Positions 1-64,000 of a DNA stretch of 64,000 nucleotides are shown piece by piece (position 1 is the stretch's first letter; every line of letters begins with the position of its first letter). The notes under the pieces were generated by a model. The model had not been told where the DNA came from and made no database searches. It was given only the letters and a program-made list of their open reading frames with translations. The DNA lies in assembly GCF_900104055.1 (NCBI RefSeq), contig NZ_FNJQ01000005.1, positions 14,690 to 78,689 of the forward strand. Direction: 5' to 3'. A program made the translations under genes and the position numbers. The stretch is from Pseudoselenomonas ruminantium (GTDB taxonomy: Bacteria; Bacillota; Negativicutes; Selenomonadales; Selenomonadaceae).

Positions 1-44
1 ACAACCAGAGCGGTCGTCAGAGCGGATACGAGAGTCTTCTTCAT
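1..44 (-). CDS. SLH-domain porin, N-terminal fragment cut by window edge
   Basis: Only the first 14 codons lie in the window. They encode MKKTLVSALTTALV, the same signal-peptide start as the porins at 1484-2785, 44440-45705 and 45933-47231. The start ATG (44-42) follows a GGAGGAG ribosome-binding site, and the upstream region carries the leader shared by the other porins of this window. The rest of the gene lies to the left, so barrel type and length cannot be judged. Confidence 0.85.
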   Translation of the reverse strand, partial: MKKTLVSALTTALV

Positions 45-189
45 AAGAAACTCCTCCTTCAATAAAATAGTGTTTGTTACTCGTCTTGAAGGCGGATTAT
101 TCATTCCATGAGTGTCCATGTTTCCTCAGCAATTCCTAATCCTATCCCAAGACCGCACTAATTTTAACATATATAAATTTTATTTGCAA
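45..189 (-). promoter_or_regulatory. Porin promoter and conserved 5' leader (copy 1)
   Basis: On the minus strand a -35 TTGCAA (184-189) and a -10 TAAAAT (161-166) are separated by 17 bases. The leader holds the conserved 19-mer TGAGGAAACATGGACACTC (128-110). It is bracketed by complementary hexamers GTCTTG (83-88) and CAAGAC (148-153) that could close a stem. A GGAGGAG ribosome-binding site follows just before the porin ATG. An identical 19-mer occurs at 2849-2867 and close variants precede three more porins. Confidence 0.75.
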
Positions 190-323
190 GTATCTGACAA
201 TTTCAATTTAAATAATTTTAGATTAAATACCTGCAAAATTTATTGTATACTATTATAACAATAACATTGATAATCAGATATTTTACAGGTAATTCACATA
301 TGTTAAGAAGATATAGATCTACA

Positions 324-351
324 CACAAAAAAGACAGGACTATGCCTGTCT
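324..351 (-). terminator. Rho-independent terminator after the small gene
   Basis: The stem AGACAGG (332-338) pairs with CCTGTCT (345-351). On the minus strand it is followed by a run of six T. It lies 15 bases past the stop of the 367-591 gene and ends the RelA/SpoT two-gene unit. Confidence 0.8.
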
Positions 352-366
352 CATATATAAATTTAA

Positions 367-591
367 TTACATAGCCAGAACCTTTTGCACAAATTCTGCC
401 TCATTAGCGCATATCTCATAAGGAGCATACTCTTTATACGCATCAGGATTGCTCAAAGTTACAATCTGACTTCCTTTGCCCTTCCTGACTTCTTCAATAT
501 AATGTGTCAGAGTCCTAAGCCGGGGGCCATGCTGCATCTGAACTGCAATACTGCCATGCTCACCAAAATTATTTACCACTAAGTAACACAT
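367..591 (-). CDS. Small conserved-looking protein coupled to RelA/SpoT gene, unknown function
   Basis: This 74-residue protein begins MCYLVVNNFGEHG. I placed the start at 591 because AGGAGG (604-599) sits at ideal distance from this ATG; the frame is open further upstream but lacks a better site. The gene overlaps the last 23 bases of the RelA/SpoT-domain gene, so translation is probably coupled. No signal peptide, membrane segment or catalytic motif is visible. It looks like small cytosolic proteins of unknown function seen in Firmicutes, but I cannot name a family. A modulator or antitoxin role for its upstream neighbour is possible from position alone. Confidence 0.65.
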   Translation of the reverse strand: MCYLVVNNFGEHGSIAVQMQHGPRLRTLTHYIEEVRKGKGSQIVTLSNPDAYKEYAPYEICANEAEFVQKVLAM

Positions 592-1147
592 GTAGCTCCC
601 TCCTAAAATCATCTTCTGACTGTATACGGCCAGATTCATATGTTTTCCGCAATTGTCCACCAATGTCAGGCACATAGCCTTTCTTGTATAGATAACTGTG
701 CAGCCAATCATTCAGCCGCCGATCATAAGCCGTATTGAATTGAAATTCAATCGGATATACAAAATGATCCGGCTGATAATACAAGTGTAGGCCACGATAT
801 CCATCGTCCAGCCGCTTGCCCAAAATCATGTTGGATTCCCTGACTGGTTTCATGTTCGCAATATCATAAGCCTGCGAATAGTCGTCTACGATCATCCTGG
901 CTCCAAACAAATCATTGTATGTTCTTTCAACGGCATAGTTAGGATAGTATCTGTCATACTTAATACGACAGGACTCTAAGGACTTAATTCGATAATCATA
1001 AGGAAAATCTGCTGTTTCAAGTGCTTCGTCATAAAAATCTCTAGCCAGACTTATGTCTGCCAGCAAGTCTTCCTTATCGAATTTATGCAACGAATTCTTT
1101 AGGCTCCTGCCCAAATGTGTTGTATAAAACAATACCGATATATCCAT
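569..1147 (-). CDS. Short RelA/SpoT-domain protein (putative alarmone synthetase or toxSAS-like)
   Basis: The 192-residue protein consists of little more than a RelA/SpoT nucleotidyltransferase domain. Visible signature parts are RIKSLESCRIKYDRY near residue 53, a GAR...DD segment near 82-89, the GYRGLH ring-stacking loop near 115, and YPIEFQFNT near 131, which corresponds to the ExQxRT motif of small alarmone synthetases. There is no hydrolase HD domain, TGS or ACT domain. The family transfers pyrophosphate from ATP to GDP/GTP, or in toxic variants to tRNA. The ATG follows GGGAGGTAAAGT. Its overlap with a small downstream gene resembles toxin-antitoxin architecture, but that role is inference. 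Confidence 0.75.
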   Translation of the reverse strand: MDISVLFYTTHLGRSLKNSLHKFDKEDLLADISLARDFYDEALETADFPYDYRIKSLESCRIKYDRYYPNYAVERTYNDLFGARMIVDDYSQAYDIANMKPVRESNMILGKRLDDGYRGLHLYYQPDHFVYPIEFQFNTAYDRRLNDWLHSYLYKKGYVPDIGGQLRKTYESGRIQSEDDFRRELHVLLSGK

Positions 1148-1166
1148 ACTTTACCTCCCTGCCTGT

Positions 1167-1195
1167 ATTATAACAAAGGAAAGGGGGGCCCGCAA
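1167..1195 (-). promoter_or_regulatory. Promoter of the RelA/SpoT-domain unit
   Basis: The -35 TTGCGG (1195-1190) and perfect -10 TATAAT (1172-1167) are separated by 17 bases. The predicted transcript starts only about 13 bases before the ATG, leaving just room for the ribosome-binding site. Confidence 0.6.
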
Positions 1196-1424
1196 TATGC
1201 GAGAGCACCGCAAAAAGCCAGTGGAAACTCCAGTGTTCTCACCGGCTTAGCAAGGATATTTACTCATTATCATAGCCATGAAACAGAAATAACCGCCTAG
1301 CGACCAAACTTTGCGGTTATTTCTACTTCTAATTCAGTTATTAACCAACGAGCGCGGTTGCACGCCGTCTATCGGTGGTCTTTTTTATCTGTCTTTAGTC
1401 TACCACATTCCCCCGCCAAATGCA
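1196..1424 (+). other. Non-coding interval with strong hairpins
   Basis: No convincing gene is present. There is a perfect 12-bp inverted repeat AGAAATAACCGC (1285-1296) / GCGGTTATTTCT (1313-1324). A second stem, ACCAACGA (1344-1351) / TCGGTGGT (1372-1379), is followed by a T run (1381-1386) and would terminate a plus-strand RNA. A third, weaker hairpin, AAGCCAGTG / CACCGGCTT, lies at about 1215-1248. The two-hairpin tail recalls the 3' ends of some type I toxin-antitoxin loci in Firmicutes, but I find no toxin reading frame, so it may be a decayed locus or a small RNA. Confidence 0.4.
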
Positions 1425-1455
1425 AGAAAAGACCTCCGCCGAAGCGGAGGTCTTT
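1425..1455 (-). terminator. Terminator of the porin at 1484-2785
   Basis: A 9-bp GC-rich stem, GACCTCCGC (1431-1439) / GCGGAGGTC (1444-1452), is followed on the minus strand by TTTTCTTG. Confidence 0.85.
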
Positions 1456-1483
1456 ATTGGCATTAGCTTCACTAATCGTGAGA

Positions 1484-2785
1484 TTAGAAGAAGAACTGAA
1501 CGCGACCAAAGTAGGTCTGCGCTTTCAGGTTACTGTCAACCAGGCTCTTTTCGTTGCCATAACGGAAAGTCGTTACCACGTTCTTGAAGAGCGTGTAGTT
1601 AGCGCCGAGTTCCCAACCTTTGAAGTTCGTGTCGATAGCATCGTACGTGCTCTTAACGATTGCATTCGTGCCGAGATGACGGTATGCAGCCCATGCACCC
1701 CAAGTGCCCTTGTTTTCCTGTTCAGCACCCTTGTAGTCGAGTTCAATGCTGCCAGCCTTCTTGTAGATGTCGGAGCTTGCATCCTGAGCGTAGAAACCGT
1801 TCAGAGCAACGTTCTTGCTGAACTTGTAGCCAGCCTTCAGCATCCAAATGTTGGCCTCATCCGTCATTCTATAAACATCAGCGGCAACATGTTTCTTATA
1901 GAAGCCATCAGCATTCAGATGATGCCAGTAAGCACCAGCAGAAAGTTTGCCCTTGTTGGTTTCGAGGCCTGCGTACTGATAGTTTGCCGTAGCATCGCTA
2001 TGGTGTACACCAGCAACAGAATCCCAAGCCGTAGCATAATGATAAGCAACATCATCCATGCTCAGGCGGCCAGCACCGAGGATGAGTTTTACATCCTTGC
2101 CGAAGGAAGCTTCAGCACCGGAGAAAGCGGTATCAGCAATGCTGTCATCGTTCATGGAAGCGAATTTACCCAGTTTAACCTGGAACTTGCCATAGTCACC
2201 CTGCGCCCATACACGTTCGAGGCTTACTTTTCCATTGTCGCCTTCGTCCGTCTTCAGGTTGGAGTTAGCATCGAGACGAGCATTTACATGCCAGTGATTG
2301 TTCACTTCAGCGGACGGTTCGAGACGGAACAGAACGTTGTTCTTGTCATGGTCAGCATCTTTAGCCGTGAATTTTGCACCATGGTTATTTACGCGAGCTT
2401 CCGTGAAGGTGTACTCAGCAACGCCATTCCATTTTACTTTGTCAGCATTGCGCTCGAGGTTAGCTACGCGAACACCGAGGTTGTTGAGTTCTTCTGCGAA
2501 TTCAGCAGCCAGTTTGTCAACCAGAGCTTTGTCAACGCCGGAAGTGTTCTTAGCCATAGCTTTAGCAACCATCTGAGCCATTTCGTAACGGGTGATGTTA
2601 CGGTTGCCCTTGAACGTGCTGTCGCCATAACCTTCGATAACGCCATCAGCAGCGAGCTGGCTTACAGCGTCATAAGCCCAATGATCAGCAGGAACATCGG
2701 TGAACGGATTTGCAGCAGCAAACGTCGTGCTAGCTGCACCGACAACCAGAGCGGTCGTCAGAGCGGATACGAGAGTCTTCTTCAT
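1484..2785 (-). CDS. SLH-domain outer-membrane porin (OmpM/Mep45 type)
   Basis: The 433-residue protein has a signal peptide (1-23, cleavage after TTFA) and one SLH domain beginning NPFTDVPADHWAYDAV (about 26-80, with ITRYEMAQMV). A short coiled coil follows at about 85-115, then a C-terminal beta-barrel ending VQFFF. In Negativicutes such proteins anchor the outer membrane to the peptidoglycan or its polyamine through the SLH domain and form general diffusion channels. It is monocistronic, with its own promoter, conserved leader and terminator. The signal peptide and SLH part are nearly identical to the other porins here, while the barrel differs strongly. GGAGGAG precedes the ATG. Confidence 0.9.
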   Translation of the reverse strand: MKKTLVSALTTALVVGAASTTFAAANPFTDVPADHWAYDAVSQLAADGVIEGYGDSTFKGNRNITRYEMAQMVAKAMAKNTSGVDKALVDKLAAEFAEELNNLGVRVANLERNADKVKWNGVAEYTFTEARVNNHGAKFTAKDADHDKNNVLFRLEPSAEVNNHWHVNARLDANSNLKTDEGDNGKVSLERVWAQGDYGKFQVKLGKFASMNDDSIADTAFSGAEASFGKDVKLILGAGRLSMDDVAYHYATAWDSVAGVHHSDATANYQYAGLETNKGKLSAGAYWHHLNADGFYKKHVAADVYRMTDEANIWMLKAGYKFSKNVALNGFYAQDASSDIYKKAGSIELDYKGAEQENKGTWGAWAAYRHLGTNAIVKSTYDAIDTNFKGWELGANYTLFKNVVTTFRYGNEKSLVDSNLKAQTYFGRVQFFF

Positions 2786-2928
2786 GAGAAACTCCTCCTT
2801 CGAAAAATAGTGTTATTATTCGCCTCGAAGGATAGCCAGAACTTCCATGAGTGTCCATGTTTCCTCAGCAATTTCTAAACTATCTTTAAGACGGTGTTAA
2901 TTTTATCATAGATAATAATGATTTGCAA
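2786..2928 (-). promoter_or_regulatory. Porin promoter and conserved 5' leader (copy 2)
   Basis: The -35 TTGCAA (2928-2923) and -10 TAAAAT (2905-2900) have 17-base spacing. The leader contains the exact 19-mer TGAGGAAACATGGACACTC (2867-2849), flanked by weakly complementary arms around 2824-2834 and 2881-2891 that would close a stem. An ATG inside the element is out of frame with the porin, which argues against a conserved upstream peptide. Confidence 0.75.
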
Positions 2929-3021
2929 GTATTTGATAAATTATAATAGAATTAGAATAAATCGTTATTTAAGAAATAAAATATATATTTTTTTTAATTA
3001 TACGATAACTTTATTTGCACA

Positions 3022-3052
3022 CGAAAAAACCGCCCTGCAAAGCAAAGCGGTT
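3022..3052 (-). terminator. Terminator of the kor operon
   Basis: The stem AACCGC (3028-3033) / GCGGTT (3047-3052) is followed on the minus strand by a T run. It sits 11 bases after the korC stop. Confidence 0.75.
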
Positions 3053-3062
3053 TCATCGTTCT

Positions 3063-3593
3063 TTATATATTCTCTGCCGCATCCCAGCCCAGCTGCAGGG
3101 CTTTCATATTGGCCTCTACTGTATGGGGCGGCACTCGTTTGGCGACGAACTCTTTGACCGTGTCGAACTGTACCAGATTGGTGATGCGCACGAGGGCTCC
3201 TAACGCCACGATATTGGCGAACAGGGCTTTGCCGAGTTCCTCCACTGCCAGTTTCGTGATTGGCAGGCGCACGACATGCGGGAAGTCCGGCGTTTCCGGC
3301 ACCAGGCTGTCATCTAATATCAGCAGGCCATCTTTATGCAGGTCGCTGTAGTATTTATCCGCAGCCTTCTGCGTCATGGCCAGCACAAGATCCGGCACTT
3401 CCACATGCGGATGGTAGATTGTCTCGTCACTGATGATGACCTCAGCCTTCGACGCGCCGCCGCGCGCCTCAGGACCGTAGGACTGGCTCTGCGCCGCCTC
3501 TTTGCCTTCGGCAACAGCCGCTTCAGCCAAGAGGATTGCCGCTGTGATCACGCCCTGACCACCGGAGCCGGAGAGTCTTAACTGTTTTTTCAT
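3063..3593 (-). CDS. korC: 2-oxoacid:ferredoxin oxidoreductase, gamma subunit
   Basis: This 176-residue protein is of the pyruvate/ketoisovalerate oxidoreductase gamma type, with the typical N-terminal SGSGGQGV loop at residues 8-15. It is the last gene of a four-gene operon (delta, alpha, beta, gamma) and overlaps the beta gene by four bases. The complex oxidatively decarboxylates a 2-oxoacid, most likely 2-oxoglutarate, to the acyl-CoA and reduces ferredoxin in the cytoplasm. Length is normal. Substrate choice between 2-oxoglutarate and branched-chain oxoacids rests on the resemblance of the alpha subunit to KorA. Confidence 0.88.
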   Translation of the reverse strand: MKKQLRLSGSGGQGVITAAILLAEAAVAEGKEAAQSQSYGPEARGGASKAEVIISDETIYHPHVEVPDLVLAMTQKAADKYYSDLHKDGLLILDDSLVPETPDFPHVVRLPITKLAVEELGKALFANIVALGALVRITNLVQFDTVKEFVAKRVPPHTVEANMKALQLGWDAAENI

Positions 3594-4423
3594 TTATGTG
3601 CACCTCCTGCCCGCTCGATAACCTGATCATAGGCCGTGTCATAGTCCATGGCCGCAGCTTCATATAACAAACCAATCGGGAATTTTTCCGGAGATACCGT
3701 ATTAGAATCGAGTTTATCCCAAGCCGCCTTCATCACGGCATTGTCCCGCATCCACTTCATCATATCGGCCGGGCTGCCGAGTTTGTTCTTGCGCCCATAG
3801 GCCGTGGGGCACTGCACCAATGCTTCGACAAACGAGAAACCGTGGTTGTCGAAGGCCTTGGCAATCATGTCCGTCAGATGCTGCACATGGAAGGCCGTGG
3901 AACGGGCCACATAGGTTGCGCCGGCGGCTTCGGCCAGTGCACAGGCATCGAAGGGCCGGTCAACGGAGCCATAAGGCGCCGTCGTGGCCTTGCGGCCTGT
4001 CGGCGTCATCGGGGATGCCTGCCCACCGGTCATACCGTATATATTATTATTGAAGAGAACTACCGTCAGGTCCACATTGCGGCGGCAGCCGTGAATGAAG
4101 TGATTGCCGCCGATAGCCGTGCAGTCGCCGTCACCCGTGATGACCACGACATTGAGTTCCGGACGGGCCAGCTTGATGCCCGTTGCAAACGGAATCGCAC
4201 GGCCATGCGCCGTATGCAGGGTGTCAAAATCCATATAGCCCGAAGCACGGGACGAGCAGCCGATACCGGACACGATCACCGTATTGTCCTGATTGAGTTC
4301 CGGCCTTTTCGCAATCGCCTGCACGATGGCCTTCATGGCAATGCCGTTGCCGCAGCCGGGACACCAGAGGTGCGGGAGGCGGTTCTGACGGAAATACTGT
4401 TCATATTCTCTTTCTACTGCCAT
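3590..4423 (-). CDS. korB: 2-oxoacid:ferredoxin oxidoreductase, beta subunit (TPP-binding)
   Basis: The 277-residue protein has CPGCGNG at 21-27 and the thiamine diphosphate/Mg motif GDGD (97-100) ... NNN (125-127), followed by YGMTGGQ. This is the catalytic TPP subunit. Its ATG overlaps the last base of the korA stop (TGATG), and its stop overlaps korC, showing tight translational coupling. Confidence 0.93.
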   Translation of the reverse strand: MAVEREYEQYFRQNRLPHLWCPGCGNGIAMKAIVQAIAKRPELNQDNTVIVSGIGCSSRASGYMDFDTLHTAHGRAIPFATGIKLARPELNVVVITGDGDCTAIGGNHFIHGCRRNVDLTVVLFNNNIYGMTGGQASPMTPTGRKATTAPYGSVDRPFDACALAEAAGATYVARSTAFHVQHLTDMIAKAFDNHGFSFVEALVQCPTAYGRKNKLGSPADMMKWMRDNAVMKAAWDKLDSNTVSPEKFPIGLLYEAAAMDYDTAYDQVIERAGGAHK

Positions 4424-5565
4424 CAGCCTTCAACCTCCTTTACCATCTCATCAATACTTGCCAAAATCTCCGCGGGTTCAAACGCCCGCATATTGTACTT
4501 GCCGCAAAGGCTTACCGGGCAAGCACCATTTGCCGCACGGCGCACTTCATGAACGAGCTGACCATAGTTGAGTTCGGCCACGACAATGCCCTTGACCTTC
4601 CTGGCCAGCTCGGCCACCACCTTGTCAGCAAACGGCCAGATGGTCAGCAGTCGCACGAGGCCGACCTTCCTGCCAGCCGCACGGGCTTCACGCACTGCCT
4701 CATAAGCTGTACGCGCCGTACCGCCAAAAGATACTACCGCATATTCCGCATCTTCCATAAAATAGCTTTCCGTATGGATGATTTCCTCACCCACGCGGGC
4801 AATCTTCTCATGCAGGCGGCGGATGGAATCCTCCGTAACCTTCGGGCTGCCGACCGGGAAGCCCGTCTCATCATGAATCAGGCCGGTCACATGGATATGA
4901 TAGCCCTCGCCGAAATCGGCCACATTAGGCACGAGATCTTCTTCCGGCGCAAACGGCTGATAGCCTTCAGCGCGCGTCTTCGTCGGCTTGCGGCGCGGAT
5001 AGATGTCGATTTTCTCGGGCAGTTCCACCTTTTCCCGCAGATGACCGACCATCTCGTCCATCAGCAGCATGACCGGCGTACGGAAGCGCTCAGCATAGTT
5101 GACGGCCATCACTGTGGCATCATAGGTCTCACGCACGCTCCATGGTGACAGCGCAATCACCGGATGGTCACCATGCGTGCCCCAGCGCACCTGCATCACA
5201 TCGCCCTGCGAAGGAGCGGTCGGCTGGCCGGTAGACGGGCCGACACGCTGCACATCCACGAGCACGCAGGGAATCTCAGCGCAGGCCGCATAGCCGATGA
5301 GTTCCTGTTTCAGGGAAAATCCCGGTCCGGAGGTGGCATCCATGACCTTACAGCCTGCCAGCGAAGCACCGAGGATTGCCCCCATCGAGGCAATCTCATC
5401 TTCCATCTGAATGAACTTGCCGCCCGCCTTCGGCAGGAGCTTGGCCATCGTCTCAGCAATTTCCGTGGACGGCGTGATGGGATAGCCCGCGAAAAAATTC
5501 ACGCCGGCCGCAATCGCAGCTTCTGCGCAGGCCTCATTGCCCTGCATTAATCTTGCTTCACTCAT
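4423..5565 (-). CDS. korA: 2-oxoacid:ferredoxin oxidoreductase, alpha subunit
   Basis: The 380-residue protein starts with the pyrimidine-binding domain characteristic of KorA/VorA (GYPITPSTE at about 27-35, MEDEIASMGA, SGPGFSLKQE). A transketolase C-terminal-like domain follows. It lacks the fused gamma domain found in some archaeal and actinobacterial enzymes, consistent with the separate korC. It overlaps the ferredoxin-like korD gene by four bases. The enzyme feeds low-potential electrons from 2-oxoglutarate to ferredoxin in anaerobes. Confidence 0.92.
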   Translation of the reverse strand: MSEARLMQGNEACAEAAIAAGVNFFAGYPITPSTEIAETMAKLLPKAGGKFIQMEDEIASMGAILGASLAGCKVMDATSGPGFSLKQELIGYAACAEIPCVLVDVQRVGPSTGQPTAPSQGDVMQVRWGTHGDHPVIALSPWSVRETYDATVMAVNYAERFRTPVMLLMDEMVGHLREKVELPEKIDIYPRRKPTKTRAEGYQPFAPEEDLVPNVADFGEGYHIHVTGLIHDETGFPVGSPKVTEDSIRRLHEKIARVGEEIIHTESYFMEDAEYAVVSFGGTARTAYEAVREARAAGRKVGLVRLLTIWPFADKVVAELARKVKGIVVAELNYGQLVHEVRRAANGACPVSLCGKYNMRAFEPAEILASIDEMVKEVEG

Positions 5566-5774
5566 GCCACGCCCTCCTTTGCTGCAACTTTATCCACAAA
5601 TATTGCATAATCCGGACAGCGCAGTTCACACTGCCCACAGCCAATACAATCATCCGGATGCGCAACGACAACCTTGCCCAGCTCATCGATCTCAAGCACC
5701 GACTTGGGACAAAAAGCCGCGCAAATGCCGCAGCCCTTACACCGCGCCAGCTTGACGCTAATCTCAGCCTTCAT
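5562..5774 (-). CDS. korD: 2-oxoacid:ferredoxin oxidoreductase, delta subunit (2x[4Fe-4S])
   Basis: The 70-residue ferredoxin-like subunit has two complete CxxCxxCxxxC motifs (Cys 12, 15, 18, 22 and 43, 46, 49, 53). I start it at the ATG at 5774, eight bases after GGAGGCG; an in-frame TTG five codons earlier lies on that ribosome-binding site and is unlikely. As first gene of the operon it is preceded by an AT-rich region with a palindrome. It carries electrons from the TPP site to external ferredoxin. Confidence 0.92.
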   Translation of the reverse strand: MKAEISVKLARCKGCGICAAFCPKSVLEIDELGKVVVAHPDDCIGCGQCELRCPDYAIFVDKVAAKEGVA

Positions 5775-5815
5775 GAAACCCGCCTCCAATTACACAATTA
5801 AATATATCAGATTTT

Positions 5816-5830
5816 ACATAGAATCTATGT
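5816..5830. promoter_or_regulatory. Perfect palindrome upstream of korD, possible operator
   Basis: ACATAGA-A-TCTATGT is a perfect 7-bp inverted repeat with a one-base centre, 42 bases upstream of the korD start in an AT-rich stretch. Its size and place suit a regulator dimer site. I could not assign a clear -35/-10 pair here. Confidence 0.3.
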
Positions 5831-5990
5831 ATATTCGCTATATACTTTTACATCATAGCAGATAATTATGCAAAAATCTACTATTTTTGTAAATAAACGT
5901 AATGTATACATAAACACAATGCAGCAATTTCTGTTAATAATATTGTTCGCCACAAAAAGAAAATCTCCCCCATGCAGAAAAAATAATCTC

Positions 5991-6019
5991 TTTACTTTTT
6001 TTATGACCTGGTATAAAAT
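5991..6019 (+). promoter_or_regulatory. Promoter of the acyl-CoA synthetase gene
   Basis: TTTACT (5991-5996) and TAAAAT (6014-6019) are separated by 17 bases. The predicted leader is about 45 bases long and includes a small inverted repeat, TTAAC/GTTAA (about 6037-6050), before the GAGGTAAACTT ribosome-binding region. Confidence 0.45.
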
Positions 6020-6070
6020 TTATCTTGTATGAGCAATTAACCTTGAGTTAAAGAAGAAAGAGGTAAACTT

Positions 6071-7564
6071 ATGTTTGTTCATGAACTTATTTTACAGGGA
6101 AAACCAGATGCCATGGCCATTGTGGACCACGGGCGCCGCTTCACTTATAAGGAATTTCAGAAAGCTGTCGACAATTGCCGCAACCGTCTATATGCTGCCG
6201 GTGTCCGCAAGGGCGACCGCGTCGGCTTCTTCTCGCGCAACAGTGCCGACTATCTCTTCGCCTATATGGGCGCAGTCTCCCTGGGGGCGATTGCCGTTCC
6301 CATCAACTTCCAGTTGAGCAACCGCGAGATTGCCTACATCATCAAGGATGCCGGTATCCGTGTGCTGCTGACCTATCAGCCACTTAATCTCGTGGATGCC
6401 CTCTCCTCCCTGCGCTGCGACCTGAAGGTCACGCAGTATGATGTCAAGAACTTCTCGAAAGAAGACAAGAAAATCGCCGCAGCTCCGGCTCTGGATGCGG
6501 ATTTTGACGAGCATCAGCCCTGCATGATCCTCTACACCTCCGGCACCACGGGCACGCCGAAGGGCGCCGTGCTCTCCCATCGCAATCTCGTGGCCAACTG
6601 CCAGCAGATGGAAGCTAACGGCATGGGCTGCGAAGCCAAGCACCATGTACTCTGCGTTCTGCCCATGTATCATGTGTTCGGTTTCACCTGCTCCGTCCTC
6701 TATCCTTTCTACAAGGGTGCCGAAGTCGTAATCCTCGATTCCTTCACGCCGAAGGAAACCATCAGCGTCATCCGCGATGAAGCGGTCACCGACCTCTATA
6801 TCGTGCCTTCCATCTGCAGCCTGCTCACGAAGCTGGCCAGCACGGAAGACATGAAATCCCTGCGCCTCGTGGTCAGCGGCGGCACCACCCTGCCCCTGCA
6901 GATCCAGCAGGACTTCATTAAAAAATTCGGCGTGGATATCTGCGAAGGCTACGGTCTCTCCGAAACCAGCCCGGTTGTCACGATGAACCCACCGGAAAAA
7001 CCGATTGTCGGTTCCTGCGGCAAGATTGTGCCGGGTATCCAGTGGCGGCTCATCGATGCCGAAGGCAAGGACGTCCCGCAGGGCGAAGCCGGTGAGCTCG
7101 TCGTCAAAGGCGATAACGTCATGCTCGGCTACTGGAATCTGCCGGATGTGACGCAGGACGCCATGCGCGGCGGCTGGTTCCATACCGGCGACGTAGCCCG
7201 CGCCGATGAAGAAGGCTATATCTACATCGTCGACCGCATCAAGGACATGATCATCAGCATGGGTGAGAACATCTATCCCCGTGAAGTTGAAGAACTCGTC
7301 TACCAGTTCCCCGGCATCTTCGAAGCAGCCGTCATCGGCATCGAAGACAAACTGCGCGGTCAGGCCGGTGCCTGCTTCTACAGCACCCATGACGGCCAGG
7401 ACATCAACGTGCGCGAACTCAAGAAGTTCCTGCAGGCCAACCTTGCCCTTTACAAGATTCCGCGTGAATTCCACCTGATGGAAAAACTCCCACGCACCTC
7501 TACGGGCAAGATTGCCAAACGTATGATCCTCGACGAATTCAACAAAAGCAAAAAGAAAAAATAA
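6071..7564 (+). CDS. AMP-forming acyl-CoA synthetase (FadD-like)
   Basis: The 497-residue adenylate-forming enzyme has the P-loop YTSGTTGTPKG at 155-165, GYGLSETSP, GWFHTGD, DRIKDMI and the C-terminal PRTSTGKIAKR containing the catalytic lysine. Family members activate a carboxylic acid to acyl-AMP and then to acyl-CoA. Length and motifs fit long- or medium-chain fatty acyl-CoA ligases, but the substrate cannot be read from sequence. It is a single-gene transcript with its own promoter and a strong downstream terminator, divergent from the kor operon. Confidence 0.9.
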   Translation: MFVHELILQGKPDAMAIVDHGRRFTYKEFQKAVDNCRNRLYAAGVRKGDRVGFFSRNSADYLFAYMGAVSLGAIAVPINFQLSNREIAYIIKDAGIRVLLTYQPLNLVDALSSLRCDLKVTQYDVKNFSKEDKKIAAAPALDADFDEHQPCMILYTSGTTGTPKGAVLSHRNLVANCQQMEANGMGCEAKHHVLCVLPMYHVFGFTCSVLYPFYKGAEVVILDSFTPKETISVIRDEAVTDLYIVPSICSLLTKLASTEDMKSLRLVVSGGTTLPLQIQQDFIKKFGVDICEGYGLSETSPVVTMNPPEKPIVGSCGKIVPGIQWRLIDAEGKDVPQGEAGELVVKGDNVMLGYWNLPDVTQDAMRGGWFHTGDVARADEEGYIYIVDRIKDMIISMGENIYPREVEELVYQFPGIFEAAVIGIEDKLRGQAGACFYSTHDGQDINVRELKKFLQANLALYKIPREFHLMEKLPRTSTGKIAKRMILDEFNKSKKKK

Positions 7565-7575
7565 ACTGTTATAGC

Positions 7576-7619
7576 AAAAGAAATCCCTTGCAGGCTGACG
7601 CCCGCAAGGGATTTCTTTT
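7576..7619. terminator. Bidirectional terminator, acyl-CoA synthetase / exopolysaccharide operon
   Basis: A perfect 16-bp stem, AAAAGAAATCCCTTGC (7576-7591) / GCAAGGGATTTCTTTT (7604-7619), lies between convergent genes. The A/T-rich outer parts give a T run in both directions. It overlaps the last two bases of the 7618-9288 gene. Confidence 0.9.
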
Positions 7620-9288
7620 ATTTGTGCTGCTCTTTGCTTTGATCATAGCCATCTTGCAGATAATCACCCAAAAGAGCCACCTTGAATTTGCCCGGATGCC
7701 CCTCCGGTAGATTGTCATTAGCCGTCAGCAGGATGTCCAGTGCCTCCGGCGTGCGTTTGGCCGTTGCGCTCATATGCATGATAAGGATAGCGCCCCGGCG
7801 GACATTGCCCTTTTCATCATGCACGATCTTGTTCATGATTCCCACCAGCGATTGCATGGATACAGCACCATAATCCTCGGTACTGCCAGAACCGTTGACG
7901 ATATAGGTATAACCGGCATTGAAGATTGCCTTTGCTCCCATACGGCTCACAGCCAGCGTAGGCGGACGCAGGAGTCTGGTGAGGGCCGGACGTCCGCTGT
8001 CCAGACGCATATCCCCCACCACGGCGAGCAATTTGGGATAGGAAGATTCCACATCCGCCTTGTACTCCTCTTCACTTTCCACAGGAATCTGCTTCCCGCG
8101 CTTGTCCTGCACCGTCATGGCCACATGATTGTTGGTATGGCTGCCAATCTCATTGCCCTCACTGGCGATAGCCCGCAACAAGTTGGGATTGTTCAGCATA
8201 TTGCGGGTGATGATGAAGAACGTACCATGAACATGATGCTTGCGCAGTACATAGAGTATCTTATTGATGGAATCATCATTGCCCCAGTCGTCAAAAGTCA
8301 GAAAGACCGTCTGCGGTGGTGCCGTCTTGACCAGCCCGGTCGTGTCAGCCCGGGCCATTTCCGTACGGGAAAAGCCCAGCATACGGTCAATGGCACCGAC
8401 TTCCGGTGCACCGATATACCGGCGATAGAATTCCTGCATAAAATTCTTATCCGTAATCTGATTGGCTCCATATTCCGGCTGCATTTCGATGGGCAGATCA
8501 TCCGGATTCACCGGATAAGTATAATGTTCAGCTTTATTCTTTGCCACATCAGCCAGCGACGAAGTATGATACGCCGAATCATTGTCAGGGCTATCGGCTG
8601 TATCCTGCGGAGCATAACCGATATTGTCCAGTTTCTGCTTCTTGATCTCCCGGAGCATATCGGCCGCCAGATTATCATGGGTATAAAAATCCGTGCGCAG
8701 ATAGACGATTTCCCCGCGGTTCAGCGAGGTCGTCCATTTGCCAAAAATCTGCGGCATCACCTCGGCCGGACTTTGGGCGTCCTTGTGCTTGGACTGCACC
8801 ACATTGAGCCCCTGACTGATCAGGGTACAGCCTGTTTTGGCCACGGCCTCCTGCATTGCTTCCTGATTGCCGCCGCCGGACATGATACGGACGAAATTAC
8901 TGCTTACGCCAAAATCGGCCTGCAGGGCTTTCCGGATGCGCTGAATTTGCGCACAATAGTCCTGTACGCCGCCCTCCTTCGTGGGAACCAGGCCAATGGC
9001 CATATCCTGGCCGAAGCTGCGGATCAACTGCAGATTCGCCCGGTTCCGCTGCAATTCCCGCTCTGTGACGAAGAACGTCCCGCGCAGTTTTTCGGCCTGC
9101 ATATAATTCAGGATATTCTGCAACGGTGCCTGCCGCGAAAGACCGCCAAAGGTCAGGATCACCGTTTTTTCCGTTGTAGCCAGAAAGCGGTGCGGCTGAG
9201 CTGGCTGCGCACTGGCAGGCGCCGTCAGGAAGCACAGGCCGGCCATGGCGATCACAGCACCTCGCTGAAAGAAGCTATATTTGTGCAT
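7618..9288 (-). CDS. Secreted protein with two NodB-like polysaccharide deacetylase domains
   Basis: The 556-residue protein has a signal peptide (about 1-28) and two NodB-type halves. The first (about 42-260) is degenerate: TFGG (46-49) replaces the TFDD metal/catalytic motif. The second (about 325-545) keeps TFDDW (331-335), the metal-binding SHTNNH (383-388) and an RPP motif, so it is probably active. Family members remove acetyl groups from N-acetylated glycans. It is the last gene of the seven-gene exopolysaccharide operon and presumably modifies the polymer in the periplasm. The start follows GGAGG at a rather long 12-base distance. Confidence 0.85.
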   Translation of the reverse strand: MHKYSFFQRGAVIAMAGLCFLTAPASAQPAQPHRFLATTEKTVILTFGGLSRQAPLQNILNYMQAEKLRGTFFVTERELQRNRANLQLIRSFGQDMAIGLVPTKEGGVQDYCAQIQRIRKALQADFGVSSNFVRIMSGGGNQEAMQEAVAKTGCTLISQGLNVVQSKHKDAQSPAEVMPQIFGKWTTSLNRGEIVYLRTDFYTHDNLAADMLREIKKQKLDNIGYAPQDTADSPDNDSAYHTSSLADVAKNKAEHYTYPVNPDDLPIEMQPEYGANQITDKNFMQEFYRRYIGAPEVGAIDRMLGFSRTEMARADTTGLVKTAPPQTVFLTFDDWGNDDSINKILYVLRKHHVHGTFFIITRNMLNNPNLLRAIASEGNEIGSHTNNHVAMTVQDKRGKQIPVESEEEYKADVESSYPKLLAVVGDMRLDSGRPALTRLLRPPTLAVSRMGAKAIFNAGYTYIVNGSGSTEDYGAVSMQSLVGIMNKIVHDEKGNVRRGAILIMHMSATAKRTPEALDILLTANDNLPEGHPGKFKVALLGDYLQDGYDQSKEQHK

Positions 9289-9320
9289 GTTTTTGCATAT
9301 CCTCCTTGAAAGCTTGAAAT

Positions 9321-10358
9321 CTATTTTGTGCGAACATTTTTAATGTCCATGTTGCCGCCCAGCCGCCAAAGGCTGATGCTGCTGATGCCCTCATCTGCGG
9401 CCGCCTTGATCCAGGCATTGATGGTCTCACTGTCGGCATACCAGAGTTCATAGTGGTGCCCGTTTTCCTCATAGGTCCCATGCAGGGCGGCGCTGGCTTC
9501 ATCCCGTTCGGGTGCCAGCGCATGTGCCTTAGCAAGACTGGCCGCCTCTGCTTCATCGACAAAACGCACCGGGCCTTTTTTCAGTCCCAGCAGGCCGTAA
9601 TCTTCCCAAAGGCAGCCGCCCGTAGCCAGGGCCACGGCTTTCCGGCCGGGAAGGGCGGCCATCTTCTGAATGGTCTTATGGATGAATCCTGCATCGGCTT
9701 TAGGACCGGGGCCGCTATGCCCGCCATGGAGATTGTAGAGCATCACCACATACTCCGGCCCCTTGCAAAAGCCGGCATCCATAGGCATACCGGGCTCCAG
9801 CACGATGCGCAGGTCAAGATTTTCCTTGAGACAGGCTGCTGACAGCTTGTAGGTCAGGCCAAGATAAGCCTGCAGCAGATCCTTATCCTTGTAAAATGCT
9901 TCATAATCCAGCTCCACCCCGGTGCAATCAGCCTTCTGGGCGGCAGCCACCATTTCCCGGACCACAGCCTCTTTCTGTTCGTCACCGGCCAGCAGACGCT
10001 TTAGCAGCGCCGTGTCCTTGGCGTGCTTTTTACCTTTTGCATCCTGCCAGTCATTGGTGATGGAAAGATAGCGTTTGGCATTTCCCTCTTTGCGCGCGGA
10101 CTGCACGATTTCTTTGATTTCTGCGGGCAGCACGAGCTTGTCTTCGCTGTTATACGACGCCGTAAAGGCGGATACGCCCGTCAGATGATGCTTGAGTTGT
10201 TTGTACTCAGCAACGCCGCGCCCGGCATCCCACTGAGCCGCCCAGGCAGACAGTTCCACCTGCGGATGCGCCCCGCTTTTAAGCGGCGCACTCTGGGCAC
10301 AGCCCGCTGACAGGGCCAGACTCAGGGCCAGCGCCAGTATGTGAATATGCTTTCTCAT
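9321..10358 (-). CDS. GH18-like lipoprotein of exopolysaccharide operon
   Basis: The 345-residue lipoprotein has lipobox LSAGC with Cys20. I start it at 10358, where AGGAGGGCATCGTT precedes the ATG; the open frame extends 60 codons further but overlaps the upstream gene without a site. The fold resembles the glycoside hydrolase 18 TIM barrel: D144..GVELDYE ends in the DxE pair (Asp151, Glu153) expected of GH18 catalytic centres, though the first Asp of DxDxE is Glu149. Such proteins in exopolysaccharide loci hydrolyse or trim the polymer, comparable in role to the glycosidase half of PgaB. Whether it is active is uncertain. Confidence 0.75.
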   Translation of the reverse strand: MRKHIHILALALSLALSAGCAQSAPLKSGAHPQVELSAWAAQWDAGRGVAEYKQLKHHLTGVSAFTASYNSEDKLVLPAEIKEIVQSARKEGNAKRYLSITNDWQDAKGKKHAKDTALLKRLLAGDEQKEAVVREMVAAAQKADCTGVELDYEAFYKDKDLLQAYLGLTYKLSAACLKENLDLRIVLEPGMPMDAGFCKGPEYVVMLYNLHGGHSGPGPKADAGFIHKTIQKMAALPGRKAVALATGGCLWEDYGLLGLKKGPVRFVDEAEAASLAKAHALAPERDEASAALHGTYEENGHHYELWYADSETINAWIKAAADEGISSISLWRLGGNMDIKNVRTK

Positions 10359-10371
10359 AACGATGCCCTCC

Positions 10372-12279
10372 TCAGGCATTGCGCAGGAACCAGAACAGGA
10401 CCTTATCCCAAAGTTCCCCGGTCTGGAAGAGCAATTTGTTCCAGCCGGAAAGCTCTGTAGTGAACAGGACTTTTTCCTTGTCCTTCCCCGTATTGGTCGT
10501 GATGGTGAACTTATCGAACACCGCATCATAGACATCATCGGCCAGATTGCGCTGACTCCAGGCCTCGCCTTGCCAGGATGCTCCTAAGAAGATACTGCCC
10601 TGACCGTTTTCGGTCACTTCAATGGGCTGCGGGACTTCCTTCCCATCCAGCCTGATTTTCAATCTGCCGCCCTTGAGGTCGATATCCAGCTGATGGTCGC
10701 CGCGGCGGTGGAAACTCTGTACATGGTCATAGGGCTCTGCCCCGTCTGCAATAGAGGCGGCCGGCATCTCTTCCCGCTTCTTGGCCCGGCCATAGTATTC
10801 CTCCGCCTGCTCCTTGGTCTTGGCATAGCGGGCAAAGGTCAGGTTTTCCTGCACTTCCGCTTCCTTCTTTTTCTCCTCCACAGAAGAGATGGTCTCCCCA
10901 AGTATTACAGGAATCTTTTCCTGATACAGATCCCGCCTTGCGCCGCCGTGCTTTTCAAACACCACTAGCTGATCGTTGATGAGTTCTACACACAGGCAGT
11001 TTTCCCGGTTGCTGTCGCTGCGCAGGAAAATCTGCTGAGCACCGAAGGCATTGCCCATTAGTTTCGTGGACAATTTCACATCCGGCAAGCTGCTGCTTTC
11101 CCGTACTTCGGCAACAGCCTCGCCTTCCGGCAAAGTGGTCAGCGTATAGGTTTCATTTTCGATTTCCGCTGCCCCTGCGAGCAGATTCCAGGCATCCTGC
11201 CGGGAAGCATCACCGGAAACGAAGTCAATCGGCGTGTTGATATCGTACTTTATGCGCATCAGCAGATGATTGATGGGCCAATAGGGCTGCGGCTCCATGC
11301 GGGTGAGGTCATAGATGCTGCTGTTCCGCTGATTGAAGCAGTAGCCCTCGCGGTTGAAGGCCATAGGGAAAAGCTCCCGTATCCATTTCTCATTCACGGC
11401 GCTGACCGCATTGTTGTTGGCGAATTTACCCGTGTTACCGTGCATATGCACATAGGTTCCGGGGACTTTCCCTAGCTCGCTGGTATAGACATCTTTCAGT
11501 TTCTCGTAATCATAACTAATGCGCCGCTTCATATGGCCATAGCTTTCCTTGGGCACTCCGTTCTTATCCCGGATATAATCCATAAGATAGTGGTTGTAAT
11601 TGCGCTCCAGATAAGGTGTCAGCATGGCATAACGCAGGGGATCGATCTCCCCGATATAATTATGGTACCGGTCGAAGACATTGATGTATTCCAGACGGTA
11701 ACCATTGGTTCCCAGTTCCCAGTAAGTCGAGTCTTCCAGTTCTTCCAGCTCGGAAGGCTTGAGGAACTTTAGATCCATTGATTCGACATTTTCGCCGTAG
11801 CTCATCATGCTGGCCTTGTAATTCAGCTTCTCCAGGATGGGCTGGGCAAAGATAGCCGTATCGCGGCGACCATCCTCAAACATCAGATAGAGGGCTTTTT
11901 GCGGTAACGGCCGGCCCTGCTGATAGTAATCCTTGATATCTTGCTGGGTGATGGTGACAAACCCCTGCTTCTTGAGCTCCTGCAGCTGCTTATACAGCTG
12001 CTTCTGCCCAATCAGCGTGGAGGTATCGCCGATATGGTCCACACCGAAATAAGACAATGCCACAAAGCCCGTATCGGTATCGCCGGCCGCCACCTCATCG
12101 TGGTTATAAGGTTTATAGGTATCCAGACTGTAGAACAGGTCATAGAGGATGAAAAGCAGCAGGGCCACCACGGCAATCTCCGCCATGACACGCAGACGCT
12201 TTCTGAGATTCTTGCGCTTAGAGAATCTGTCATCCCCAAGCGCCAGCACTCTTATGTCCCGAGTTTCCTTATGGTTCAT
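10372..12279 (-). CDS. Membrane-anchored NodB-like deacetylase with C-terminal sandwich-like domain
   Basis: The 635-residue protein has one N-terminal membrane segment (33-50) and a periplasmic NodB-like region with MFEDGRRD (133-140). A mixed region (about 350-600) rich in beta-strand-like sequence follows and looks like a LamG/concanavalin-type carbohydrate-binding fold. The first Asp of the deacetylase DD pair is Glu, so catalysis is uncertain. The layout, with a membrane anchor and an altered deacetylase, recalls PgaB/IcaB-like modifiers. It overlaps the upstream synthase gene by 11 bases, so the two products are probably made together. Confidence 0.7.
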   Translation of the reverse strand: MNHKETRDIRVLALGDDRFSKRKNLRKRLRVMAEIAVVALLLFILYDLFYSLDTYKPYNHDEVAAGDTDTGFVALSYFGVDHIGDTSTLIGQKQLYKQLQELKKQGFVTITQQDIKDYYQQGRPLPQKALYLMFEDGRRDTAIFAQPILEKLNYKASMMSYGENVESMDLKFLKPSELEELEDSTYWELGTNGYRLEYINVFDRYHNYIGEIDPLRYAMLTPYLERNYNHYLMDYIRDKNGVPKESYGHMKRRISYDYEKLKDVYTSELGKVPGTYVHMHGNTGKFANNNAVSAVNEKWIRELFPMAFNREGYCFNQRNSSIYDLTRMEPQPYWPINHLLMRIKYDINTPIDFVSGDASRQDAWNLLAGAAEIENETYTLTTLPEGEAVAEVRESSSLPDVKLSTKLMGNAFGAQQIFLRSDSNRENCLCVELINDQLVVFEKHGGARRDLYQEKIPVILGETISSVEEKKKEAEVQENLTFARYAKTKEQAEEYYGRAKKREEMPAASIADGAEPYDHVQSFHRRGDHQLDIDLKGGRLKIRLDGKEVPQPIEVTENGQGSIFLGASWQGEAWSQRNLADDVYDAVFDKFTITTNTGKDKEKVLFTTELSGWNKLLFQTGELWDKVLFWFLRNA

Positions 12280-14128
12280 GCCGTTTCTTTTCCTTCCTTT
12301 CTTTCTTCAGCCGTTCCTTTTCCATCTCTGCCAGGTCTGCCGGCGTCAGACGGGTTCCCCAGGTCGATTTCCAGAACGTGAACCAGGCCACGGGCATCTG
12401 CCAAAGCAGGACCGCCTCGTAATAGAGACAGAACCACATACCGAAAATCCAGGTGGTGCTGCGCCGCAGAAACAGCTGCGCCATGCTCATGAGCATCGCC
12501 ATCAGGAACATCCCCACCATGAAGGTAATGGGAAATACCCGGTGCATGATGGGGACATAGATGAGGTTATAGAGCACGATGATCGGCGCCGCAATCGGCA
12601 CGGCCAGCCCCATATAGAAGCTCAGGGACATGAACGGCTCCTTCTTCCAGATATAGCGGGCCGCAATCAGGGACTCCCGCAGCCACGAACGCTTCCAGCG
12701 CATCTGCTGCTTCAAAAACATCGTATAGGAATTAGGCACGATGGTCCGGCAGACCGCCGAATCCTGATAAGCCGTACGGTTATGGCGCAGGATGAAGTTC
12801 GTCATACTGCGGTCATCACCGAAGGTCGCCTTCTGCCCCAAAAACTTCTGATTCAGCCAGGCATCGGCATATTTCAGCACCAGATCCCGGCGGTAACAGG
12901 AAAGCGGCCCCGAAAGACAGGTCACCGCATCAAAATAACTCTCTGCGGCCTTCATGATGCGAAAGGCGATATAGTAACGCACGGACTGCATCCGGGTAAG
13001 CGCATTGGTGTAGGTATTGGCCACGTCCGTGCGCCCGGAAACACCGCCCATCTCCTTATCCTTGAATGGTTGGACAATATTCCGCACTGCATAGGGATCA
13101 AGGAAGCTGTCCGAATCGACAAAAACCAGCAGTTCATGTTTGGCCTCAGTGGCGCCCCAAGCCATGGCATCCCGCTTTCCCTTGTTGAATGGCTGAACCA
13201 GATAGCGGATTCGGTCTGCCATATGATAATTGCCATTCTCCGCATCTGCGCCCTTGATCTCTTCGATGGCCTCCCTGATGCGATCCACCGAGTGGTCATT
13301 GGAATGGTCATCCACCACAATGACCTCCAGCTTGTCTGCCGGATAATCCTGATTGATACAGCTCCGGATGGTGTTCTGAATCCAGTTTTCCTCGTTGAAA
13401 CACGGAATGATCACCGTAACACCCGGCGTATAATCCGGATCGATCTTCACCGGCCGGTAAAAAACGGCAAAAAAATAACGCGAGAGCAGGAAGGTCGCCG
13501 CAATAATGCTGTAGAGATAAAGCCAGCGGTTAAAGCGGAAATAGACCACCGATTCTGCCCGCATCAGGATGATGACCAGCGTGATGATGCCCAGACAGAA
13601 CGCTGACGCTGCCAGCATATAGTTCTGCCGTTTGTCCGCAGCATACTGTGCCAGGGTATCGGCAAACTCCACGCCGCATAAGGCCATGCCGTCCTCCCCG
13701 TTTGTCATGCGCACGCAATTGGCCTTGAGCGAACGGATTTTCATCTCATACCCTTCAGGCATGGAGCCGGGCGTAATCGTGAAACTGAGTTTGACACGGC
13801 CGGCCGCCTGCAGTTTCGCGCCTTGTTCCGCAGGCAGCTTCAGCAGCATACCTGTGGTGCTGATGTCCACGGCCTGCGCCGTCAGACTGCAGGACTTTCC
13901 CTGATGGCTGAATACTGCCTGCACCTCATAGTCCACGACATAACGGCGGCCTCTTTTATCCTCCTGCTGGAACTGTTCGTAGCTGCCGCCAGCCTCTGCC
14001 GCGCCCTCAAACCCTCGGCGGTCGTGATTGCTGCGCACACCGGAATCATCCGGCACATAGGAAAGCAGGCGGCGGTCCGGTTTCTCCACGCAGAGTACAT
14101 CCCTGCGGGGCTTTATTTTCTGAATCAT
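12269..14128 (-). CDS. PilZ-domain GT2 polysaccharide synthase
   Basis: The 619-residue processive glycosyltransferase has an N-terminal PilZ domain (about 55-160) with the exact DxSxxG motif DISTTG (88-93). Two membrane segments (about 171-190, 203-225) follow. The GT2 domain carries VDDHS, the DxD segment VDSDS (337-341), GDD (438-440 region) and QxxRW (Q474-R477-W478), and further membrane helices lie at about 505-590. The set matches membrane synthases such as PgaC, Alg8 and BcsA that polymerise and export a glycan. The fused PilZ domain suggests cyclic-di-GMP control, although the RxxxR motif appears as KRGRR. It overlaps both neighbours. Confidence 0.88.
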   Translation of the reverse strand: MIQKIKPRRDVLCVEKPDRRLLSYVPDDSGVRSNHDRRGFEGAAEAGGSYEQFQQEDKRGRRYVVDYEVQAVFSHQGKSCSLTAQAVDISTTGMLLKLPAEQGAKLQAAGRVKLSFTITPGSMPEGYEMKIRSLKANCVRMTNGEDGMALCGVEFADTLAQYAADKRQNYMLAASAFCLGIITLVIILMRAESVVYFRFNRWLYLYSIIAATFLLSRYFFAVFYRPVKIDPDYTPGVTVIIPCFNEENWIQNTIRSCINQDYPADKLEVIVVDDHSNDHSVDRIREAIEEIKGADAENGNYHMADRIRYLVQPFNKGKRDAMAWGATEAKHELLVFVDSDSFLDPYAVRNIVQPFKDKEMGGVSGRTDVANTYTNALTRMQSVRYYIAFRIMKAAESYFDAVTCLSGPLSCYRRDLVLKYADAWLNQKFLGQKATFGDDRSMTNFILRHNRTAYQDSAVCRTIVPNSYTMFLKQQMRWKRSWLRESLIAARYIWKKEPFMSLSFYMGLAVPIAAPIIVLYNLIYVPIMHRVFPITFMVGMFLMAMLMSMAQLFLRRSTTWIFGMWFCLYYEAVLLWQMPVAWFTFWKSTWGTRLTPADLAEMEKERLKKERKEKKRHEP

Positions 14129-15081
14129 TTAGCTGAGCCTCCTTGGCTTTTCGGCTGCGGCATGGGAAAGCCGGCAGGAACATAATAGATCTTGCGGAAC
14201 TGATTCACGAAAACGGCCTGCATGTCGCGCCGTTCCATAGCCGATAGCAGCAGATCCACTTCTGCCGCCAGGTCTGCCTGCGGCGGGACCGGAGCGCTGT
14301 TATCCTCCCGGATGGTCGGCTTCATATCCACCGCCGGCTTCTCCTCACGCGTGGCCATATCATTGGCCTTCACTTCCACAGGAAGGTCTACCGGTATGGC
14401 GATGATACTGCCATATGCAATCGTGCGGACATAAGCATCCGCCTCGGCCGCATTATGGATATGTCCGGGCTGGAACCGCACATTTTCCTTGACGGCATAC
14501 TCCAAACCTGCCGCCCGCACTGACTTCAGCAGATCATCCGTATAGACCGTGCGCGGTGCGCGGAAGAGATTCGGCGCCAGCGGATCATGCATGGTAATGA
14601 CCTTCTGGGCACGGCAGATTTCCCGCAGCTGTTCCTCCACGGGGCGTTTTTCCAGCCCAGCCAGGCCGACATACGTGTAGTTGCCCACTTCCTGTCCGGC
14701 CTGCCGGATCAATGTGATGACCTCCGGCACATCGGCCACATTCTCCCCTTCCAGGAAGAATACGGCGGCCGCCTTATGCTTTGCCAGTACATCCAGCAGC
14801 CTTGCCGCCAGCGGGCGGTCCGGCATGCCGTCAAAGACCAATGCAATGCGATGCGTGCCATCCTGCAACGTGGTGATCACCTCCACCGGTTTGATAGCCG
14901 GATCCTGACGTTTCTCTGCCGCCTCGCTGATCTCAGCCTGCGCCATGTAATTCTTGGTCAGGTCTGTGATGTCCGGGATAAATTCCGTTTTCTCGACGAC
15001 ATGATCTCGGATGAACACCAGCGCGCCGATCACCACGGCCAGACAGAGGGCCACCATAAATGCGAGTTTCTTGAAATTCAC
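14125..15081 (-). CDS. Membrane-anchored degenerate NodB-like protein
   Basis: The 318-residue protein has an N-terminal membrane segment (7-24) and a NodB-like domain from about residue 78. Motif 1 is LVFDGMP (81-87), lacking one Asp. The metal-binding H(S/T)xxH motif is replaced by NYTYV, while the FRAPR motif is retained. It probably binds rather than deacetylates glycan. The C-terminal 90 residues are low in recognisable structure. Its stop overlaps the start of the PilZ-GT2 synthase (ATGA), suggesting a fixed stoichiometry with it. Confidence 0.65.
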   Translation of the reverse strand: MNFKKLAFMVALCLAVVIGALVFIRDHVVEKTEFIPDITDLTKNYMAQAEISEAAEKRQDPAIKPVEVITTLQDGTHRIALVFDGMPDRPLAARLLDVLAKHKAAAVFFLEGENVADVPEVITLIRQAGQEVGNYTYVGLAGLEKRPVEEQLREICRAQKVITMHDPLAPNLFRAPRTVYTDDLLKSVRAAGLEYAVKENVRFQPGHIHNAAEADAYVRTIAYGSIIAIPVDLPVEVKANDMATREEKPAVDMKPTIREDNSAPVPPQADLAAEVDLLLSAMERRDMQAVFVNQFRKIYYVPAGFPMPQPKSQGGSAK

Positions 15082-15102
15082 GGTGAAAATAAACCTCCCG
15101 TC

Positions 15103-16413
15103 TTACAGACACCAATACGTATAACCGGCTCTTTCCGCCGCCACCCGGCCATAGATGCTCTTCACATCAATGAGGATTGGCTGCTTTCCAGCGCGATAAT
15201 ATTTCTTCCAATCCTGCAGGGAACGCTGGCTGTAAGTATCATGCGCCACCAGCAGCACCAGGCAGTCTGCGTCACGGATATCGTTCTCATCCACAAGTTC
15301 GATACCATATTCGCGCTGGAAATCCTCTCGGTCAGCCCAAGGATCGGCCGCCGTTACCTGCAGGCCATATTCCTGCAGATTGTGATAAATATCCACAGAA
15401 CGGGAGTTGCGCGTATCCGGACAATTCTCCTTGAAGGTCATACCCAGCAGATAAATCCTGGCTTTTGGTGCATCAATGCCAGCCCGCAGCAAGACCTTGA
15501 CAATCTCATGGGCCACGAATTTGCTCATATCGTTATTGATGCGGCGGCCGGCAGAAATCATCTGCGAATGGCGGTCGAGATTCTCTGCCTCGTAGATAAA
15601 ATAATACGGATCTACGCCGATGCAATGCCCGCCCACCAGGCCGGGACGGAAGCCCAGCGAATTCCATTTGGTATCCATGGCCTTGGCCACTTCCTCCGTA
15701 TCGATATCCATTTCATGGAACACCATGGCCAGCTCGTTCATAAAGGCGATATTGATATCACGCTGGGTATTCTCCACCAGCTTAGCCGCTTCAGCCACGC
15801 GGATGGAGGACGCCTTGTAAACCTTGTCAATGATGGAACTGTAGACGTCGGCCACTTCCTCCAAAGATTCCGTATCTTCTGCCGAAACGATCTTGGTGAT
15901 ATTCTGCAGGCGATGCTGCTTATCCCCGGGATTGATGCGTTCGGGTGAATAGCCGATCTTGAAATCCTGACTGCCGGCAAGACCGGATTTCTCTTCCAGC
16001 AGCGGGCGGCAGATATCCTCCGTCACGCCGGGATACACCGTCGATTCATAGACTATCAGGCTGCCCGGCTTAAGATATCTGGCCACCGTTTCGGTAGCAC
16101 CTTTCACCGGCGCCAGGTCCGGTGTTTTGTCCCCATTGATGGGCGTAGGCACCGCCACAATGATGAACGAAGCCTCCGACAGCCGTGCCGGATCTGAAGT
16201 GAACTCAATCGTACTGTCCTGCAGGGCTTCGTCGCCGATTTCCGCCGTAACATCATGTCCTTGCCGGTATTTCTCTATTTTCCGCTCGTTGCGGTCAAAA
16301 CCGATGACCGAAAATTTCTCAGCAAATGCGGCGGCCAGCGGCAGACCTACATACCCCAGTCCTACGACGGCCATCTTTGCTTTCCCATCTTCGAGTTTTC
16401 TAAGCATATCCAT
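15103..16413 (-). CDS. UDP-N-acetylhexosamine / UDP-hexose 6-dehydrogenase
   Basis: The 436-residue nucleotide-sugar dehydrogenase has the Rossmann motif GLGYVGLP (18-25) and the catalytic Cys264 in GGHCIGVDPYY. By motif pattern it is closest to the WbpA/TviB type that makes UDP-GlcNAc or UDP-GalNAc uronic acids. I start at the ATG at 16413, after AAAGGAAGC; the upstream open frame overlaps the neighbouring gene. It would supply an acidic activated sugar to the synthase encoded downstream. The exact sugar cannot be decided from sequence. Confidence 0.85.
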   Translation of the reverse strand: MDMLRKLEDGKAKMAVVGLGYVGLPLAAAFAEKFSVIGFDRNERKIEKYRQGHDVTAEIGDEALQDSTIEFTSDPARLSEASFIIVAVPTPINGDKTPDLAPVKGATETVARYLKPGSLIVYESTVYPGVTEDICRPLLEEKSGLAGSQDFKIGYSPERINPGDKQHRLQNITKIVSAEDTESLEEVADVYSSIIDKVYKASSIRVAEAAKLVENTQRDINIAFMNELAMVFHEMDIDTEEVAKAMDTKWNSLGFRPGLVGGHCIGVDPYYFIYEAENLDRHSQMISAGRRINNDMSKFVAHEIVKVLLRAGIDAPKARIYLLGMTFKENCPDTRNSRSVDIYHNLQEYGLQVTAADPWADREDFQREYGIELVDENDIRDADCLVLLVAHDTYSQRSLQDWKKYYRAGKQPILIDVKSIYGRVAAERAGYTYWCL

Positions 16414-16453
16414 GTTAATCAAAGCTTCCTTTTCCTGAAAATAGACTTGGAAA

Positions 16454-18097
16454 TCATTCCCGATAGTTCTTGAAGTATTTCGTAACCGATCCCCAGATGG
16501 TGTTGCCGGTCCTGCCATTATCAAGGCTGCGCAGATGGTAAAGCTCCAGACCTAAGGACCAGTCATGGGGCAGGTTATAGCTGCAGCCCCAGCCCCAGCC
16601 GCGGAATCCATTGAATCCGCCACCCATGCCGTTCATGGTGTGATTGATATACGTTGCCCGCGGCTGATGATAATACTTCAGCCAGCTGCTATAGGCATAG
16701 GGCTGCCAACTGTTCTGCGGCGCATAAGCCAGCGTCAGCACATAACCTGTCCGGCCGCTTTTCCCCTGCTCCCTGCCGTGCAGGAGCATCGCACTGGCAT
16801 CGAAGATACCGACGTTATGACGGTAATTGCCCATATAAATATCATCGCGCTGACCATTCTCATAAGCAAAATGGTAATAACCGGCGCCCACACCATAAGC
16901 TGCCGCCTTATAATCAACGGTCAGGTCATAAGTCCGCTTCATCCCATCATCGCCGGCCTTGCCAGCTTCCACGGAATAGCGCACCGGCTTGCCGGCAGTC
17001 AGGCGCACGCCCTTGAACTTGCTGTCATAGACATTGCCCTCAGCCATCAGGCTGCCAAAGGCGCCGATATCGGTCTGCACCAGCCCCATTTTGCCGCTCA
17101 GGTAGTAACGGTCAAAATTCACCTTGCCATCCTTGCTGAACTTCCTGCCCGACAAGGTTTTCTGCCATTCGATCATGCCCTTGGCATGCCAATTGGGGGC
17201 AAACTCATAATCCGGATAAAGGCGTACGCGTGCTCTGGTGCGTGTCTGCGTCCCGCTGGACCGGCCCGAATCCACTCTTAGCTCCGTATCCAGTTTGAAA
17301 GCCTGATCCGGAACCTCCCGGACCGGAAGATTCGAAGCCAGCTGCTGGCGGGCACTCATCTTATCCAGACTGCCATTTTTCTCCAGTTCCGACAAGAACT
17401 CCGCCCGGAGCCGGCCCGCATTTTTCAGCACAGATGCCGGCATAGCTGCGGCCTGAGGTTTTCCTCCATTATTTCCATTACTGCCATTCATCGCCTCCAA
17501 CAGGCTCTGCTGCCGTTTTTGGGCATAGGCCAGCAGTTCTGCCCGCTGCACGCAGCGGGTTTTGGCTTCCGCATAATCCCGGGCGGCATATTCCAGTTCA
17601 GCCTGGGCCTTATCGTGCTTCGCCTTCAAAGGTTCCATGACTTCCAAGCGGTTCTGCCCCTGCATCGAGCGGCGGATATACATCTCTGCCGCTCTGGCTG
17701 CCTTCGCGCGGGCCCTTTGGCAGCGGGATGTCGCCACTGCCTCCTGCTCCCGGGAAAGTTTCAGTTCCACCTCATCCACCACCAGCAGCCGGGTGATCCG
17801 GGCATACTCATCACTCAGACGGCCTGTGCGGTTTTTCTCCACCTCATTGAGGGCTTTAGCCACCATGTCACTGAGTTCCTGCCTGGAATACGCATTCAGG
17901 GGGCGCAGCGGCAGTTCCATATAACCTTCGGCTGCCAGCTGCAGCATGGAATCATAAACCCAGGGCTGTACCTGCGCCGGTGCGGCCCAGCCGACGGCCA
18001 TCGGCCCGCCAAGTCCTAAAAAAAACGCCCCCAGCAGGCTTCTTCTAACAGAAACTCTTAGGGGGCTACCATGATGTTTACCAGTCCTCATCGACAA
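16454..18097 (-). CDS. Outer-membrane beta-barrel with SLH-like head and coiled coil, exopolysaccharide operon
   Basis: The 547-residue protein has a signal sequence (to about 38) and a short SLH-like segment (about 45-90: PWVYDSMLQLAAEGYMELP, later SRQELSDMVAKAL). A long helical region (about 90-215) is rich in A, E, K, R and likely coiled. From about 270 to the end come alternating strands of an outer-membrane barrel. Start is TTG nine bases after AAAGGA. First gene of the operon, it is the natural candidate for the outer-membrane export pore. It lacks the TPR repeats of BcsC/PgaA/AlgK, with an SLH/coiled-coil region where those would be. It ends NYRE rather than Phe. Confidence 0.7.
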   Translation of the reverse strand: MSMRTGKHHGSPLRVSVRRSLLGAFFLGLGGPMAVGWAAPAQVQPWVYDSMLQLAAEGYMELPLRPLNAYSRQELSDMVAKALNEVEKNRTGRLSDEYARITRLLVVDEVELKLSREQEAVATSRCQRARAKAARAAEMYIRRSMQGQNRLEVMEPLKAKHDKAQAELEYAARDYAEAKTRCVQRAELLAYAQKRQQSLLEAMNGSNGNNGGKPQAAAMPASVLKNAGRLRAEFLSELEKNGSLDKMSARQQLASNLPVREVPDQAFKLDTELRVDSGRSSGTQTRTRARVRLYPDYEFAPNWHAKGMIEWQKTLSGRKFSKDGKVNFDRYYLSGKMGLVQTDIGAFGSLMAEGNVYDSKFKGVRLTAGKPVRYSVEAGKAGDDGMKRTYDLTVDYKAAAYGVGAGYYHFAYENGQRDDIYMGNYRHNVGIFDASAMLLHGREQGKSGRTGYVLTLAYAPQNSWQPYAYSSWLKYYHQPRATYINHTMNGMGGGFNGFRGWGWGCSYNLPHDWSLGLELYHLRSLDNGRTGNTIWGSVTKYFKNYRE

Positions 18098-18168
18098 TTA
18101 TGACAATCCTTTCATCTTTCTCGACTTCATCCAATCTTTTACAACACTTCCAAAAAAAATATAATGCT

Positions 18169-18197
18169 ATTCTAATCACCCTCTAATGCAAAGTCAA
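18169..18197 (-). promoter_or_regulatory. Promoter of the exopolysaccharide operon
   Basis: TTGACT (18197-18192) and TAGAAT (18174-18169) are separated by 17 bases. The predicted leader is about 65 bases, too short for a cyclic-di-GMP riboswitch, and none is recognisable. No other promoter was noticed within the seven genes. Confidence 0.7.
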
Positions 18198-18504
18198 GCC
18201 AGCTTTTGGGATTCATCGCATCTATTTCGCTATTTTAAACAGGGACGAAAGTCCTTCTAAGCATTTTGTTGCCTTTATGAACTAACACTGGCCAGCACGG
18301 CAGGCCACAAACGGGCATCATTGCAGGATTTACGAAAAAGCCAAAAATCATCTTTGCTGGATATTTCTCCTCTTCATCGCCCTGCCGCAGCCATCCCCGC
18401 CCCTTCACCATGACTATTTAAGGCAAAATTTTAGGGACCATAGACTTATCACCTGATTTTTCACGCCGTAAAAAAAATTTTAAAAAATCTCCGATTCCCG
18501 CCTC
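18198..18504. other. Non-coding stretch with small hairpins
   Basis: No gene is visible between the divergent exopolysaccharide and pan promoters. It contains a GNRA-type hairpin, AGGGAC-GAAA-GTCCTT (18241-18256), and a GGCC-centred hairpin (about 18290-18306). The size leaves room for a small RNA or upstream regulator sites, but nothing specific can be named. Confidence 0.4.
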
Positions 18505-18533
18505 TTTACCCGCCCCCTCATACGTGCTAAAAT
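18505..18533 (+). promoter_or_regulatory. Promoter of panCD
   Basis: TTTACC (18505-18510) and TAAAAT (18528-18533) have 17-base spacing. Transcription would begin near 18540, leaving a leader of about 220 bases before panC. Confidence 0.5.
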
Positions 18534-18539
18534 AATTCA

Positions 18540-18762
18540 TGGCAAAAGATGACATCATTACTGTGAGTCATACTTGTATGAACGAGAATAACTTTACGCG
18601 CAAAGCCTTACCCTGCCGGGATTCTGCGGAACCGGGACAGCATATAGGACGACTGCGTCTTTTCAGGTTATCTCACGCAATCAGTAACCATGCGTATCTT
18701 TTGGCTGTCTGCAAAAGATACGCTTTTCTTTTGCCTTAAATCTATTTTAAGGAGCAGATATC
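18540..18762 (+). promoter_or_regulatory. Structured panC leader with pan-motif-like hairpin and attenuator
   Basis: The leader contains a hairpin at 18613-18640 (CTG-CCGG-[GA]-TTC-tgcg-GAA-CCGG-[GA]-CAG) whose two strands each bulge a GA pair. This resembles the 'pan' RNA motif known upstream of pantothenate genes. A stem GGTTA/TAACC follows (18666-18689). Then comes a perfect 12-bp terminator, GCGTATCTTTTG (18692-18703) / CAAAAGATACGC (18712-18723), with a T-rich tail to 18733, just before the panC ribosome-binding site. The 5' end (GCAAAAGAT, 18542-18550) could pair with the terminator's left arm. Premature termination control of panCD is inferred. Confidence 0.55.
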
Positions 18763-19611
18763 ATGGAAATTTTAACCACTCTCCAAGCCATCAAAGACTA
18801 TGCCGCACAGGCCAAGAAACAAGGCAAGAGCATCGGTCTCGTGCCCACTATGGGTGCCCTGCATGAAGGCCATCTGACACTTATGCGTGAGGCCCGCGCC
18901 AAATGCGATATCGTGATTGCCTCGGTCTTCGTCAACCCCACCCAGTTTGGCCCCAACGAGGACTACGATGCCTATCCGCGCCAGTTCGCCGCCGACTGCG
19001 AAAAACTCGAAAGCGTAAACGTGGACGCCGTATTCCATCCGGAACCTGCCGAAATGTACCCGGAAGGCTACTGCACCTATGTCAATGTCGAAGGCGATAT
19101 CACCCACAAACTCTGCGGCGCCCAGCGCCCCGGCCATTTCCGCGGCGTGGCAACCGTCGTGACGAAACTCATCAACCTTGCCCGGGCTGACGAGGCTTTC
19201 TTCGGCCAGAAAGATGCCCAGCAGGTCACGGTCATCCGCCGTTTCGTGGAGGACCTCAATATCAACGTCCATATCAACATGGTGCCCATTGCGCGCGAAG
19301 AAAACGGCCTGGCCCGCAGTTCCCGCAACACCTACCTATCCCCGGCAGAAAAAGAAGCAGCCCTCGTGCTCTCCCGCAGCCTCAAAGCGGCCAAAGCGGC
19401 CTTTGCCAATGGCGAACGGGAAATCTCTGCGCTGGAACATATCGTCACCGAAGAACTGCACAAGGAACCCATGGCCAATATCGACTATGTCAAAGCCTAT
19501 GCCTATCCGTCCCTCAAGCCATTGACTGAGGCTAGTGAAGACACCCTGCTGGCCATCGCCGTGAAGATCGGCAAGACGCGCCTGATCGACAATGTGATTC
19601 TCTCTGCCTGA
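18763..19611 (+). CDS. panC: Pantothenate synthetase
   Basis: The 282-residue protein is of normal PanC length, with [10 protein letters not shown] (28-37; HIGH-like nucleotidyl motif), [12 protein letters not shown] and SSRNTYLS. It joins pantoate and beta-alanine using ATP to make pantothenate. panD follows 16 bases downstream, so the operon makes both beta-alanine and pantothenate; panB is not in the window. AAGGAGC precedes the ATG. Expression probably depends on passing the attenuator in the leader. Confidence 0.97.
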
Positions 19612-19627
19612 AGGAAGGATAACGAAT

Positions 19628-20011
19628 ATGCTCTTGAATATGCTCAAAGGAAAAATCCACTGCGCTACCGTGACCGAAGCCAACCTCGCCTATATGGGCA
19701 GCATCACCATCGACGAGGAACTTATGGAAAAAGCAGGTATTCTCCCTAACGAACGCGTGCAGGTCGTGGACAACAATAACGGCGCCCGCTTGGAAACTTA
19801 CACGATTCCCGGCCCCAGAGGCTCCGGCGTCATCTGTCTTAACGGTGCTGCCGCTCGTCTCGCCCAGCCCGGCGATATCGTTATCATCATGGCCTATGCC
19901 CTGTTCACCGAAGAAGAGGGCCGGGCACATAAACCGAAAGTCGTGATGGTTGATGAACAGAATAAAGTCAAAGAAGTCCGCACCGTAGAATATCACGGGC
20001 AGACCGAATGA
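19628..20011 (+). CDS. panD: Aspartate 1-decarboxylase (pyruvoyl enzyme)
   Basis: The 127-residue proenzyme has the self-cleavage site Gly24-Ser25 in YMGSITID, which generates the pyruvoyl cofactor. A downstream NGAAARL segment is also typical. It decarboxylates aspartate to beta-alanine for PanC. The gene follows panC in the same operon after AAGGAAGGATAACGAAT and ends just before a strong terminator. Confidence 0.97.
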
Positions 20012-20016
20012 TTCCC

Positions 20017-20049
20017 GCCTTCCCCGTCAGGGGAAGGCTTATTTTTTTG
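20017..20049 (+). terminator. Terminator of panCD
   Basis: A 9-bp stem, GCCTTCCCC (20017-20025) / GGGGAAGGC (20030-20038), is followed by TTATTTTTTT. It begins six bases after the panD stop. Confidence 0.92.
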
Positions 20050-20067
20050 CCCGAGCACGGCAGGAAT

Positions 20068-20096
20068 TTGCCCTTCCTTTGCGAATATTATATAAT
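20068..20096 (+). promoter_or_regulatory. Promoter of the LacI-type regulator gene
   Basis: TTGCCC (20068-20073) and a perfect TATAAT (20091-20096) are separated by 17 bases. The predicted start lies beside the partly symmetric CATATGATATG, a possible autoregulatory site. Confidence 0.65.
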
Positions 20097-20139
20097 CAAA
20101 ACATATGATATGCGCAAAAAATAGTGAAGGAAGGTACCT

Positions 20140-21156
20140 ATGGTTACGATAAAGCAAATCGCCGAGCTCTGCGGCGTGTCCCGGGGCACAGTCGACCGTG
20201 TCCTCAACAAACGCGGCAACGTCAAGCCGGAGAAGGAAAAACTCATCGTCGAAATGGCCAAAAAACTCAACTACCACCCCAACCCTGCCGGCAAGGCTCT
20301 GGCCGCCCGCAAGAAACACCCCGTCTTAGGTGTGCTGATTGCCTCTGAAGGCGTACACTTCTTTGACGACATGCTCACCACCATGCACCATGCCGCCGAC
20401 CGTTTTGCTTCCTATGGCCTCGAGGTAATCTGGCGCAGCATGAAAGGCTTCGATGCCGCCGAACAATGCCGCATCATCGATGAGCTGAAGCCCCAGATCA
20501 GCGGCCTGATAATAAACCCAGTCAATGATCCGCAGGTCATCGATAAGATCAATGCCTGTGTGGACGATGGGCTCTTTGTGGTAACCATCAACAATGATGT
20601 GGAGTCCAGCCGCCGCCACTGTTATGTCGGCAGCGACTACCTGCAGGGCGGGCGAACCGCCGGTGCCCTGATGAAAATGATCTGCCCGCACAGCCTCAAT
20701 GCCGGTGTTCTCCTTGGCTCCCGCAATATGCTGGGGCATCAGCAGCGCCTGCAGGGTTTCCAGGAAGTCATGGAAGGCTACGATTTCACCCTGCTCGGCG
20801 TAGAGGAAACCGCCGACGATGATATGCAGGCCTATGAGGCCGCCCGCAAGCTTATCGACGAACATCCGGAAATCAACGCCCTGTTCGTGGTATCCTCCGG
20901 CGGCTACGGCACGGCCCGCGCCATTCAGGCCGCCAATCGCCGGGATATCACCATCGTGGCCTTCGATACCATCCCCAGCACCATCGACATGATGCAGAAA
21001 GGCCTGATCAAAGCCGCCCTCTACCAGCATCCCCACCAGCAGGGACGCCGCGCCATGCAGGTGATGTTCGATTACCTCGTCAACGGCAGCAAGCCGGAAC
21101 AGACGGCCTATATCATGCGTAATGAAATCCGCATCTTAGAAAATGTAGCAGACTAA
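20140..21156 (+). CDS. LacI-family transcriptional regulator
   Basis: The 338-residue protein has an N-terminal LacI-type helix-turn-helix (IKQIAELCGVSRGTVDRVLN, 4-23) and a hinge (KKLNYHPNPAGKALAARKK). A periplasmic-binding-protein-like effector domain follows, close to the sugar-responsive Peripla_BP_4 type. It is a single gene between its own promoter and a terminator, with no adjacent transport or sugar-utilisation operon that would reveal the ligand. Its targets may be elsewhere in the genome. Confidence 0.88.
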   Translation: MVTIKQIAELCGVSRGTVDRVLNKRGNVKPEKEKLIVEMAKKLNYHPNPAGKALAARKKHPVLGVLIASEGVHFFDDMLTTMHHAADRFASYGLEVIWRSMKGFDAAEQCRIIDELKPQISGLIINPVNDPQVIDKINACVDDGLFVVTINNDVESSRRHCYVGSDYLQGGRTAGALMKMICPHSLNAGVLLGSRNMLGHQQRLQGFQEVMEGYDFTLLGVEETADDDMQAYEAARKLIDEHPEINALFVVSSGGYGTARAIQAANRRDITIVAFDTIPSTIDMMQKGLIKAALYQHPHQQGRRAMQVMFDYLVNGSKPEQTAYIMRNEIRILENVAD

Positions 21157-21184
21157 AAAAATCGCCCATCAGGGCGATTTTTTT
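21155..21184. terminator. Bidirectional terminator, LacI regulator / TPM-domain operon
   Basis: A 13-bp stem (21155-21167 with 21172-21184) of form A7-TCGCCC ... GGGCGA-T7 lies between convergent genes, giving T runs both ways. Confidence 0.93.
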
Positions 21185-21190
21185 GTCCGT

Positions 21191-22015
21191 TTAAAATTTT
21201 CCGCCGCCGCCACCGTGGCTGCTGTCACTGCTGGACGAGGAGCTGTCATTATTCTTGGATTTGGTCTCGCGGACCACCGTGGTATAGAGGAAGTTATCAT
21301 GACTCTGCGTCAGCGTGAAACTTCCCTGCTTCAGATAGGCCGAAGCCTCCACCGCCGGAGCCACATTGCTCATACAGGAAATCAGATATTCCCGGAAAGC
21401 CCAGCCGATAAACAAGGCCAGCAAAACCGCCACCACAGCGGCCAAAATACTGAACTCCTTGGATGGATCATAGGGCTCGCCTTCCTCCTCATAGTAAGTG
21501 AGGTACTTATCCACCCCGGCGGCAAAGTTGTTAAAGCTTTCCGCATAATTGCCATCCGACAGATCCTCCAGGAACATCCCCTTGAGGCCATCGATGCCCA
21601 CACCGTCCACAATGCGCTGGCGCATCGTATTGTCCGTGGAGATGTACCAATCCCGGCTGCCCATAGCAATCAGGAATACGATGCTGCCGTTCCTGCCGTT
21701 AGCATAATACTTATCCAGCGTGTTATTGGCCAGCTTGCCGGCTGTCATGCCATTGGGCAGGTTCTGCAGCGTATAGATACCGATTTTTACCTGATGGCGT
21801 TCCTCGATTTCCTTGATCTTCGCCGTAAGTTTCTCCGCCTGTTCCTTGCTCAGCAACTTTGCCTGATCCACCACCGGTGCCCCCATATCCGTGGCCATCG
21901 CAGCGGTGGCTTTCTGCTGCTGGGCTGCACTGCTCACCGGCAGCTGCGCCATCCCAGCAATGAATACGGCCATACACATAAAGACCATGGCCAGGCGCAT
22001 AAAAATCTTCTTCAT
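21191..22015 (-). CDS. TPM-domain membrane protein (YgcG/YdjH-like)
   Basis: The 274-residue protein has a signal peptide and an extracytoplasmic TPM domain (about 45-170: VVDQAKLLS, IYTLQNLPNG, GSRDWYISTD). One membrane helix follows (about 190-208), then a Ser/Gly-rich tail ending HGGGGGKF. Start chosen at 22015, seven bases after AGGAGGT; the ATG two codons earlier is too close to that site. It is the last gene of a three-gene unit with a zinc-ribbon membrane protein and an SPFH protein, the arrangement of B. subtilis ydjG-ydjH-ydjI, which acts with PspA in membrane stress. No pspA is present here. Confidence 0.82.
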   Translation of the reverse strand: MKKIFMRLAMVFMCMAVFIAGMAQLPVSSAAQQQKATAAMATDMGAPVVDQAKLLSKEQAEKLTAKIKEIEERHQVKIGIYTLQNLPNGMTAGKLANNTLDKYYANGRNGSIVFLIAMGSRDWYISTDNTMRQRIVDGVGIDGLKGMFLEDLSDGNYAESFNNFAAGVDKYLTYYEEEGEPYDPSKEFSILAAVVAVLLALFIGWAFREYLISCMSNVAPAVEASAYLKQGSFTLTQSHDNFLYTTVVRETKSKNNDSSSSSSDSSHGGGGGKF

Positions 22016-22031
22016 TGTCATACCTCCTGGC

Positions 22032-23141
22032 TCAGCATAGACTCAATACATATTTCGCCACATAATACACGATCGGCAGGGTGATGGCAAAAGCCGCAGC
22101 GGCATAAAGCATGGACTTTGTCTGGTCATAAGGCAGGCTGCCAACCACCTTGCCCGTCTGACCGTTCATCATAAAGGTATAGGGCTTATCCTGATACCGC
22201 GTCGTGACGATCCAGACCGGCGCCATGGCATAAACAACATTGCCCGCCTGTTTCTTCACCGTAGCTTCCTCACAGGAGCATGTATCAAAGCCCTCAACCG
22301 TATCCGTCAGCACATCGATGGCGCTCTGCCGTACACGCTTATCAGCGCGGGGCGCAGACGTTTCCGCATCCACGTCGTACTTATCTGCCAGGAATCCCGT
22401 CATGTAGGCATTGGAAAACGGCACCATCTCACTGTAGTCAAAAGGCTCGATGCTTTCCATATAGTCATCGGCCATCTTCTCACTGCCATCCACAGGAATC
22501 TTCGCAAATCCCATGGAACCAGCGCGCAAGCAGCGGTAATGACTGGTCTCCGTCACTCGCTCATCGCTTGTCTCATAGACGCGCACCTTCTCTGCCTTGA
22601 ACGTGGCATAAGCATCCACGTCGGAATCAAAGAGCCAGAATGGCACATACATGGCCTGAATGGCCTCGATGCGGTTCTGCGTCTTGAACAGGCTCGGCAG
22701 CAGCCATTTGCCGCCATAGAATTCTTTGAGTGCCGCCTTGGCCTCTTCCTTCGTCTTCTTGAACGGAATGATATAATCAGGCCGCAGCATGCCATCAAAG
22801 CGCTGGGGAATCATCACTGCATGACCGCAGTAGCAGCATTCAGTCGCCATGGTGTTGCCATCGGCTACGATTTCCGCCCCGCAGGACTCACAGACAAATG
22901 TCTTGAACGCCGCAGCTTCCTCCGCCGTCCACTCACCGCCGGCCACCGCCGTATCCCATTTCTCATCCTGCTTGTCGGCTGCCTCTGCCGCCATGGCTTC
23001 TTTTTTGGCAAACAGATCTTCCAAGGCTGCCGCATCCAGCTCTGTCCCACAATAGTCACAGGTTATCTTTTGCGTACCAGGCTTGAAATCCAATGGCGCA
23101 CTGCAATTAGGGCATTTATAGGCCACAGAATTACTGGCCAT
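22032..23141 (-). CDS. Zinc-ribbon membrane protein (YdjG-like)
   Basis: The 369-residue protein has two zinc ribbons at the N-terminus: CPNC...CDYC (10-31) and CESC...CCYC (about 84-105). A central domain without known catalytic motifs follows, and a C-terminal membrane helix (about 345-365). Such proteins accompany SPFH and TPM proteins and are thought to form a membrane complex. It is the second gene of the trio, 17 bases from the TPM gene and 28 from the SPFH gene. Confidence 0.78.
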   Translation of the reverse strand: MASNSVAYKCPNCSAPLDFKPGTQKITCDYCGTELDAAALEDLFAKKEAMAAEAADKQDEKWDTAVAGGEWTAEEAAAFKTFVCESCGAEIVADGNTMATECCYCGHAVMIPQRFDGMLRPDYIIPFKKTKEEAKAALKEFYGGKWLLPSLFKTQNRIEAIQAMYVPFWLFDSDVDAYATFKAEKVRVYETSDERVTETSHYRCLRAGSMGFAKIPVDGSEKMADDYMESIEPFDYSEMVPFSNAYMTGFLADKYDVDAETSAPRADKRVRQSAIDVLTDTVEGFDTCSCEEATVKKQAGNVVYAMAPVWIVTTRYQDKPYTFMMNGQTGKVVGSLPYDQTKSMLYAAAAFAITLPIVYYVAKYVLSLC

Positions 23142-23169
23142 ATCCTCACCTCCGATTTAAAGTCGCGGA

Positions 23170-24471
23170 TCACGGACGCGGCTTGCCGCATTCTGCACAG
23201 AACTTGCCGCTGTTCTTGGCGCCGCAGTCACATACCCAGTCACCGGCAGGTCTTGGCTTGCCGCACTCGGAACAGAACTTGCCCGTATTCTTGGCACCAC
23301 ATTCGCAGGTCCAGCCATCGTCAGGTTTCGCCGCACCGCATTCGGAGCAGAACTTGCCCGTATTGCCAGTCTTGCCGCAGGCACAGGTCCATCCCCCTGC
23401 GGCACCTGCCGCCGGAGCCGCAGGCCGTGCCTGTGCGGCCTGCGCTGCTCTTTGCGCCTGCCCCTGCGCCATCAAATCGCCCACATTGACGCCGCCAGCC
23501 TGACCGGCCATATTCATGCCCATAAAGCCCACAGCGGCACCGCCCTCATTCTTAGCGGCATCACGCAGGGCATCAGCCTGGGCTGCCCCATAGAAACCGG
23601 CCATCAACGATGGATCGCGTCCGAGGACCGCCGCTTCCTGCATCTTCTGCAGTTTTTCCAGCACGGCCTGGCTTTCATCGGTGAGGCTTACGCTGGCCAC
23701 CGCCACCGAAACGACCTCAATGCCGCGCAGGTTGCCCCATTTCTGGCTGAGGTTCTCGTTGAGTGCATTGGCGATATCTGCCGAATGGGCTTCAAGCTCA
23801 TCATATCCCACCCGCATGGCCGAAATCTTCGCCATGGCCGGCTTCAGCGCCATCATGAGTTCGGATTTCAGCTGACTGTCGATCTCCTCACGGCTGAAGG
23901 TATCACTGACATTGCTGGCGATATTCGTATAGAACAGGATTGGATTGGTGATCCGGTAACTGTACTCACCAAAGCAACGGATCTGAATCGTCTGTTCATA
24001 GTTCAGCGTGTCATCCCGCACCTTGAATGCAATCGGCGAAGGCGTGCCGAACTTGTTGCCATAGATTTCCTTGGTATTCACATAATAGACGCGCTGATCG
24101 CGCCCCGTATCACCACCAAAGGAGAAACGCCGCCCGATTTCCGCAAAGACCTTGGGAATCGTATTGGACAGATCGCCAGCAAAGAGCGACGGCTCCGTTG
24201 CGCGGTCATAGGTATATTCCCCCGGCTCAGCACAGATATCCACGACCTCACCATTTTCCACAATGATCAGGCACTGGCCATTATTGACTGCCACCCGCGA
24301 CCCCTGGGAAATGATGTTGTCATCCCCCTTGTTCGATGAACCGGAGCCCGTCTTCTTGTGCCCCTTGGCCATCAAAACATCCGGCGGCAGGCTGTCACAG
24401 TAGATATACTCCTTCCACTGATCGCCTAATACGCCACCTACGGCACCAATGCCTGCTTGTAAAAGTCCCAT
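23170..24471 (-). CDS. SPFH-domain protein with three C-terminal zinc ribbons (YdjI-like)
   Basis: The 433-residue protein has an SPFH/band-7-like domain (about 20-290) and an Ala/Gln/Gly-rich linker. Three repeated zinc-ribbon modules of the pattern WxCxCGxxxxxGKFCxECG follow. The start ATG at 24471 follows AAAGGAGG by eight bases; the in-frame TTG two codons upstream is less suitable. SPFH proteins assemble into membrane-associated scaffolds. As first gene of the ydjI-ydjG-ydjH-like unit it probably scaffolds that complex. A promoter is not obvious. Confidence 0.85.
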   Translation of the reverse strand: MGLLQAGIGAVGGVLGDQWKEYIYCDSLPPDVLMAKGHKKTGSGSSNKGDDNIISQGSRVAVNNGQCLIIVENGEVVDICAEPGEYTYDRATEPSLFAGDLSNTIPKVFAEIGRRFSFGGDTGRDQRVYYVNTKEIYGNKFGTPSPIAFKVRDDTLNYEQTIQIRCFGEYSYRITNPILFYTNIASNVSDTFSREEIDSQLKSELMMALKPAMAKISAMRVGYDELEAHSADIANALNENLSQKWGNLRGIEVVSVAVASVSLTDESQAVLEKLQKMQEAAVLGRDPSLMAGFYGAAQADALRDAAKNEGGAAVGFMGMNMAGQAGGVNVGDLMAQGQAQRAAQAAQARPAAPAAGAAGGWTCACGKTGNTGKFCSECGAAKPDDGWTCECGAKNTGKFCSECGKPRPAGDWVCDCGAKNSGKFCAECGKPRP

Positions 24472-24557
24472 AATCAAAACCTCCTTTAAATCGTAATTCC
24501 CTCTCTAACAATCTCTATAAACTATTTAATTTCGTGCCGCCCGCTCCAAATTCCCCC

Positions 24558-24586
24558 TTGCAATGAAAAAATAAAAATGCTATACT
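24558..24586 (+). promoter_or_regulatory. Promoter of tRNA-Gly
   Basis: TTGCAA (24558-24563) and TATACT (24581-24586) have 17-base spacing, placing the start about six bases before the mature tRNA. Confidence 0.7.
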
Positions 24587-24598
24587 AAAAAAGTCGTT

Positions 24599-24672
24599 GC
24601 GGGCATAGTTCATCGGTAGAATGAAAGCTTCCCAAGCTTTAGAGGTGGGTTCGACTCCCATTGCCCGCTCCA
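24599..24672 (+). tRNA. tRNA-Gly (anticodon CCC)
   Basis: The acceptor GCGGGCA (24599-24605) pairs with TGCCCGC (24662-24668), with discriminator T and encoded CCA (24670-24672). The anticodon stem AAAGC/GCTTT encloses loop TTCCCAA, giving anticodon CCC for Gly GGG codons. The T-arm contains GGTTCGACTCC. It is a single tRNA gene with its own promoter and terminator. Confidence 0.96.
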
Positions 24673-24683
24673 TATGATCTTAC

Positions 24684-24710
24684 AGGAGTTGCGAAAGCAG
24701 CTCCTTTTTT
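24684..24710 (+). terminator. Terminator after tRNA-Gly
   Basis: The stem AGGAGTTGC (24684-24692) / GCAGCTCCT (24697-24705), with one G-T wobble and a GAAA loop, is followed by six T. Some readthrough into the HAD gene is possible, as no separate promoter is evident. Confidence 0.88.
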
Positions 24711-24729
24711 GCTATAAGGAGGCGTATTT

Positions 24730-25569
24730 ATGAGCAATAAGAAAATCATTTTTCTCGATGTAGATGGGACTTTGGTGGATTACGACAATGTCCTGCCAGA
24801 GTCGGCGGTGGAGGCTATCCGGCAGGCGCGGCAGAACGGGCATCGCGTCTATATCTCCACGGGGCGCAGCCGGGCGGAGGTTTATCAGCATATCTGGGAT
24901 ATCGGGCTCGATGGCATGATTGGCGGCAATGGCAGTTATGTGGAGGATAATGGCCAGGCCATCATGCATCAGGTCCTGAGCGCCGCCGACAGCCATCATA
25001 TCGTGGACTGGCTGCATGAACGCGGGCTGGAGTTCTTCCTCGAGAGCAACAACGGTCTCTTTGCCAGTGAGAACTTCGAAACCGCCGGTGAACCCTTGAT
25101 GCAGGAATACGCCTACCGCAAAGGACAGGAAAACGCCCGCCATCTCACAGTGCGGGACTGCTTCCCGGAAATGATTTTCGGCGGCGAGCTTTACCGCGAC
25201 GATCTGAACAAGGTCAGCTTCATCCTCAAGAGCTATCAGGACTTCTTAGCTGCGAAGCAGGAATTTGCCCATCTGAAACTCGGCACCTGGGGCGGTGCGG
25301 GGGAAAAGGCCCTGTTTGGTGATATCGGCCCTGCCGGTGTCAGCAAGGACCATGCCATCGATGTACTGCTGAAGCATATCGGCGCGGATAAGGCCGATAC
25401 AATTGCCTTCGGCGATGCCAAGATCGACATCCCCATGTTCGCCTACTGCGCCCGTAGCGTCTGCATGGGCAACGGCGGTGACGAAGCAAAGGCTGCGGCT
25501 GATCTCATCACGGATGCTGTAGCTGAAGACGGTATCTATCACGCCTTCCAGCGCCTGCAGCTGATATGA
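24730..25569 (+). CDS. HAD-family phosphatase (Cof/YidA type)
   Basis: The 279-residue protein has motif I DVDGTL (10-15), motif II STGRSR, and motif IV GDAKIDIPMF near the C-terminus, with a C2B-type cap between. Cof-type enzymes dephosphorylate sugar phosphates, flavin mononucleotide and similar metabolites; the substrate here is unknown. AAGGAGG precedes the ATG. A second Cof-type gene lies at 34820-35623. Confidence 0.88.
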   Translation: MSNKKIIFLDVDGTLVDYDNVLPESAVEAIRQARQNGHRVYISTGRSRAEVYQHIWDIGLDGMIGGNGSYVEDNGQAIMHQVLSAADSHHIVDWLHERGLEFFLESNNGLFASENFETAGEPLMQEYAYRKGQENARHLTVRDCFPEMIFGGELYRDDLNKVSFILKSYQDFLAAKQEFAHLKLGTWGGAGEKALFGDIGPAGVSKDHAIDVLLKHIGADKADTIAFGDAKIDIPMFAYCARSVCMGNGGDEAKAAADLITDAVAEDGIYHAFQRLQLI

Positions 25570-25584
25570 TTTTTTCCATGAAAA

Positions 25585-25625
25585 AAGGCTATGAAAGCAC
25601 TTGTTCGCTTTCATAGCCTTCTTTT
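25585..25625. terminator. Bidirectional terminator, HAD gene / 3D-domain gene
   Basis: The 14-bp stem AAGGCTATGAAAGC (25585-25598) / GCTTTCATAGCCTT (25607-25620) has T runs on both outer sides and separates convergent genes. Confidence 0.92.
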
Positions 25626-26440
25626 TACGCCAGCACGTAGACTTCGATGCTTCTTCTGCCGAAGTTCATGCATTCGCCATAGGTTTCCATGCACAGGTCC
25701 ACCTTCTGGCCGCGGATGGCGCCACCGGTATCGGCAGCGATTGCCACACCATAGCCAGGAATGTACACCCGGGAACCCAGCGGAATGACGCGGGGATCTA
25801 CGGCTACCACACCACGCTGGGCAGGAATGCCCATGGCCGTCATGCCGGTGCCACTGCCATCAGTGGGCAGGTAAGCCGTTGCTTCCATGGTATAGGCGGC
25901 AGTATAGGCCATCATGCCCATCTCCGTCTGTACCCTCGGACGCATTTGTTCTTCACGCATACGCTGCAATGCCGCTTTCTTTTTGGCACTGTCAGTTAAT
26001 ACTATGTCCATGTTCGCCTGAATTCTCTTATTCAGTCCCTGGGATGCCTCCACATCCTCCAGGTTGTAGCCCAACTCGATCAGGGCGTCGCCTACGGTCT
26101 GCTTGCTGGTCATGACAGATTTCGTCTGACCGTCGTACGATACCGTTACCGGGACCGCGCGGTAAACGGTGATTTTCGTGTTCCTGCCATCCTTTTCCAG
26201 ATGGTATTCGTCATTGGCTCTAAGTTTCACGCCATTTTTGCCCAAGATAAAGGCGGGGTTCGTATGATTGGTTGTGGTCGTAATTGTCTTGCCATCGGCC
26301 ACGATGGTCACTTGATGCCAGTCTTCCGGCAACGTGGTCTTGGTAAAACCCGTTGTCATCATCATCATGGCTGTGAGCATCACACACAGCATGACTTTTT
26401 TTTCTTTATGGTTGAAGGATAATATCTTTTTTAAACTCAT
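25625..26440 (-). CDS. Secreted 3D-domain cell-wall protein with DUF348-like domain
   Basis: The 271-residue protein begins with an N-terminal membrane/signal segment. A DUF348-like region follows (about 110-165: TVGDALIELGY), then a C-terminal 3D domain with the three conserved Asp including ADTGG (AADTGGAIRGQKVD). Such YabE/YuiC/MltA-like proteins act as lytic transglycosylases or remodel peptidoglycan. Start at 26440 follows AAGGGGGCTTTCA; the frame is open further upstream through the promoter and is a false extension. The promoter carries a long inverted repeat, suggesting regulation. Confidence 0.83.
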   Translation of the reverse strand: MSLKKILSFNHKEKKVMLCVMLTAMMMMTTGFTKTTLPEDWHQVTIVADGKTITTTTNHTNPAFILGKNGVKLRANDEYHLEKDGRNTKITVYRAVPVTVSYDGQTKSVMTSKQTVGDALIELGYNLEDVEASQGLNKRIQANMDIVLTDSAKKKAALQRMREEQMRPRVQTEMGMMAYTAAYTMEATAYLPTDGSGTGMTAMGIPAQRGVVAVDPRVIPLGSRVYIPGYGVAIAADTGGAIRGQKVDLCMETYGECMNFGRRSIEVYVLA

Positions 26441-26478
26441 TGAAAGCCCCCTTGTTGATTTGGTGAAGAACTTTGCGT

Positions 26479-26519
26479 AGTATAGCATGGAATTTATCAC
26501 CTTGTCAAATTCCATGCTA
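26479..26519 (-). promoter_or_regulatory. Promoter with 13-bp inverted repeat operator (3D-domain gene)
   Basis: A consensus -35 TTGACA (26508-26503) and -10 TATACT (26484-26479) are 18 bases apart. A perfect inverted repeat, TAGCATGGAATTT (26483-26495) / AAATTCCATGCTA (26507-26519), with an 11-base centre covers the spacer and edges of both boxes. The predicted start lies outside it, so it acts as DNA, not as an RNA hairpin. It looks like an operator for a dimeric or tetrameric repressor. Confidence 0.65.
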
Positions 26520-26563
26520 CTATTCTCCCACATTTTGCTGAAAAACACATGAAAAATGGGAAC

Positions 26564-26602
26564 AAAAAAGCGGTGGACGCCACTTTTCAGTGTTTGTCCA
26601 CC
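26564..26602 (-). terminator. Terminator after tatD
   Basis: The stem GGTGGAC (26572-26578) / GTCCACC (26596-26602), with an inner CACT/AGTG hairpin, is followed on the minus strand by CGCTTTTTTG. It closes the long co-directional run from 35623 to 26634. Confidence 0.82.
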
Positions 26603-26633
26603 ACTTTTGCCTAAAAACGGCCATTTTCGGGGT

Positions 26634-27413
26634 TCAGATGCCGTATAATTCCTCAGCATTGATTGAGGTTTGTTTAGCCACCATTTCCATGGAAATCCCC
26701 CTTATTTCGGCTACTTTCTCCGCCACATAGGTGACGAAAGCCGGTTCATTCTGCTTGCCGCGCATGGGTACAGGTGCCAGATAAGGGGCATCTGTCTCCA
26801 CCAAAATGCGCTCTAAGGGAAAATTTTTCACGATATCAGGAAGTTTGGCGGCGTTCTTATAGGTCAGCGGCCCATCCACGCCGATGAACCAGCCCAGCTT
26901 GTAGATTTCCTGGGCCATTTCGAAACTGCCCGAGAAGCAGTGCAGTACGCCCTTGAGGCCTTTGCCCTCTTTCTTGAGGATGGCCAGCGTATCGCCATGT
27001 GCCTCGCGGTCATGAACGCAGACGGGCAGGTGCAGCTGCCGGGCTAAGTCCAGCTGATGGATGAACATCCGGCGCTGCAGTTCCCGCTTAGCTTCATCCT
27101 TTTCCCAGTAGTAGTCCAGACCAATCTCGCCGATGGCTACGACTCGTTCTTCCTGCGTCCAGGCTGCCAGTTGATCATCAGCAGCTTGGGTAAGTTCATA
27201 GATTTCCTCGGGATGGATGCCCACACCGGCGTAGACGCCTTCATATTGCGCCGCCAGTTCCACGGCCTTGGCCGAGGATTCCATGGTATCGCCCATATTG
27301 ATCAGCCGGGTTACTCCCGCCTCGCGGGCGCGGGCAATGAACTCCGCTTCCTTCCCGTCAAATTTGCCGTCATTGAGGTGCGTATGGGTATCGACCAGTT
27401 CCACCATGCTCAT
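26634..27413 (-). CDS. TatD-family metal-dependent hydrolase
   Basis: The 259-residue TIM-barrel hydrolase has DTHTHL (8-13), GIHPEE, GEIGLDYYW, VCVHDREAH, HCFSGS and VETDAPYLAP. All metal-binding His, Glu and Asp positions are present. TatD/YcfH enzymes act on DNA 3' ends or D-aminoacyl-tRNA-like substrates. It starts one base after the metG stop; the metG-tatD pairing is common in Firmicutes. Confidence 0.93.
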   Translation of the reverse strand: MSMVELVDTHTHLNDGKFDGKEAEFIARAREAGVTRLINMGDTMESSAKAVELAAQYEGVYAGVGIHPEEIYELTQAADDQLAAWTQEERVVAIGEIGLDYYWEKDEAKRELQRRMFIHQLDLARQLHLPVCVHDREAHGDTLAILKKEGKGLKGVLHCFSGSFEMAQEIYKLGWFIGVDGPLTYKNAAKLPDIVKNFPLERILVETDAPYLAPVPMRGKQNEPAFVTYVAEKVAEIRGISMEMVAKQTSINAEELYGI

Positions 27414-27414
27414 C

Positions 27415-29364
27415 TTAGCGCACCGTGGAGCCGACCGGCATATCCACAGACAGAACTTTCAGGTCGTCGCCCTGAGAAGCGGCCAGCACCATGCCATGAG
27501 AAACGATGCCGCGAATCTTGGCCGGCTTGAGGTTGATGACCATGACGACATTCTTGCCCACGAGGTCAGCCGGTTCATAATGCTTGGCAATGCCAGAAAC
27601 GATCTCGCGCTGTTCATCGCCCAGATCGACCGTGAGCTTCAGCAGCTTTTCCGTCTTGGGTACGGGTTCTGCGGCGAGGACTTTTACGACGCGCAGATGG
27701 ATCTTGGCAAAGTCATCAATGCTGACTTCGGCGTTATCATCCGCAGCTTTTTCTGCCTTCTTTTCCTGCTTGTTCTTCTTTTCCTTGGCCGGTTTCTCCT
27801 TTTGGGCCGGAGCTTCTTCCTTCTCCACTTCGATGCGCGGGAAGAGCTGTTCCGGCGTGCCTACCTTATGGCCGCCGGCGATGCCGCCCCAAGCCTTGAT
27901 ATCATCCAACTGCACATCGGCAAACTCGCCCGGCAAATTGAGCTGCTGCCAGATGCGTTCCGCCGTGATCGGCATAAACGGACTGATCAGCACGCTGATA
28001 TGGCGCAGGGATTCGGCCAGGTTATACATGACATTGGCCAGTTCCTGTTTCTTCGTCTCGTCCTTAGCCAGTGCCCAGGGAGCCGTCTCGTCGATATATT
28101 TGTTGGCGCGACTGATGAAAGCCCAGACCTTCTTGATGGACAGGGAAAGTTCCATCTTCGCCATATTCTCGACAAAGTAGGATACCGTTTCAGCTGCATC
28201 AGCCTTGAGGCTCTTGTCGATTTCGCTTTCACCCTGCGGCGCAATCAGCACGCCATCCTGGAACTTGCCGACCATGTTGAGCGTACGGTGCAGCAGGTTG
28301 CCGAGGTCATTAGCCAGGTCGCTGTTGATGCGCTGAATCAAAGCATCGCGGCTGAAGTTGCCGTCCTGACCGAGGTTGATCTCGCGCAGCAGGAAGTAGC
28401 GGATGGCATCGGCACCGAACTCATCAATCAAGCCAATCGGATCGATGACATTGCCCTTGGACTTACTCATCTTGTCGCCGTCCACAATCAGCCAGCCATG
28501 GCCATAGACCTTCTCCGGCAGCGGCAGGTCAAGCGCCATCAGAATGCAGGGCCAGATGATGGTATGAAAACGCACGATTTCCTTGCCCACGAGGTGCAGG
28601 TTGGCCGGCCAGTATTTATTGAACTTCTCGGGATCATCGAGGAAGCCAATCGGCGTCAGGTAGTTGGTCAACGCATCGAACCAGACATAGATGACGTGCT
28701 TCTCATCCATCGGCACGGGAATGCCCCAGTCAAAGGACGTACGGGAAATGCACAGATCTTCCAAGCCCTGCTTGATGAAGTTGATCATCTCGTTGCGGCG
28801 GGAAACCGGCTGGATGAAGTCCGGATGTTCCTCGATATAGGAGAGGATACGGTCCTGATAGTTGCTCATCTTGAAGAAGTATGCTTCTTCGGAAACTTCC
28901 TGCACGGGACGGCCGCAGTCCGGGCAGCAGCCATTCTCATCGAGCTGGTGTTCCGTCCAATAGCTTTCGCAGGGCGTGCAGTAGAGACCTTTGTAGGAAC
29001 CTTTATAGATATCGCCCTTGGCGTAGATGCGGCGGAAAATCTCCTGCACTACTTTTTCATGGCGCTTTTCCGTCGTGCGGATGAAGTCATCGTTGCTGAT
29101 GTTGAGCTTCTGCCAAAGATTCTGGAAGCCAGCTACTATCTTATCCGTATATTCAATCGGCTTGATGCCGGCTTCTTCGGCCTTCTGCTGGATTTTCTGG
29201 CCGTGCTCGTCAGAGCCCGTCAGGAAAAACACATCCTCGCCGGCCAGACGATGAAAGCGGGCAATGGAATCCGCAATCGTCGTGCAGTAAGCATGACCGA
29301 TATGCAGCTTGGCACTCGGGTAATAAATCGGCGTAGTAATGTAAAATGGTTTCTTTTCAGACAT
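27415..29364 (-). CDS. metG: Methionyl-tRNA synthetase with C-terminal tRNA-binding domain
   Basis: The 649-residue class I synthetase has HIGH (21-24), a KMSKSKGN loop near 300, and a four-Cys zinc knuckle of the CxxC...CxxC type near residues 127-145. A Lys/Glu/Ala-rich linker (about 500-540) leads to a C-terminal EMAP/Trbp111-like tRNA-binding domain (about 545-649). AGGAGG lies upstream of the ATG. It charges tRNA-Met and is followed immediately by tatD. Confidence 0.97.
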   Translation of the reverse strand: MSEKKPFYITTPIYYPSAKLHIGHAYCTTIADSIARFHRLAGEDVFFLTGSDEHGQKIQQKAEEAGIKPIEYTDKIVAGFQNLWQKLNISNDDFIRTTEKRHEKVVQEIFRRIYAKGDIYKGSYKGLYCTPCESYWTEHQLDENGCCPDCGRPVQEVSEEAYFFKMSNYQDRILSYIEEHPDFIQPVSRRNEMINFIKQGLEDLCISRTSFDWGIPVPMDEKHVIYVWFDALTNYLTPIGFLDDPEKFNKYWPANLHLVGKEIVRFHTIIWPCILMALDLPLPEKVYGHGWLIVDGDKMSKSKGNVIDPIGLIDEFGADAIRYFLLREINLGQDGNFSRDALIQRINSDLANDLGNLLHRTLNMVGKFQDGVLIAPQGESEIDKSLKADAAETVSYFVENMAKMELSLSIKKVWAFISRANKYIDETAPWALAKDETKKQELANVMYNLAESLRHISVLISPFMPITAERIWQQLNLPGEFADVQLDDIKAWGGIAGGHKVGTPEQLFPRIEVEKEEAPAQKEKPAKEKKNKQEKKAEKAADDNAEVSIDDFAKIHLRVVKVLAAEPVPKTEKLLKLTVDLGDEQREIVSGIAKHYEPADLVGKNVVMVINLKPAKIRGIVSHGMVLAASQGDDLKVLSVDMPVGSTVR

Positions 29365-29426
29365 GGAAAATGATCCTCCTTATATTGCGCCCGCAAATGA
29401 TTCGGGCGTATAAAATCTTCGTTACA

Positions 29427-29475
29427 GCCTTCCCCCTGGGGGGAAGATGGCAGCCGACAGGCTGACGGATGAGGC
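29427..29475. repeat. Interspersed ~50-bp imperfect palindromic repeat (copy 1)
   Basis: It contains the stem CTTCCCCC/GGGGGAAG, an AGCCGACAGGCT hairpin and the tail GACGGATGAGGC. The reverse complement matches 50241-50290 apart from short loop changes. Such small palindromic elements are scattered between genes in many gut Firmicutes, but I cannot name this family. Confidence 0.65.
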
Positions 29476-30762
29476 TTACTTTTGGGGCAGCATCACGATG
29501 GCTACAGGCAGATTGGATGCGCCCGGCGGGGAAAATTCAAACACCGTCTCGCCCCGGCCATTGCTCTGGCCCAGGGAGGCCAGTTCCGTCCCCTGCTCGA
29601 TCTGCCAGTGTCCGGCTTCCCGGCGGATCTGAACTTCATCCGTTTCCGGTGCGGTCAGATTGCCGAAGTAGGTGCGGCCGCCCGGCGTCGGGAAGAGCGT
29701 GTACTCCTTCGTGCTGTGGAAACTGCGCATAGCGCCGGCGTACACACCGCCCAGCGGGCTCAGATAATATTTGACGCCGCCATTATCCACGGGCAGTTCC
29801 AGCCGATAGTTGATGCCGTAGTTGCCGTAGTTGGTGACCTGGCTGCCATCGGTAGCATCGATGCCCTTGCGGTATTTATCGGCCTTATCATCGGCCAGCA
29901 TGAAATAAACTCCGCCGTCTTCCTGCGGATTATAGATCTTTTTGGCAGACATCACCCGGTCCATCCCCTTGAACGTCCCCCGCAGGCGCATTTCGTCCTT
30001 GGGCAGTACCGGCAGTTCTTCTGCTGCTGTCACGGGATCGCCATAGGCGTCCAGCATCAACACAGTCACCAGCACACTATGTTCGGCATGGAAGTCAAAG
30101 ACGCCATAGGTCAGTTCGCCGGGCTGCAGGATGGTCATATTCATCGATTCCTGAATCAGACGGGCTGTTCCTTTGGGCAGGGAGAGCTTCTGATTCTTCT
30201 CAGCCCGGAAATATTCCAGCTGGGTGGCCTTGCCCACCTTCAGATAGTCACTGCTGGGTGCACCATTGCCGCTGCGGGTGATGGTGATCTCATTGGGGCC
30301 GTCGTACTCATTCTTGAGCACAACAGCCAATTTTCTGGGCACAGAACTGTTGTTCAGATGGTAGAAGAGCACCCGGGCGTCGCCCTGTACCGAATCCTGA
30401 TAGAGAATACCGTTGGTATCTACATACTCGGGGCTGTCGGAAAAGAGCAATGTGCCGCCCTCATCCCGGCTTTCCATTTCCCAACGGGTAAGTTCGTTGG
30501 ACAAGGGCTTCGCCGTCCGCCCGGCAGCAACCGCTTCCGGCTCCTGTTTCTGTTCTTTGTCAGCAGTATCCAGAATACTCCTGATGCGCTGCATAAGATT
30601 CGTCTGCTCCCCCTCCTTTGGGGCTGCCGGCACATGCTGTACTTTTTCCACATGCACAACGGTAGTAGCGCCGCTGTCAGCTGCATGACGCGCCATTGCC
30701 ATCTGGGGAAAACACAAGGTGCCCGCCGCCAGAACCGCTAATATTTTTGATTTCAAATTCAT
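29476..30762 (-). CDS. Secreted protein of unknown function
   Basis: The 428-residue protein has a signal peptide (cleavage probably after MAMA near 25) and a Gln/Glu/Lys-rich linker (about 40-90). A large domain with many beta-strand-like segments follows (about 95-425: WEMESRDEGGTLLFSDSPEY, FYHLNNSS, GGRTYFGNL). I do not recognise the family and see no catalytic motif or membrane segment beyond the signal. Start at the ATG at 30762. It lies downstream of a NodB deacetylase in a co-directional run, which hints at an envelope-glycan role but does not prove it. Confidence 0.7.
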   Translation of the reverse strand: MNLKSKILAVLAAGTLCFPQMAMARHAADSGATTVVHVEKVQHVPAAPKEGEQTNLMQRIRSILDTADKEQKQEPEAVAAGRTAKPLSNELTRWEMESRDEGGTLLFSDSPEYVDTNGILYQDSVQGDARVLFYHLNNSSVPRKLAVVLKNEYDGPNEITITRSGNGAPSSDYLKVGKATQLEYFRAEKNQKLSLPKGTARLIQESMNMTILQPGELTYGVFDFHAEHSVLVTVLMLDAYGDPVTAAEELPVLPKDEMRLRGTFKGMDRVMSAKKIYNPQEDGGVYFMLADDKADKYRKGIDATDGSQVTNYGNYGINYRLELPVDNGGVKYYLSPLGGVYAGAMRSFHSTKEYTLFPTPGGRTYFGNLTAPETDEVQIRREAGHWQIEQGTELASLGQSNGRGETVFEFSPPGASNLPVAIVMLPQK

Positions 30763-30785
30763 CAAGTCAAAACATCCTTACTAAT

Positions 30786-31583
30786 TCATTCTTTAAGCAA
30801 ATGCTGTCTGATTCCGAGTTTTGTGAGCGCTTCGGCCTTGAAAAGCCGCAGCTTGAATTCCGTCATCCCCAGATGCGGACGGGGTATGTTGATGCGCTGC
30901 AGGAGATAGGGATTGGTCTGGAAGGTATTCAGGCCTCCATCACCGGTAACCGCCGTCAGATACTCGTTTTCCTTGAGCATGGCGGGCATCTCCTCATCAT
31001 AGGCACCATTGGGGTAGGAGAATGTGAAGATGGTCTTGAGTCCATTCCACTCCATCAGCAATTTGGACAGCTTCATTTCCTCCGCCTGCTTCTCCCGATC
31101 CAGCGTGGTCAGGGGCTGATGGTTGGCCGTATGACTGCCGATCTCGATGCCCCGTTCCTGCATCTCCCGCAGCTGATTCCAACTGAGATAGCCCTTGCGG
31201 CCGATGCTGTTGGTGATCATATACACCGTGCCCTTCATGCCGCGCTCTTCGAGCAGGGGCAGCAGGGTTGTGTAATTGTCCTCATAACCATCATCGAAGG
31301 TCAGGATCACCGGTTTGGCGGGAAGTTCCTGCTTGCCCTTCTTGGCCCGCATATAATCCTGCATGGTGATGGTCGTATACCCCTCGGCCTGCAGATAGTC
31401 GAGCTGCTGGGAAAAATCCGCCACCGGCACAGCATAAGCCGCACCATCTTCACCAATCTCATCGCAGATATGATGATACTCAAGCACCAAAATGCCCTGA
31501 GGCGCTGGCGTCAGCGTCAGCCAGGAGATAAATACCAGCAGGGCAAAGGCGAGAATCCCCAGCCCATATCTAACATAACGCAA
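30786..31583 (-). CDS. Membrane-anchored polysaccharide deacetylase (NodB family)
   Basis: The 265-residue protein has an N-terminal membrane segment (5-24) and a canonical NodB domain: TFDDGYED (about 94-101), metal-binding SHTANH, and FSYPNGAY. All catalytic motifs are intact, in contrast to the NodB-like proteins of the exopolysaccharide operon. Likely substrates are peptidoglycan or poly-GlcNAc. It lies four bases past whiA with no strong ribosome-binding site, so translation may be coupled. Confidence 0.88.
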   Translation of the reverse strand: MRYVRYGLGILAFALLVFISWLTLTPAPQGILVLEYHHICDEIGEDGAAYAVPVADFSQQLDYLQAEGYTTITMQDYMRAKKGKQELPAKPVILTFDDGYEDNYTTLLPLLEERGMKGTVYMITNSIGRKGYLSWNQLREMQERGIEIGSHTANHQPLTTLDREKQAEEMKLSKLLMEWNGLKTIFTFSYPNGAYDEEMPAMLKENEYLTAVTGDGGLNTFQTNPYLLQRINIPRPHLGMTEFKLRLFKAEALTKLGIRQHLLKE

Positions 31584-31586
31584 TCT

Positions 31587-32522
31587 TTAATTCCACTCCT
31601 CCTGGGAAGCTAATTCTTTTAGTTTCCGCATTCTATGATTCATGCCCGACTTGCTGATGCCCAGCATTTCTGCAAGCTCCTGCAACGTAGCATCGGGATT
31701 TTCCAAACGGGCTTTGGCCGCCGCCCGCACCTTCGGGGGTAGTTTCTCCAGACGGCCATTTTTCTCCAGACCCCGGATGATATCCAGCTGCCGGCCGGCC
31801 GCGTCCACGGCCTTTTGAAGATTGGCCGTCTCGCAGTTGACCAGCCGGTTGACCTGCTCCCGGACTTCCTTGACGTTACGGGCCACCTCAAAGCTTTCTA
31901 CCGCTTCATCGGCCTCCACCATGCCCAGAAAGTCAATGACTGAATCCCCTTCTTTGATATAGACCACATAGGCATCCTTGCGGTCGACAAAACCGGCCGG
32001 AAAGCCCATGCGGCGCAACAGATCATGTAAGAGGTTCCCGAGCTCATAACTGCCGGTGACCAGTTCCAGATGATAGGCCGACTCAGGACGATTCACGCTG
32101 CCGCCGCCCTGAAAGGCTCCTCTAAGATAGGCAATGCGGCAGCACTGCTTCTTGAGGATGCCGCGGTCATTTTCCATATTGAGGCTGTCCTCATGGAGGA
32201 AGCCAATCCGCTGGAATAATTCGTTGACCTTCTGCGACGGCACCACCCGCACCGTATAACTGTTGTTCTTGTTGAGCTGCCGGGAACGGCGCACGGTGAT
32301 TTCCGTCCGCAGGTTCTCCCCCTCACTTTTCAGCAGCTGCAGCACCTTGCGGGCCACGGCCGCATTCTTCGAGGTGAAATTCAGCCCAAATGTATGCCCT
32401 GCGCCGATGGTCAGCGCAGCTCCCATGCGCAGGAGCGCCGCCAGTTCTGCCCCCCGGCAGCAGGGCTCTTCATAGTACAGGCGGGCCAGTTCATTTTTCA
32501 CCTCGGTGGCAAAAGATGGCAT
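31587..32522 (-). CDS. whiA: WhiA sporulation/cell-division regulator homologue
   Basis: The 311-residue protein has the LAGLIDADG-like N-terminal fold (FATEVKNELARL at the start, GAELAALLRMGAAL) and a C-terminal helix-turn-helix (LQELAEMLGISKSGMNHRMRKL). It is the third gene of the conserved Firmicute rapZ-yvcK-whiA cluster. It is a DNA-binding protein linked to cell division or metabolism; the precise role in non-sporulating Negativicutes is unknown. GGAGG precedes the ATG. Confidence 0.95.
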   Translation of the reverse strand: MPSFATEVKNELARLYYEEPCCRGAELAALLRMGAALTIGAGHTFGLNFTSKNAAVARKVLQLLKSEGENLRTEITVRRSRQLNKNNSYTVRVVPSQKVNELFQRIGFLHEDSLNMENDRGILKKQCCRIAYLRGAFQGGGSVNRPESAYHLELVTGSYELGNLLHDLLRRMGFPAGFVDRKDAYVVYIKEGDSVIDFLGMVEADEAVESFEVARNVKEVREQVNRLVNCETANLQKAVDAAGRQLDIIRGLEKNGRLEKLPPKVRAAAKARLENPDATLQELAEMLGISKSGMNHRMRKLKELASQEEWN

Positions 32523-32553
32523 CGCCAGCCTCCTTGTCCAACTAACTTACTGA

Positions 32554-33870
32554 TTATCTGACTTCGAATTTCTTCAAGGCACTGGGCTGCAGATGATAGA
32601 CCATATTCATCACAGCCTTGCTGAGCTTGTCGGGATCGTGACGGATGACTTCATTCTCATTGATGATGTCCGCCTTGACGAACCCCACGCCCAACGCATT
32701 GATGGCATCTTCATCCACTTCCACCGGATACGCGCCCTTGGATGCGTAATATTCCTGCATCTCCGGCGAAATAGCCGCATCATTGACCAGCATATAGTCG
32801 ATGATGCCCTTGCCGCCATGGTCGATGATGGCCTTGGCATGCATGGATGCGGTATAGCCATCAGTTTCGCCGGGCTGGCTCATGACATTGCAGATGTAGA
32901 TCTTGATGGCCTTGCTCTTGCGGATGGCCTCAGCTACGCCGTCCACCAACAGGTTGGGCATGATGCTCGTATAGAGACTGCCCGGGCCTAAGATGATGGC
33001 ATCCGCATTCGTGAGTGCATCCAAAGCCGACTGCACCGGCTGTACCTTTTCGGGGAACAGCCGCACCCGCTTGATGCGCTTATGCACTTCAGGAATCTGC
33101 GATTCCCCTTCCACCACAGTACCATCTTCCATAATGGCATCGAGGCGCACATGGTCCTTGGAGGCCGGCAGTACCTGCCCCTTGACCGCGAGGACCTTCG
33201 AGGACTCCTGCAAGGCCTGTTCCATATCGCCCGTGACTTCATTCATGGCCGCGATAAAGAGATTGCCGAAGCTATGGCCGGCCAGCTCCGTTTCGCCCTT
33301 GAAGCGGTACTGGAAGAGTTTTTCCATCAACGGTTCGGTATCGGCCAGCGCGACCAGACAGTTGCGCAGGTCGCCCGGCGGGATGATGCCGAATTCCTCG
33401 CGCAAGCGCCCGGAAGAACCGCCATCATCGGCCACGGTCACGACTGCCGTGACATTGCTCGTAGCCGCCTTGATGCCGCGCAGCAGCACGGAAAGTCCAT
33501 GGCCGCCGCCAACGACAGCCACATTCGGGCCCTTGCCCAAACGTCTTTTCTCATAGATGATATCCACCAGCCGTTCCGAATTGTCCGGCAGCAGCACCAT
33601 GATGACCGAGCGGATGACATAGCGGGTAGCCGCCAGCATCAGCACAGCGCCTAAACCCACCACCAATATCCCAATAATCGTCGTGATGGAATAGTCATAA
33701 GTACCCTTCCAAAGATAAACGGCCTGAAAGATGGCTTCTTCGATGGCGTCCAGATATTTATAGTTAAAGATCAGGGCCAATCCCAGGCTCACCAGCATAA
33801 CCCCTGCAGAGAACAGCAGCAGCCAGCGTTTGAATTTCATGCCGGGATAGAGCCATTTCAACAAATGCAT
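32554..33870 (-). CDS. yvcK: YvcK/CofD-like gluconeogenesis factor with membrane anchor
   Basis: The 438-residue protein has two N-terminal membrane helices (about 17-42 and 60-90) followed by the CofD-like Rossmann domain (VVGGGHGLSVLLRG, DDGGSSGRLR, GDLRNCLVAL, GPGSLYTS). The soluble domain binds UDP-sugars in other bacteria and is needed for wall synthesis on gluconeogenic carbon. The membrane extension is known from some diderm Firmicutes and actinobacteria. I prefer the ATG at 33870, eight bases from GAGGAG, over the GTG overlapping rapZ. Confidence 0.92.
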   Translation of the reverse strand: MHLLKWLYPGMKFKRWLLLFSAGVMLVSLGLALIFNYKYLDAIEEAIFQAVYLWKGTYDYSITTIIGILVVGLGAVLMLAATRYVIRSVIMVLLPDNSERLVDIIYEKRRLGKGPNVAVVGGGHGLSVLLRGIKAATSNVTAVVTVADDGGSSGRLREEFGIIPPGDLRNCLVALADTEPLMEKLFQYRFKGETELAGHSFGNLFIAAMNEVTGDMEQALQESSKVLAVKGQVLPASKDHVRLDAIMEDGTVVEGESQIPEVHKRIKRVRLFPEKVQPVQSALDALTNADAIILGPGSLYTSIMPNLLVDGVAEAIRKSKAIKIYICNVMSQPGETDGYTASMHAKAIIDHGGKGIIDYMLVNDAAISPEMQEYYASKGAYPVEVDEDAINALGVGFVKADIINENEVIRHDPDKLSKAVMNMVYHLQPSALKKFEVR

Positions 33871-33872
33871 CC

Positions 33873-34805
33873 TCAGCACTCCTCACGCACGTGTTCCCAG
33901 ACATCGTTCTTCATCAGGTCCCGGTGTTCCAGCTTCACAGGCATGCCTTTATCCTTCAGGCGGTCGAAGATATGCTTGGCGATAAAGACGCTGCGATGCA
34001 TGCCGCCGGTACAGCCCACGGCAATGACCAGCTGGCTCTTGCCTTCCTTGACATACTGGGGCACGAGGAAATCCATCATGCCATCCAGATGTTCGACAAA
34101 CTCCTGCGTCACCGGCCACTTGGCAATGTACTCTGCCACCTCCGGCACCGCGCCACTCTTATGACGCATGGATTCGATGTAGAAGGGATTGGGCAGGAAG
34201 CGCACGTCAAAGACCATGTCCGCATCGAGCGGCATGCCGAATTTGAAGCCGAAGGACAGCACGTTGATGCTCATCTGTTCCCCGTCGCTGTTGCCAAAAA
34301 TACGGTGGATCTTGTCCCGCAGTTCCACCTTCTTGAGTTCGGATGTATCAATGATATAGGTAGCTTTTGCTCTCGCCGGGGACAGGCGCTCCCGTTCCTT
34401 GGCAATGCCGTCGGAAATCCGCGAGGACGGCGCCATGGGATGGCGGCGGCGGGTTTCCTTGTACCGGCGGATGATGCAGGCATCGGAAGCATCCATGAAG
34501 AGCATTTCATAGGGCACATCATCCTTGTCCATATCGTCGAGCACATGGATGAAGGTGTCGAAGAACTCCCGGCTGCGGGTATCCACGACGAGCACGACCT
34601 TGCCCACATGGTCACCGGCATGCTTGCAGAGTTCCACGAATTTGGGGATGAACACAGGCGGCAGATTGTCCACCACGAAGTAGCCCAGATCCTCCATATA
34701 GCGGCAGGCCTGCGTCTTACCGCCGCCGCTCATACCGGTCACAATGACCAGACGGAATTTCTCCTCTTTGGGCTGTGAAAGTTCCATTTCCGTTTTCTCT
34801 TCCAT
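33873..34805 (-). CDS. rapZ: RapZ-like nucleotide-binding protein (RNase adapter family)
   Basis: The 310-residue P-loop protein has Walker A GMSGGGKT near residue 24, a Walker-B-like region, and the C-terminal RapZ domain (VNVLSFGFKFG-like, DVRFLPNPF, GCTGGMHRSV). In enterobacteria it controls glmS small RNAs; in Firmicutes its role is less clear. Start taken at 34805, just after AGGTGACAGGA. It is first of the rapZ-yvcK-whiA group. Confidence 0.93.
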   Translation of the reverse strand: MEEKTEMELSQPKEEKFRLVIVTGMSGGGKTQACRYMEDLGYFVVDNLPPVFIPKFVELCKHAGDHVGKVVLVVDTRSREFFDTFIHVLDDMDKDDVPYEMLFMDASDACIIRRYKETRRRHPMAPSSRISDGIAKERERLSPARAKATYIIDTSELKKVELRDKIHRIFGNSDGEQMSINVLSFGFKFGMPLDADMVFDVRFLPNPFYIESMRHKSGAVPEVAEYIAKWPVTQEFVEHLDGMMDFLVPQYVKEGKSQLVIAVGCTGGMHRSVFIAKHIFDRLKDKGMPVKLEHRDLMKNDVWEHVREEC

Positions 34806-34819
34806 TCCTGTCACCTGCC

Positions 34820-35623
34820 TTACTGATTGAGAATGTATTTGCTGACAGCCTGTGCCCAGCCGTCATCGTCACAATTACCCGTAACCGCATCGGTCACGGC
34901 CTTGATGTCATCCGTCGCATTGCCCATGGCCACACTGAAACCTGCGGCTTTGAGCATGGGCAGGTCATTATTGGCATCGCCGATAGCCATGATTTCGCTG
35001 ATGTCGATATTCAGCAGCTCGGCTAATTTCGTGAGGCCTGCTGCCTTGGACACGCCCGGCGCGATAATTTCAATGAAGTCCGGGGCCGACTGCGTCATGG
35101 CAATGCTGTCGCCGAACTCAGCCTGTAATTCAGCCATCCAGGCCGGCGTCACGTCCGGTCCGGAGGTGATGATCAGCATCTTGTACATCTTGCTGACCTT
35201 CTCCTTCATGCCCTCATAGCCGACTTCCTTGCCAATCACCTTCTGGCTGATCTCATAGCGCTTGGAAAAGGCGCCGTAGTCGGAATAGTAGAGTTCATCG
35301 CCGCTATAGGACTGCAGATACCAGTTGCGTTCTGCGCAGAAATCTGCAATGCGGCAACAGATTTCTTCATCTAAATAATGCTCATAGTAAACCTTGCCGG
35401 ACGTGGACTTGATCAGTGCCCCGTTATAGGTGATGATGGGCACATCCAGCCCCAATGCCTCAGCCACCGGTAAAGCCGCGCGGTACATGCGCCCCGTGGC
35501 AATGGTGACAATGGTACCGGCCTTAGCTGCAGCCTGAGCCGCCGCAATATTGCCCTCTGACACAGGCTTGCCGCCCCGCAGCAGAGTGCCATCCAGATCC
35601 GTTGCCAATAATTTTATCGTCAT
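34820..35623 (-). CDS. HAD-family phosphatase (Cof type)
   Basis: The 267-residue Cof-type phosphatase has DLDGTLL (9-15), a C2 cap domain and the terminal GDANNDLPML motif. The substrate is unknown. AAGGGGGCATTTTT precedes the ATG. It lies 14 bases upstream of rapZ and may be the first gene of that transcript. Confidence 0.88.
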   Translation of the reverse strand: MTIKLLATDLDGTLLRGGKPVSEGNIAAAQAAAKAGTIVTIATGRMYRAALPVAEALGLDVPIITYNGALIKSTSGKVYYEHYLDEEICCRIADFCAERNWYLQSYSGDELYYSDYGAFSKRYEISQKVIGKEVGYEGMKEKVSKMYKMLIITSGPDVTPAWMAELQAEFGDSIAMTQSAPDFIEIIAPGVSKAAGLTKLAELLNIDISEIMAIGDANNDLPMLKAAGFSVAMGNATDDIKAVTDAVTGNCDDDGWAQAVSKYILNQ

Positions 35624-35700
35624 AAAAATGCCCCCTTGTGGTATTTTTATCTTCTATAGGTAAAATTCAACACCTTCTATTTTCTCACATCCCGCTGAAA

Positions 35701-35730
35701 TTGCAAGGAAAAAGTCGAATATGTTATACT
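35701..35730 (+). promoter_or_regulatory. Promoter of the 35774-36244 gene
   Basis: TTGCAA (35701-35706) and TATACT (35725-35730) have 18-base spacing, with the start near 35737. Confidence 0.55.
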
Positions 35731-35773
35731 ATCTATTGTAAATTCGTAACCAGTCAAAAAGGGGATTATTTTC

Positions 35774-36244
35774 ATGATAAAAAAAATTTTCATAGGCATC
35801 GGCCTGCTGTTGATGATCACAGGTGTCTTTGGCCTGTCCTACACTTACCATATCGACCACCGCACGGCTGAAAGCCTGTCGGCCTACTGCCGCATCGACT
35901 TCCAGAGTTCCCATACCGTGGAAGGCAAGCTCGAAGGCGCCGTACTGACCATCTGGGACTGGCGCTATGACAGTGCCAAACTCAAGAACGAGGCCATCCT
36001 CTACACCGACGGCGACGCCTGGGAAATGAAGGCCGCCACCAAACAGACACCGCCGCCCCACGCCAGCCGCGACCACGCCTGGCAGAACGAGAACAAACTC
36101 TTCGTCGAACTCCCCCGCGCCAGCCTGCCAGCCATCCGCAAAGCAGAAACCGTCCGGTTCCGCTTTTACTACGATAACGGGCAGACAATCGATCTGCCCC
36201 TCAACGCCCCCGACCTTGAATATTGGAAGCGGCAGGTACAATAA
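35774..36244 (+). CDS. Membrane-anchored hypothetical protein
   Basis: The 156-residue protein has one N-terminal membrane/signal segment (5-23) and an extracytoplasmic domain of about 130 residues. I recognise no family or catalytic motif. It has its own promoter and an AAAAAGGGGATTATTTTC ribosome-binding region. Codon use resembles neighbouring genes. It is followed directly by a pair of giant palindromes. Confidence 0.65.
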   Translation: MIKKIFIGIGLLLMITGVFGLSYTYHIDHRTAESLSAYCRIDFQSSHTVEGKLEGAVLTIWDWRYDSAKLKNEAILYTDGDAWEMKAATKQTPPPHASRDHAWQNENKLFVELPRASLPAIRKAETVRFRFYYDNGQTIDLPLNAPDLEYWKRQVQ

Positions 36245-36263
36245 AGACTTCTATTGCGAGTCC

Positions 36264-36463
36264 GGCGAGGACGGGCGGATTTCACCCCGACTGCGCTAGG
36301 ACGGCAGGCTAAACCGCTTTTTTGCCTTGATTCAGCGGGAACGGCTTAAACTCACTTCGTTCAAACAAAAGCCTTTTCCCGCTGATTTTTATGTAGGCAA
36401 AAAAGCGGTTCTTTACGCCTGCCGCCCTACGCTTCGCTGGGGCAAAATCCGCCCGTCCCCGCC
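36264..36463. repeat. 200-bp near-perfect palindrome A
   Basis: The outer arms GGCGAGGACGGGCGGATT (36264-36281) / AATCCGCCCGTCCCCGCC (36446-36463) pair with one mismatch. Nested inside are CCCC/GGGG, GGCAGGC/GCCTGCC, AAACCGCTTTTTTGCCT (36311-36326) / AGGCAAAAAAGCGGTT (36395-36410), CAGCGGGAA (36333-36341) / TTCCCGCTG (36376-36384) and GGCTT/AAGCC. The central loop reads AAACTCACTTCGTTCAAAC. No reading frame or transposase is associated. As RNA it would fold into one very long hairpin. Confidence 0.85.
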
Positions 36464-36516
36464 TCCGTGTTTAGCAGGCAGTTGCCTGTTCACCGCTGGC
36501 GCTACTTCCGTCCAAC

Positions 36517-36720
36517 TAGCGCCAGCGGCGGTGCTTGCCTAAGCGGAGCGTCAGGCGAGCGAGCGTAAAGAAAAATCTCCTTTGCCCACCTTAATATCAT
36601 GTCTAAAAGTCTACTGTTTGAGCGCAGCGAGTTTTGACTTTTAGATATGCCTAATTAAGGGCAAAGGAGATTTTTTAGCGAGCCGCCGAGCGCAGCGTGG
36701 CAAACACCGCCGCTGGCAGC
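36517..36720. repeat. ~200-bp palindrome B with shared loop motif
   Basis: The inner perfect 17-bp arms AAAAATCTCCTTTGCCC (36571-36587) / GGGCAAAGGAGATTTTT (36659-36675) enclose a further pair, TCTAAAAGTC/GACTTTTAGA. The outer part pairs CCAGCGGCGGTG (36522-36533) with CACCGCCGCTGG (36705-36716). The loop GTTTGAGCGCAGCGAGTTT matches the reverse complement of the loop of palindrome A at 16 of 19 positions. The T/A ends of the inner stem would also terminate both convergent genes (hypothetical and cstA). A smaller hairpin, CACCGCTGGCGCTA/TAGCGCCAGCG, lies at 36491-36527. Confidence 0.85.
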
Positions 36721-36747
36721 GTACCACGAGCCCAAAAGCTATGGTAA

Positions 36748-38427
36748 TTACTCAGCCTCTACAATAGCCTGTTCATTTCTTCCGAACAGTCCGCTGCCGC
36801 AGGTCTTCGCCACCAGCACCGCCAGTGTCATCAAAGCAATTGCCAGCACGAGCTGCAAACCATCCACCATCAGGGTGAAATCGCCGCTGCCAAGCTTGCC
36901 GACGATACCGATCACGCTCATGACGAGCGCACTCATCGTCACGAGGAACATGAACGTCATCGGCACATAGAGCATCCATCCTTTGCGCCCCGTCGACTTC
37001 AAGAACAGTGCCAGCGAGATCAGCACGAGTGCCGACAGCAGCTGATTGGCTGCACCGAACAGCGGCCAGATATTCATATAACCAGCCAGGCACAAAGCAT
37101 AGGCCAGTACGAGCGTCACCGCCGTGGACACATATTTATCCATCAGGAATTTTGCAAAACCGGAAGCCTTGGCGCCTTCGCCCGGTGCCACCAGTTCCTG
37201 CAGAGACATGCGGCCGATGCGGGCCACGGAATCAATCGTCGTCATGGCCAAGGCCGATACGCACATCGTGATCACGCAGGCCGAAACCGCTGCCGGCAGG
37301 CCAAACATCTGGAAGAATCCACCGATGGCCCCAGCAAAGATCTGGAACGGCGTGCCGGAAGGAAGCGTGCCATTAGAGGCAGCCGCACAGGCTATAACAA
37401 GGGCAACCACACCCAGCAGGGATTCCACAAGCATTGCGCCGTAACCAACCGGCAGCATATCCTTCTCATTAGCGATAGCCTTGGAAGAAGTGCCCGAAGA
37501 TACGAGGCTATGGAAACCGGACACCGCGCCGCAGGCAATCGTGATGAACAAGATAGGGAACAACGACTGGCCTTTGACCGTGAACCCTACAAAAGCCGGC
37601 ATATTGATGACCGGATTGGCCACGAGGACACCGACCACGCCGCCGAACACCATGCCCAGCAACAGGAAGGAAGACAGATAATCACGCGGTTCCATCAACA
37701 GCCACATGGGCAGGACGGACGCAATGAAGCAATAACCAAAGGTCACATAGCGCCAGCTATGTGCATCCAGATACAGCGGGAACTGCATGCCCACAGCGAA
37801 CATGGCCACCACCAGCACCACTGCCACGAGGAATTTCACCAGCCCGGATGGCTGTACCTTACTGATGAACCAGCCAAAGCCCATGGCCACGACAATATAC
37901 AGCAGGGAAATCGTCGCTGCCTGCGCGCCCGGCACATTCAGTGCACCGTCCTTGGCAAAACCATTGAAGGTATTGGCCAGGATATCGGCAAAAGCCGCCA
38001 GCACCAGCAGCGTGAAGAGCCAGCAGAACAGCAGGAACAAACGGCGTCCCGTGCGCCCCACATAATGCTCAATCAGCATGCCCATGCTCTTGCCCTGATT
38101 CTTCACCGAAGCATAGAGCGCCGTGAAATCCTGCACCGCACCGAAGAAGATGCCGCCCACCAGCAGCCAGAGCATCGCCGGTGCCCAGCCGAACATCGCC
38201 GCGATGATGGGGCCGGTCACCGGCCCAGCCCCCGTAATCGAGGAAAACTGATGCGCAAACACCGTAAACCGGGAAGCCGGAGCGAAATCCCCTCCATCCT
38301 CCAGCGCCACAGCCGGCGTTTTCGCCTGCGGATCGATGCCCCAGGTCTTCACGAGCCAGCGCCCATACAAAAAATAGGCCGCCACGAATGCACACATGGC
38401 AAAGCCCACAAGTGTCAAACCATTCAT
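36748..38427 (-). CDS. cstA: CstA-family carbon starvation / pyruvate transporter
   Basis: The 559-residue polytopic membrane protein has many hydrophobic helices and CstA signatures (SSITGAGPVTGP, GAVQDF, HSLVSSGTSSKAI). Start at the ATG at 38427 after AAAGAGGGTTTTAGG. CstA and BtsT import pyruvate, or peptides by older reports. It is monocistronic; the promoter has a 15-bp inverted repeat over the -10, so it is probably repressor-controlled. Confidence 0.93.
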   Translation of the reverse strand: MNGLTLVGFAMCAFVAAYFLYGRWLVKTWGIDPQAKTPAVALEDGGDFAPASRFTVFAHQFSSITGAGPVTGPIIAAMFGWAPAMLWLLVGGIFFGAVQDFTALYASVKNQGKSMGMLIEHYVGRTGRRLFLLFCWLFTLLVLAAFADILANTFNGFAKDGALNVPGAQAATISLLYIVVAMGFGWFISKVQPSGLVKFLVAVVLVVAMFAVGMQFPLYLDAHSWRYVTFGYCFIASVLPMWLLMEPRDYLSSFLLLGMVFGGVVGVLVANPVINMPAFVGFTVKGQSLFPILFITIACGAVSGFHSLVSSGTSSKAIANEKDMLPVGYGAMLVESLLGVVALVIACAAASNGTLPSGTPFQIFAGAIGGFFQMFGLPAAVSACVITMCVSALAMTTIDSVARIGRMSLQELVAPGEGAKASGFAKFLMDKYVSTAVTLVLAYALCLAGYMNIWPLFGAANQLLSALVLISLALFLKSTGRKGWMLYVPMTFMFLVTMSALVMSVIGIVGKLGSGDFTLMVDGLQLVLAIALMTLAVLVAKTCGSGLFGRNEQAIVEAE

Positions 38428-38481
38428 CCTAAAACCCTCTTTCAAAATAATGCCGATAACAAATGTCCGTGAAAAATAATA

Positions 38482-38545
38482 AAAGTGTTATTATGACGGA
38501 CTTTTGTTTGACCATCATAATAACACTTTGTAATGTATGTGTCAA
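38482..38545 (-). promoter_or_regulatory. cstA promoter with 15-bp inverted repeat operator
   Basis: A perfect -35 TTGACA (38545-38540) and -10 TATTAT (38522-38517) are 17 bases apart. A perfect inverted repeat, AAAGTGTTATTATGA (38482-38496) / TCATAATAACACTTT (38515-38529), with an 18-base centre covers the -10 and extends past the start point. One arm is largely upstream of +1, so it is best read as a DNA operator. Confidence 0.7.
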
Positions 38546-38561
38546 CTTGTAAACTTAAATT

Positions 38562-39065
38562 TTACATCTGCTTCACCGGAACAGGTCCGCGGGACAGGGC
38601 AATGGAACCAGTGCGGGCGATCTCGATGATTTCGTAATCGGACAGGACTTCGATAATGCCGTCAATCTTGCTCTGCTGCCCTGTGAGTTCGATGACCACA
38701 TTTTCCTGGCTCACATCGACGATATTAGCCCGGAAGATATTGACGATATCGATGAGTTCCGCACGATTGCTCTTGTCGGCCCGCACCTTGATCATCACAA
38801 GCTCCCGTTCGATGGAGTCTACTTCCGACAAATTGACGATCTTGATCACATCGATGAGCTTGCCCAGCTGGGTTACCACCTGGTCGAGCTCATTTTTTGA
38901 CTCTACGGACACCACGATATTGATACGCGTGACCTCAGGTTCCTCGGTGTAGCCGGCGGAAATGCTTTCGATATTGAAGGCCCGGCGGCTGATCAGACCG
39001 GAAACATGCGTGAGTACACCGGGTTTATTGTCAACTAATACAGCGAGTAAATATTTTTTCATCAT
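38562..39065 (-). CDS. ilvN: Acetolactate synthase small (regulatory) subunit
   Basis: The 167-residue protein has an N-terminal ACT domain (LAVLVDNKPGVLTHVSGLI) and the IlvN C-terminal domain. It confers valine feedback on IlvB. It overlaps ilvB by four bases (ATGA), so the subunits are co-translated. Confidence 0.95.
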   Translation of the reverse strand: MMKKYLLAVLVDNKPGVLTHVSGLISRRAFNIESISAGYTEEPEVTRINIVVSVESKNELDQVVTQLGKLIDVIKIVNLSEVDSIERELVMIKVRADKSNRAELIDIVNIFRANIVDVSQENVVIELTGQQSKIDGIIEVLSDYEIIEIARTGSIALSRGPVPVKQM

Positions 39066-40756
39066 TTCTTGCTACCTCCCAGCACCATCTGGTCCAGCCG
39101 CTTGCCGCCCGGCACCATGGGCAGGACGTCCTCTTCTTCCGGAATCAGCACATCAATAAGCGCCGGCCCTTTCTCAGCCATGATTTTAGGCAGCACGGTA
39201 TCGAGCTCCTCCTTCTTCGTCAGGCGATAGCCCTTGAGCCCCATGGCCTCAGCCAGCTTGACGAAATCCGTCTTGCCCTTGAGCTCCGACTGGGAGTAAT
39301 GATGGTTGTAGAACAGGCGCTGCCATTGCCCCACCATGCCCAGGATACAGTTATGGACGATCACGACCTTCACGTCGATATCGTTATCGGCAATCGTGGC
39401 AAATTCCTGACAGTTCATCATGATGCTGCCATCACCCGTGAAGAGCACTACCTTGCTGTCCGGGGCACCGACCTTGGCGCCCATGGCCGCCGGCAGGCCG
39501 TAGCCCATCGTGCCCTGACCGCCCGAGGTCAGAAAATGGCGAGGCTTGTAGACATCGAAAAACTGCGCCGCCCACATCTGATGCTGGCCGACGTCGGTCA
39601 CGGCAATGGTATCCTTATCGGAGAGTTCACTGATCTTGCGGATCAAGGCTCCCGGCTTGATGGCGTCGCCGTTCTCCACGTAGCTGAACGGATGCTCCTT
39701 GTGCATCTGGATGACATCCTCTTTCCAGCCCTTGAACTTCTCGGCAAACTTCTCCTTCGTCGCAGAGAGCTTCTTGTTGAAGCGCGGCAATGTCCAGCGC
39801 AGGTCGCCCAGGACCTTTAGGTCCGCCGTGACATTCTTGTTGATTTCCGCCCGGTCAAGCTCGAAATGGATGATCTTCGCCTTGGGCGCAAAGCCGTCCA
39901 CGCGTCCCGTCACGCGGTCACTGAAGCGCATGCCGATGCAGAGCAGCAGGTCGCATTTCTGGATGGCCATATTGGCCGCATAGGAGCCATGCATCCCCGC
40001 AAAACCTAAAAATCCGTCCGTATCAGCAGGTACAGAACCTAAGCCCAGCAGGGTTGACGTTACCGGCACGCCGAGTTTCTTGGCCAGCTTTTGCACCTCT
40101 GCCGCCGTATCGGAACTCACGATGCCGCCGCCCGCGAAGATTAAAGGGCGTTCTGCCTTCTGCACCGCTTCTACAGCTGCCGCGATTTCCTTTTCATTGC
40201 CATCATAGACGCCGCTATAACCGCGCAGATTGACCTTTTCCGGATATTCATAGTCAAGCTTTGCATCGAACACATCCTTGGCCACATCGATGACCACAGG
40301 GCCCTTGCGGCCTGTATTGGCGATAAAGAAGGCCTCCTTGAGTACCCGCGGCAGTTCTTTGACATCCTTGACCAGATAGTTATGCTTGGTGATAGGTGTC
40401 GTGATACCGAAGATATCGGCCTCCTGGAAGGAGTCCTTGCCGATATAGGGATTGGCCACCTGCCCTGTGATGCAGACGAGCGGCACGGAGTCAGTGCAGG
40501 CTGTAGCAATGCCCGTAATGAGGTTCGTGGCACCAGGGCCGGAGGTCGCGAACACCACGCCGACCTTGCCCGTAGCCCGCGCATAACCATCAGCCGCATG
40601 GATGGCCCCCTGCTCATGTCTTGTCAGAATATGCGGAAATTTCATCTTATAAACTGCGTCATAAAGCGTCAGCACCGCTCCCCCGGGGTAGCCGAACACC
40701 ACGTCCACGCCTTCTTTTTTCAGGCTTTCCAATACTGCCTGAGCTCCATTCATCAT
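39062..40756 (-). CDS. ilvB: Acetolactate synthase large (catalytic) subunit
   Basis: The 564-residue TPP enzyme has GYPGGAVL with the catalytic Glu in the RHEQGA segment, an FAD/DHS-like middle domain, and the TPP motif GDGSIMMN. It makes acetolactate and acetohydroxybutyrate, the first common step to valine, leucine and isoleucine. Start ATG at 40756 after GGGAGGG. The predicted leader is only about 60 bases, too short for a T-box, so control is more likely at the promoter palindrome. Confidence 0.95.
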   Translation of the reverse strand: MMNGAQAVLESLKKEGVDVVFGYPGGAVLTLYDAVYKMKFPHILTRHEQGAIHAADGYARATGKVGVVFATSGPGATNLITGIATACTDSVPLVCITGQVANPYIGKDSFQEADIFGITTPITKHNYLVKDVKELPRVLKEAFFIANTGRKGPVVIDVAKDVFDAKLDYEYPEKVNLRGYSGVYDGNEKEIAAAVEAVQKAERPLIFAGGGIVSSDTAAEVQKLAKKLGVPVTSTLLGLGSVPADTDGFLGFAGMHGSYAANMAIQKCDLLLCIGMRFSDRVTGRVDGFAPKAKIIHFELDRAEINKNVTADLKVLGDLRWTLPRFNKKLSATKEKFAEKFKGWKEDVIQMHKEHPFSYVENGDAIKPGALIRKISELSDKDTIAVTDVGQHQMWAAQFFDVYKPRHFLTSGGQGTMGYGLPAAMGAKVGAPDSKVVLFTGDGSIMMNCQEFATIADNDIDVKVVIVHNCILGMVGQWQRLFYNHHYSQSELKGKTDFVKLAEAMGLKGYRLTKKEELDTVLPKIMAEKGPALIDVLIPEEEDVLPMVPGGKRLDQMVLGGSKK

Positions 40757-40822
40757 CAAATCAAGCCCTCCCCTTCATCTATGCTTTGGGTAGTTTACAC
40801 TTAACCGTAAGTCACAAGTAAT

Positions 40823-40852
40823 ATTATACACCATTTGTATACAATGTTACAA
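40823..40852 (-). promoter_or_regulatory. ilvBN promoter with TTGTATACAA palindrome
   Basis: TTGTAA (40852-40847) and a perfect TATAAT (40828-40823) are 18 bases apart. The spacer holds the perfect 10-bp palindrome TTGTATACAA (40835-40844), placed for a repressor or spacer-binding regulator. Confidence 0.6.
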
Positions 40853-40896
40853 TAAGTGAATACAAAACTAATTTCGATAAGAAAAGAAAAAAATCC

Positions 40897-40925
40897 TTGC
40901 AATTCTACCGCAAAAAGGATAAAAT
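40897..40925 (+). promoter_or_regulatory. Promoter of rpmF
   Basis: TTGCAA (40897-40902) and TAAAAT (40920-40925) have 17-base spacing, with the start near 40932, leaving a leader of about 117 bases. Confidence 0.65.
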
Positions 40926-40954
40926 ATTACAGTATGTCAATGTACATAAAACTT

Positions 40955-41013
40955 GTGAAATGAATCCATTCAGCATCAACCGAGGGGATTTCCCCTGCAT
41001 GTCTGGATTTCAC
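40955..41013 (+). promoter_or_regulatory. Folded leader of rpmF
   Basis: GTGAAATGAATCCA (40955-40968) pairs with TGGATTTCAC (41004-41013) apart from a four-base bulge. It encloses the hairpin AGGGGA-TT-TCCCCT (40983-40996). The structure lies between promoter and ribosome-binding site and may serve autogenous control by a ribosomal protein; no known motif is recognised. Confidence 0.4.
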
Positions 41014-41048
41014 TACAGTAAGTCGGATTGTTCCGGAGGTGAATCAAC

Positions 41049-41228
41049 ATGGCAGTACCAAAGAGAAAAATGTCCAAGGCCCGCCGCGATCAGCGCCGTG
41101 CTAACTGGAAACTGGAAGCACCGGGCTTCGTAGCTTGCCCGCAGTGCCACGAACCGAAGATGCCTCATCACGTATGCCCTGAATGCGGCTACTATGACGG
41201 CAAGGAAGTTGTCGCTGCAGCTGAATAA
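41049..41228 (+). CDS. rpmF: 50S ribosomal protein L32
   Basis: The 59-residue protein begins [17 protein letters not shown] and carries the zinc-ribbon pairs CPQC and CPEC. It binds the large ribosomal subunit. The usual neighbour yceD (DUF177) is absent, and the gene has its own promoter. The GGAGGTGAATCAAC site fixes the ATG. Confidence 0.96.
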
Positions 41229-41234
41229 GCTTAT

Positions 41235-41271
41235 AAAAAAATGGCCTTCCCTTATGGGAAGGTCATTTTTT
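41235..41271. terminator. Bidirectional terminator rpmF / nagE
   Basis: The stem GGCCTTCCC (about 41243-41251) / GGGAAGGTC (41256-41264) is extended by A/T pairs, with T runs in both directions between convergent genes. Confidence 0.9.
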
Positions 41272-41278
41272 TATTGAA

Positions 41279-42655
41279 TTAATGTGCCAGGATTTCATTA
41301 GCCACATGTTCAGCATTGGTGCCGATAACCACCTGCACCGCGTTGCCCGTGGCAAAAGCGCCCCGGACGCCATTGATCTTCTTGATGCGTTCCAGGTCCA
41401 TCTTAGCCGTATCCTTCACCGTACAGCGCAGACGCGTTGCACAATTGGAGAGCTCTTCGATGTTCTCCTTGCCCCCCAGAGCGGCGAGCACCTGTTCCGA
41501 CAGTTCACTCATGGTTGTCGGCTCACTCGTCGCGGGCATGTCTTCATCATAACGGCCGATGGTCGGGATATCAAACTGACGGATAGCCCAGCTGAAAATG
41601 CCGTAATAAAGCACGAACACACCTGCACCGATAACGAGGATCATCTCCGGCTTCGTCGCCAGCCCCCAGTCAATCACATAGTCGATAAAACCGGCCGAGA
41701 AACCGAACCCATCCAATACGCCGAGAGAATACGTCACCGCCAGGCAAAGACCGGTCAATACCGCATGTACGGCATAGAGCGCCGGCGCCAGGAACATGAA
41801 CATGAATTCAATCGGTTCCGTGATCCCCGTCAGGAAGGCCGTGAATGCCACCGAAGCCAGCATGCCGCCAATCTTGGCGCGGTTCTCAGGCTTGGCCGCA
41901 TGATACATAGCCAAAGCTACTGCCGGCATACCGAACATCATCATCGGAAAGAAGCCGGCCATGAACATACCCGCAGACGGATCACCGGCAAAGAAGCGGT
42001 TGAGGTCCCCCGTAGCCACCGCTCCCGTCACCGGGTTGGTGTACGCACCGAACACGAACCAGATGAAACTGTTGAGGATATGATGGAGCCCCACCGGAAT
42101 GAGCAGACGATTCAGAACGCCATATACAAAGGTTCCCAGCGCACCCGCACCGATGATCCATTCACCCACAGCATGGATGAAGGACTGACACGGCCCCCAA
42201 ATGATGCCAAAAATGGCTGCCAGCACGATGGACACGGCCGCCGTCACGATCAGCACGAAACGCCGGCCGCCGAAGAAACCCAGATATTCCGGTAATTTTA
42301 CTTTATGATAGCGATTATAGAGCACACCAGCTTCAATACCGCTGACAATACCAGCGAGCACGCTCATATTGAGGGTTTCGTCAATGGTCTTGAGCGCCGA
42401 GGTCAGAATCAGATAGCCAATAGCACCGGCCAAACCTGCCGCGCCGTTATTATCCTTGGCCAGACCTACGCCAATACCAATGGAAAAGATGAGTGCCAGA
42501 TTATCAAAGACCGCTCCACCGGCCTTGGTGATAAAGGGGATGTTCAGGACATCCGGGGCACCCAGGCGCAACAGAAGTGCTGCCGCAGGCAGGACTGCGA
42601 TGGGCAGCATCAGCGCCTTGCCAATGCTTTGCAGCTGGGTAAACCAGTTTTTCAT
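41279..42655 (-). CDS. nagE: PTS EIIBC, N-acetylglucosamine/glucose type
   Basis: The 458-residue protein has an N-terminal IIC membrane domain (NWFTQLQSIGKALMLPIAVL, GLHHILNSFIWF, GITEPIEFMF) and a C-terminal IIB domain with the phosphorylated Cys in NCATRLRC. The IIA domain is missing, so a separate IIA is needed. Motifs favour N-acetylglucosamine, though glucose is possible. Start at 42655 after AAAGGGAGTGAATTCT. A long inverted repeat covers the -10 and start region, suggesting a repressor. Confidence 0.88.
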   Translation of the reverse strand: MKNWFTQLQSIGKALMLPIAVLPAAALLLRLGAPDVLNIPFITKAGGAVFDNLALIFSIGIGVGLAKDNNGAAGLAGAIGYLILTSALKTIDETLNMSVLAGIVSGIEAGVLYNRYHKVKLPEYLGFFGGRRFVLIVTAAVSIVLAAIFGIIWGPCQSFIHAVGEWIIGAGALGTFVYGVLNRLLIPVGLHHILNSFIWFVFGAYTNPVTGAVATGDLNRFFAGDPSAGMFMAGFFPMMMFGMPAVALAMYHAAKPENRAKIGGMLASVAFTAFLTGITEPIEFMFMFLAPALYAVHAVLTGLCLAVTYSLGVLDGFGFSAGFIDYVIDWGLATKPEMILVIGAGVFVLYYGIFSWAIRQFDIPTIGRYDEDMPATSEPTTMSELSEQVLAALGGKENIEELSNCATRLRCTVKDTAKMDLERIKKINGVRGAFATGNAVQVVIGTNAEHVANEILAH

Positions 42656-42677
42656 AGAATTCACTCCCTTTAAAATA

Positions 42678-42738
42678 AATAAGCGAGACAGTACCATACT
42701 GCCTCGCTTATTTTAGCATAATTAACTGAATCTTACAA
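42678..42738 (-). promoter_or_regulatory. nagE promoter with 16-bp inverted repeat
   Basis: TTGTAA (42738-42733) and TAAAAT (42715-42710) are 17 bases apart. The inverted repeat AATAAGCGAGACAGTA (42678-42693) / TACTGCCTCGCTTATT (42697-42712), with one mismatch and a three-base centre, begins inside the -10 and spans the start point. It could be an operator or a hairpin at the mRNA 5' end. Confidence 0.65.
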
Positions 42739-42767
42739 TCCAGGTATCCTGTCGGGGGATAAGGGGA

Positions 42768-44033
42768 TTAGAAGAAGAACTGTACGCGGCCGAACAGTTT
42801 CTGAGCATCTTTACCATTGCTGATCTGTTCACCGTTGAAGTATTTCAGCGTTGCTACCGTATTCTTAGCCAGCGTGTAGTTCGTGCCAACTTCCCAGCCC
42901 TTGGTGCCGCTCATAGCACCATCATAGGACGGATCGAAAGCTACGTTCTGACCGAGGTGACGGTAAGCCGTGTACATACCCCAGGTGCCTCTGTTCTCCT
43001 TCTGTGCGCCTTTGTAAGTCAGCTCTACACTGCCAGCCTTCTTGTAGTTGTCAGCCTTGGCATTTTCTGCATAAGTGCCGCCGAGGCCTACATTCTTGTC
43101 AAACTGATAGTGAGCATTGACAGCCCAGATCTGTGCATTGTCAGTGGTCGTTGCACCATCGCGGTACTTAACCACATTTCTGAACGTATCACTGTTCAGA
43201 TTATGATAAGCTGCGCCCAGGGAAAGTTTGTTCTTGTCATACTGAAGACCAATGCTCTGCATATTAGCAGCACTATCATCATCAGTAGCGTCCTTGATAT
43301 ATTTGTTGGCTCTGTTCAGATTCCAACGGCCAGCCTGCAAGGTCAGCTTCAGATCTTTACCCGTGGTGATGGATGCACCGGAAAGTTCATCATCGAAGAG
43401 CAGATCGCTGTTGAGCTGCATCGGGAGCTTACCGAGTTTGATGTTCGTCGTGCCATACTGGCCTTCAGCCCAAATGCGTTTCAGTTTAACCGTCGTATCC
43501 TGCTTGTCATCGCCGCTGTCTTTAGCCAGATCCGTGGAAGCATCCAAACGAGCATTTACATGCCAGTGGTCATTGACCTCTGCAGAGGGTTCGAGACGGA
43601 ACAACAGTTCATCATCATTCTGACGTTTCTCACCTTTATTACGTTCGCTGGTATAGGTGTAACGAGCCTGGCCGTTCCATTTCACCTTGTCTGCATTGCG
43701 TTCGAGGTTGCTGACGCGTACGCCCAGCGTGTTGAGTTCTTCGGCAAATTCTGCAGCCAGTTTGTCAACAAGAGCCTTGTCTGCACCGCTGGTGTTCTTG
43801 GCCATAGCTTTTGCTACCATCTGTGCCATTTCATAACGAGTGATGTTCTTGTTGCCCTGGAAGGAACCGTCGCCGTAACCTTCGATGACACCATCAGCAG
43901 CCAGCTGCTGTACAGCATCATAAGCCCAATGATCAGCAGGAACATCGCTGAACGGGTTCGTTGCGGCAAAAGTAGTGGATGCGGCGCCAATAACCATTGC
44001 AGTGGTTACAGCCGTAATGATTGACTTTTTCAT
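42768..44033 (-). CDS. SLH-domain outer-membrane porin
   Basis: The 421-residue protein has signal peptide MKKSIITAVTTAMVIGA, an SLH domain (NPFSDVPADHWAYDAVQQLA), a coiled segment and a barrel ending VQFFF. It differs from its two tandem neighbours in signal-peptide sequence, AVQQLA instead of AVSQLA, and much of the barrel, so it is the more diverged paralogue. Start at 44033 after GGAGGAGATAATC; the open frame runs 21 codons into the leader and is not the real start. No clear terminator was seen; only a weak TATCC/GGATA hairpin follows. Confidence 0.9.
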   Translation of the reverse strand: MKKSIITAVTTAMVIGAASTTFAATNPFSDVPADHWAYDAVQQLAADGVIEGYGDGSFQGNKNITRYEMAQMVAKAMAKNTSGADKALVDKLAAEFAEELNTLGVRVSNLERNADKVKWNGQARYTYTSERNKGEKRQNDDELLFRLEPSAEVNDHWHVNARLDASTDLAKDSGDDKQDTTVKLKRIWAEGQYGTTNIKLGKLPMQLNSDLLFDDELSGASITTGKDLKLTLQAGRWNLNRANKYIKDATDDDSAANMQSIGLQYDKNKLSLGAAYHNLNSDTFRNVVKYRDGATTTDNAQIWAVNAHYQFDKNVGLGGTYAENAKADNYKKAGSVELTYKGAQKENRGTWGMYTAYRHLGQNVAFDPSYDGAMSGTKGWEVGTNYTLAKNTVATLKYFNGEQISNGKDAQKLFGRVQFFF

Positions 44034-44151
44034 GATTATCTCCTCCGTTCTTGAGATAGAACTAATAATTAACCGTTCCCGGAGGCAAGTGTCCATGTTT
44101 CCTTGTCCCTTGGGATGATTTAATTATATTACTTGACTAGCTCAAATACAA
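44034..44151 (-). promoter_or_regulatory. Porin promoter and conserved 5' leader (copy 3)
   Basis: TTGTAT (44151-44146) and a perfect TATAAT (44128-44123) have 17-base spacing. The leader holds AAGGAAACATGGACACTT (44104-44087), matching the shared element except at the ends. It lies about 12 bases from the predicted transcript start. Confidence 0.72.
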
Positions 44152-44351
44152 TTAAAGGACGGTTAAATTTCGATTAAACTTTGATTAGAAAATTTCCATC
44201 ATCAACCATCCGAAGGAAAATTATAGATTCCAAAAGTGTTCCATAAACCACACCCGCGCAAGGAACTTTTGGGGCATCAGCTTAAACAAATTGGTAGAAC
44301 AGGCATTACAAGCATACAAACCTTTAGCAACGGATTACCCCATAGCCAATA
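44152..44351. other. Non-coding stretch between porins with an inverted repeat
   Basis: No gene is visible. An inverted repeat, CCAAAAGTGTTCC (44230-44242) / GGAACTTTTGG (44262-44272) with a two-base bulge, stands alone without a T run. Otherwise nothing recognisable. Confidence 0.35.
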
Positions 44352-44389
44352 CAAATAAATCCCCCAGAACCGCCATGAGTTCCGGGGGA
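44352..44389 (-). terminator. Terminator of the porin at 44440-45705
   Basis: The stem TCCCCCAGAAC (44360-44370) / GTTCCGGGGGA (44379-44389) is followed on the minus strand by TTTATTTG. Confidence 0.82.
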
Positions 44390-44439
44390 CTTTTCATTGA
44401 CCAGCCATTGACCGGTCAATCTGACGTCACGATATGGAA

Positions 44440-45705
44440 TTAGAAGAAGAACTGTACGCGACCGAAGAGAATCTTCTGCTTATAATTGTCAAGCTCGATA
44501 TCTTTGGAATGACCATAGCGGAGCGTTCCTACAACATTCTTGAACGGCGTATAGTTTACACCGATTTCCCAACCTTTGTAGTACGGCTGGATGACATCAT
44601 AAGTGCTCTTGACAAGAGCGCCCGGACCAAGATGACGGTAAGCTACCCATGCACCCCAGGTGCCCTTGTTTTCTTTCTGCGCACCCTTGTAGTTAACTTC
44701 GACGTTATAAGCATTCTTATAGTAATCTACTTTATTGTTATGGTTGTAGAATCCTTTAACACCGATATTCTTATCGAACTGATAGCCGAGCTTAGCACCA
44801 AAGATATTGAACGTTTTGGTATCATCATTAGTTAGCCAATACTCGAAATCTTCCGTGCTGATACGATGCCAATGAATGCCCGCATCAAGTTTGCCAGCCT
44901 TGCCTGCAACTGCCAAATACTGATAATTTGCCTTATCAACAAAGGTCTTATCTTCCTTATCAGACCAATAGCTATTTGCTATCGACGTAGTGCTCAAACG
45001 ACCAGCGCCCAGAATACCTTTCACCTTATTGCCAACTGCAATTTCCGCACCAGAGAATTCGGTATCGGCAAAAGTATCATTGTTATAAGAAGCAAATTTA
45101 CCAAGTTTTACCTGAAAATTCTTGTAATTGCCCTGTGCCCAGATGCGTTTCAACTTGACATTACCATCATCGCCCGTATCAGACTGCATATCGGTCTGTG
45201 CATCCAAACGAGCTTTTACCTTCCAATGACTATTTACTTCCGCAGTTGGTTCTAAGCGGAGCAGGGCTTTATCGCTGTTATCCTTTTTATGTTTGTAGCC
45301 ATCCGCCTCGTTACGCACGCTGGTGTAGGTGTAACGAGCTTCGCCGTTCCATTTTACCATATCAGCATTGCGTTCAAGTTTGCTTACGCGTACGCCGAGG
45401 TTGTTGAGTTCTTCAGCGAATTCTGCTGCGAGTTTGTCAACCAGAGCTTTGTCAGCACCAGAGGTATTCTTGGCCATAGCCTTGGCTACCATCTGAGCCA
45501 TTTCATAACGAGTGATGTTGCGGTTGCCCTTGAAGGTGGTGTCGCCATAACCTTCGATAACACCATCAGCGGCCAGCTGGCTTACGGCATCATATGCCCA
45601 ATGGTCAGCCGGAACATCGGAGAACGGATTAGCAGCAGCAAACGTCGTGCTGGCTGCACCTACGACCAAAGCCGTAGTCAAAGCGGATACCAGAGTCTTT
45701 TTCAT
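44440..45705 (-). CDS. SLH-domain outer-membrane porin
   Basis: The 421-residue protein has signal MKKTLVSALTTALVVGA, an SLH domain (NPFSDVPADHWAYDAV) and a barrel ending VQFFF. The N-terminal ~110 residues are almost identical to the porins at 1484-2785 and 45933-47231, while the barrel diverges. This suggests gene conversion or strong selection on the anchor with diversification of the pore. Start at 45705 after AGGAGGAGTTTATT. It is a separate transcription unit with its own promoter, leader and terminator. Confidence 0.9.
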   Translation of the reverse strand: MKKTLVSALTTALVVGAASTTFAAANPFSDVPADHWAYDAVSQLAADGVIEGYGDTTFKGNRNITRYEMAQMVAKAMAKNTSGADKALVDKLAAEFAEELNNLGVRVSKLERNADMVKWNGEARYTYTSVRNEADGYKHKKDNSDKALLRLEPTAEVNSHWKVKARLDAQTDMQSDTGDDGNVKLKRIWAQGNYKNFQVKLGKFASYNNDTFADTEFSGAEIAVGNKVKGILGAGRLSTTSIANSYWSDKEDKTFVDKANYQYLAVAGKAGKLDAGIHWHRISTEDFEYWLTNDDTKTFNIFGAKLGYQFDKNIGVKGFYNHNNKVDYYKNAYNVEVNYKGAQKENKGTWGAWVAYRHLGPGALVKSTYDVIQPYYKGWEIGVNYTPFKNVVGTLRYGHSKDIELDNYKQKILFGRVQFFF

Positions 45706-45836
45706 AATAAACTCCTCCTCAAAAAGATTAAAATAACCTTCTCGAGAGCCACTTGCTTGCGGAGTGTCCAAGTTTCCTCACGCCTGCTTATGCTCTCAAT
45801 TAATTAGATTTTAACACAGCTTGTGAATTTTTTCAA
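45706..45836 (-). promoter_or_regulatory. Porin promoter and conserved 5' leader (copy 4)
   Basis: TTGAAA (45836-45831) and TAAAAT (45813-45808) have 17-base spacing. The element reads TGAGGAAACTTGGACACTC (45780-45762), with TTG in place of ATG. Arms GAGAGC (45744-45749) and GCTCTC (45792-45797) flank it as an inverted repeat, although their sequence differs from the arms of other copies. This is evidence for a conserved stem. Confidence 0.75.
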
Positions 45837-45879
45837 TATTTGTTTATATTTGAGCATAAAAAGATTTTAATAACAGCAC

Positions 45880-45916
45880 ATAAAAAAAAGACCTCAACTC
45901 CTAAGAGCGAGGTCTT
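45880..45916 (-). terminator. Terminator of the porin at 45933-47231
   Basis: The stem AAGACCTC (45888-45895) / GAGGTCTT (45909-45916) is followed by a run of T on the minus strand. Confidence 0.85.
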
Positions 45917-45932
45917 CTTGCCTGACTTATAA

Positions 45933-47231
45933 TTAGAAGAAGTAGCTTACACGAGCGTAGAGCGTTTCAGCTTTTCTGTTGTGGTTGTCGAACTTCTTGC
46001 CGTTGAAATATTCCACTGTGGTCAGCGTGTTCTTCAGCGGAACATAGCTTACACCGAAATCCCAGCCTTTGACATTCAGCGTACCAGCATTAACCGTCCC
46101 CGTATTGGCATGGGCCGTATCATAGGTCGGCATCAGGGAAACATTGGAGCCCAGATGACGGTATGCAGCGAAAGCTCCCCAAGTGCCCTTGTTGGCTTTG
46201 CTGGCGCCTTTGTAGTCCAGCTCTACACTGCCGGATTTACGATAGTTGTCAGCAGATGCGTTCTGCGCATAGGAACCCATGAGAGCAACGTTCTTGCTGA
46301 AGCTGTATTTACCGCCTACAGACCAGATATTAGCCTTGTCGCTGTCACCGTGATTCTTGTAGCGATCAGCCGTCTTGAACACATCACTGCTGAAATGACG
46401 GTAACCTACGCCACCAGCCAGCTTGCCTTTTTCATAATTGAGCTGAACACCCTGATAGCTGGCAGTATCCTGAACTGCACCAGCAACTACAGATGCATTA
46501 GCATCATCATTGATATTCCAACGACCAGCTTCCAGAACAACCTTCAGGTCCTTACCAGCCGTAGCCTGTACACCAGAGAAGAAGTCATCCATCACGAGGC
46601 CTTCATCATTCGTGGAGTAGAACGGCATTTTACCAGCCTTCACGTTGAAGTTGCCATAATTGCCCTCTGCATAAACGAAGGTCATTTTCATGTTGCCTTC
46701 ATTGTCTTTGTCCATATTCATGGAACCAGTCAGACGACCTTTGACCTTCCAATGTTCATTGACTTCAGCCGTTGGGAAAATACGATACTGCAGCTGGTTG
46801 ATATTTTCCTTTGTCTTCTTGTTAGCCGCGTCATGGCTGCGATAACTCCAGTAACGGTAGCGGGCTTCACCCGTCCACTTCACCATGTCAGCATGCTTTT
46901 CCAGGTTGCTTACGCGCACACCCAGGTTGTTGAGTTCTTCCGCGAACTCAGCAGCCAGCTTATCGACCATAGCCTTGTCAGCACCGCTGGTATTCTTGGC
47001 CATAGCCTTGGCTACCATCTGTGCCATTTCATAACGGGTGATGTTGCGGTTGCCCTTGAAGGTGCTGTCGCCATAACCTTCGATAACACCATCAGCAGCC
47101 AGCTGGCTTACAGCGTCATAAGCCCAGTGGTCAGCGGGAACATCAGAGAACGGATTGCTGGCAGCAAAAGTCGTGCTGGCAGCACCTACTACGAGAGCCG
47201 TAGTCAAAGCAGAAACGAGAGTCTTCTTCAT
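45933..47231 (-). CDS. SLH-domain outer-membrane porin
   Basis: The 432-residue protein has signal MKKTLVSALTTALVVGA, an SLH domain (NPFSDVPADHWAYDAVSQLA) and a conserved coiled segment. The barrel ends VSYFF instead of VQFFF. It is the first of three tandem porins, each its own transcription unit. Start at 47231, after GGAGGAGTTTCTTG. It probably forms a pore with different selectivity from the neighbours, but this cannot be read from sequence. Confidence 0.9.
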   Translation of the reverse strand: MKKTLVSALTTALVVGAASTTFAASNPFSDVPADHWAYDAVSQLAADGVIEGYGDSTFKGNRNITRYEMAQMVAKAMAKNTSGADKAMVDKLAAEFAEELNNLGVRVSNLEKHADMVKWTGEARYRYWSYRSHDAANKKTKENINQLQYRIFPTAEVNEHWKVKGRLTGSMNMDKDNEGNMKMTFVYAEGNYGNFNVKAGKMPFYSTNDEGLVMDDFFSGVQATAGKDLKVVLEAGRWNINDDANASVVAGAVQDTASYQGVQLNYEKGKLAGGVGYRHFSSDVFKTADRYKNHGDSDKANIWSVGGKYSFSKNVALMGSYAQNASADNYRKSGSVELDYKGASKANKGTWGAFAAYRHLGSNVSLMPTYDTAHANTGTVNAGTLNVKGWDFGVSYVPLKNTLTTVEYFNGKKFDNHNRKAETLYARVSYFF

Positions 47232-47371
47232 CAAGAAACTCCTCCTCAATAAAAAGTATTCTTTGTCCTATGCTCATAGACATACTCTTAGAGTTTCCAT
47301 GTTTCCTCTCAGAAATCTCTAATCACAGTAGACACAATGACCATTATAACAAAACGGTTTACATTAAGCAA
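47232..47371 (-). promoter_or_regulatory. Porin promoter and conserved 5' leader (copy 5)
   Basis: TTGCTT (47371-47366) and a perfect TATAAT (47348-47343) have 17-base spacing. The element reads AGAGGAAACATGGAAACTC (47309-47291). A reading frame opened at its ATG stops after eight codons, unlike the other copies, which speaks against a conserved leader peptide and for an RNA structure or protein-binding site. Confidence 0.72.
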
Positions 47372-47417
47372 TATAAACTTTTTATAAACTTGTAAATCTA
47401 CAAAATCAACCAAAAGA

Positions 47418-47640
47418 AAAGCCGCTCTCTTACGAGAGCGGCTTTCGATGTCCCTTATGCGGACCTTCCGTGCGCCACAGGGGACCAGCCCATGGCGCTG
47501 ACACACACATGCGTAATGCTTTTAACCTTTGCCGCGAATTCCTACTTGCTGTTGCAGCAAGTATCGTGGCTAACCTCATTTGTCACTGGCTGATAAGGTA
47601 GTACAGCATCAGTCTTAACCTCAAGCAACGACCAGCTGCG
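47418..47640 (-). ncRNA. Possible structured non-coding RNA or metQ 3' UTR, unidentified
   Basis: About 220 bases without a plausible gene end in a strong minus-strand terminator, GCCGCTCTC/GAGAGCGGC with TTTTCTTTTGG (47450-47414). Within it, on the minus strand, lie the hairpins ACTTGCTG-CAA-CAGCAAGT (47567-47549 region), GCGCCA/TGGCGC (about 47498-47472), CGGA/TCCG and CTGAT/ATCAG. I do not recognise 6S, SRP, tmRNA, RNase P or a known riboswitch. No promoter is visible, so it could be a processed 3' end of metNIQ mRNA. Confidence 0.35.
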
Positions 47641-47650
47641 AGGGAGAAGA

Positions 47651-47674
47651 GCCGTTCCTTTTGGAACGGCTTTT
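47651..47674. terminator. Hairpin after metQ, weak bidirectional terminator
   Basis: The stem GCCGTTCC (47651-47658) / GGAACGGC (47663-47670) has a better T tail on the plus strand (TTTT) than on the minus strand (TCTTCTCC). Readthrough of metQ into the following non-coding stretch is therefore plausible. Confidence 0.55.
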
Positions 47675-47681
47675 CGCCTAT

Positions 47682-48497
47682 TTAGAACGCCGGTACAACG
47701 GCACCCTTATATTTATCCGTGATGAAGTCCTTGACTTCCTTGCTCTGCAGAGCTTTGATCAGCGCCTGGATTTCCGGGCGTTTTTCGTCGCCTTCACGCA
47801 CGGCAATAATATTCACATACGGAGAAGTGCTGTCTTCCATAAAGAGGGCATCCTTCGTCGGTACGAGGTTGACCTGCATTGCATAGTTGGTGTTGATGAC
47901 AGCTGCATCCACATCGTCCAGCGTACGCGGAACCTGCGCAGCTTCTACTTCCTGGAACTTGAAGTTATGCGGGTTGCCCGTCACATCCTGCACCGTAGCT
48001 TTTTCCTTCACGCCGTCTTTGAGTGTGATCAGGCCAGCCTTCTGCAGGAGAAGCAGGGCGCGGCCGCCATTGGTTGGATCGTTCGGAATAGCGATGGCAG
48101 CACCATCCTTGAGTTCCTTGAGGTCTTTGACCTTCTTGGAGTATACCCCCATGGGCTCGATATGCACACCGAAGGCGTTCTTGAGTTTGACTTCCTTATG
48201 TTCTTCCATGAAGTTCACAAGATACGGTTCATGCTGGAAGAAGTTGGCGTCCAGTTCCTTGTCGTTGAGGGCCAGGTTCGGCTGTACGTAATCGTTGAAT
48301 TCGACGATTTCCAGCTTGATGCCCTCTTTTTCGAGTATCGGCTTCACCACTTCGAGGATTTCCGCATGCGGGACTGCCGTTGCGCCGACCTTCAAGGTCT
48401 TGGCGTCAGATTTTGCGCCCTGCTGCTCGCCGCCACAGCCGGCAAAGGCCATAGCCGCAATCAGCAGCGTGCCGATAAGTGCTAATACTTTTTTCAT
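47682..48497 (-). CDS. metQ: Methionine ABC transporter substrate-binding lipoprotein
   Basis: The 271-residue NlpA-family lipoprotein has lipobox AFAGC (Cys20) and the typical core (KVGATAVPHAEILE, QHEPYL, ALLLLQKAGLI). It binds methionine outside the cytoplasmic membrane for MetNI. It is last in the metN-metI-metQ operon. Confidence 0.93.
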   Translation of the reverse strand: MKKVLALIGTLLIAAMAFAGCGGEQQGAKSDAKTLKVGATAVPHAEILEVVKPILEKEGIKLEIVEFNDYVQPNLALNDKELDANFFQHEPYLVNFMEEHKEVKLKNAFGVHIEPMGVYSKKVKDLKELKDGAAIAIPNDPTNGGRALLLLQKAGLITLKDGVKEKATVQDVTGNPHNFKFQEVEAAQVPRTLDDVDAAVINTNYAMQVNLVPTKDALFMEDSTSPYVNIIAVREGDEKRPEIQALIKALQSKEVKDFITDKYKGAVVPAF

Positions 48498-48523
48498 AGG
48501 GATACCTCCTTATAAATAAGAAA

Positions 48524-49177
48524 TTATTTCTTGTCGAGGCGTTTAGCAAGCGTGTTGCCCACGAATTGCACTGCCTGAACGAGAACGATCAGAATGATAA
48601 CCGTGGCAATCATCACTTCCGGACGGAAACGCTGATAACCATAACGGATGGCCAAATCGCCCAGACCGCCGCCGCCAATAGCACCGGCCATGGCAGACTC
48701 ACCGACCAGACTGATGACCACCGTCGTCAGCTGGGCCACAATGCTGGGCATGGATTCCGGCAGCAGTACGCGGCTGATGATCTGCACCGGCGTTGCCCCC
48801 ATGGAAAGCGCCGCCTCAATCAAGCCATAGGGAACTTCCTTGAGGCTGGTCTCCACCTGCCGCCCGATAAAGGGAACAGAGGCGATGACCAGCGGCACCA
48901 TGGCCGCCGTTGTGCCGATAGCCGAGCCTACCAGCAGACGGGTGAATGGAATGATTGCTACCATCAGGATAATGAACGGAATCGAACGCACGGCGTTGAC
49001 CACCGTGCCAATCACCTTATTGAGCATCGGGGATTCGAGAATCTGCCCCTTGTCCGTGGCATAGAGCAATACGCCCAAAGGAATGCCCAAAGCGGATGCG
49101 ATGGCCATGGAAACGGCCACCATATAGACGGTTTCACCCAAAGCCTTAGTCAGCAGAGGAATCATGTCGTTTGACAT
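48524..49177 (-). CDS. metI: Methionine ABC transporter permease
   Basis: The 217-residue permease has about five membrane helices and the EAA loop (EAALSMGATPVQIISRVLLPES). Start at the ATG at 49177 after AGGAGGTGATTGGTT. It overlaps the metN 3' end by 32 bases, indicating coupled translation. Confidence 0.93.
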   Translation of the reverse strand: MSNDMIPLLTKALGETVYMVAVSMAIASALGIPLGVLLYATDKGQILESPMLNKVIGTVVNAVRSIPFIILMVAIIPFTRLLVGSAIGTTAAMVPLVIASVPFIGRQVETSLKEVPYGLIEAALSMGATPVQIISRVLLPESMPSIVAQLTTVVISLVGESAMAGAIGGGGLGDLAIRYGYQRFRPEVMIATVIILIVLVQAVQFVGNTLAKRLDKK

Positions 49178-50207
49178 AACCAATCACCTCCTCCTTAAGG
49201 TCACGGCTCCTGAAATAGTCAAGCGCCGCCTGCACCCGTGCAGTTTCGCCCTTGAGGCCGATGATCATGCGGCCAAAAGGCGTGTATTTGATATGGTCGA
49301 GATTGCCGAACAGCAAAGTCGTTTCCACATCCGGGAATTTGCGGATCATATCGGCAATCACCGGATCATCCGCAGACTCGCCGATAAAGGTCAGCCGCAG
49401 CAAAAGATAGGCATCCTCTGCCGGTTCCTGACTGATTTGGCCGCCACGAAAGGCCGCCGGCAAATCATTCGAGAGCAGTACGCTGATAAATTCCTTCGTA
49501 ATGGGCTGCTGCGGATTGGTGAACACTTCGAGCACCGTGCCCTGCTCCGCGATAACGCCCTTGTCGATAACCGCTACCTTATCGCAGATATCCTTGATGA
49601 CCTGCATCTCATGGGTTATAACCACCACAGTCAATTGCAGCTTCTTGTTGATATCACGGATCAACTCCAAAATCGCCTTGGTCGTCTGCGGATCAAGCGC
49701 GCTCGTCGCCTCATCGCAGAGCAGCACTTTCGGTTCACTGGCTAGTGCCCGGGCAATGCCCACACGCTGTTTCTGCCCGCCGGACAGCTGGGAAGGATAC
49801 TGATCTGCCTTCGCCTCCAGCCCCACCAGTTTCAACAGCGGCGTGACCTTTTCCCGGATTTCACTGTCGGATTTACCCGCCAGCTTCAGAGGAAAGGCAA
49901 TATTGTCATAGACCGTGGCCGAGGACAGCAAATTGAAATGCTGGAATATCATGCCGATGTCCTTGCGCGCCTCGCGCAGCTCACTGTCCGAAAGCGCCGT
50001 CATATCGCGCCCGTCAACCACTACGGAACCGCCCGTAGGCCGTTCCAGCATATTGATGCACCGCACCAACGTAGACTTGCCCGCGCCGGACAAGCCGATG
50101 ATGCCAAAGATCTCGCCCTTGGCAATCTCTAAATCAATGCCCTTAAGTGCCGGTACCGGCCCCGCCGGACTGGCATAAGTTTTCTCGACTTTGGAAAACT
50201 TAATCAT
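49146..50207 (-). CDS. metN: Methionine ABC transporter ATP-binding protein
   Basis: The 353-residue ABC ATPase has Walker A GLSGAGKST, signature LSGGQKQR, Walker B LLCDEATSALD, switch His in VITHEM, and a C-terminal NIL domain for methionine feedback (about 270-350). I start at 50207, nine bases from GGAG; an ATG two codons earlier is very close to the site. No SAM riboswitch is visible in the ~110 bases upstream. Confidence 0.94.
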   Translation of the reverse strand: MIKFSKVEKTYASPAGPVPALKGIDLEIAKGEIFGIIGLSGAGKSTLVRCINMLERPTGGSVVVDGRDMTALSDSELREARKDIGMIFQHFNLLSSATVYDNIAFPLKLAGKSDSEIREKVTPLLKLVGLEAKADQYPSQLSGGQKQRVGIARALASEPKVLLCDEATSALDPQTTKAILELIRDINKKLQLTVVVITHEMQVIKDICDKVAVIDKGVIAEQGTVLEVFTNPQQPITKEFISVLLSNDLPAAFRGGQISQEPAEDAYLLLRLTFIGESADDPVIADMIRKFPDVETTLLFGNLDHIKYTPFGRMIIGLKGETARVQAALDYFRSRDLKEEVIGYVKRHDSSAD

Positions 50208-50240
50208 AGGCATTCACTCCAATCTAAAAATAACGTTCCA

Positions 50241-50290
50241 CCTCATCCGTCAGCCCTACGGGCTGCCACCTTCCCCTCAAGGGGAAGGCT
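50241..50290. repeat. Interspersed ~50-bp palindromic repeat (copy 2)
   Basis: It contains CCTCATCCGTCAGCC, an AGCCCTACGGGCT hairpin and CTTCCCC/GGGGAAG. It matches the reverse complement of 29427-29475 with changes mainly in the loops. It lies between the NSS transporter and metN. Confidence 0.65.
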
Positions 50291-50319
50291 TGGCTTGAGG
50301 CGCATCAGCTTGTTATAAT

Positions 50320-51714
50320 TTACTTGCTAAAGAACAAGGCATAGTACCCATTGACAAAGATAATGAGCACAATTAATGGCAGGATGTACGTTACATAGAA
50401 CCGAATCCATTTCGGGAACGCCATACCTTTGCCGGTATCGGCTTCCTTGATGAAGTTATCCCAGCCCCAGCCATAGCGGCTCGTACAGAAAGCCATATAG
50501 ACAAGGCTGCCCAGAGGCAGGATGTTATTAGACACCAGGAAATCCTCCAGATCCAGCACGCCCGAGCCTTCGCCCAGCGGCTGAATCCAGCTCCACTCAT
50601 TGAAGCCCAGCACACACGGCAGGGAGAGAAGGATCACGATAGGAATCCCTGCGCAGATGATCTTCCGGCGGTCGATACGCAGCAAGTCAAAGAAGCAGAC
50701 CACGAGATTCTCAAACACGGCAATGACCGTAGACATAGCCGCAAAGGTCATGAACAGGAAGAACAGCGTCCCCCAAAGACGGCCAAAGGGCATGGAGTTG
50801 AACACATTCGGCAAAGTCACGAACAAGAGATTCGGCCCGCTCGAAGGACTAACCCCATAACTGAAGCAGGCCGGGAAGATGATAAGACCTGCCATAATGG
50901 CCACAAAAGTATCCAAAATAATGATCCAGATTGCCTCGCCGGTCAGGCACTTGCTCTTACCGATATAGGAACCGAACACTGCCAGCGACCCCATACCGAT
51001 GGACAGCGTGAAGAATGCCTGCCCCATCGCCGCAAAGATGACTTCCTTCAGGCCATGCTCCATCAGGCGGCCAAAATCCGGGTAAAGATAATACTTCAGT
51101 CCTTCACCAGCCCCCGGCAGCATTACCGAGTTGATGCCCAGGATGATCATGAGCCCCAACAGGCAGGTCATCATGAACTTTGTGATGCGCTCCACCCCGG
51201 CTTCCACACCCAGATAGCAGACGCCACCGCACAAGGCCACGATTGCCACCATATAACTGCCCATGGTCACAGGATCTTTCAACAAATTGACAAAGATTTC
51301 CGTAATGCCAACAGCACCTAAACCATCAAAAGCACCTGTTGCCGTTTTATACAGATAATAAAGCATCCAGCCTGCCACGGTAGTATAGAACATCATCAGG
51401 ATCATATTACCGCCGATGGCCGTATACTTATGCCAATGCCATTTCGTCCCTTTCGGCTCCAATACATCAAAGGACATTGCCGCGCTGCGGATACTCGCAC
51501 GCCCCACAGCAAACTCTGCCACCATGATGGGCAGACCTAAGATCGCCAAAAAGATCAGATAGATCAGCACAAAGGACGCACCGCCGTACTGACCGGTAAT
51601 ATACGGGAAACGCCACACATTACCTAAGCCGATGGCACATCCCGCCGACACGAGAATAAACCCTAAACGGGTAGAGAATCCACTTCTTTCCAAACCTAAA
51701 TACACCTTCTCCAT
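50320..51714 (-). CDS. Sodium-dependent transporter, NSS/SNF family
   Basis: The 464-residue LeuT-fold transporter has about 11-12 helices. The N-terminal signature is RLGFILVSAGCAIGLGNVWR, which carries the unwound Na+/substrate segment. Bacterial members import amino acids such as tryptophan or tyrosine; the substrate is not deducible. The ATG at 51714 directly follows a terminator-like hairpin and lacks a good ribosome-binding site. A GTG at 51753 lies inside that hairpin and is an alternative start. Confidence 0.88.
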   Translation of the reverse strand: MEKVYLGLERSGFSTRLGFILVSAGCAIGLGNVWRFPYITGQYGGASFVLIYLIFLAILGLPIMVAEFAVGRASIRSAAMSFDVLEPKGTKWHWHKYTAIGGNMILMMFYTTVAGWMLYYLYKTATGAFDGLGAVGITEIFVNLLKDPVTMGSYMVAIVALCGGVCYLGVEAGVERITKFMMTCLLGLMIILGINSVMLPGAGEGLKYYLYPDFGRLMEHGLKEVIFAAMGQAFFTLSIGMGSLAVFGSYIGKSKCLTGEAIWIIILDTFVAIMAGLIIFPACFSYGVSPSSGPNLLFVTLPNVFNSMPFGRLWGTLFFLFMTFAAMSTVIAVFENLVVCFFDLLRIDRRKIICAGIPIVILLSLPCVLGFNEWSWIQPLGEGSGVLDLEDFLVSNNILPLGSLVYMAFCTSRYGWGWDNFIKEADTGKGMAFPKWIRFYVTYILPLIVLIIFVNGYYALFFSK

Positions 51715-51783
51715 AAAAAAATTCGCCCAATGCGAGAATCGATAGATAATCACTAATCTATCTTACCGCAAAGAGCGAATTTT
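51715..51783 (-). terminator. Terminator-like hairpin abutting NSS transporter start
   Basis: The outer arms AAAATTCGC (51718-51726) / GCGAATTTT (51775-51783) and inner arms GATAGAT (51741-51747) / ATCTATC (51756-51762) form a long hairpin. On the minus strand a run of seven T leads straight into the ATG of the transporter. It can end serS transcripts or act as an attenuator of the transporter. Confidence 0.6.
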
Positions 51784-51833
51784 GTCCAGCAGTGAGCGAC
51801 ACTTTGTTACACACTACTTGTATAATTGTAATT

Positions 51834-53105
51834 TTATTTAATAACTTCTACGCCGCCCATGTAGGGAACGAGTGCCTTCGGCACGATTACAGAACCGTCT
51901 TCCTGCTGATAGTTCTCCAGGATAGCAGCTACCGTTCTGCCTACGGCCAGACCGGAACCATTCAGCGTATGCACGAATTCCGGCTTGGACTTCGCATCGC
52001 GGCGGAACTTGATATTCGCACGGCGTGCCTGATAGTCCAGACAGTTAGAGCAGGAAGAGATCTCACGGTATTTGCCCTGAGACGGGAACCAGACTTCGAT
52101 ATCATAAGTCTTGGCCGAGGTGAAGCTCATATCGCCCGTGCAGAGCTGCACCACATGATACGGCAGTTCCAGGATGCGCAGCACATCTTCAGCTGCATCC
52201 ACCATGGACTCCAGCTCATCCCAGCTCGTTTCCGGCTTGACGAACTTGATGAGTTCCACCTTGTTGAACTGATGCTGGCGGATCAGACCTCGCGTATCGC
52301 GGCCGGCACTGCCAGCTTCAGCACGGAAGCATGCCGTATAAGCACTGTAGTATTCCGGCAGCTTGTCGCCATCAAGGATTTCATCACGATGATAGTTCGT
52401 CGTCGGCACCTCTGCCGTCGGCACCAGATAATAATCCTGACCTTCGAGCTTGAACATATCCTCGGCAAACTTCGGCAGCTGGCCCGTGCCCGTCATGCTG
52501 TCCTTGTTGGCAATATAAGGAGCCAGCATTTCCGTATAACCATGCTTATTGGCATGCAAATCCATCATGAAATTGATGCAGGCACGTTCCAGTCTTGCGC
52601 CCAGTCCTTTGTAGAACATGAAACGTGCGCCCGTAACCTTGGCCGCACGGTCAGCATCGAGGATATCCAGATCTGCACCGATATCCCAATGAGCCTTCGG
52701 CTCGAAGGAGAACTCCTTCGGCGTGCCCCATTTGCGCACTTCCGGATTTTCCGTATCATCCTTGCCGATGGGCACATCAGCCTTCGGCATATTCGGGATG
52801 TGCAGCAGGATGTCGCGCAGTTTTGCCTCAACATCCTTGAGGTCAGCATCCAGAGCGGAAATCTTCTCGCCCACAGCACGCATCTCGGCAATCTTGGCAT
52901 CCGCGTTTTCCTTGTTCTTCTTCATCACGCTGATTTCCTTGGAAACCGCGTTGCGCTCAGCCTTCAGCGTCTCCGTCTGCTGCAGCAGATTCCGGCGTTC
53001 CTGCTCCAGCGCAGAGAAATCATCCAGATTCAGCGGATTGCAACGGTTCTTCAGCATCTCTTTCACTTCATCCAGATGCTCCCGGACAAATTTGATATCT
53101 AACAC
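51834..53105 (-). CDS. serS: Seryl-tRNA synthetase
   Basis: The 423-residue class II synthetase has an N-terminal coiled-coil arm (about 30-100), motif 2 [21 protein letters not shown]-like region, and a C-terminal motif 3 ([18 protein letters not shown]). I choose the GTG at 53105 ([10 protein letters not shown]) ten bases after GGAG, matching usual SerS N-termini; a GTG three codons upstream lies too near the site. Its first 21 codons and promoter region are duplicated at 56164-56293. Confidence 0.95.
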
Positions 53106-53164
53106 AATACTCACTCTCCATATCTGATAGCCCTTACGGTGGGCGAAAATTCACCTAGGACAAC

Positions 53165-53193
53165 ATTATACCGCAACTGCTTTGCAAAGTCTA
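53165..53193 (-). promoter_or_regulatory. serS promoter
   Basis: TAGACT (53193-53188) and a perfect TATAAT (53170-53165) have 17-base spacing. The -35 overlaps the 3' end of the preceding gene, consistent with an insertion joined just upstream of the promoter. Confidence 0.6.
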
Positions 53194-54183
53194 TCCTTCC
53201 TGCCTCAACTGTTCTTCCAACCTTTGCAAATGCTCCTGCACATTATCCTTTGTAACCAACACGCCGAAATTCTTTTGTCCATTATGGAATATCCGATCCA
53301 CAATCATATCTCCGACAATTGGCCGATAATGACTTGTTTCATAATAATAGTAATTATTGGTCGTAATCTCATTCAACCCACTGAAATCATAGTAATTGGT
53401 CAACTGAGCCAACTGATATTTGAACTCGTTAAGCTCCGATATATCATTGCTGCGATAGGTAACCGCATTAACAGGATTAACGAAAACGAGCAACTCAATC
53501 CCATTATCATCACAGAGTTCCTTTAATTTTGTAAGACTTTCCATGGCTTCGGCTATCCGATTCCCTTTATATTCATACGGTTTCGAAAAGCGTTCATCCT
53601 GAAAATGTTTTTCTACATTGGCTTCGATATACTCATCCACTTCCGGATGCAGCGGTCTTCCTGATCCATATATATCATAAACACTGCCTCTGCTGGCATC
53701 TTTCTTTTTCAACCTTGGTTTTTTCAGTAAATATAACGCATAGGTCTTCCATAACGTGTCGCCCCGATAAGGAACTCTTAACAAATCATTTTCATGCTGT
53801 TTCGGATCTACTCGTATCGAAAAATCATCCAAACCAATCATAACCTGATTGATACTGACACCATGTTTGACCATATCCTGCAAATCAAGCAGCCACTCTT
53901 CTGGTAAACCTTCCGAATACGTCATATTATAATAACGCAGGCCATTATCAATTTTATTCAAATCGATATTACCAATACGCGATGAACCAAAGCAAAATGC
54001 ATTATATTTTTCCGGATTAGAAAGTATATATCGCATCTTTACAAAATGCTGATTAGGTTCCACACGCTTGACACTAAAATCCGTATTAAAAACGCCAGAA
54101 GAATCAAAAATATAATTGCAAGCCATAGTTCCAAACATAGCCAGCAAAAATATCCCCAACAAACGGAAAACGTATTTTTTCAT
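53191..54183 (-). CDS. AlgX/DltD-like SGNH-type envelope protein
   Basis: The 330-residue protein has an N-terminal membrane anchor (about 5-25). The extracytoplasmic domain contains FGSSRIGNID, the GxSR-like start of SGNH/AlgX-type acyl-transfer proteins, and a C-terminal TSHYRPIVGD resembling the D/HxxH block. Such proteins pair with MBOAT acyltransferases to O-acylate surface glycans, and the MBOAT gene lies 15 bases upstream. Start at 54183, nine bases after GAGGG. The acyl acceptor is unknown. Confidence 0.75.
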   Translation of the reverse strand: MKKYVFRLLGIFLLAMFGTMACNYIFDSSGVFNTDFSVKRVEPNQHFVKMRYILSNPEKYNAFCFGSSRIGNIDLNKIDNGLRYYNMTYSEGLPEEWLLDLQDMVKHGVSINQVMIGLDDFSIRVDPKQHENDLLRVPYRGDTLWKTYALYLLKKPRLKKKDASRGSVYDIYGSGRPLHPEVDEYIEANVEKHFQDERFSKPYEYKGNRIAEAMESLTKLKELCDDNGIELLVFVNPVNAVTYRSNDISELNEFKYQLAQLTNYYDFSGLNEITTNNYYYYETSHYRPIVGDMIVDRIFHNGQKNFGVLVTKDNVQEHLQRLEEQLRQEG

Positions 54184-54198
54184 TCTGCTCATCCCTCT

Positions 54199-55578
54199 TT
54201 AAAATTGGAAATAAAGAAACTCGGAATAATTATTCAAATGCCACATAGCCCAAATCAGCATTGCTGCTGTGACTATCAGCCATTTATTATTCGCTGTGAA
54301 TTTCTTCATCAACACCAAGGGATTCGGCACAAATGCCAATAATGCTACCATGCCAATCATTTCCAGTAAATGTCTGCTCTCCTTGCCATGAGCGCCTAGG
54401 AGACTTTGATAATCGGCCATGCTGCCTAATACCTGCATAGCCTCATGGACACTTCCCGCACGGAAAAACACCCAGCAAATTACCACACAAAGGAATGTCA
54501 TCCCCCAATTCAACACTTTAGGCAGTGCGATGCCAGCTTTACGCCAAGCATGATTGATCATCAGCAAAGCACCATGCATTCCCCCCCAGATTACAAAAGT
54601 CCATCCAGCACCATGCCATAAACCGATTATCAGCATGGATACAAAGAGATTCCGCATCTTCCTAAACTCACCATGACGATTACCGCCCATCGGAATATAG
54701 AGGTAATTCTTCACCCACAAGCCTAACGTCATATGCCAACGCCGCCAAAAATCAATAATGCTTCGCGCCTGATAAGGGGAATTAAAGTTGACGGGCATAT
54801 CCAGATTGAATAACAACGCTAATCCAATGGCCATTTCACTATACCCAGAAAAATCAAAGTACAATTGCAGCGTATACGACAAAGCGCCCAGCCATGCCTG
54901 CACACAAGTCAGCGAATCCGCATGGCTGAATGCCTCATTCGCATAAATAGCCAGTTTATCTGCTATAACCACCTTTTTAAACAAACCCATGGTAAAAATC
55001 GTCAAACCACGAGCAATATTGTCATAGTTGATACGGAACGTTTTATCCGCAATAAACTGCGGAATCATTTCCTTGTGATTGATGATTGGCCCGGCAATCA
55101 AATGCGGAAAAATCGTAACAAATTCCAGATACGTCAGGAAAGATTCGTTCCGTGCTTCTCCCCGATACGCATCCACTAGATACGCAGTCTGTGTAAAGGT
55201 AAAAAACGAAATACCAAGTGGCAGGACAATATGTGGCAAATCAAACATATCGGCCCCCGCCAAGGAATTTACCGTACCAAGGAAAAAGTCCGTGTATTTG
55301 AAATACCCCAGCAATAGGACATTCACAACAATACCCAAAATCAGCCATGCCCGATTGCCATTGCAGCGCTCTAACTGCCTCCCCACAAGGTAGTTGAAGC
55401 TGATCGAAGCGAAAAGCAACGGCACATAGCGAACATCCCAATATCCATAAAAGAAAAACGACGCCAGCACCAGCCAAAGCGTAGCCGCACGTTTCTGTCC
55501 ACCATGCCCCAATGTAAAAAAGCCCGCAAAGGTAAGGGGCAAAAAGAGCAAAATAAACTCATACGAATTAAATAACAC
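54199..55578 (-). CDS. MBOAT-family O-acyltransferase (AlgI/PatA-like)
   Basis: The 459-residue polytopic protein has MBOAT signatures: LPLGISFFTFTQTAYLVD, YFDFSGYSEMAIG, FWRRWHMTLGLWVKNYLY and the catalytic-His segment LWHGAGWTFVIWGG. It transfers acyl groups across the membrane to a periplasmic partner, most probably the protein encoded downstream. GTG start seven bases after AAGGAG. It belongs to a segment bracketed by duplicated serS sequence. Confidence 0.9.
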   Translation of the reverse strand: MLFNSYEFILLFLPLTFAGFFTLGHGGQKRAATLWLVLASFFFYGYWDVRYVPLLFASISFNYLVGRQLERCNGNRAWLILGIVVNVLLLGYFKYTDFFLGTVNSLAGADMFDLPHIVLPLGISFFTFTQTAYLVDAYRGEARNESFLTYLEFVTIFPHLIAGPIINHKEMIPQFIADKTFRINYDNIARGLTIFTMGLFKKVVIADKLAIYANEAFSHADSLTCVQAWLGALSYTLQLYFDFSGYSEMAIGLALLFNLDMPVNFNSPYQARSIIDFWRRWHMTLGLWVKNYLYIPMGGNRHGEFRKMRNLFVSMLIIGLWHGAGWTFVIWGGMHGALLMINHAWRKAGIALPKVLNWGMTFLCVVICWVFFRAGSVHEAMQVLGSMADYQSLLGAHGKESRHLLEMIGMVALLAFVPNPLVLMKKFTANNKWLIVTAAMLIWAMWHLNNYSEFLYFQF

Positions 55579-55625
55579 CTAAATTCTCCTTACATATTGT
55601 GTAATATAAGCGTCCCTCTAGTATT

Positions 55626-55745
55626 TTATGCAAATTCATTTAATTTATCGATAATATCGCTTATGATGAATTCATTTTCTAAATCTTGCTCTGAAGCCTT
55701 TTCGAGCACTCGAAGATTACTGCAAAAATTATCATACTTTTTCAT
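55626..55745 (-). pseudogene. Truncated HI0074/HEPN-like partner of a nucleotidyltransferase
   Basis: The 39-codon frame begins MKKYDNFCSNLRVLEKA and stops after DKLNEFA. The start resembles nucleotidyltransferase substrate-binding (HI0074-like, HEPN-fold) proteins, which are usually about 130 residues. It overlaps the 3' end of the MNT-type gene by 14 bases, the normal arrangement of such pairs. The remainder of the domain is missing, so it is probably a remnant, though a free-standing short peptide cannot be excluded. Confidence 0.5.
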
Positions 55746-56019
55746 ATATAATCACCCCATCCCGTTCAATTTCCTTCTTCAACTCATCAGACACCTTAGC
55801 ATCCATATTGACAATATCAAACGTCAAAAGTGTCCATACCTCTTCATCCACATCAAGTGAAAATTGCGAAAATCTGGTGCATCCATATACCGCTATATCC
55901 ACATCACTTTTATCGTAATTATCGCCTCTAGCACGAGAACCAAATAAAATGATTTTCGATACATCATATTTATGTGCTAATTTCACTAAATCTGACTTGA
56001 TTCGTTTAGGTAAGTCCAC
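55732..56019 (-). CDS. MNT-type minimal nucleotidyltransferase
   Basis: The 95-residue protein has the nucleotidyltransferase motif FGSRARGDNYDKSDVDIAVYG (about 26-46) with the GS and DxD catalytic residues. Such proteins act as antitoxins that AMPylate a HEPN toxin (MntA-HepT type) or pair with HI0074-like partners. Start is probably GTG at 56019, with a weak ribosome-binding site. The partner gene downstream is truncated, leaving this as a possible orphan. Confidence 0.75.
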   Translation of the reverse strand: MDLPKRIKSDLVKLAHKYDVSKIILFGSRARGDNYDKSDVDIAVYGCTRFSQFSLDVDEEVWTLLTFDIVNMDAKVSDELKKEIERDGVIIYEKV

Positions 56020-56134
56020 TATCTATCACTCGCAATCATCAAAACATTTGTAATTAATCACTAGCCAATGCCCAAGGAATACAAGATGCCTAAGCAAACA
56101 CTGCCATTAATGTAGCTATGACAGCTATACCGTA

Positions 56135-56293
56135 CTTACGTGCTGTGCTTAATACGGAGTTTATGGTTCTTCAGCATCTCTTTTACTTCATCCAGATGCT
56201 CCCGGACAAATTTGATATCTAACACAATACTCACTCTCCATATCTGATAGCCCATCGGGCGAAAATTCACCTAGAACAACACTATACCGCAAC
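56135..56293 (-). pseudogene. Duplicated serS 5' end (promoter region plus first 21 codons)
   Basis: Positions 56164-56293 match 53045-53179 with only a few differences, covering the serS promoter region, leader, GTG start (56224) and 21 codons ([20 protein letters not shown]). The sequence then leaves serS, and the frame ends at TAA (56135-56137) after 29 codons. The -10 is altered from TATAAT to TATAGT and the -35 is lost. It is a partial duplication, not a functional synthetase. Confidence 0.9.
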
Positions 56294-56367
56294 CAGCAGG
56301 AAAAAGCCACTCAAACATCAATAGCGTAGGCACAATCTCTATTTCATCCACATCCAGAGTTTTCCAT

Positions 56368-56961
56368 TTAGCTCTTAACAAGGACTAAATCTCTCCCATA
56401 TTTCTCCTGCAGGTCTCTTTGCAGGCGTTTCAAATATCTCCGTATATGCCCAACGGTCATATGGTCCCAATAATAAACCAACGGAATCTTTACTGGACTG
56501 CCTACATTATCAATGATGCGAATCCTTATTTCTCCAGCTTCATTGCGTTGCAACAAGAAATTAATCAAGCATGTATCATTGGTCAGGATGCGCTCATCCA
56601 TTACCTGCTTCATGAATCCCTGCAAAAGAGCGCAGACTTCCTCTTTATCCGGCCAGCCTGCAGCCTCTTGTGCATCCAGATAATCGCCTAACGTCTCGCA
56701 CGCTGTACCATCCGCATTGCGGATACGCTCGAATACATACCCCTGCCCCTTATCCGTTTCTACCGGGCCATAGAACTTGGTCAAAAGCTGCGAGTCTAAA
56801 TTGCGGAACTTCCTGGATTTCCGATAGGATAGTTCCTGTCTCAATTCTGCATCTTTGGGGTCAAATGGTATCTTTATGACCAAATTCTCATTTTCGGGAT
56901 GAATATAGGCAACCTTATGCAGGCCTCGTCCTAAATACAACGCATCCGATATCATCAACAT
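56368..56961 (-). CDS. YrbL-like kinase-fold protein (2)
   Basis: The 197-residue protein is of the YrbL/PhoP-regulatory family: GRGLHKVAYIHP near the start, VIKIPF with the nucleotide-binding Lys, ETDKGQGYVFERI, and TNDTCLINFLL / IRIIDNVG corresponding to the kinase catalytic and DFG-like loops. It has a protein-kinase-like fold but no proven substrate. It lies four bases downstream of a second copy, and both stand beside envelope-glycan genes, so phosphorylation of a lipopolysaccharide-type sugar is an attractive guess. Confidence 0.78.
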   Translation of the reverse strand: MLMISDALYLGRGLHKVAYIHPENENLVIKIPFDPKDAELRQELSYRKSRKFRNLDSQLLTKFYGPVETDKGQGYVFERIRNADGTACETLGDYLDAQEAAGWPDKEEVCALLQGFMKQVMDERILTNDTCLINFLLQRNEAGEIRIRIIDNVGSPVKIPLVYYWDHMTVGHIRRYLKRLQRDLQEKYGRDLVLVKS

Positions 56962-56965
56962 AAAA

Positions 56966-57571
56966 TTATCTCTCCCACAACGATTCTATACACGTCTCTG
57001 ACAAAGCATCCGGAAAATCCCGTGCTATATCCGCCACCAATCGATTCCAATACTTCTTCGCTCTACGTTTCGCCAAGAACCCTACATAATATTCCAAAGG
57101 GATTTTAGCGGAAGTCCCGATATTATCTATGATACGCACCACAGATTTCTCCGGTGAAACACGCTGAACGAGGAAATTATCCGGGTCCACACCCGCGGGA
57201 GCAAATTTCTCGCGCATAAACTCTCGATGGAAATCCTGCATGACCTGTTCCAGCTTGGCTTTATCCGTCGGGTCTTCGAGTTCAGCCAGCAAGGTCCGAC
57301 TGCATGCACCATCATAATCCATCACACGTTCAAAGACATAACCAATGCCCTTGTCCGTCTCAACGGTTCCATAATATTTCGTCAAAAGCGGCATATCATC
57401 CACATGCTTTCCCAAGGCCCGCCGATAACGGAACTCTCTGGACATATCCGGGTCATCATCCGTGAATAAAAGCTTGACACATTTGCTTTTATCCTGAGGA
57501 TGTATATAAACTTCCTTATGATTTCCATCCCCCAAGAACAGTTCTTCTCTCATTTCAATTTTTGAATTCAT
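56966..57571 (-). CDS. YrbL-like kinase-fold protein (1)
   Basis: The 201-residue paralogue of the next gene has the same landmarks: GDGNHKEVYIHP, CVKLLF, ETDKGIGYVFERV, DPDNFLVQR and VRIIDNIG. The two proteins are clearly homologous but diverged. AAGGATTTAAA precedes the ATG. The pair forms a two-gene unit. Confidence 0.8.
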   Translation of the reverse strand: MNSKIEMREELFLGDGNHKEVYIHPQDKSKCVKLLFTDDDPDMSREFRYRRALGKHVDDMPLLTKYYGTVETDKGIGYVFERVMDYDGACSRTLLAELEDPTDKAKLEQVMQDFHREFMREKFAPAGVDPDNFLVQRVSPEKSVVRIIDNIGTSAKIPLEYYVGFLAKRRAKKYWNRLVADIARDFPDALSETCIESLWER

Positions 57572-57758
57572 TTTAAATCCTTATTGCTCCCTTCGTAAAT
57601 AATTTTATCATTTTACTTTTAACTAAGCTTACGATTTATCCTTTGTTTATCCATCGCTATCAATCAACCGATATTTTCTGGCCATACTTCTATCTAAAAC
57701 CACAATATCCAATCCCCAAATCTTACGTAACGGTAACAGTCTACGCTCTAACTCGGCC

Positions 57759-58702
57759 TTAAGCGCTGGAAGCCATGACGGATTCGCACTTAACCTCACC
57801 ATCTTCTTTATAAAGCGAGTGATAAACAACACTATCCCCCACACCACGCTCAACCTCTAAATACTTACACAAAAAATAATCATGTGTTGCAATAAAAATC
57901 TGTACACCATTGCGCTGTAAACCTAATATAATTTTTGCAACCAAGGGAATCACTGCTGGATTTATATTAGCCTCTGGCTCATCCCCAAAAACGGCACTAA
58001 CACTTTTTATAGCTCCATTCCGAACTAACAGCCATAAAATCGCTAGTTTTCTAATCCCTTCAGAAACCAGATTGAATTCTTCCTTCACATCATCTTTGTA
58101 TAAAAAGAATGTATCTAATGATGCATCATATATCACGCTGCCACCAATAACACTTTCTATCGCTATAAGCATATTTTTCTTATTGTCCTGAGCATCATCT
58201 TTTGATACGTCTATCTTGGCCGCATTCAATATGTCTAAATATGTGTCATCAAACTGAACATTTCCCCGTTCTACTGCAGCGTTTAAATTATAATTATTGG
58301 ACAACACTTCTTTTGCAGGAATAAAAATACCATAGACGTCTGACATCGCCTGTTCCCAAGATTCATTTCCGATTTCAACCGCATTCCACTTAGGGGTTTC
58401 CTTATTAAATTCAATTTCTAGCCCTGCATCTTTAGATGCAACTTTTATGTTGCATGCCATCCCATCATTATCTTTATTAACCAATCTACTAATTTGCATT
58501 TTTATCGGCAGCATTGTTCGAACAAGTTTATTAGCAAATGTAACACGTCCAGTAGCCGATGCAATTGCAGAATATATCAACTTTAATATATGTGTTTCCC
58601 CGTACCATTCTCACCGACAAAAACATTCACACCATAATTAATATTTAAATTGCATTCATTAAACACTGTATAATTTCTTAATTGTAACGAGGATAATTTC
58701 AT
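57759..58702 (-). pseudogene. AAA ATPase (ABC/SMC-like, OLD-type) broken by a frameshift in Walker A
   Basis: The frame starting at ATG 58702 encodes KLSSLQLRNYTVFNE and the Walker A start GENGTGK, then stops within a few codons. Restoring one A in the run at about 58594-58597 would give GENGTGKTHILKLIYS and join the 273-codon frame at 57759-58580. That frame has the ABC-like signature EGIRKL, Walker B-like VFGDEPE and switch IATHDYF. Such single ATPases are common in defence or toxin-antitoxin loci. A further open frame at 57647-57799 in another phase might be a partner remnant. Confidence 0.75.
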
Positions 58703-58732
58703 TTTTATATCAGCCTTTCTTTTTACCTCCAC

Positions 58733-58985
58733 TTATTTCATCTGTAAGCTAGCCAGCAAATCAATGATTCGATTATGTAAAGAATATCTTTCATTATTTT
58801 TTCGACCATATTTTGCAATTACCATATGTTCTTTCTCATCACGTAGAAAAAAATATGCCTTTTCCAATAAATCTTCTGCCGAATCGAACTCACAATAATC
58901 TTCTGCGGGGATAAACGAATTCCCATCCAGATTTTTCGTATCATAGAACATCAATGCACCACGGCCTTTATACCAATATCTTCAT
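58733..58985 (-). pseudogene. Internally deleted CgeB-like glycosyltransferase remnant
   Basis: After an AAAGGA site the sequence opens as MKILV then stops. In another phase it continues RYWYKGRGALMFYDTKNLDG and an EDYCEFDSAEDLLEKA segment, which matches the C-terminal end of CgeB/GT1-type glycosyltransferases (compare the intact gene at 60831-61871). Beginning and end of a glycosyltransferase gene thus appear joined by a large deletion. Confidence 0.55.
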
Positions 58986-59006
58986 AATTCATAAATCCTT
59001 TTTATC

Positions 59007-60791
59007 TCACTCAAACTCTGTAATATACATCGTCCCATCAAAGGTTAATATCTGTTCTTTATCATAATTATATTGGGAAGAACTCAAATCCTCTTTCGCT
59101 TCATAATGCTTCGAATCTATCCCCAACAACCCCACAATAGTATTGTATACCATATCATTAGAATAAAAGCGGTTCTTATTCCGTTTTAAAATATCAGCTC
59201 GCTCTTTATATAATTCTCTATATCTGTCTGATAAATAGATAAACATCGGAATTCTCAAGGTATCTGCCGTACGAATAGATGGATGGTGACCATGTTGTAG
59301 GTTCTCACCATGGTCTGAGAAGTAGAACATACATTGCAAATCAAGATTATCTCTTGCATATTCAAAAACTTCTTTTAATAATTCATCGGTATAAAGAATC
59401 GTATTCGCATATGTTTCCTCTACAGTCCCACCATTCCATCTCCCCTCCCCCAAAGGATATCGAGCCTCATAATATGCATGACTTCCCATTAGATGAAGCA
59501 CTATGAAATTATTATCCTGTGGACTAACATTTTTTAATAATTCCAGGAAATCTTTATCATATCCTATTTCTCCATTTTGCGATGGACCTCTATATTCGTC
59601 AGTTGTATTTGCTATCATGGTCGTTGCAACATTCTCTTGCCCCAAACGTCCTTTATGAGAAAACCAGTATGTCTTATATCCTGCTTTTTTTACTATATCT
59701 ATTATTGATATCGACTCAGAAAAATCTATTTTATTATATTGACTGGATTCCGTTAGTGCCATTTTCAACACTTCCATCGTTAAATTGTAGGAAGCGTATC
59801 CATTATTAAAAATGGTAAAGTTTTCATCATTAAGTTTTTCTTCCAACCAAGGAGTATTGGCATATGGCAAGGAACTGTCATAAACGTGCATATAATCTCG
59901 GGACGCCGATTCACCAATTACCAGGATCACCGTCCCTGGAGCATTTGCTATCAATGCATTCTGTGTATCAACCTGCAACGCTGCATATCGTTTATCATGT
60001 TCTTGCGCATATAACCGCTCTGTCTCAAGCCGTTCTTTTACCCGTTTCCAAGCAATCAATATCCTGCCTTTTGTGTATTCCTTATAAAAAATTACAGCCA
60101 TACCCCCCAAGATTACTAGCGTTATCAGGGGGTGCGGTAACACATAGCCTTGCCCCTTACCGTATATATTGCCAAAGTACCATATATATATATATGTGTG
60201 CATCATCAGAGCACAAAGAAAAAATACGATTCCTTTTATTCCGAATATGGCATAAGCATATTCTCTTGCCTCTTGCCAACGAGTCTGCTGAACCGAAATG
60301 ATAGCTCCTTCTGACAGCACATCCCCATATAGACGATAATGCATAACGTAGATTACCGGCAAAATCTGCAAGAGAAAATTTACCAAAACAAGAATCGAAA
60401 CATAAATTTCTCCAGGTAAATACCATCCCAACACAAACTGCAACAGCGAACAAAATGCCAACATATACAGCGGAATCATGATATCCCTGCGACTGTCTAT
60501 AACAACGTACGGAACGTCATTATCCATATTATGTACATAGCGGTTTGCTTTATAATATAGAATTGGTATTATCAGATAGGATAGATATAACCATAAAGCC
60601 CAACCATTTGCCAGTGAAAACATACACTCTCCGGTTACTGCTTGTGCTGCTAACAATAAAAGCGTCGCCAAACCGAAACAGCGAATCGCATGGGCCCTAT
60701 CCTTACGATCCAAATACTGCGAAGTATATTTCCATACAATATATGAGATAGTTAATATGACAATCGCAGAAATCATGCTATATATGTCCAT
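59007..60791 (-). CDS. Phosphoethanolamine transferase (EptA/CptA-like sulfatase fold)
   Basis: The 594-residue protein has about six membrane helices in the first 250 residues. The alkaline-phosphatase/sulfatase domain follows: VIGESASRDYMHVYD, a catalytic Thr in ASYNLTMEV, LHLMGSHAYY and FSDHGENLQHGHH. The family transfers phosphoethanolamine to lipid A, core or O-glycans. Start at 60791 after AAAGGTATTAGA. It clusters with glycosyltransferases and a PIG-L deacetylase, consistent with surface glycan decoration. Confidence 0.87.
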   Translation of the reverse strand: MDIYSMISAIVILTISYIVWKYTSQYLDRKDRAHAIRCFGLATLLLLAAQAVTGECMFSLANGWALWLYLSYLIIPILYYKANRYVHNMDNDVPYVVIDSRRDIMIPLYMLAFCSLLQFVLGWYLPGEIYVSILVLVNFLLQILPVIYVMHYRLYGDVLSEGAIISVQQTRWQEAREYAYAIFGIKGIVFFLCALMMHTYIYIWYFGNIYGKGQGYVLPHPLITLVILGGMAVIFYKEYTKGRILIAWKRVKERLETERLYAQEHDKRYAALQVDTQNALIANAPGTVILVIGESASRDYMHVYDSSLPYANTPWLEEKLNDENFTIFNNGYASYNLTMEVLKMALTESSQYNKIDFSESISIIDIVKKAGYKTYWFSHKGRLGQENVATTMIANTTDEYRGPSQNGEIGYDKDFLELLKNVSPQDNNFIVLHLMGSHAYYEARYPLGEGRWNGGTVEETYANTILYTDELLKEVFEYARDNLDLQCMFYFSDHGENLQHGHHPSIRTADTLRIPMFIYLSDRYRELYKERADILKRNKNRFYSNDMVYNTIVGLLGIDSKHYEAKEDLSSSQYNYDKEQILTFDGTMYITEFE

Positions 60792-60830
60792 TCTAATACC
60801 TTTCATCCATCAAGCCAATTATACAACAAT

Positions 60831-61871
60831 CTATAGCTTATTACCTTGCATCATATATGCTACACTTGACGCAAAGCTTCTTGTGGGGACTACCGCATCA
60901 CGCCCAGCAACTGCAATGTTATCCCTGACCTCATCATTTTCGAGGTAGTAACTGACCTTTTCGATAAGGCTGGCTTCATCCTGATAGCTTACGATATCAC
61001 GGCCCACCTCGCACTGATCGTAATATTGCCGTTCATCGACTAACTGAAATGCTCCTGCCGCTAAGATGTCAAAAGCCCTGGGATTCAGCCCTTCTGCGCC
61101 TGAGGTATGGATATTCAAGCAAATCTTCGCCCTTCCATAATAATCAGCAATCTCTGCTGCATCCATCGTCTTGTTGACAACATAGGGGTAGATTGCAGGA
61201 TATCTCAAACGGAAAATAAGCTTCTTAATCGGATTTTTATAGAAAGGGCCTGCAAAAAGCAGCTTCCAGTCTTTTTCTTTCCCCTTTATAGCCAACACGT
61301 TCAGTAATGCCAACCTGTCTTTGTAAGGTGTGCCAATGAAGAATACATCGATATCATGTCTTTGCGGGCCGACATGTTCATATTCATCACGATATCCTAC
61401 AGGACAATAAGCTGCATTTACCCCCTGATTCTGAAGCCATATCTCATCATTTTTTTCATAGGTATATACCGCATCAAAGAATGTACAATATTGCATACAA
61501 AACTTATTGTTCAACAGAGGATCTACAATCCATGTAATCGTTCTTATCTTTTTCTGCAATGCAATTTCTTGCAGTCGATGCATATCATCCAACGTCAAAA
61601 ATTCATCAGGCAGATTTAGTGTAAAGAATATATCCACTTGACCTGATTCTAAAAGACTAAAAACATCCTGACGCCATTTTTGCAGATATTTCTGTTCTCC
61701 ACTTTTTCGACCTAGCTTGTATAGTTTTTTCTCCCAATAGGAACATCTATTCTCATAAGTATCCGCTGATATTAATATTACATCATACCCCTGTGCTTCC
61801 AAGGTTGTTTGAAGTCCCAATATTTGATTATTGCGTTCCGTGATACACAATAAAATCTTTTTGTTTTGCAT
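60831..61871 (-). CDS. CgeB-like glycosyltransferase
   Basis: The 346-residue GT-B protein of the CgeB/DUF3880 type has a divergent N-terminal half (ILLCITERNNQILGLQ, DIFFTLNLPDEFL). The C-terminal nucleotide-sugar half contains HTSGAEGLNPRAFDILAAGA. It probably transfers a sugar or rhamnose/glycerol-type group to a surface polymer; donor and acceptor are unknown. It lies 17 bases downstream of the PIG-L gene. Confidence 0.8.
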   Translation of the reverse strand: MQNKKILLCITERNNQILGLQTTLEAQGYDVILISADTYENRCSYWEKKLYKLGRKSGEQKYLQKWRQDVFSLLESGQVDIFFTLNLPDEFLTLDDMHRLQEIALQKKIRTITWIVDPLLNNKFCMQYCTFFDAVYTYEKNDEIWLQNQGVNAAYCPVGYRDEYEHVGPQRHDIDVFFIGTPYKDRLALLNVLAIKGKEKDWKLLFAGPFYKNPIKKLIFRLRYPAIYPYVVNKTMDAAEIADYYGRAKICLNIHTSGAEGLNPRAFDILAAGAFQLVDERQYYDQCEVGRDIVSYQDEASLIEKVSYYLENDEVRDNIAVAGRDAVVPTRSFASSVAYMMQGNKL

Positions 61872-61887
61872 GTCATCTTCCTATCGC

Positions 61888-63525
61888 CTATGCTTTAACC
61901 CATTTAATATATAATCTATTGGCAAAGTTCCTTATCGTATTTATCAGCCTATCTTTTATCCCCCATCGGTAAAGCACTGCTATATCATATACCGATGAAT
62001 CATCAACCAGTACTGCTTTTAATGTTACCGGCCCATTATCATCCCAAATCAATCTCTCCTCTACAATTTGCGCATTTCCTGATAGCACTTCATAGCTGAC
62101 AGCCTGTGACGTTCCATATTTATAACACGACAGTTGTATTTCCCTGTCATCCTTTTGACATCCATAATTATAGACAAAATTATCATCTAACGTTATTTTC
62201 ACAAACGGCTTGATGATTGTTTTGCCAAACCTTGACGGGAATATTTCACAAGCAGATAATCCGCCATATTCTCCAACCATGCTATTTAATTGTATCGTTA
62301 AAGCCAAAACATCTTTTTTATTCACATCAACGACTAACGGAGCACCATCTATCGGAAGAGGTCCCACCGTAAGAATCTCTCCATCCGGGAACATTATACG
62401 GATCTCCTTAACAGAAACCGTATCACACATTGCCCCATATAAGCAGATCTGTTCTATTGTTTGCGGTTGTTCCCATTGATAATGCAGTTGTTTGGCTTTG
62501 TCTCCTTGTTCTGGCCGCCACAATTCATGCTGCCATCGCGGAATTTCTGCATTGATGTCCATTGGATGCAACCTTAAGAAAGCACGCATCGGCTGGACAT
62601 TGCCAGAACTCGCAGTGATCTCCGCCTTGCAGGCCAAATCATCGGTGCGGCGTTCCCAAAAAATCTCATCACTATTGAGCAAACCATACGCATTCTTTTC
62701 ATTATGCTGTGATGAATGCCTAAATATTGCCTGCGCCAAAGGATTTTCTTTAAACAGTCCTTTTCTTAAATTGCTATGCACAGGAAAGCGCACACGCTTA
62801 TCCCATTGATATACAGATTTATCCACTAAATCATAATGATAAGACTCTACTTTCCCCGCCACAGGTCTTTTGGTCTCCTGCAGATTCATGGCCGAAAAAT
62901 CTCGTATTGCCGTAAATCCCGTCGCATAGGCAAATCGCTTATACACAGTCGGATAATAAGCATTATCCTTACGGCTCAATATATTTTCCATAGCCTGTTC
63001 AAACGCTAAGGATAAAGCCCGATGATCCGCATGCAAATCGAAGTCTACACAAAAAATAATCTCTGCTTGGATATCCAATATATATTCCTGTAAATCACTC
63101 AGAAAATTAGCTTTCGTATACGCACTATGCTGACCATGTTTTATAAAATGATAATCCTCATGTCCCGTTATCCCATAAGTTTCCCTATGCCCAGCTGGTG
63201 AACACATCGTCGTTTGAGCATGGTAAACATGCTGAGGCTTGCCTGAACCATTATAAGTATCGCCATAACCTAGCAATGCATAATGATCCGCATCCACACC
63301 TAATAATTCCAGCGCGTCTTCCACTTCAGCAAAACGTTTTTCCGGTGGACAGTCAAAATCACCATTCGTACTATATAAAACGAATACTTCTGCCCCCATA
63401 TGACCTAAGCTGTAAATCATATTCCCAGCTACATTGATTTCATCATCCGGATGTGGCGCTAATACCAGCACCCGTACACCATGGTAATCCTGCTGAAAAA
63501 AAGAATTCGCTACCTTGTCGCTCAT
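61888..63525 (-). CDS. PIG-L/LmbE-family deacetylase with large C-terminal domain
   Basis: The 545-residue protein has an N-terminal PIG-L domain (about 15-260) with the zinc motif PHPDDE (24-29) and HADH. It is followed by about 280 residues of beta-rich sequence without a recognised domain, possibly carbohydrate-binding. PIG-L enzymes deacetylate GlcNAc-containing lipids or small molecules. Ordinary members are about 230 residues, so the extension is unusual. Its start overlaps the end of the upstream glycosyltransferase by four bases. Confidence 0.82.
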   Translation of the reverse strand: MSDKVANSFFQQDYHGVRVLVLAPHPDDEINVAGNMIYSLGHMGAEVFVLYSTNGDFDCPPEKRFAEVEDALELLGVDADHYALLGYGDTYNGSGKPQHVYHAQTTMCSPAGHRETYGITGHEDYHFIKHGQHSAYTKANFLSDLQEYILDIQAEIIFCVDFDLHADHRALSLAFEQAMENILSRKDNAYYPTVYKRFAYATGFTAIRDFSAMNLQETKRPVAGKVESYHYDLVDKSVYQWDKRVRFPVHSNLRKGLFKENPLAQAIFRHSSQHNEKNAYGLLNSDEIFWERRTDDLACKAEITASSGNVQPMRAFLRLHPMDINAEIPRWQHELWRPEQGDKAKQLHYQWEQPQTIEQICLYGAMCDTVSVKEIRIMFPDGEILTVGPLPIDGAPLVVDVNKKDVLALTIQLNSMVGEYGGLSACEIFPSRFGKTIIKPFVKITLDDNFVYNYGCQKDDREIQLSCYKYGTSQAVSYEVLSGNAQIVEERLIWDDNGPVTLKAVLVDDSSVYDIAVLYRWGIKDRLINTIRNFANRLYIKWVKA

Positions 63526-64000
63526 GGCCGTAAATAATCCTTTCCCTCGATATCGGGGTTTGCAATAATCTCATACAATTTGTCAATAACATAGTCATAG
63601 TCACAAAGCCGTCTAACCAATGCCATCGCATTCGCACGAAGCTGTTGACGTTCTTCCGGATGGTCAAACAGATAAATGATTTTTTCTGCATAAGCCTGTG
63701 CATCTTTGACCGGAACACGATAACCAGTCTGACCATCAAAAGCCAAGTCATCGCAGCCACCTATATCTGAAGTCACAGGAACCAGACCACTTGCCATAGC
63801 CTCAATGAGCGAAGTAGGCAAAGCCTCATGCCAGGACGGGAAAATATAGATATCTGCCATTTGGTAATAAACTTGTGGGGCTTCCACTTCTCCAGTTACC
63901 ACCACACTTCTATCTGTTTCTTCAGCCATTTGTTTCAATTGAGTAATCAATTCCGTTTGCCCGCCACCTACAACAAACAATTTGGCTTTAGGACGCTTGG
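63522..64000 (-). CDS. GT4-type glycosyltransferase, C-terminal part (cut by window edge)
   Basis: The visible 158 residues contain the end of a GT-B fold: LFVVGGG, VTGEVEAPQVYYQMADIYIF, PSWHEALPTSLIEAMASGL (the EX7E region) and VPVTSDIGGCDDL. The 5' part lies beyond the right edge. It overlaps the PIG-L gene by four bases, so the two are probably co-expressed in a surface-glycan operon. Confidence 0.88.
   Translation of the reverse strand, partial: KRPKAKLFVVGGGQTELITQLKQMAEETDRSVVVTGEVEAPQVYYQMADIYIFPSWHEALPTSLIEAMASGLVPVTSDIGGCDDLAFDGQTGYRVPVKDAQAYAEKIIYLFDHPEERQQLRANAMALVRRLCDYDYVIDKLYEIIANPDIEGKDYLRP

Follow-up and report, generated by a model that had tools for sequence, protein, structure and literature searches.

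Synthase-dependent exopolysaccharide systems combine a membrane GT2 synthase with modifying proteins and, in diderms, an outer-membrane barrel. PgaA-type barrels are TPR-barrel proteins, and Pel systems are defined by PelF and PelG. Diderm Firmicutes serve as models for how outer membranes were gained or lost; a literature search found no described matrix-polysaccharide pathway belonging to them. In Clostridia, PilZ and GT2 occur in a single protein in the Ccs cellulose and RiGT2-type beta-glucan synthases (accessible portions of PMC7710045 and PMC10374906); PelF and PelG are named for Pel in the accessible portion of PMC7112194.

Here we describe an operon of seven genes, A to G, with the same general layout, in a window of 64,000 nucleotides (the whole stretch of Pseudoselenomonas ruminantium DNA that was analysed). 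The operon is real and conserved, and it very probably encodes the synthesis and export of a sugar polymer. With a probability of about 0.78, it is a synthase-dependent exopolysaccharide system, apparently undescribed, with a core found across Bacillota and, in diderms, an OmpM-like portal.

Organisation of the operon

The first-pass annotation had proposed seven co-directional, partly overlapping genes between a promoter and a terminator. We recovered all seven as minus-strand ORFs (Table 1), with overlaps of 4 bp between C and D and 11 bp between D and E; the remaining four intergenic gaps are 13–40 bp, given our preferred starts. These differ from the longest ORFs for B, which would begin at 16413, downstream of a ribosome-binding-like AAGGAAG, and for F, which would begin at 10358 (MRKHIHI..., lipobox SAGC). 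The terminator, first placed at 7576-7619, proved to be a strong hairpin one base longer at either end (-35.6 kcal/mol, z -9.9, with 0 of 200 shuffles as good). The promoter is less secure. Its match to the consensus stands at 10/12 positions, but equally good sites number 18 in 5500-19000 against 11.3 +/- 3.8 in shuffles, and because this is within about 2 s.d., the match alone points only weakly to a promoter.

Table 1. Positions of genes, predicted domains and signals of the operon within the window
Feature	Coordinates	Strand	Remarks
Promoter match, sigma-70-like	18169..18197	-	TTGACT-17-TAGAAT; 10/12 match
A, outer-membrane barrel protein	16454..18097	-	Start ATG 18091 or TTG 18097; barrel preceded by an SLH-like helical stalk at the N-terminus
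A, helical stalk	17486..17965	-	Model residues 43-202; a long helical hairpin follows an SLH-like beginning
A, 16-strand beta-barrel	16469..17299	-	Predicted structure, model residues 265-541
B, amino-sugar-type UDP-sugar 6-dehydrogenase (TviB-like), 436 aa	15103..16413	-	Pfam above cut-off
C, NodB fold preceded by an N-terminal membrane helix	14125..15081	-	Degenerate CE4 motifs
D, synthase	12269..14128	-	N-terminal PilZ, then processive-type GT2, HAS-like motifs
D, PilZ domain, residues 61-158	13655..13948	-	Pfam 29.0 bits, cut-off 22.5
E, inner-membrane-anchored PgaB-like NodB fold	10372..12279	-	Altered invariant site; CBM66-like domain
F, GH18-like predicted lipoprotein, 345 aa	9321..10358	-	
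G, tandem NodB	7618..9288	-	First domain degenerate, second canonical CE4; signal peptide predicted by eye
Terminator hairpin, intrinsic	7575..7620	-	Perfect stem

The domains first assigned to the products hold above Pfam cut-offs for the dehydrogenase, for NodB in C and G, and for the PilZ and GT2 of D. The NodB domain of E and the GH18-like domain of F score below them (20.0 against 23.1 and 16.6 against 29.6, respectively), and the proposed barrel of A matches no Pfam family above cut-off, although its predicted structure is a 16-strand OmpM-type porin fold. In F, the last D and the E of the GH18 motif DxxDxDxE are present in 80/80 rows, the middle D is replaced by E in 78/80, and the first D occurs in 42/80. 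Across the whole window, Rfam at gathering thresholds returned one tRNA and nothing else, and a PADLOC scan of D and E gave no match.

Distribution across Bacillota

The first-pass annotation would have been refuted had barrel and synthase not occurred together in other genomes, but they do. Full-length D (at least 64% identity) was found in 17 of 59 other genomes searched, with fragments in G053, and A adjoins D in all 18. The gene for E is present in 56 of 250 genomes of the class, with a barrel gene no more than 8 kb away in 55 of the 56; one genome, G207, has a barrel without a detected E. In a sample of 299 genomes drawn from the phylum, own class included, E occurs in 7. Three of the 7 carry labels of other classes; of these three, G509 has a barrel and G417 and G543 have none.

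A scan of the genome collection extended this picture. The best 80 of 252 relatives were divided into 30 Clostridia loci, which we take to be monoderm from record titles and general knowledge, and 50 others. Within these 80, the Clostridia loci carry the core (D in 30/30, E in 30/30, F in 29/30, G in 27/30), and A, looked for in the same 30 genomes, was found in none; A is present in 48 of the 50 other loci. The core, comprising a multi-NodB protein, the PilZ-GT2 synthase, E and the GH18-like protein, also occurs in Paenibacillus. The system had first been ascribed to a diderm Firmicute, which fits the barrel of diderm loci but is too narrow for the core.

The PilZ-GT2 synthase

Like the Ccs and RiGT2 synthases, D joins PilZ and GT2, but in RiGT2 the PilZ domain is C-terminal and the GT2 BcsA-like, and the neighbouring genes are others. 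The catalytic residues of D are kept in 78/78 rows, and its motif blocks (GPL, FLG..GDDRxxTN, SWxRE, WGTR) are of hyaluronan-synthase type rather than PgaC type. Among known enzymes D comes closest to class I hyaluronan synthases and NodC, from which it differs in its N-terminal PilZ, its adjoining export and modification genes, and an identity of 25–31.5%. The best solved relatives are hyaluronan synthases (128 bits). Our GT2 tree, unrooted and built without an Actinomyces row, cannot place D nearer to HAS than to NodC or PgaC; the proposed nearness to HAS draws on the motif blocks. A Pseudonocardia stretch does not enter the comparisons. The carboxylate-contact residues named in the accessible portion of PMC12987647 are conserved in D but are common to NodC too.

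D could make a chitin-like GlcNAc homopolymer that G converts to chitosan, with B acting in another pathway or a side branch. Its top NCBIfam match is NodC (174 bits, cut-off 550), Pfam Chitin_synth_2 matches it, and it is about as identical to NodC (28–31%) as to Xenopus HAS1 (31.5%), and more so than to Chlorella virus HAS (25%). Among the best 80 of 252 relatives, moreover, B was not seen in 20 of the 30 Clostridia loci, of which some end nearby, and a uronate is thus not needed everywhere. Set against this, B is present in 46 of the 50 diderm-type loci of the same 80 and in Paenibacillus, and the FLG..GDDRxxTN and WGTR blocks of D recur in hyaluronan synthase, whereas their NodC counterparts are GEDRHLT and WLSR. 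We regard a homopolymer as a possible but rather unlikely product, and favour one containing a uronate.

Other known pathways fit less well, and the earlier view that the operon matches no Pga, Pel or cellulose locus is upheld by gene content and synthase type. Cellulose (Bcs/Ccs) was rejected for want of a BcsA-type synthase, D reaching 43.7 bits against a CelA cut-off of 699.1. Pel was rejected as well: the sole glycosyltransferase among the seven genes is the GT2, and their Pfam matches include no multi-span transporter of the PelG kind. A Nod-factor reading was set aside on the Pfam and NCBIfam matches and the motif blocks.

Of the two motifs in the usual c-di-GMP signature, the PilZ domain of D keeps just one intact. 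In the DxSxxG motif, S and G are kept in all ungapped rows and D in 75/77, with N in the other 2. In RxxxR the second Arg is present in 77/77 ungapped rows, but the first position is non-Arg, most often K, in the 74 of these 77 rows that were itemised. According to the accessible portion of PMC10374906, a clostridial PilZ domain with intact residues showed no c-di-GMP binding. We infer c-di-GMP control of D; the genome itself has 15 GGDEF matches.

NodB-fold proteins and comparison with PNAG systems

Protein C corresponds to the first third of a fused triple-NodB protein in other families, where C and G are one protein. The fold of E matches PgaB (Z 21.7) and CBM66 (Z 17.5), and the alignment of E with PgaB of E. 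coli has a probability of 96.6%. Foldseek also lists many generic jelly-roll and lectin-fold proteins for E, above which PgaB and CBM66 rank. At the position of the PgaB CE4 metal site, the first Asp is Glu and both metal His are gone; E has an invariant non-CE4 site comprising FEDGRRD, GTNGYR and HxNT. The CE4 motifs TFDD and H[ST]xxH are likewise absent from C and from the first domain of G, and occur in the last domain of G only.

The operon shares with pgaABCD/icaADBC a GT2 synthase, a PgaB-type NodB protein, a hydrolase fold and an outer-membrane barrel, and the PgaB N-domain fold of E, with its alignment to PgaB, could be taken to indicate a divergent PNAG locus. This we consider very improbable. 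D belongs to another GT2 group, lacks the PgaC/IcaA blocks and scores 108 bits against a PgaC cut-off of 422; E lacks the metal His pair. Further differences are the GH18-like function on a separate gene, the dehydrogenase and additional NodB units, and an OmpM-like barrel, which in the window's A has no TPR match. No PgaD-like gene lies between the seven ORFs.

The outer-membrane barrel

In structure A comes closest to OmpM1, a tether-porin of Veillonella (Z 26.4, rmsd 3.7, 286 aligned), the next porin following at Z 21.4. A resembles the OmpM tether-porins of Negativicutes in its 16-strand barrel fold and helical stalk, and the N-terminal part of its profile matches SLH-bearing porins of its own genome (E 4e-6 to 8e-4); of these porins, four pass Pfam SLH. 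Unlike them, A is operon-bound and its model has short barrel loops, as read from secondary structure alone. Pfam SLH matches 0 of 36 members of our barrel alignment, which leaves out four long Sporomusa barrels, two tandem barrels and partial ones; Pfam otherwise returned 17 stray families on these rows, each in at most 2, and no TPR match in any. The stalk also varies, with Pelosinus-type A having only about 35 residues ahead of the barrel and the four Sporomusa loci outside the alignment combining TPR repeats with a barrel.

OmpM1 is described in the accessible portion of PMC10628300 as an outer-membrane tether and general porin that takes up nutrients, and A could therefore be a tether or general porin too. 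The polymer would then stay in the envelope, wall-attached or periplasmic, with the stalk binding polymer or wall and no export; the SLH-porin likeness of the N-terminus agrees with this. However, A is strictly bound to the operon, as general porins are not, and the Pelosinus and Sporomusa forms mean that a wall-binding stalk is not conserved. We judge retention in the envelope improbable and prefer A as an export portal.

A model for polymer synthesis and export

We infer export and a product that is perhaps a partly deacetylated amino-sugar/uronate polymer. In our model, D would polymerise UDP-GlcNAc, probably with a uronate made by B, and pass the chain across the inner membrane, where it may be held and guided by E and C together with the first part of G. 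F would trim the polymer and A release it through the outer membrane; monoderm relatives would run the same machine without A. A probably derives by recruitment from the OmpM/SLH-porin family, with a periplasmic part that was altered from lineage to lineage and is now an SLH-like coil, TPR repeats or next to nothing. The balance is about even on a wider proposal, that a Bacillota-wide machine with a HAS-like polymerase and mostly non-canonical deacetylase folds was fitted to the outer membrane through a recruited OmpM portal, the Sporomusa TPR rebuild converging on the PgaA/BcsC layout.

The locus presents one pathway in comparable form across the monoderm/diderm divide, with the portal gene as chief difference, and a testable case of porin-to-exporter recruitment. 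Also of interest are its group of PilZ-bearing synthases, which carry hyaluronan-synthase motifs, and the invariant non-CE4 site of the PgaB-like protein. If the model is true, relatives with one and two membranes could reveal what demands an outer membrane places on polysaccharide export.

Removal of N-acetyl groups would fall to the last domain of G. Among G ORFs of at least 500 aa in the best 80 of 252 relatives, both CE4 motifs are present in 45/48 diderm-type and 17/26 Clostridia sequences. In Faecalibacterium a GDSL acylhydrolase takes the place of this last NodB domain, a swap expected if the position holds a modifying enzyme.

Organization of the operon

The seven genes that the first-pass annotation had described as co-directional are borne out as seven ORFs running from 18097 to 7618 on the minus strand, and a very stable hairpin lies at the end of the run, where a terminator had been placed. 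The single promoter that it proposed does have a match, but one that counts as weak evidence. On its sequence, the operon (genes A to G; see table) is a real, conserved synthase-dependent polysaccharide system, with product, regulation and export all predicted. It is apparently undescribed so far: we found no description in the open-access literature, subscription papers and preprints lying outside the reach of the search. PMC7710045 was among the open-access papers checked; the main text of PMC7112194 does not contain the word "Negativicutes", and PMC7549365 raises the possibility of an "unknown exopolysaccharide" in Veillonella. What raises the interest of the operon beyond that first given to it is that it occurs in one- and two-membrane relatives alike and has an OmpM-like putative portal.

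Genes of the operon, its flanks and the SLH-bearing porins in the window
Feature	Position	Length	Strand	Remark
A, barrel		547 aa	minus	
B, UDP-sugar dehydrogenase	start 16413	436 aa	minus	
C, NodB protein		318 aa	minus	
D, PilZ-GT2 synthase		619 aa	minus	
E, PgaB-like membrane-anchored NodB protein		635 aa	minus	
F, GH18-like predicted lipoprotein	start 10358	345 aa	minus	
G, tandem NodB protein		556 aa	minus	
AMP-binding ligase gene	6071-7564		plus	flanks operon
Pantoate ligase gene	18763-19611		plus	flanks operon
SLH-bearing porin	1484-2785		minus	OmpM-type by Pfam SLH
SLH-bearing porin	42768-44096		minus	OmpM-type by Pfam SLH
SLH-bearing porin	44440-45771		minus	OmpM-type by Pfam SLH
SLH-bearing porin	45933-47249		minus	OmpM-type by Pfam SLH

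Conservation and spread

Full-length D (at least 64% identity) occurs in 17 of 59 genomes besides its own, and in one more (G053) as high-identity fragments spread over contig ends; A adjoins D in all 18. Co-occurrence of the barrel, put forward earlier as a check, held in a larger sample, of the class Negativicutes: E is found in 56 of 250 genomes, and in 55 of these A lies within 8 kb of it on the same contig, the sole exception (G187) having the two on different contigs. Among the 57 genomes whose barrel entered the comparison, which left out matches of 246 bits or less, except that of G066 itself, as presumably other porins, one alone lacks E (G207), and its barrel lies 0.9 kb from the first base of a contig.

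A scan with E returned 252 relatives, the best 80 of which were used as loci. By record title, 30 of these were classed as monoderm Clostridia (Clostridium, Butyrivibrio, Faecalibacterium, Acetobacterium, Anaerocolumna, Lachnospiraceae, Oscillospiraceae and others), leaving 50 others. Among these best 80, the Clostridia loci hold D and E in 30/30, F in 29/30, G in 27/30, B in 10/30 and A in 0/30, and A is present in 48 of the 50 others, the two without it being contigs of about 6 kb. A profile search of whole genomes of the Clostridia set likewise gave 0/30 for A; since the same profile matches 153 of 250 class genomes and the operon's own genome, the search was able to detect it. In PMC7112194, outer-membrane pore genes are reported to have been lost in Gram-positive species. 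On a Paenibacillus megaplasmid, a G-like gene, B, D, E and F are consecutive, with D 55% identical to that of the window. Beyond the diderm Firmicutes of the initial view, the core extends to monoderm-classed Clostridia and Paenibacillus. In the GT2 tree, eight diderm-type rows separate from all others (support 99.9/99), a split more in keeping with old vertical descent than with recent exchange. Odd record labels occur in a few loci of diderm type: L083 is filed as Peptococcaceae, and L097 and L099 as Acholeplasmataceae MAGs.

The synthase

D consists of a PilZ domain followed by a GT2 domain. It has the blocks CxxGPLxxY, FLG..GDDRxxTN, RWx[KR]S[WY]xRE and WGT in common with two hyaluronan synthases (HAS), whereas NodC has CCCGPCAMY, GEDRHLT and WLSR in the corresponding blocks, and PgaC and IcaA have TED-type blocks. 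Identity is 31.5% to Xenopus HAS1 (273 columns), 28-31% to NodC, 25% to Chlorella virus HAS, 23% to PgaC and 21% to IcaA. GDDR, TN, QxxRW and WGTR are conserved in 78/78 rows. In PMC12987647, Lys177 and Arg341 sandwich the carboxylate of the donor and Arg348 contacts the priming loop; K318, R477 and R484 of D match these and are invariant in 17 rows. NodC, however, also has their equivalents, so these residues do not tell one substrate choice from another.

In the PilZ domain DxSxxG is retained; in RxxxR the second Arg is kept, but the first position is usually Lys, Gln, Asn or Glu. The organism probably makes c-di-GMP, given 15 GGDEF matches in its genome. A clostridial PilZ with intact residues failed to bind c-di-GMP (PMC10374906), and c-di-GMP signalling in Selenomonas is termed unstudied in PMC13339959. 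Ahead of the PilZ domain (window 13950-14128), Arg pairs R19-R20 and R37-R38 occur in 77/77 ungapped rows.

The barrel as a putative portal

The predicted model of A (pLDDT 80.7, pTM 0.53) has a helical stalk followed by 16 strands with short loops. Its top fold match is OmpM1, the Veillonella tether-porin (286 aligned, Z 26.4, rmsd 3.7); among porins, the runner-up has Z 21.4. With its N-terminal part, the A profile matches SLH-type porins of the same genome (E 4e-6 to 8e-4). Four such weak relatives in the window pass Pfam SLH, three of them also Porin_5; A does not pass Pfam SLH. The stretch preceding the barrel can be as short as about 35 residues (L084, L093) or as long as about 800, the latter in four Sporomusa loci (L090, L096, L102, L104), whose proteins of about 1110-1135 aa carry TPR repeats in this N-terminal part. 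TPR repeats joined to a 16-strand barrel are the layout of PgaA, BcsC and PelB. It is mainly this layout, with the strict operon link, that argues for A as the portal, although OmpM1 itself both tethers the outer membrane and takes up nutrients (PMC10628300), roles that A might share instead.

Predicted modifying enzymes

For B, the best model is TviB (428 bits against a cut-off of 592); the UDP-glucose dehydrogenase model TuaD is distant, at only 124 bits, and the closest PDB relatives are Cap5O and ManNAc-uronate and GalNAc-uronate dehydrogenases. F has a GH18 domain match under the cut-off and a PDB match (E 1.2e-5) to a cortical-lytic enzyme of the GH18 type.

Polysacc_deac_1 is matched by C and G, and by E under the cut-off. 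In place of the TFDDG and HSxxH of the CE4 deacetylases, C has FDGMP-like and GNYT motifs (11/11 rows). In G, the first NodB domain reads [TSV]F[GA]G, and TFDDW and H[ST]xxH stand in the last. Counting ORFs of at least 500 aa, both CE4 motifs occur in 45/48 diderm-type and 17/26 Clostridia G ORFs; 7 of the 26 have TFDDW and lack the His pattern, and two from Faecalibacterium (L122:5370-7964, L123:5370-7964) have neither, a C-terminal GDSL acylhydrolase replacing the CE4 domain. E also matches PgaB. Its model (pLDDT 87.7) shows an N-terminal helix; one part of it adopts the N-domain fold of PgaB (251 aligned, Z 21.7, rmsd 2.8) and another resembles CBM66 (154 aligned, Z 17.5, rmsd 2.5). Aligned to E. 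coli PgaB, E has Glu for the first Asp and lacks both His; E135, D136, G137, D140, G190, G193, R195, H280, N282 and T283 are identical in 81/81 rows. The predicted site is conserved yet non-CE4.

Gene order is A-B-C-D-E-F-G in Selenomonadaceae-type loci and A-B-G'-D-E-F in other families, where G' is a single protein of about 850-894 aa. Its first third is matched by C and the remainder by G, so that C and G are parts of a single triple-NodB unit. In locus L058 the fused gene (5204-7756) is immediately followed by a second G-type gene (7773-9515). Within locus L072 (3412-5790 and 14865-17324), barrel and G genes each occur twice, and the stalk of its barrels appears internally repeated.
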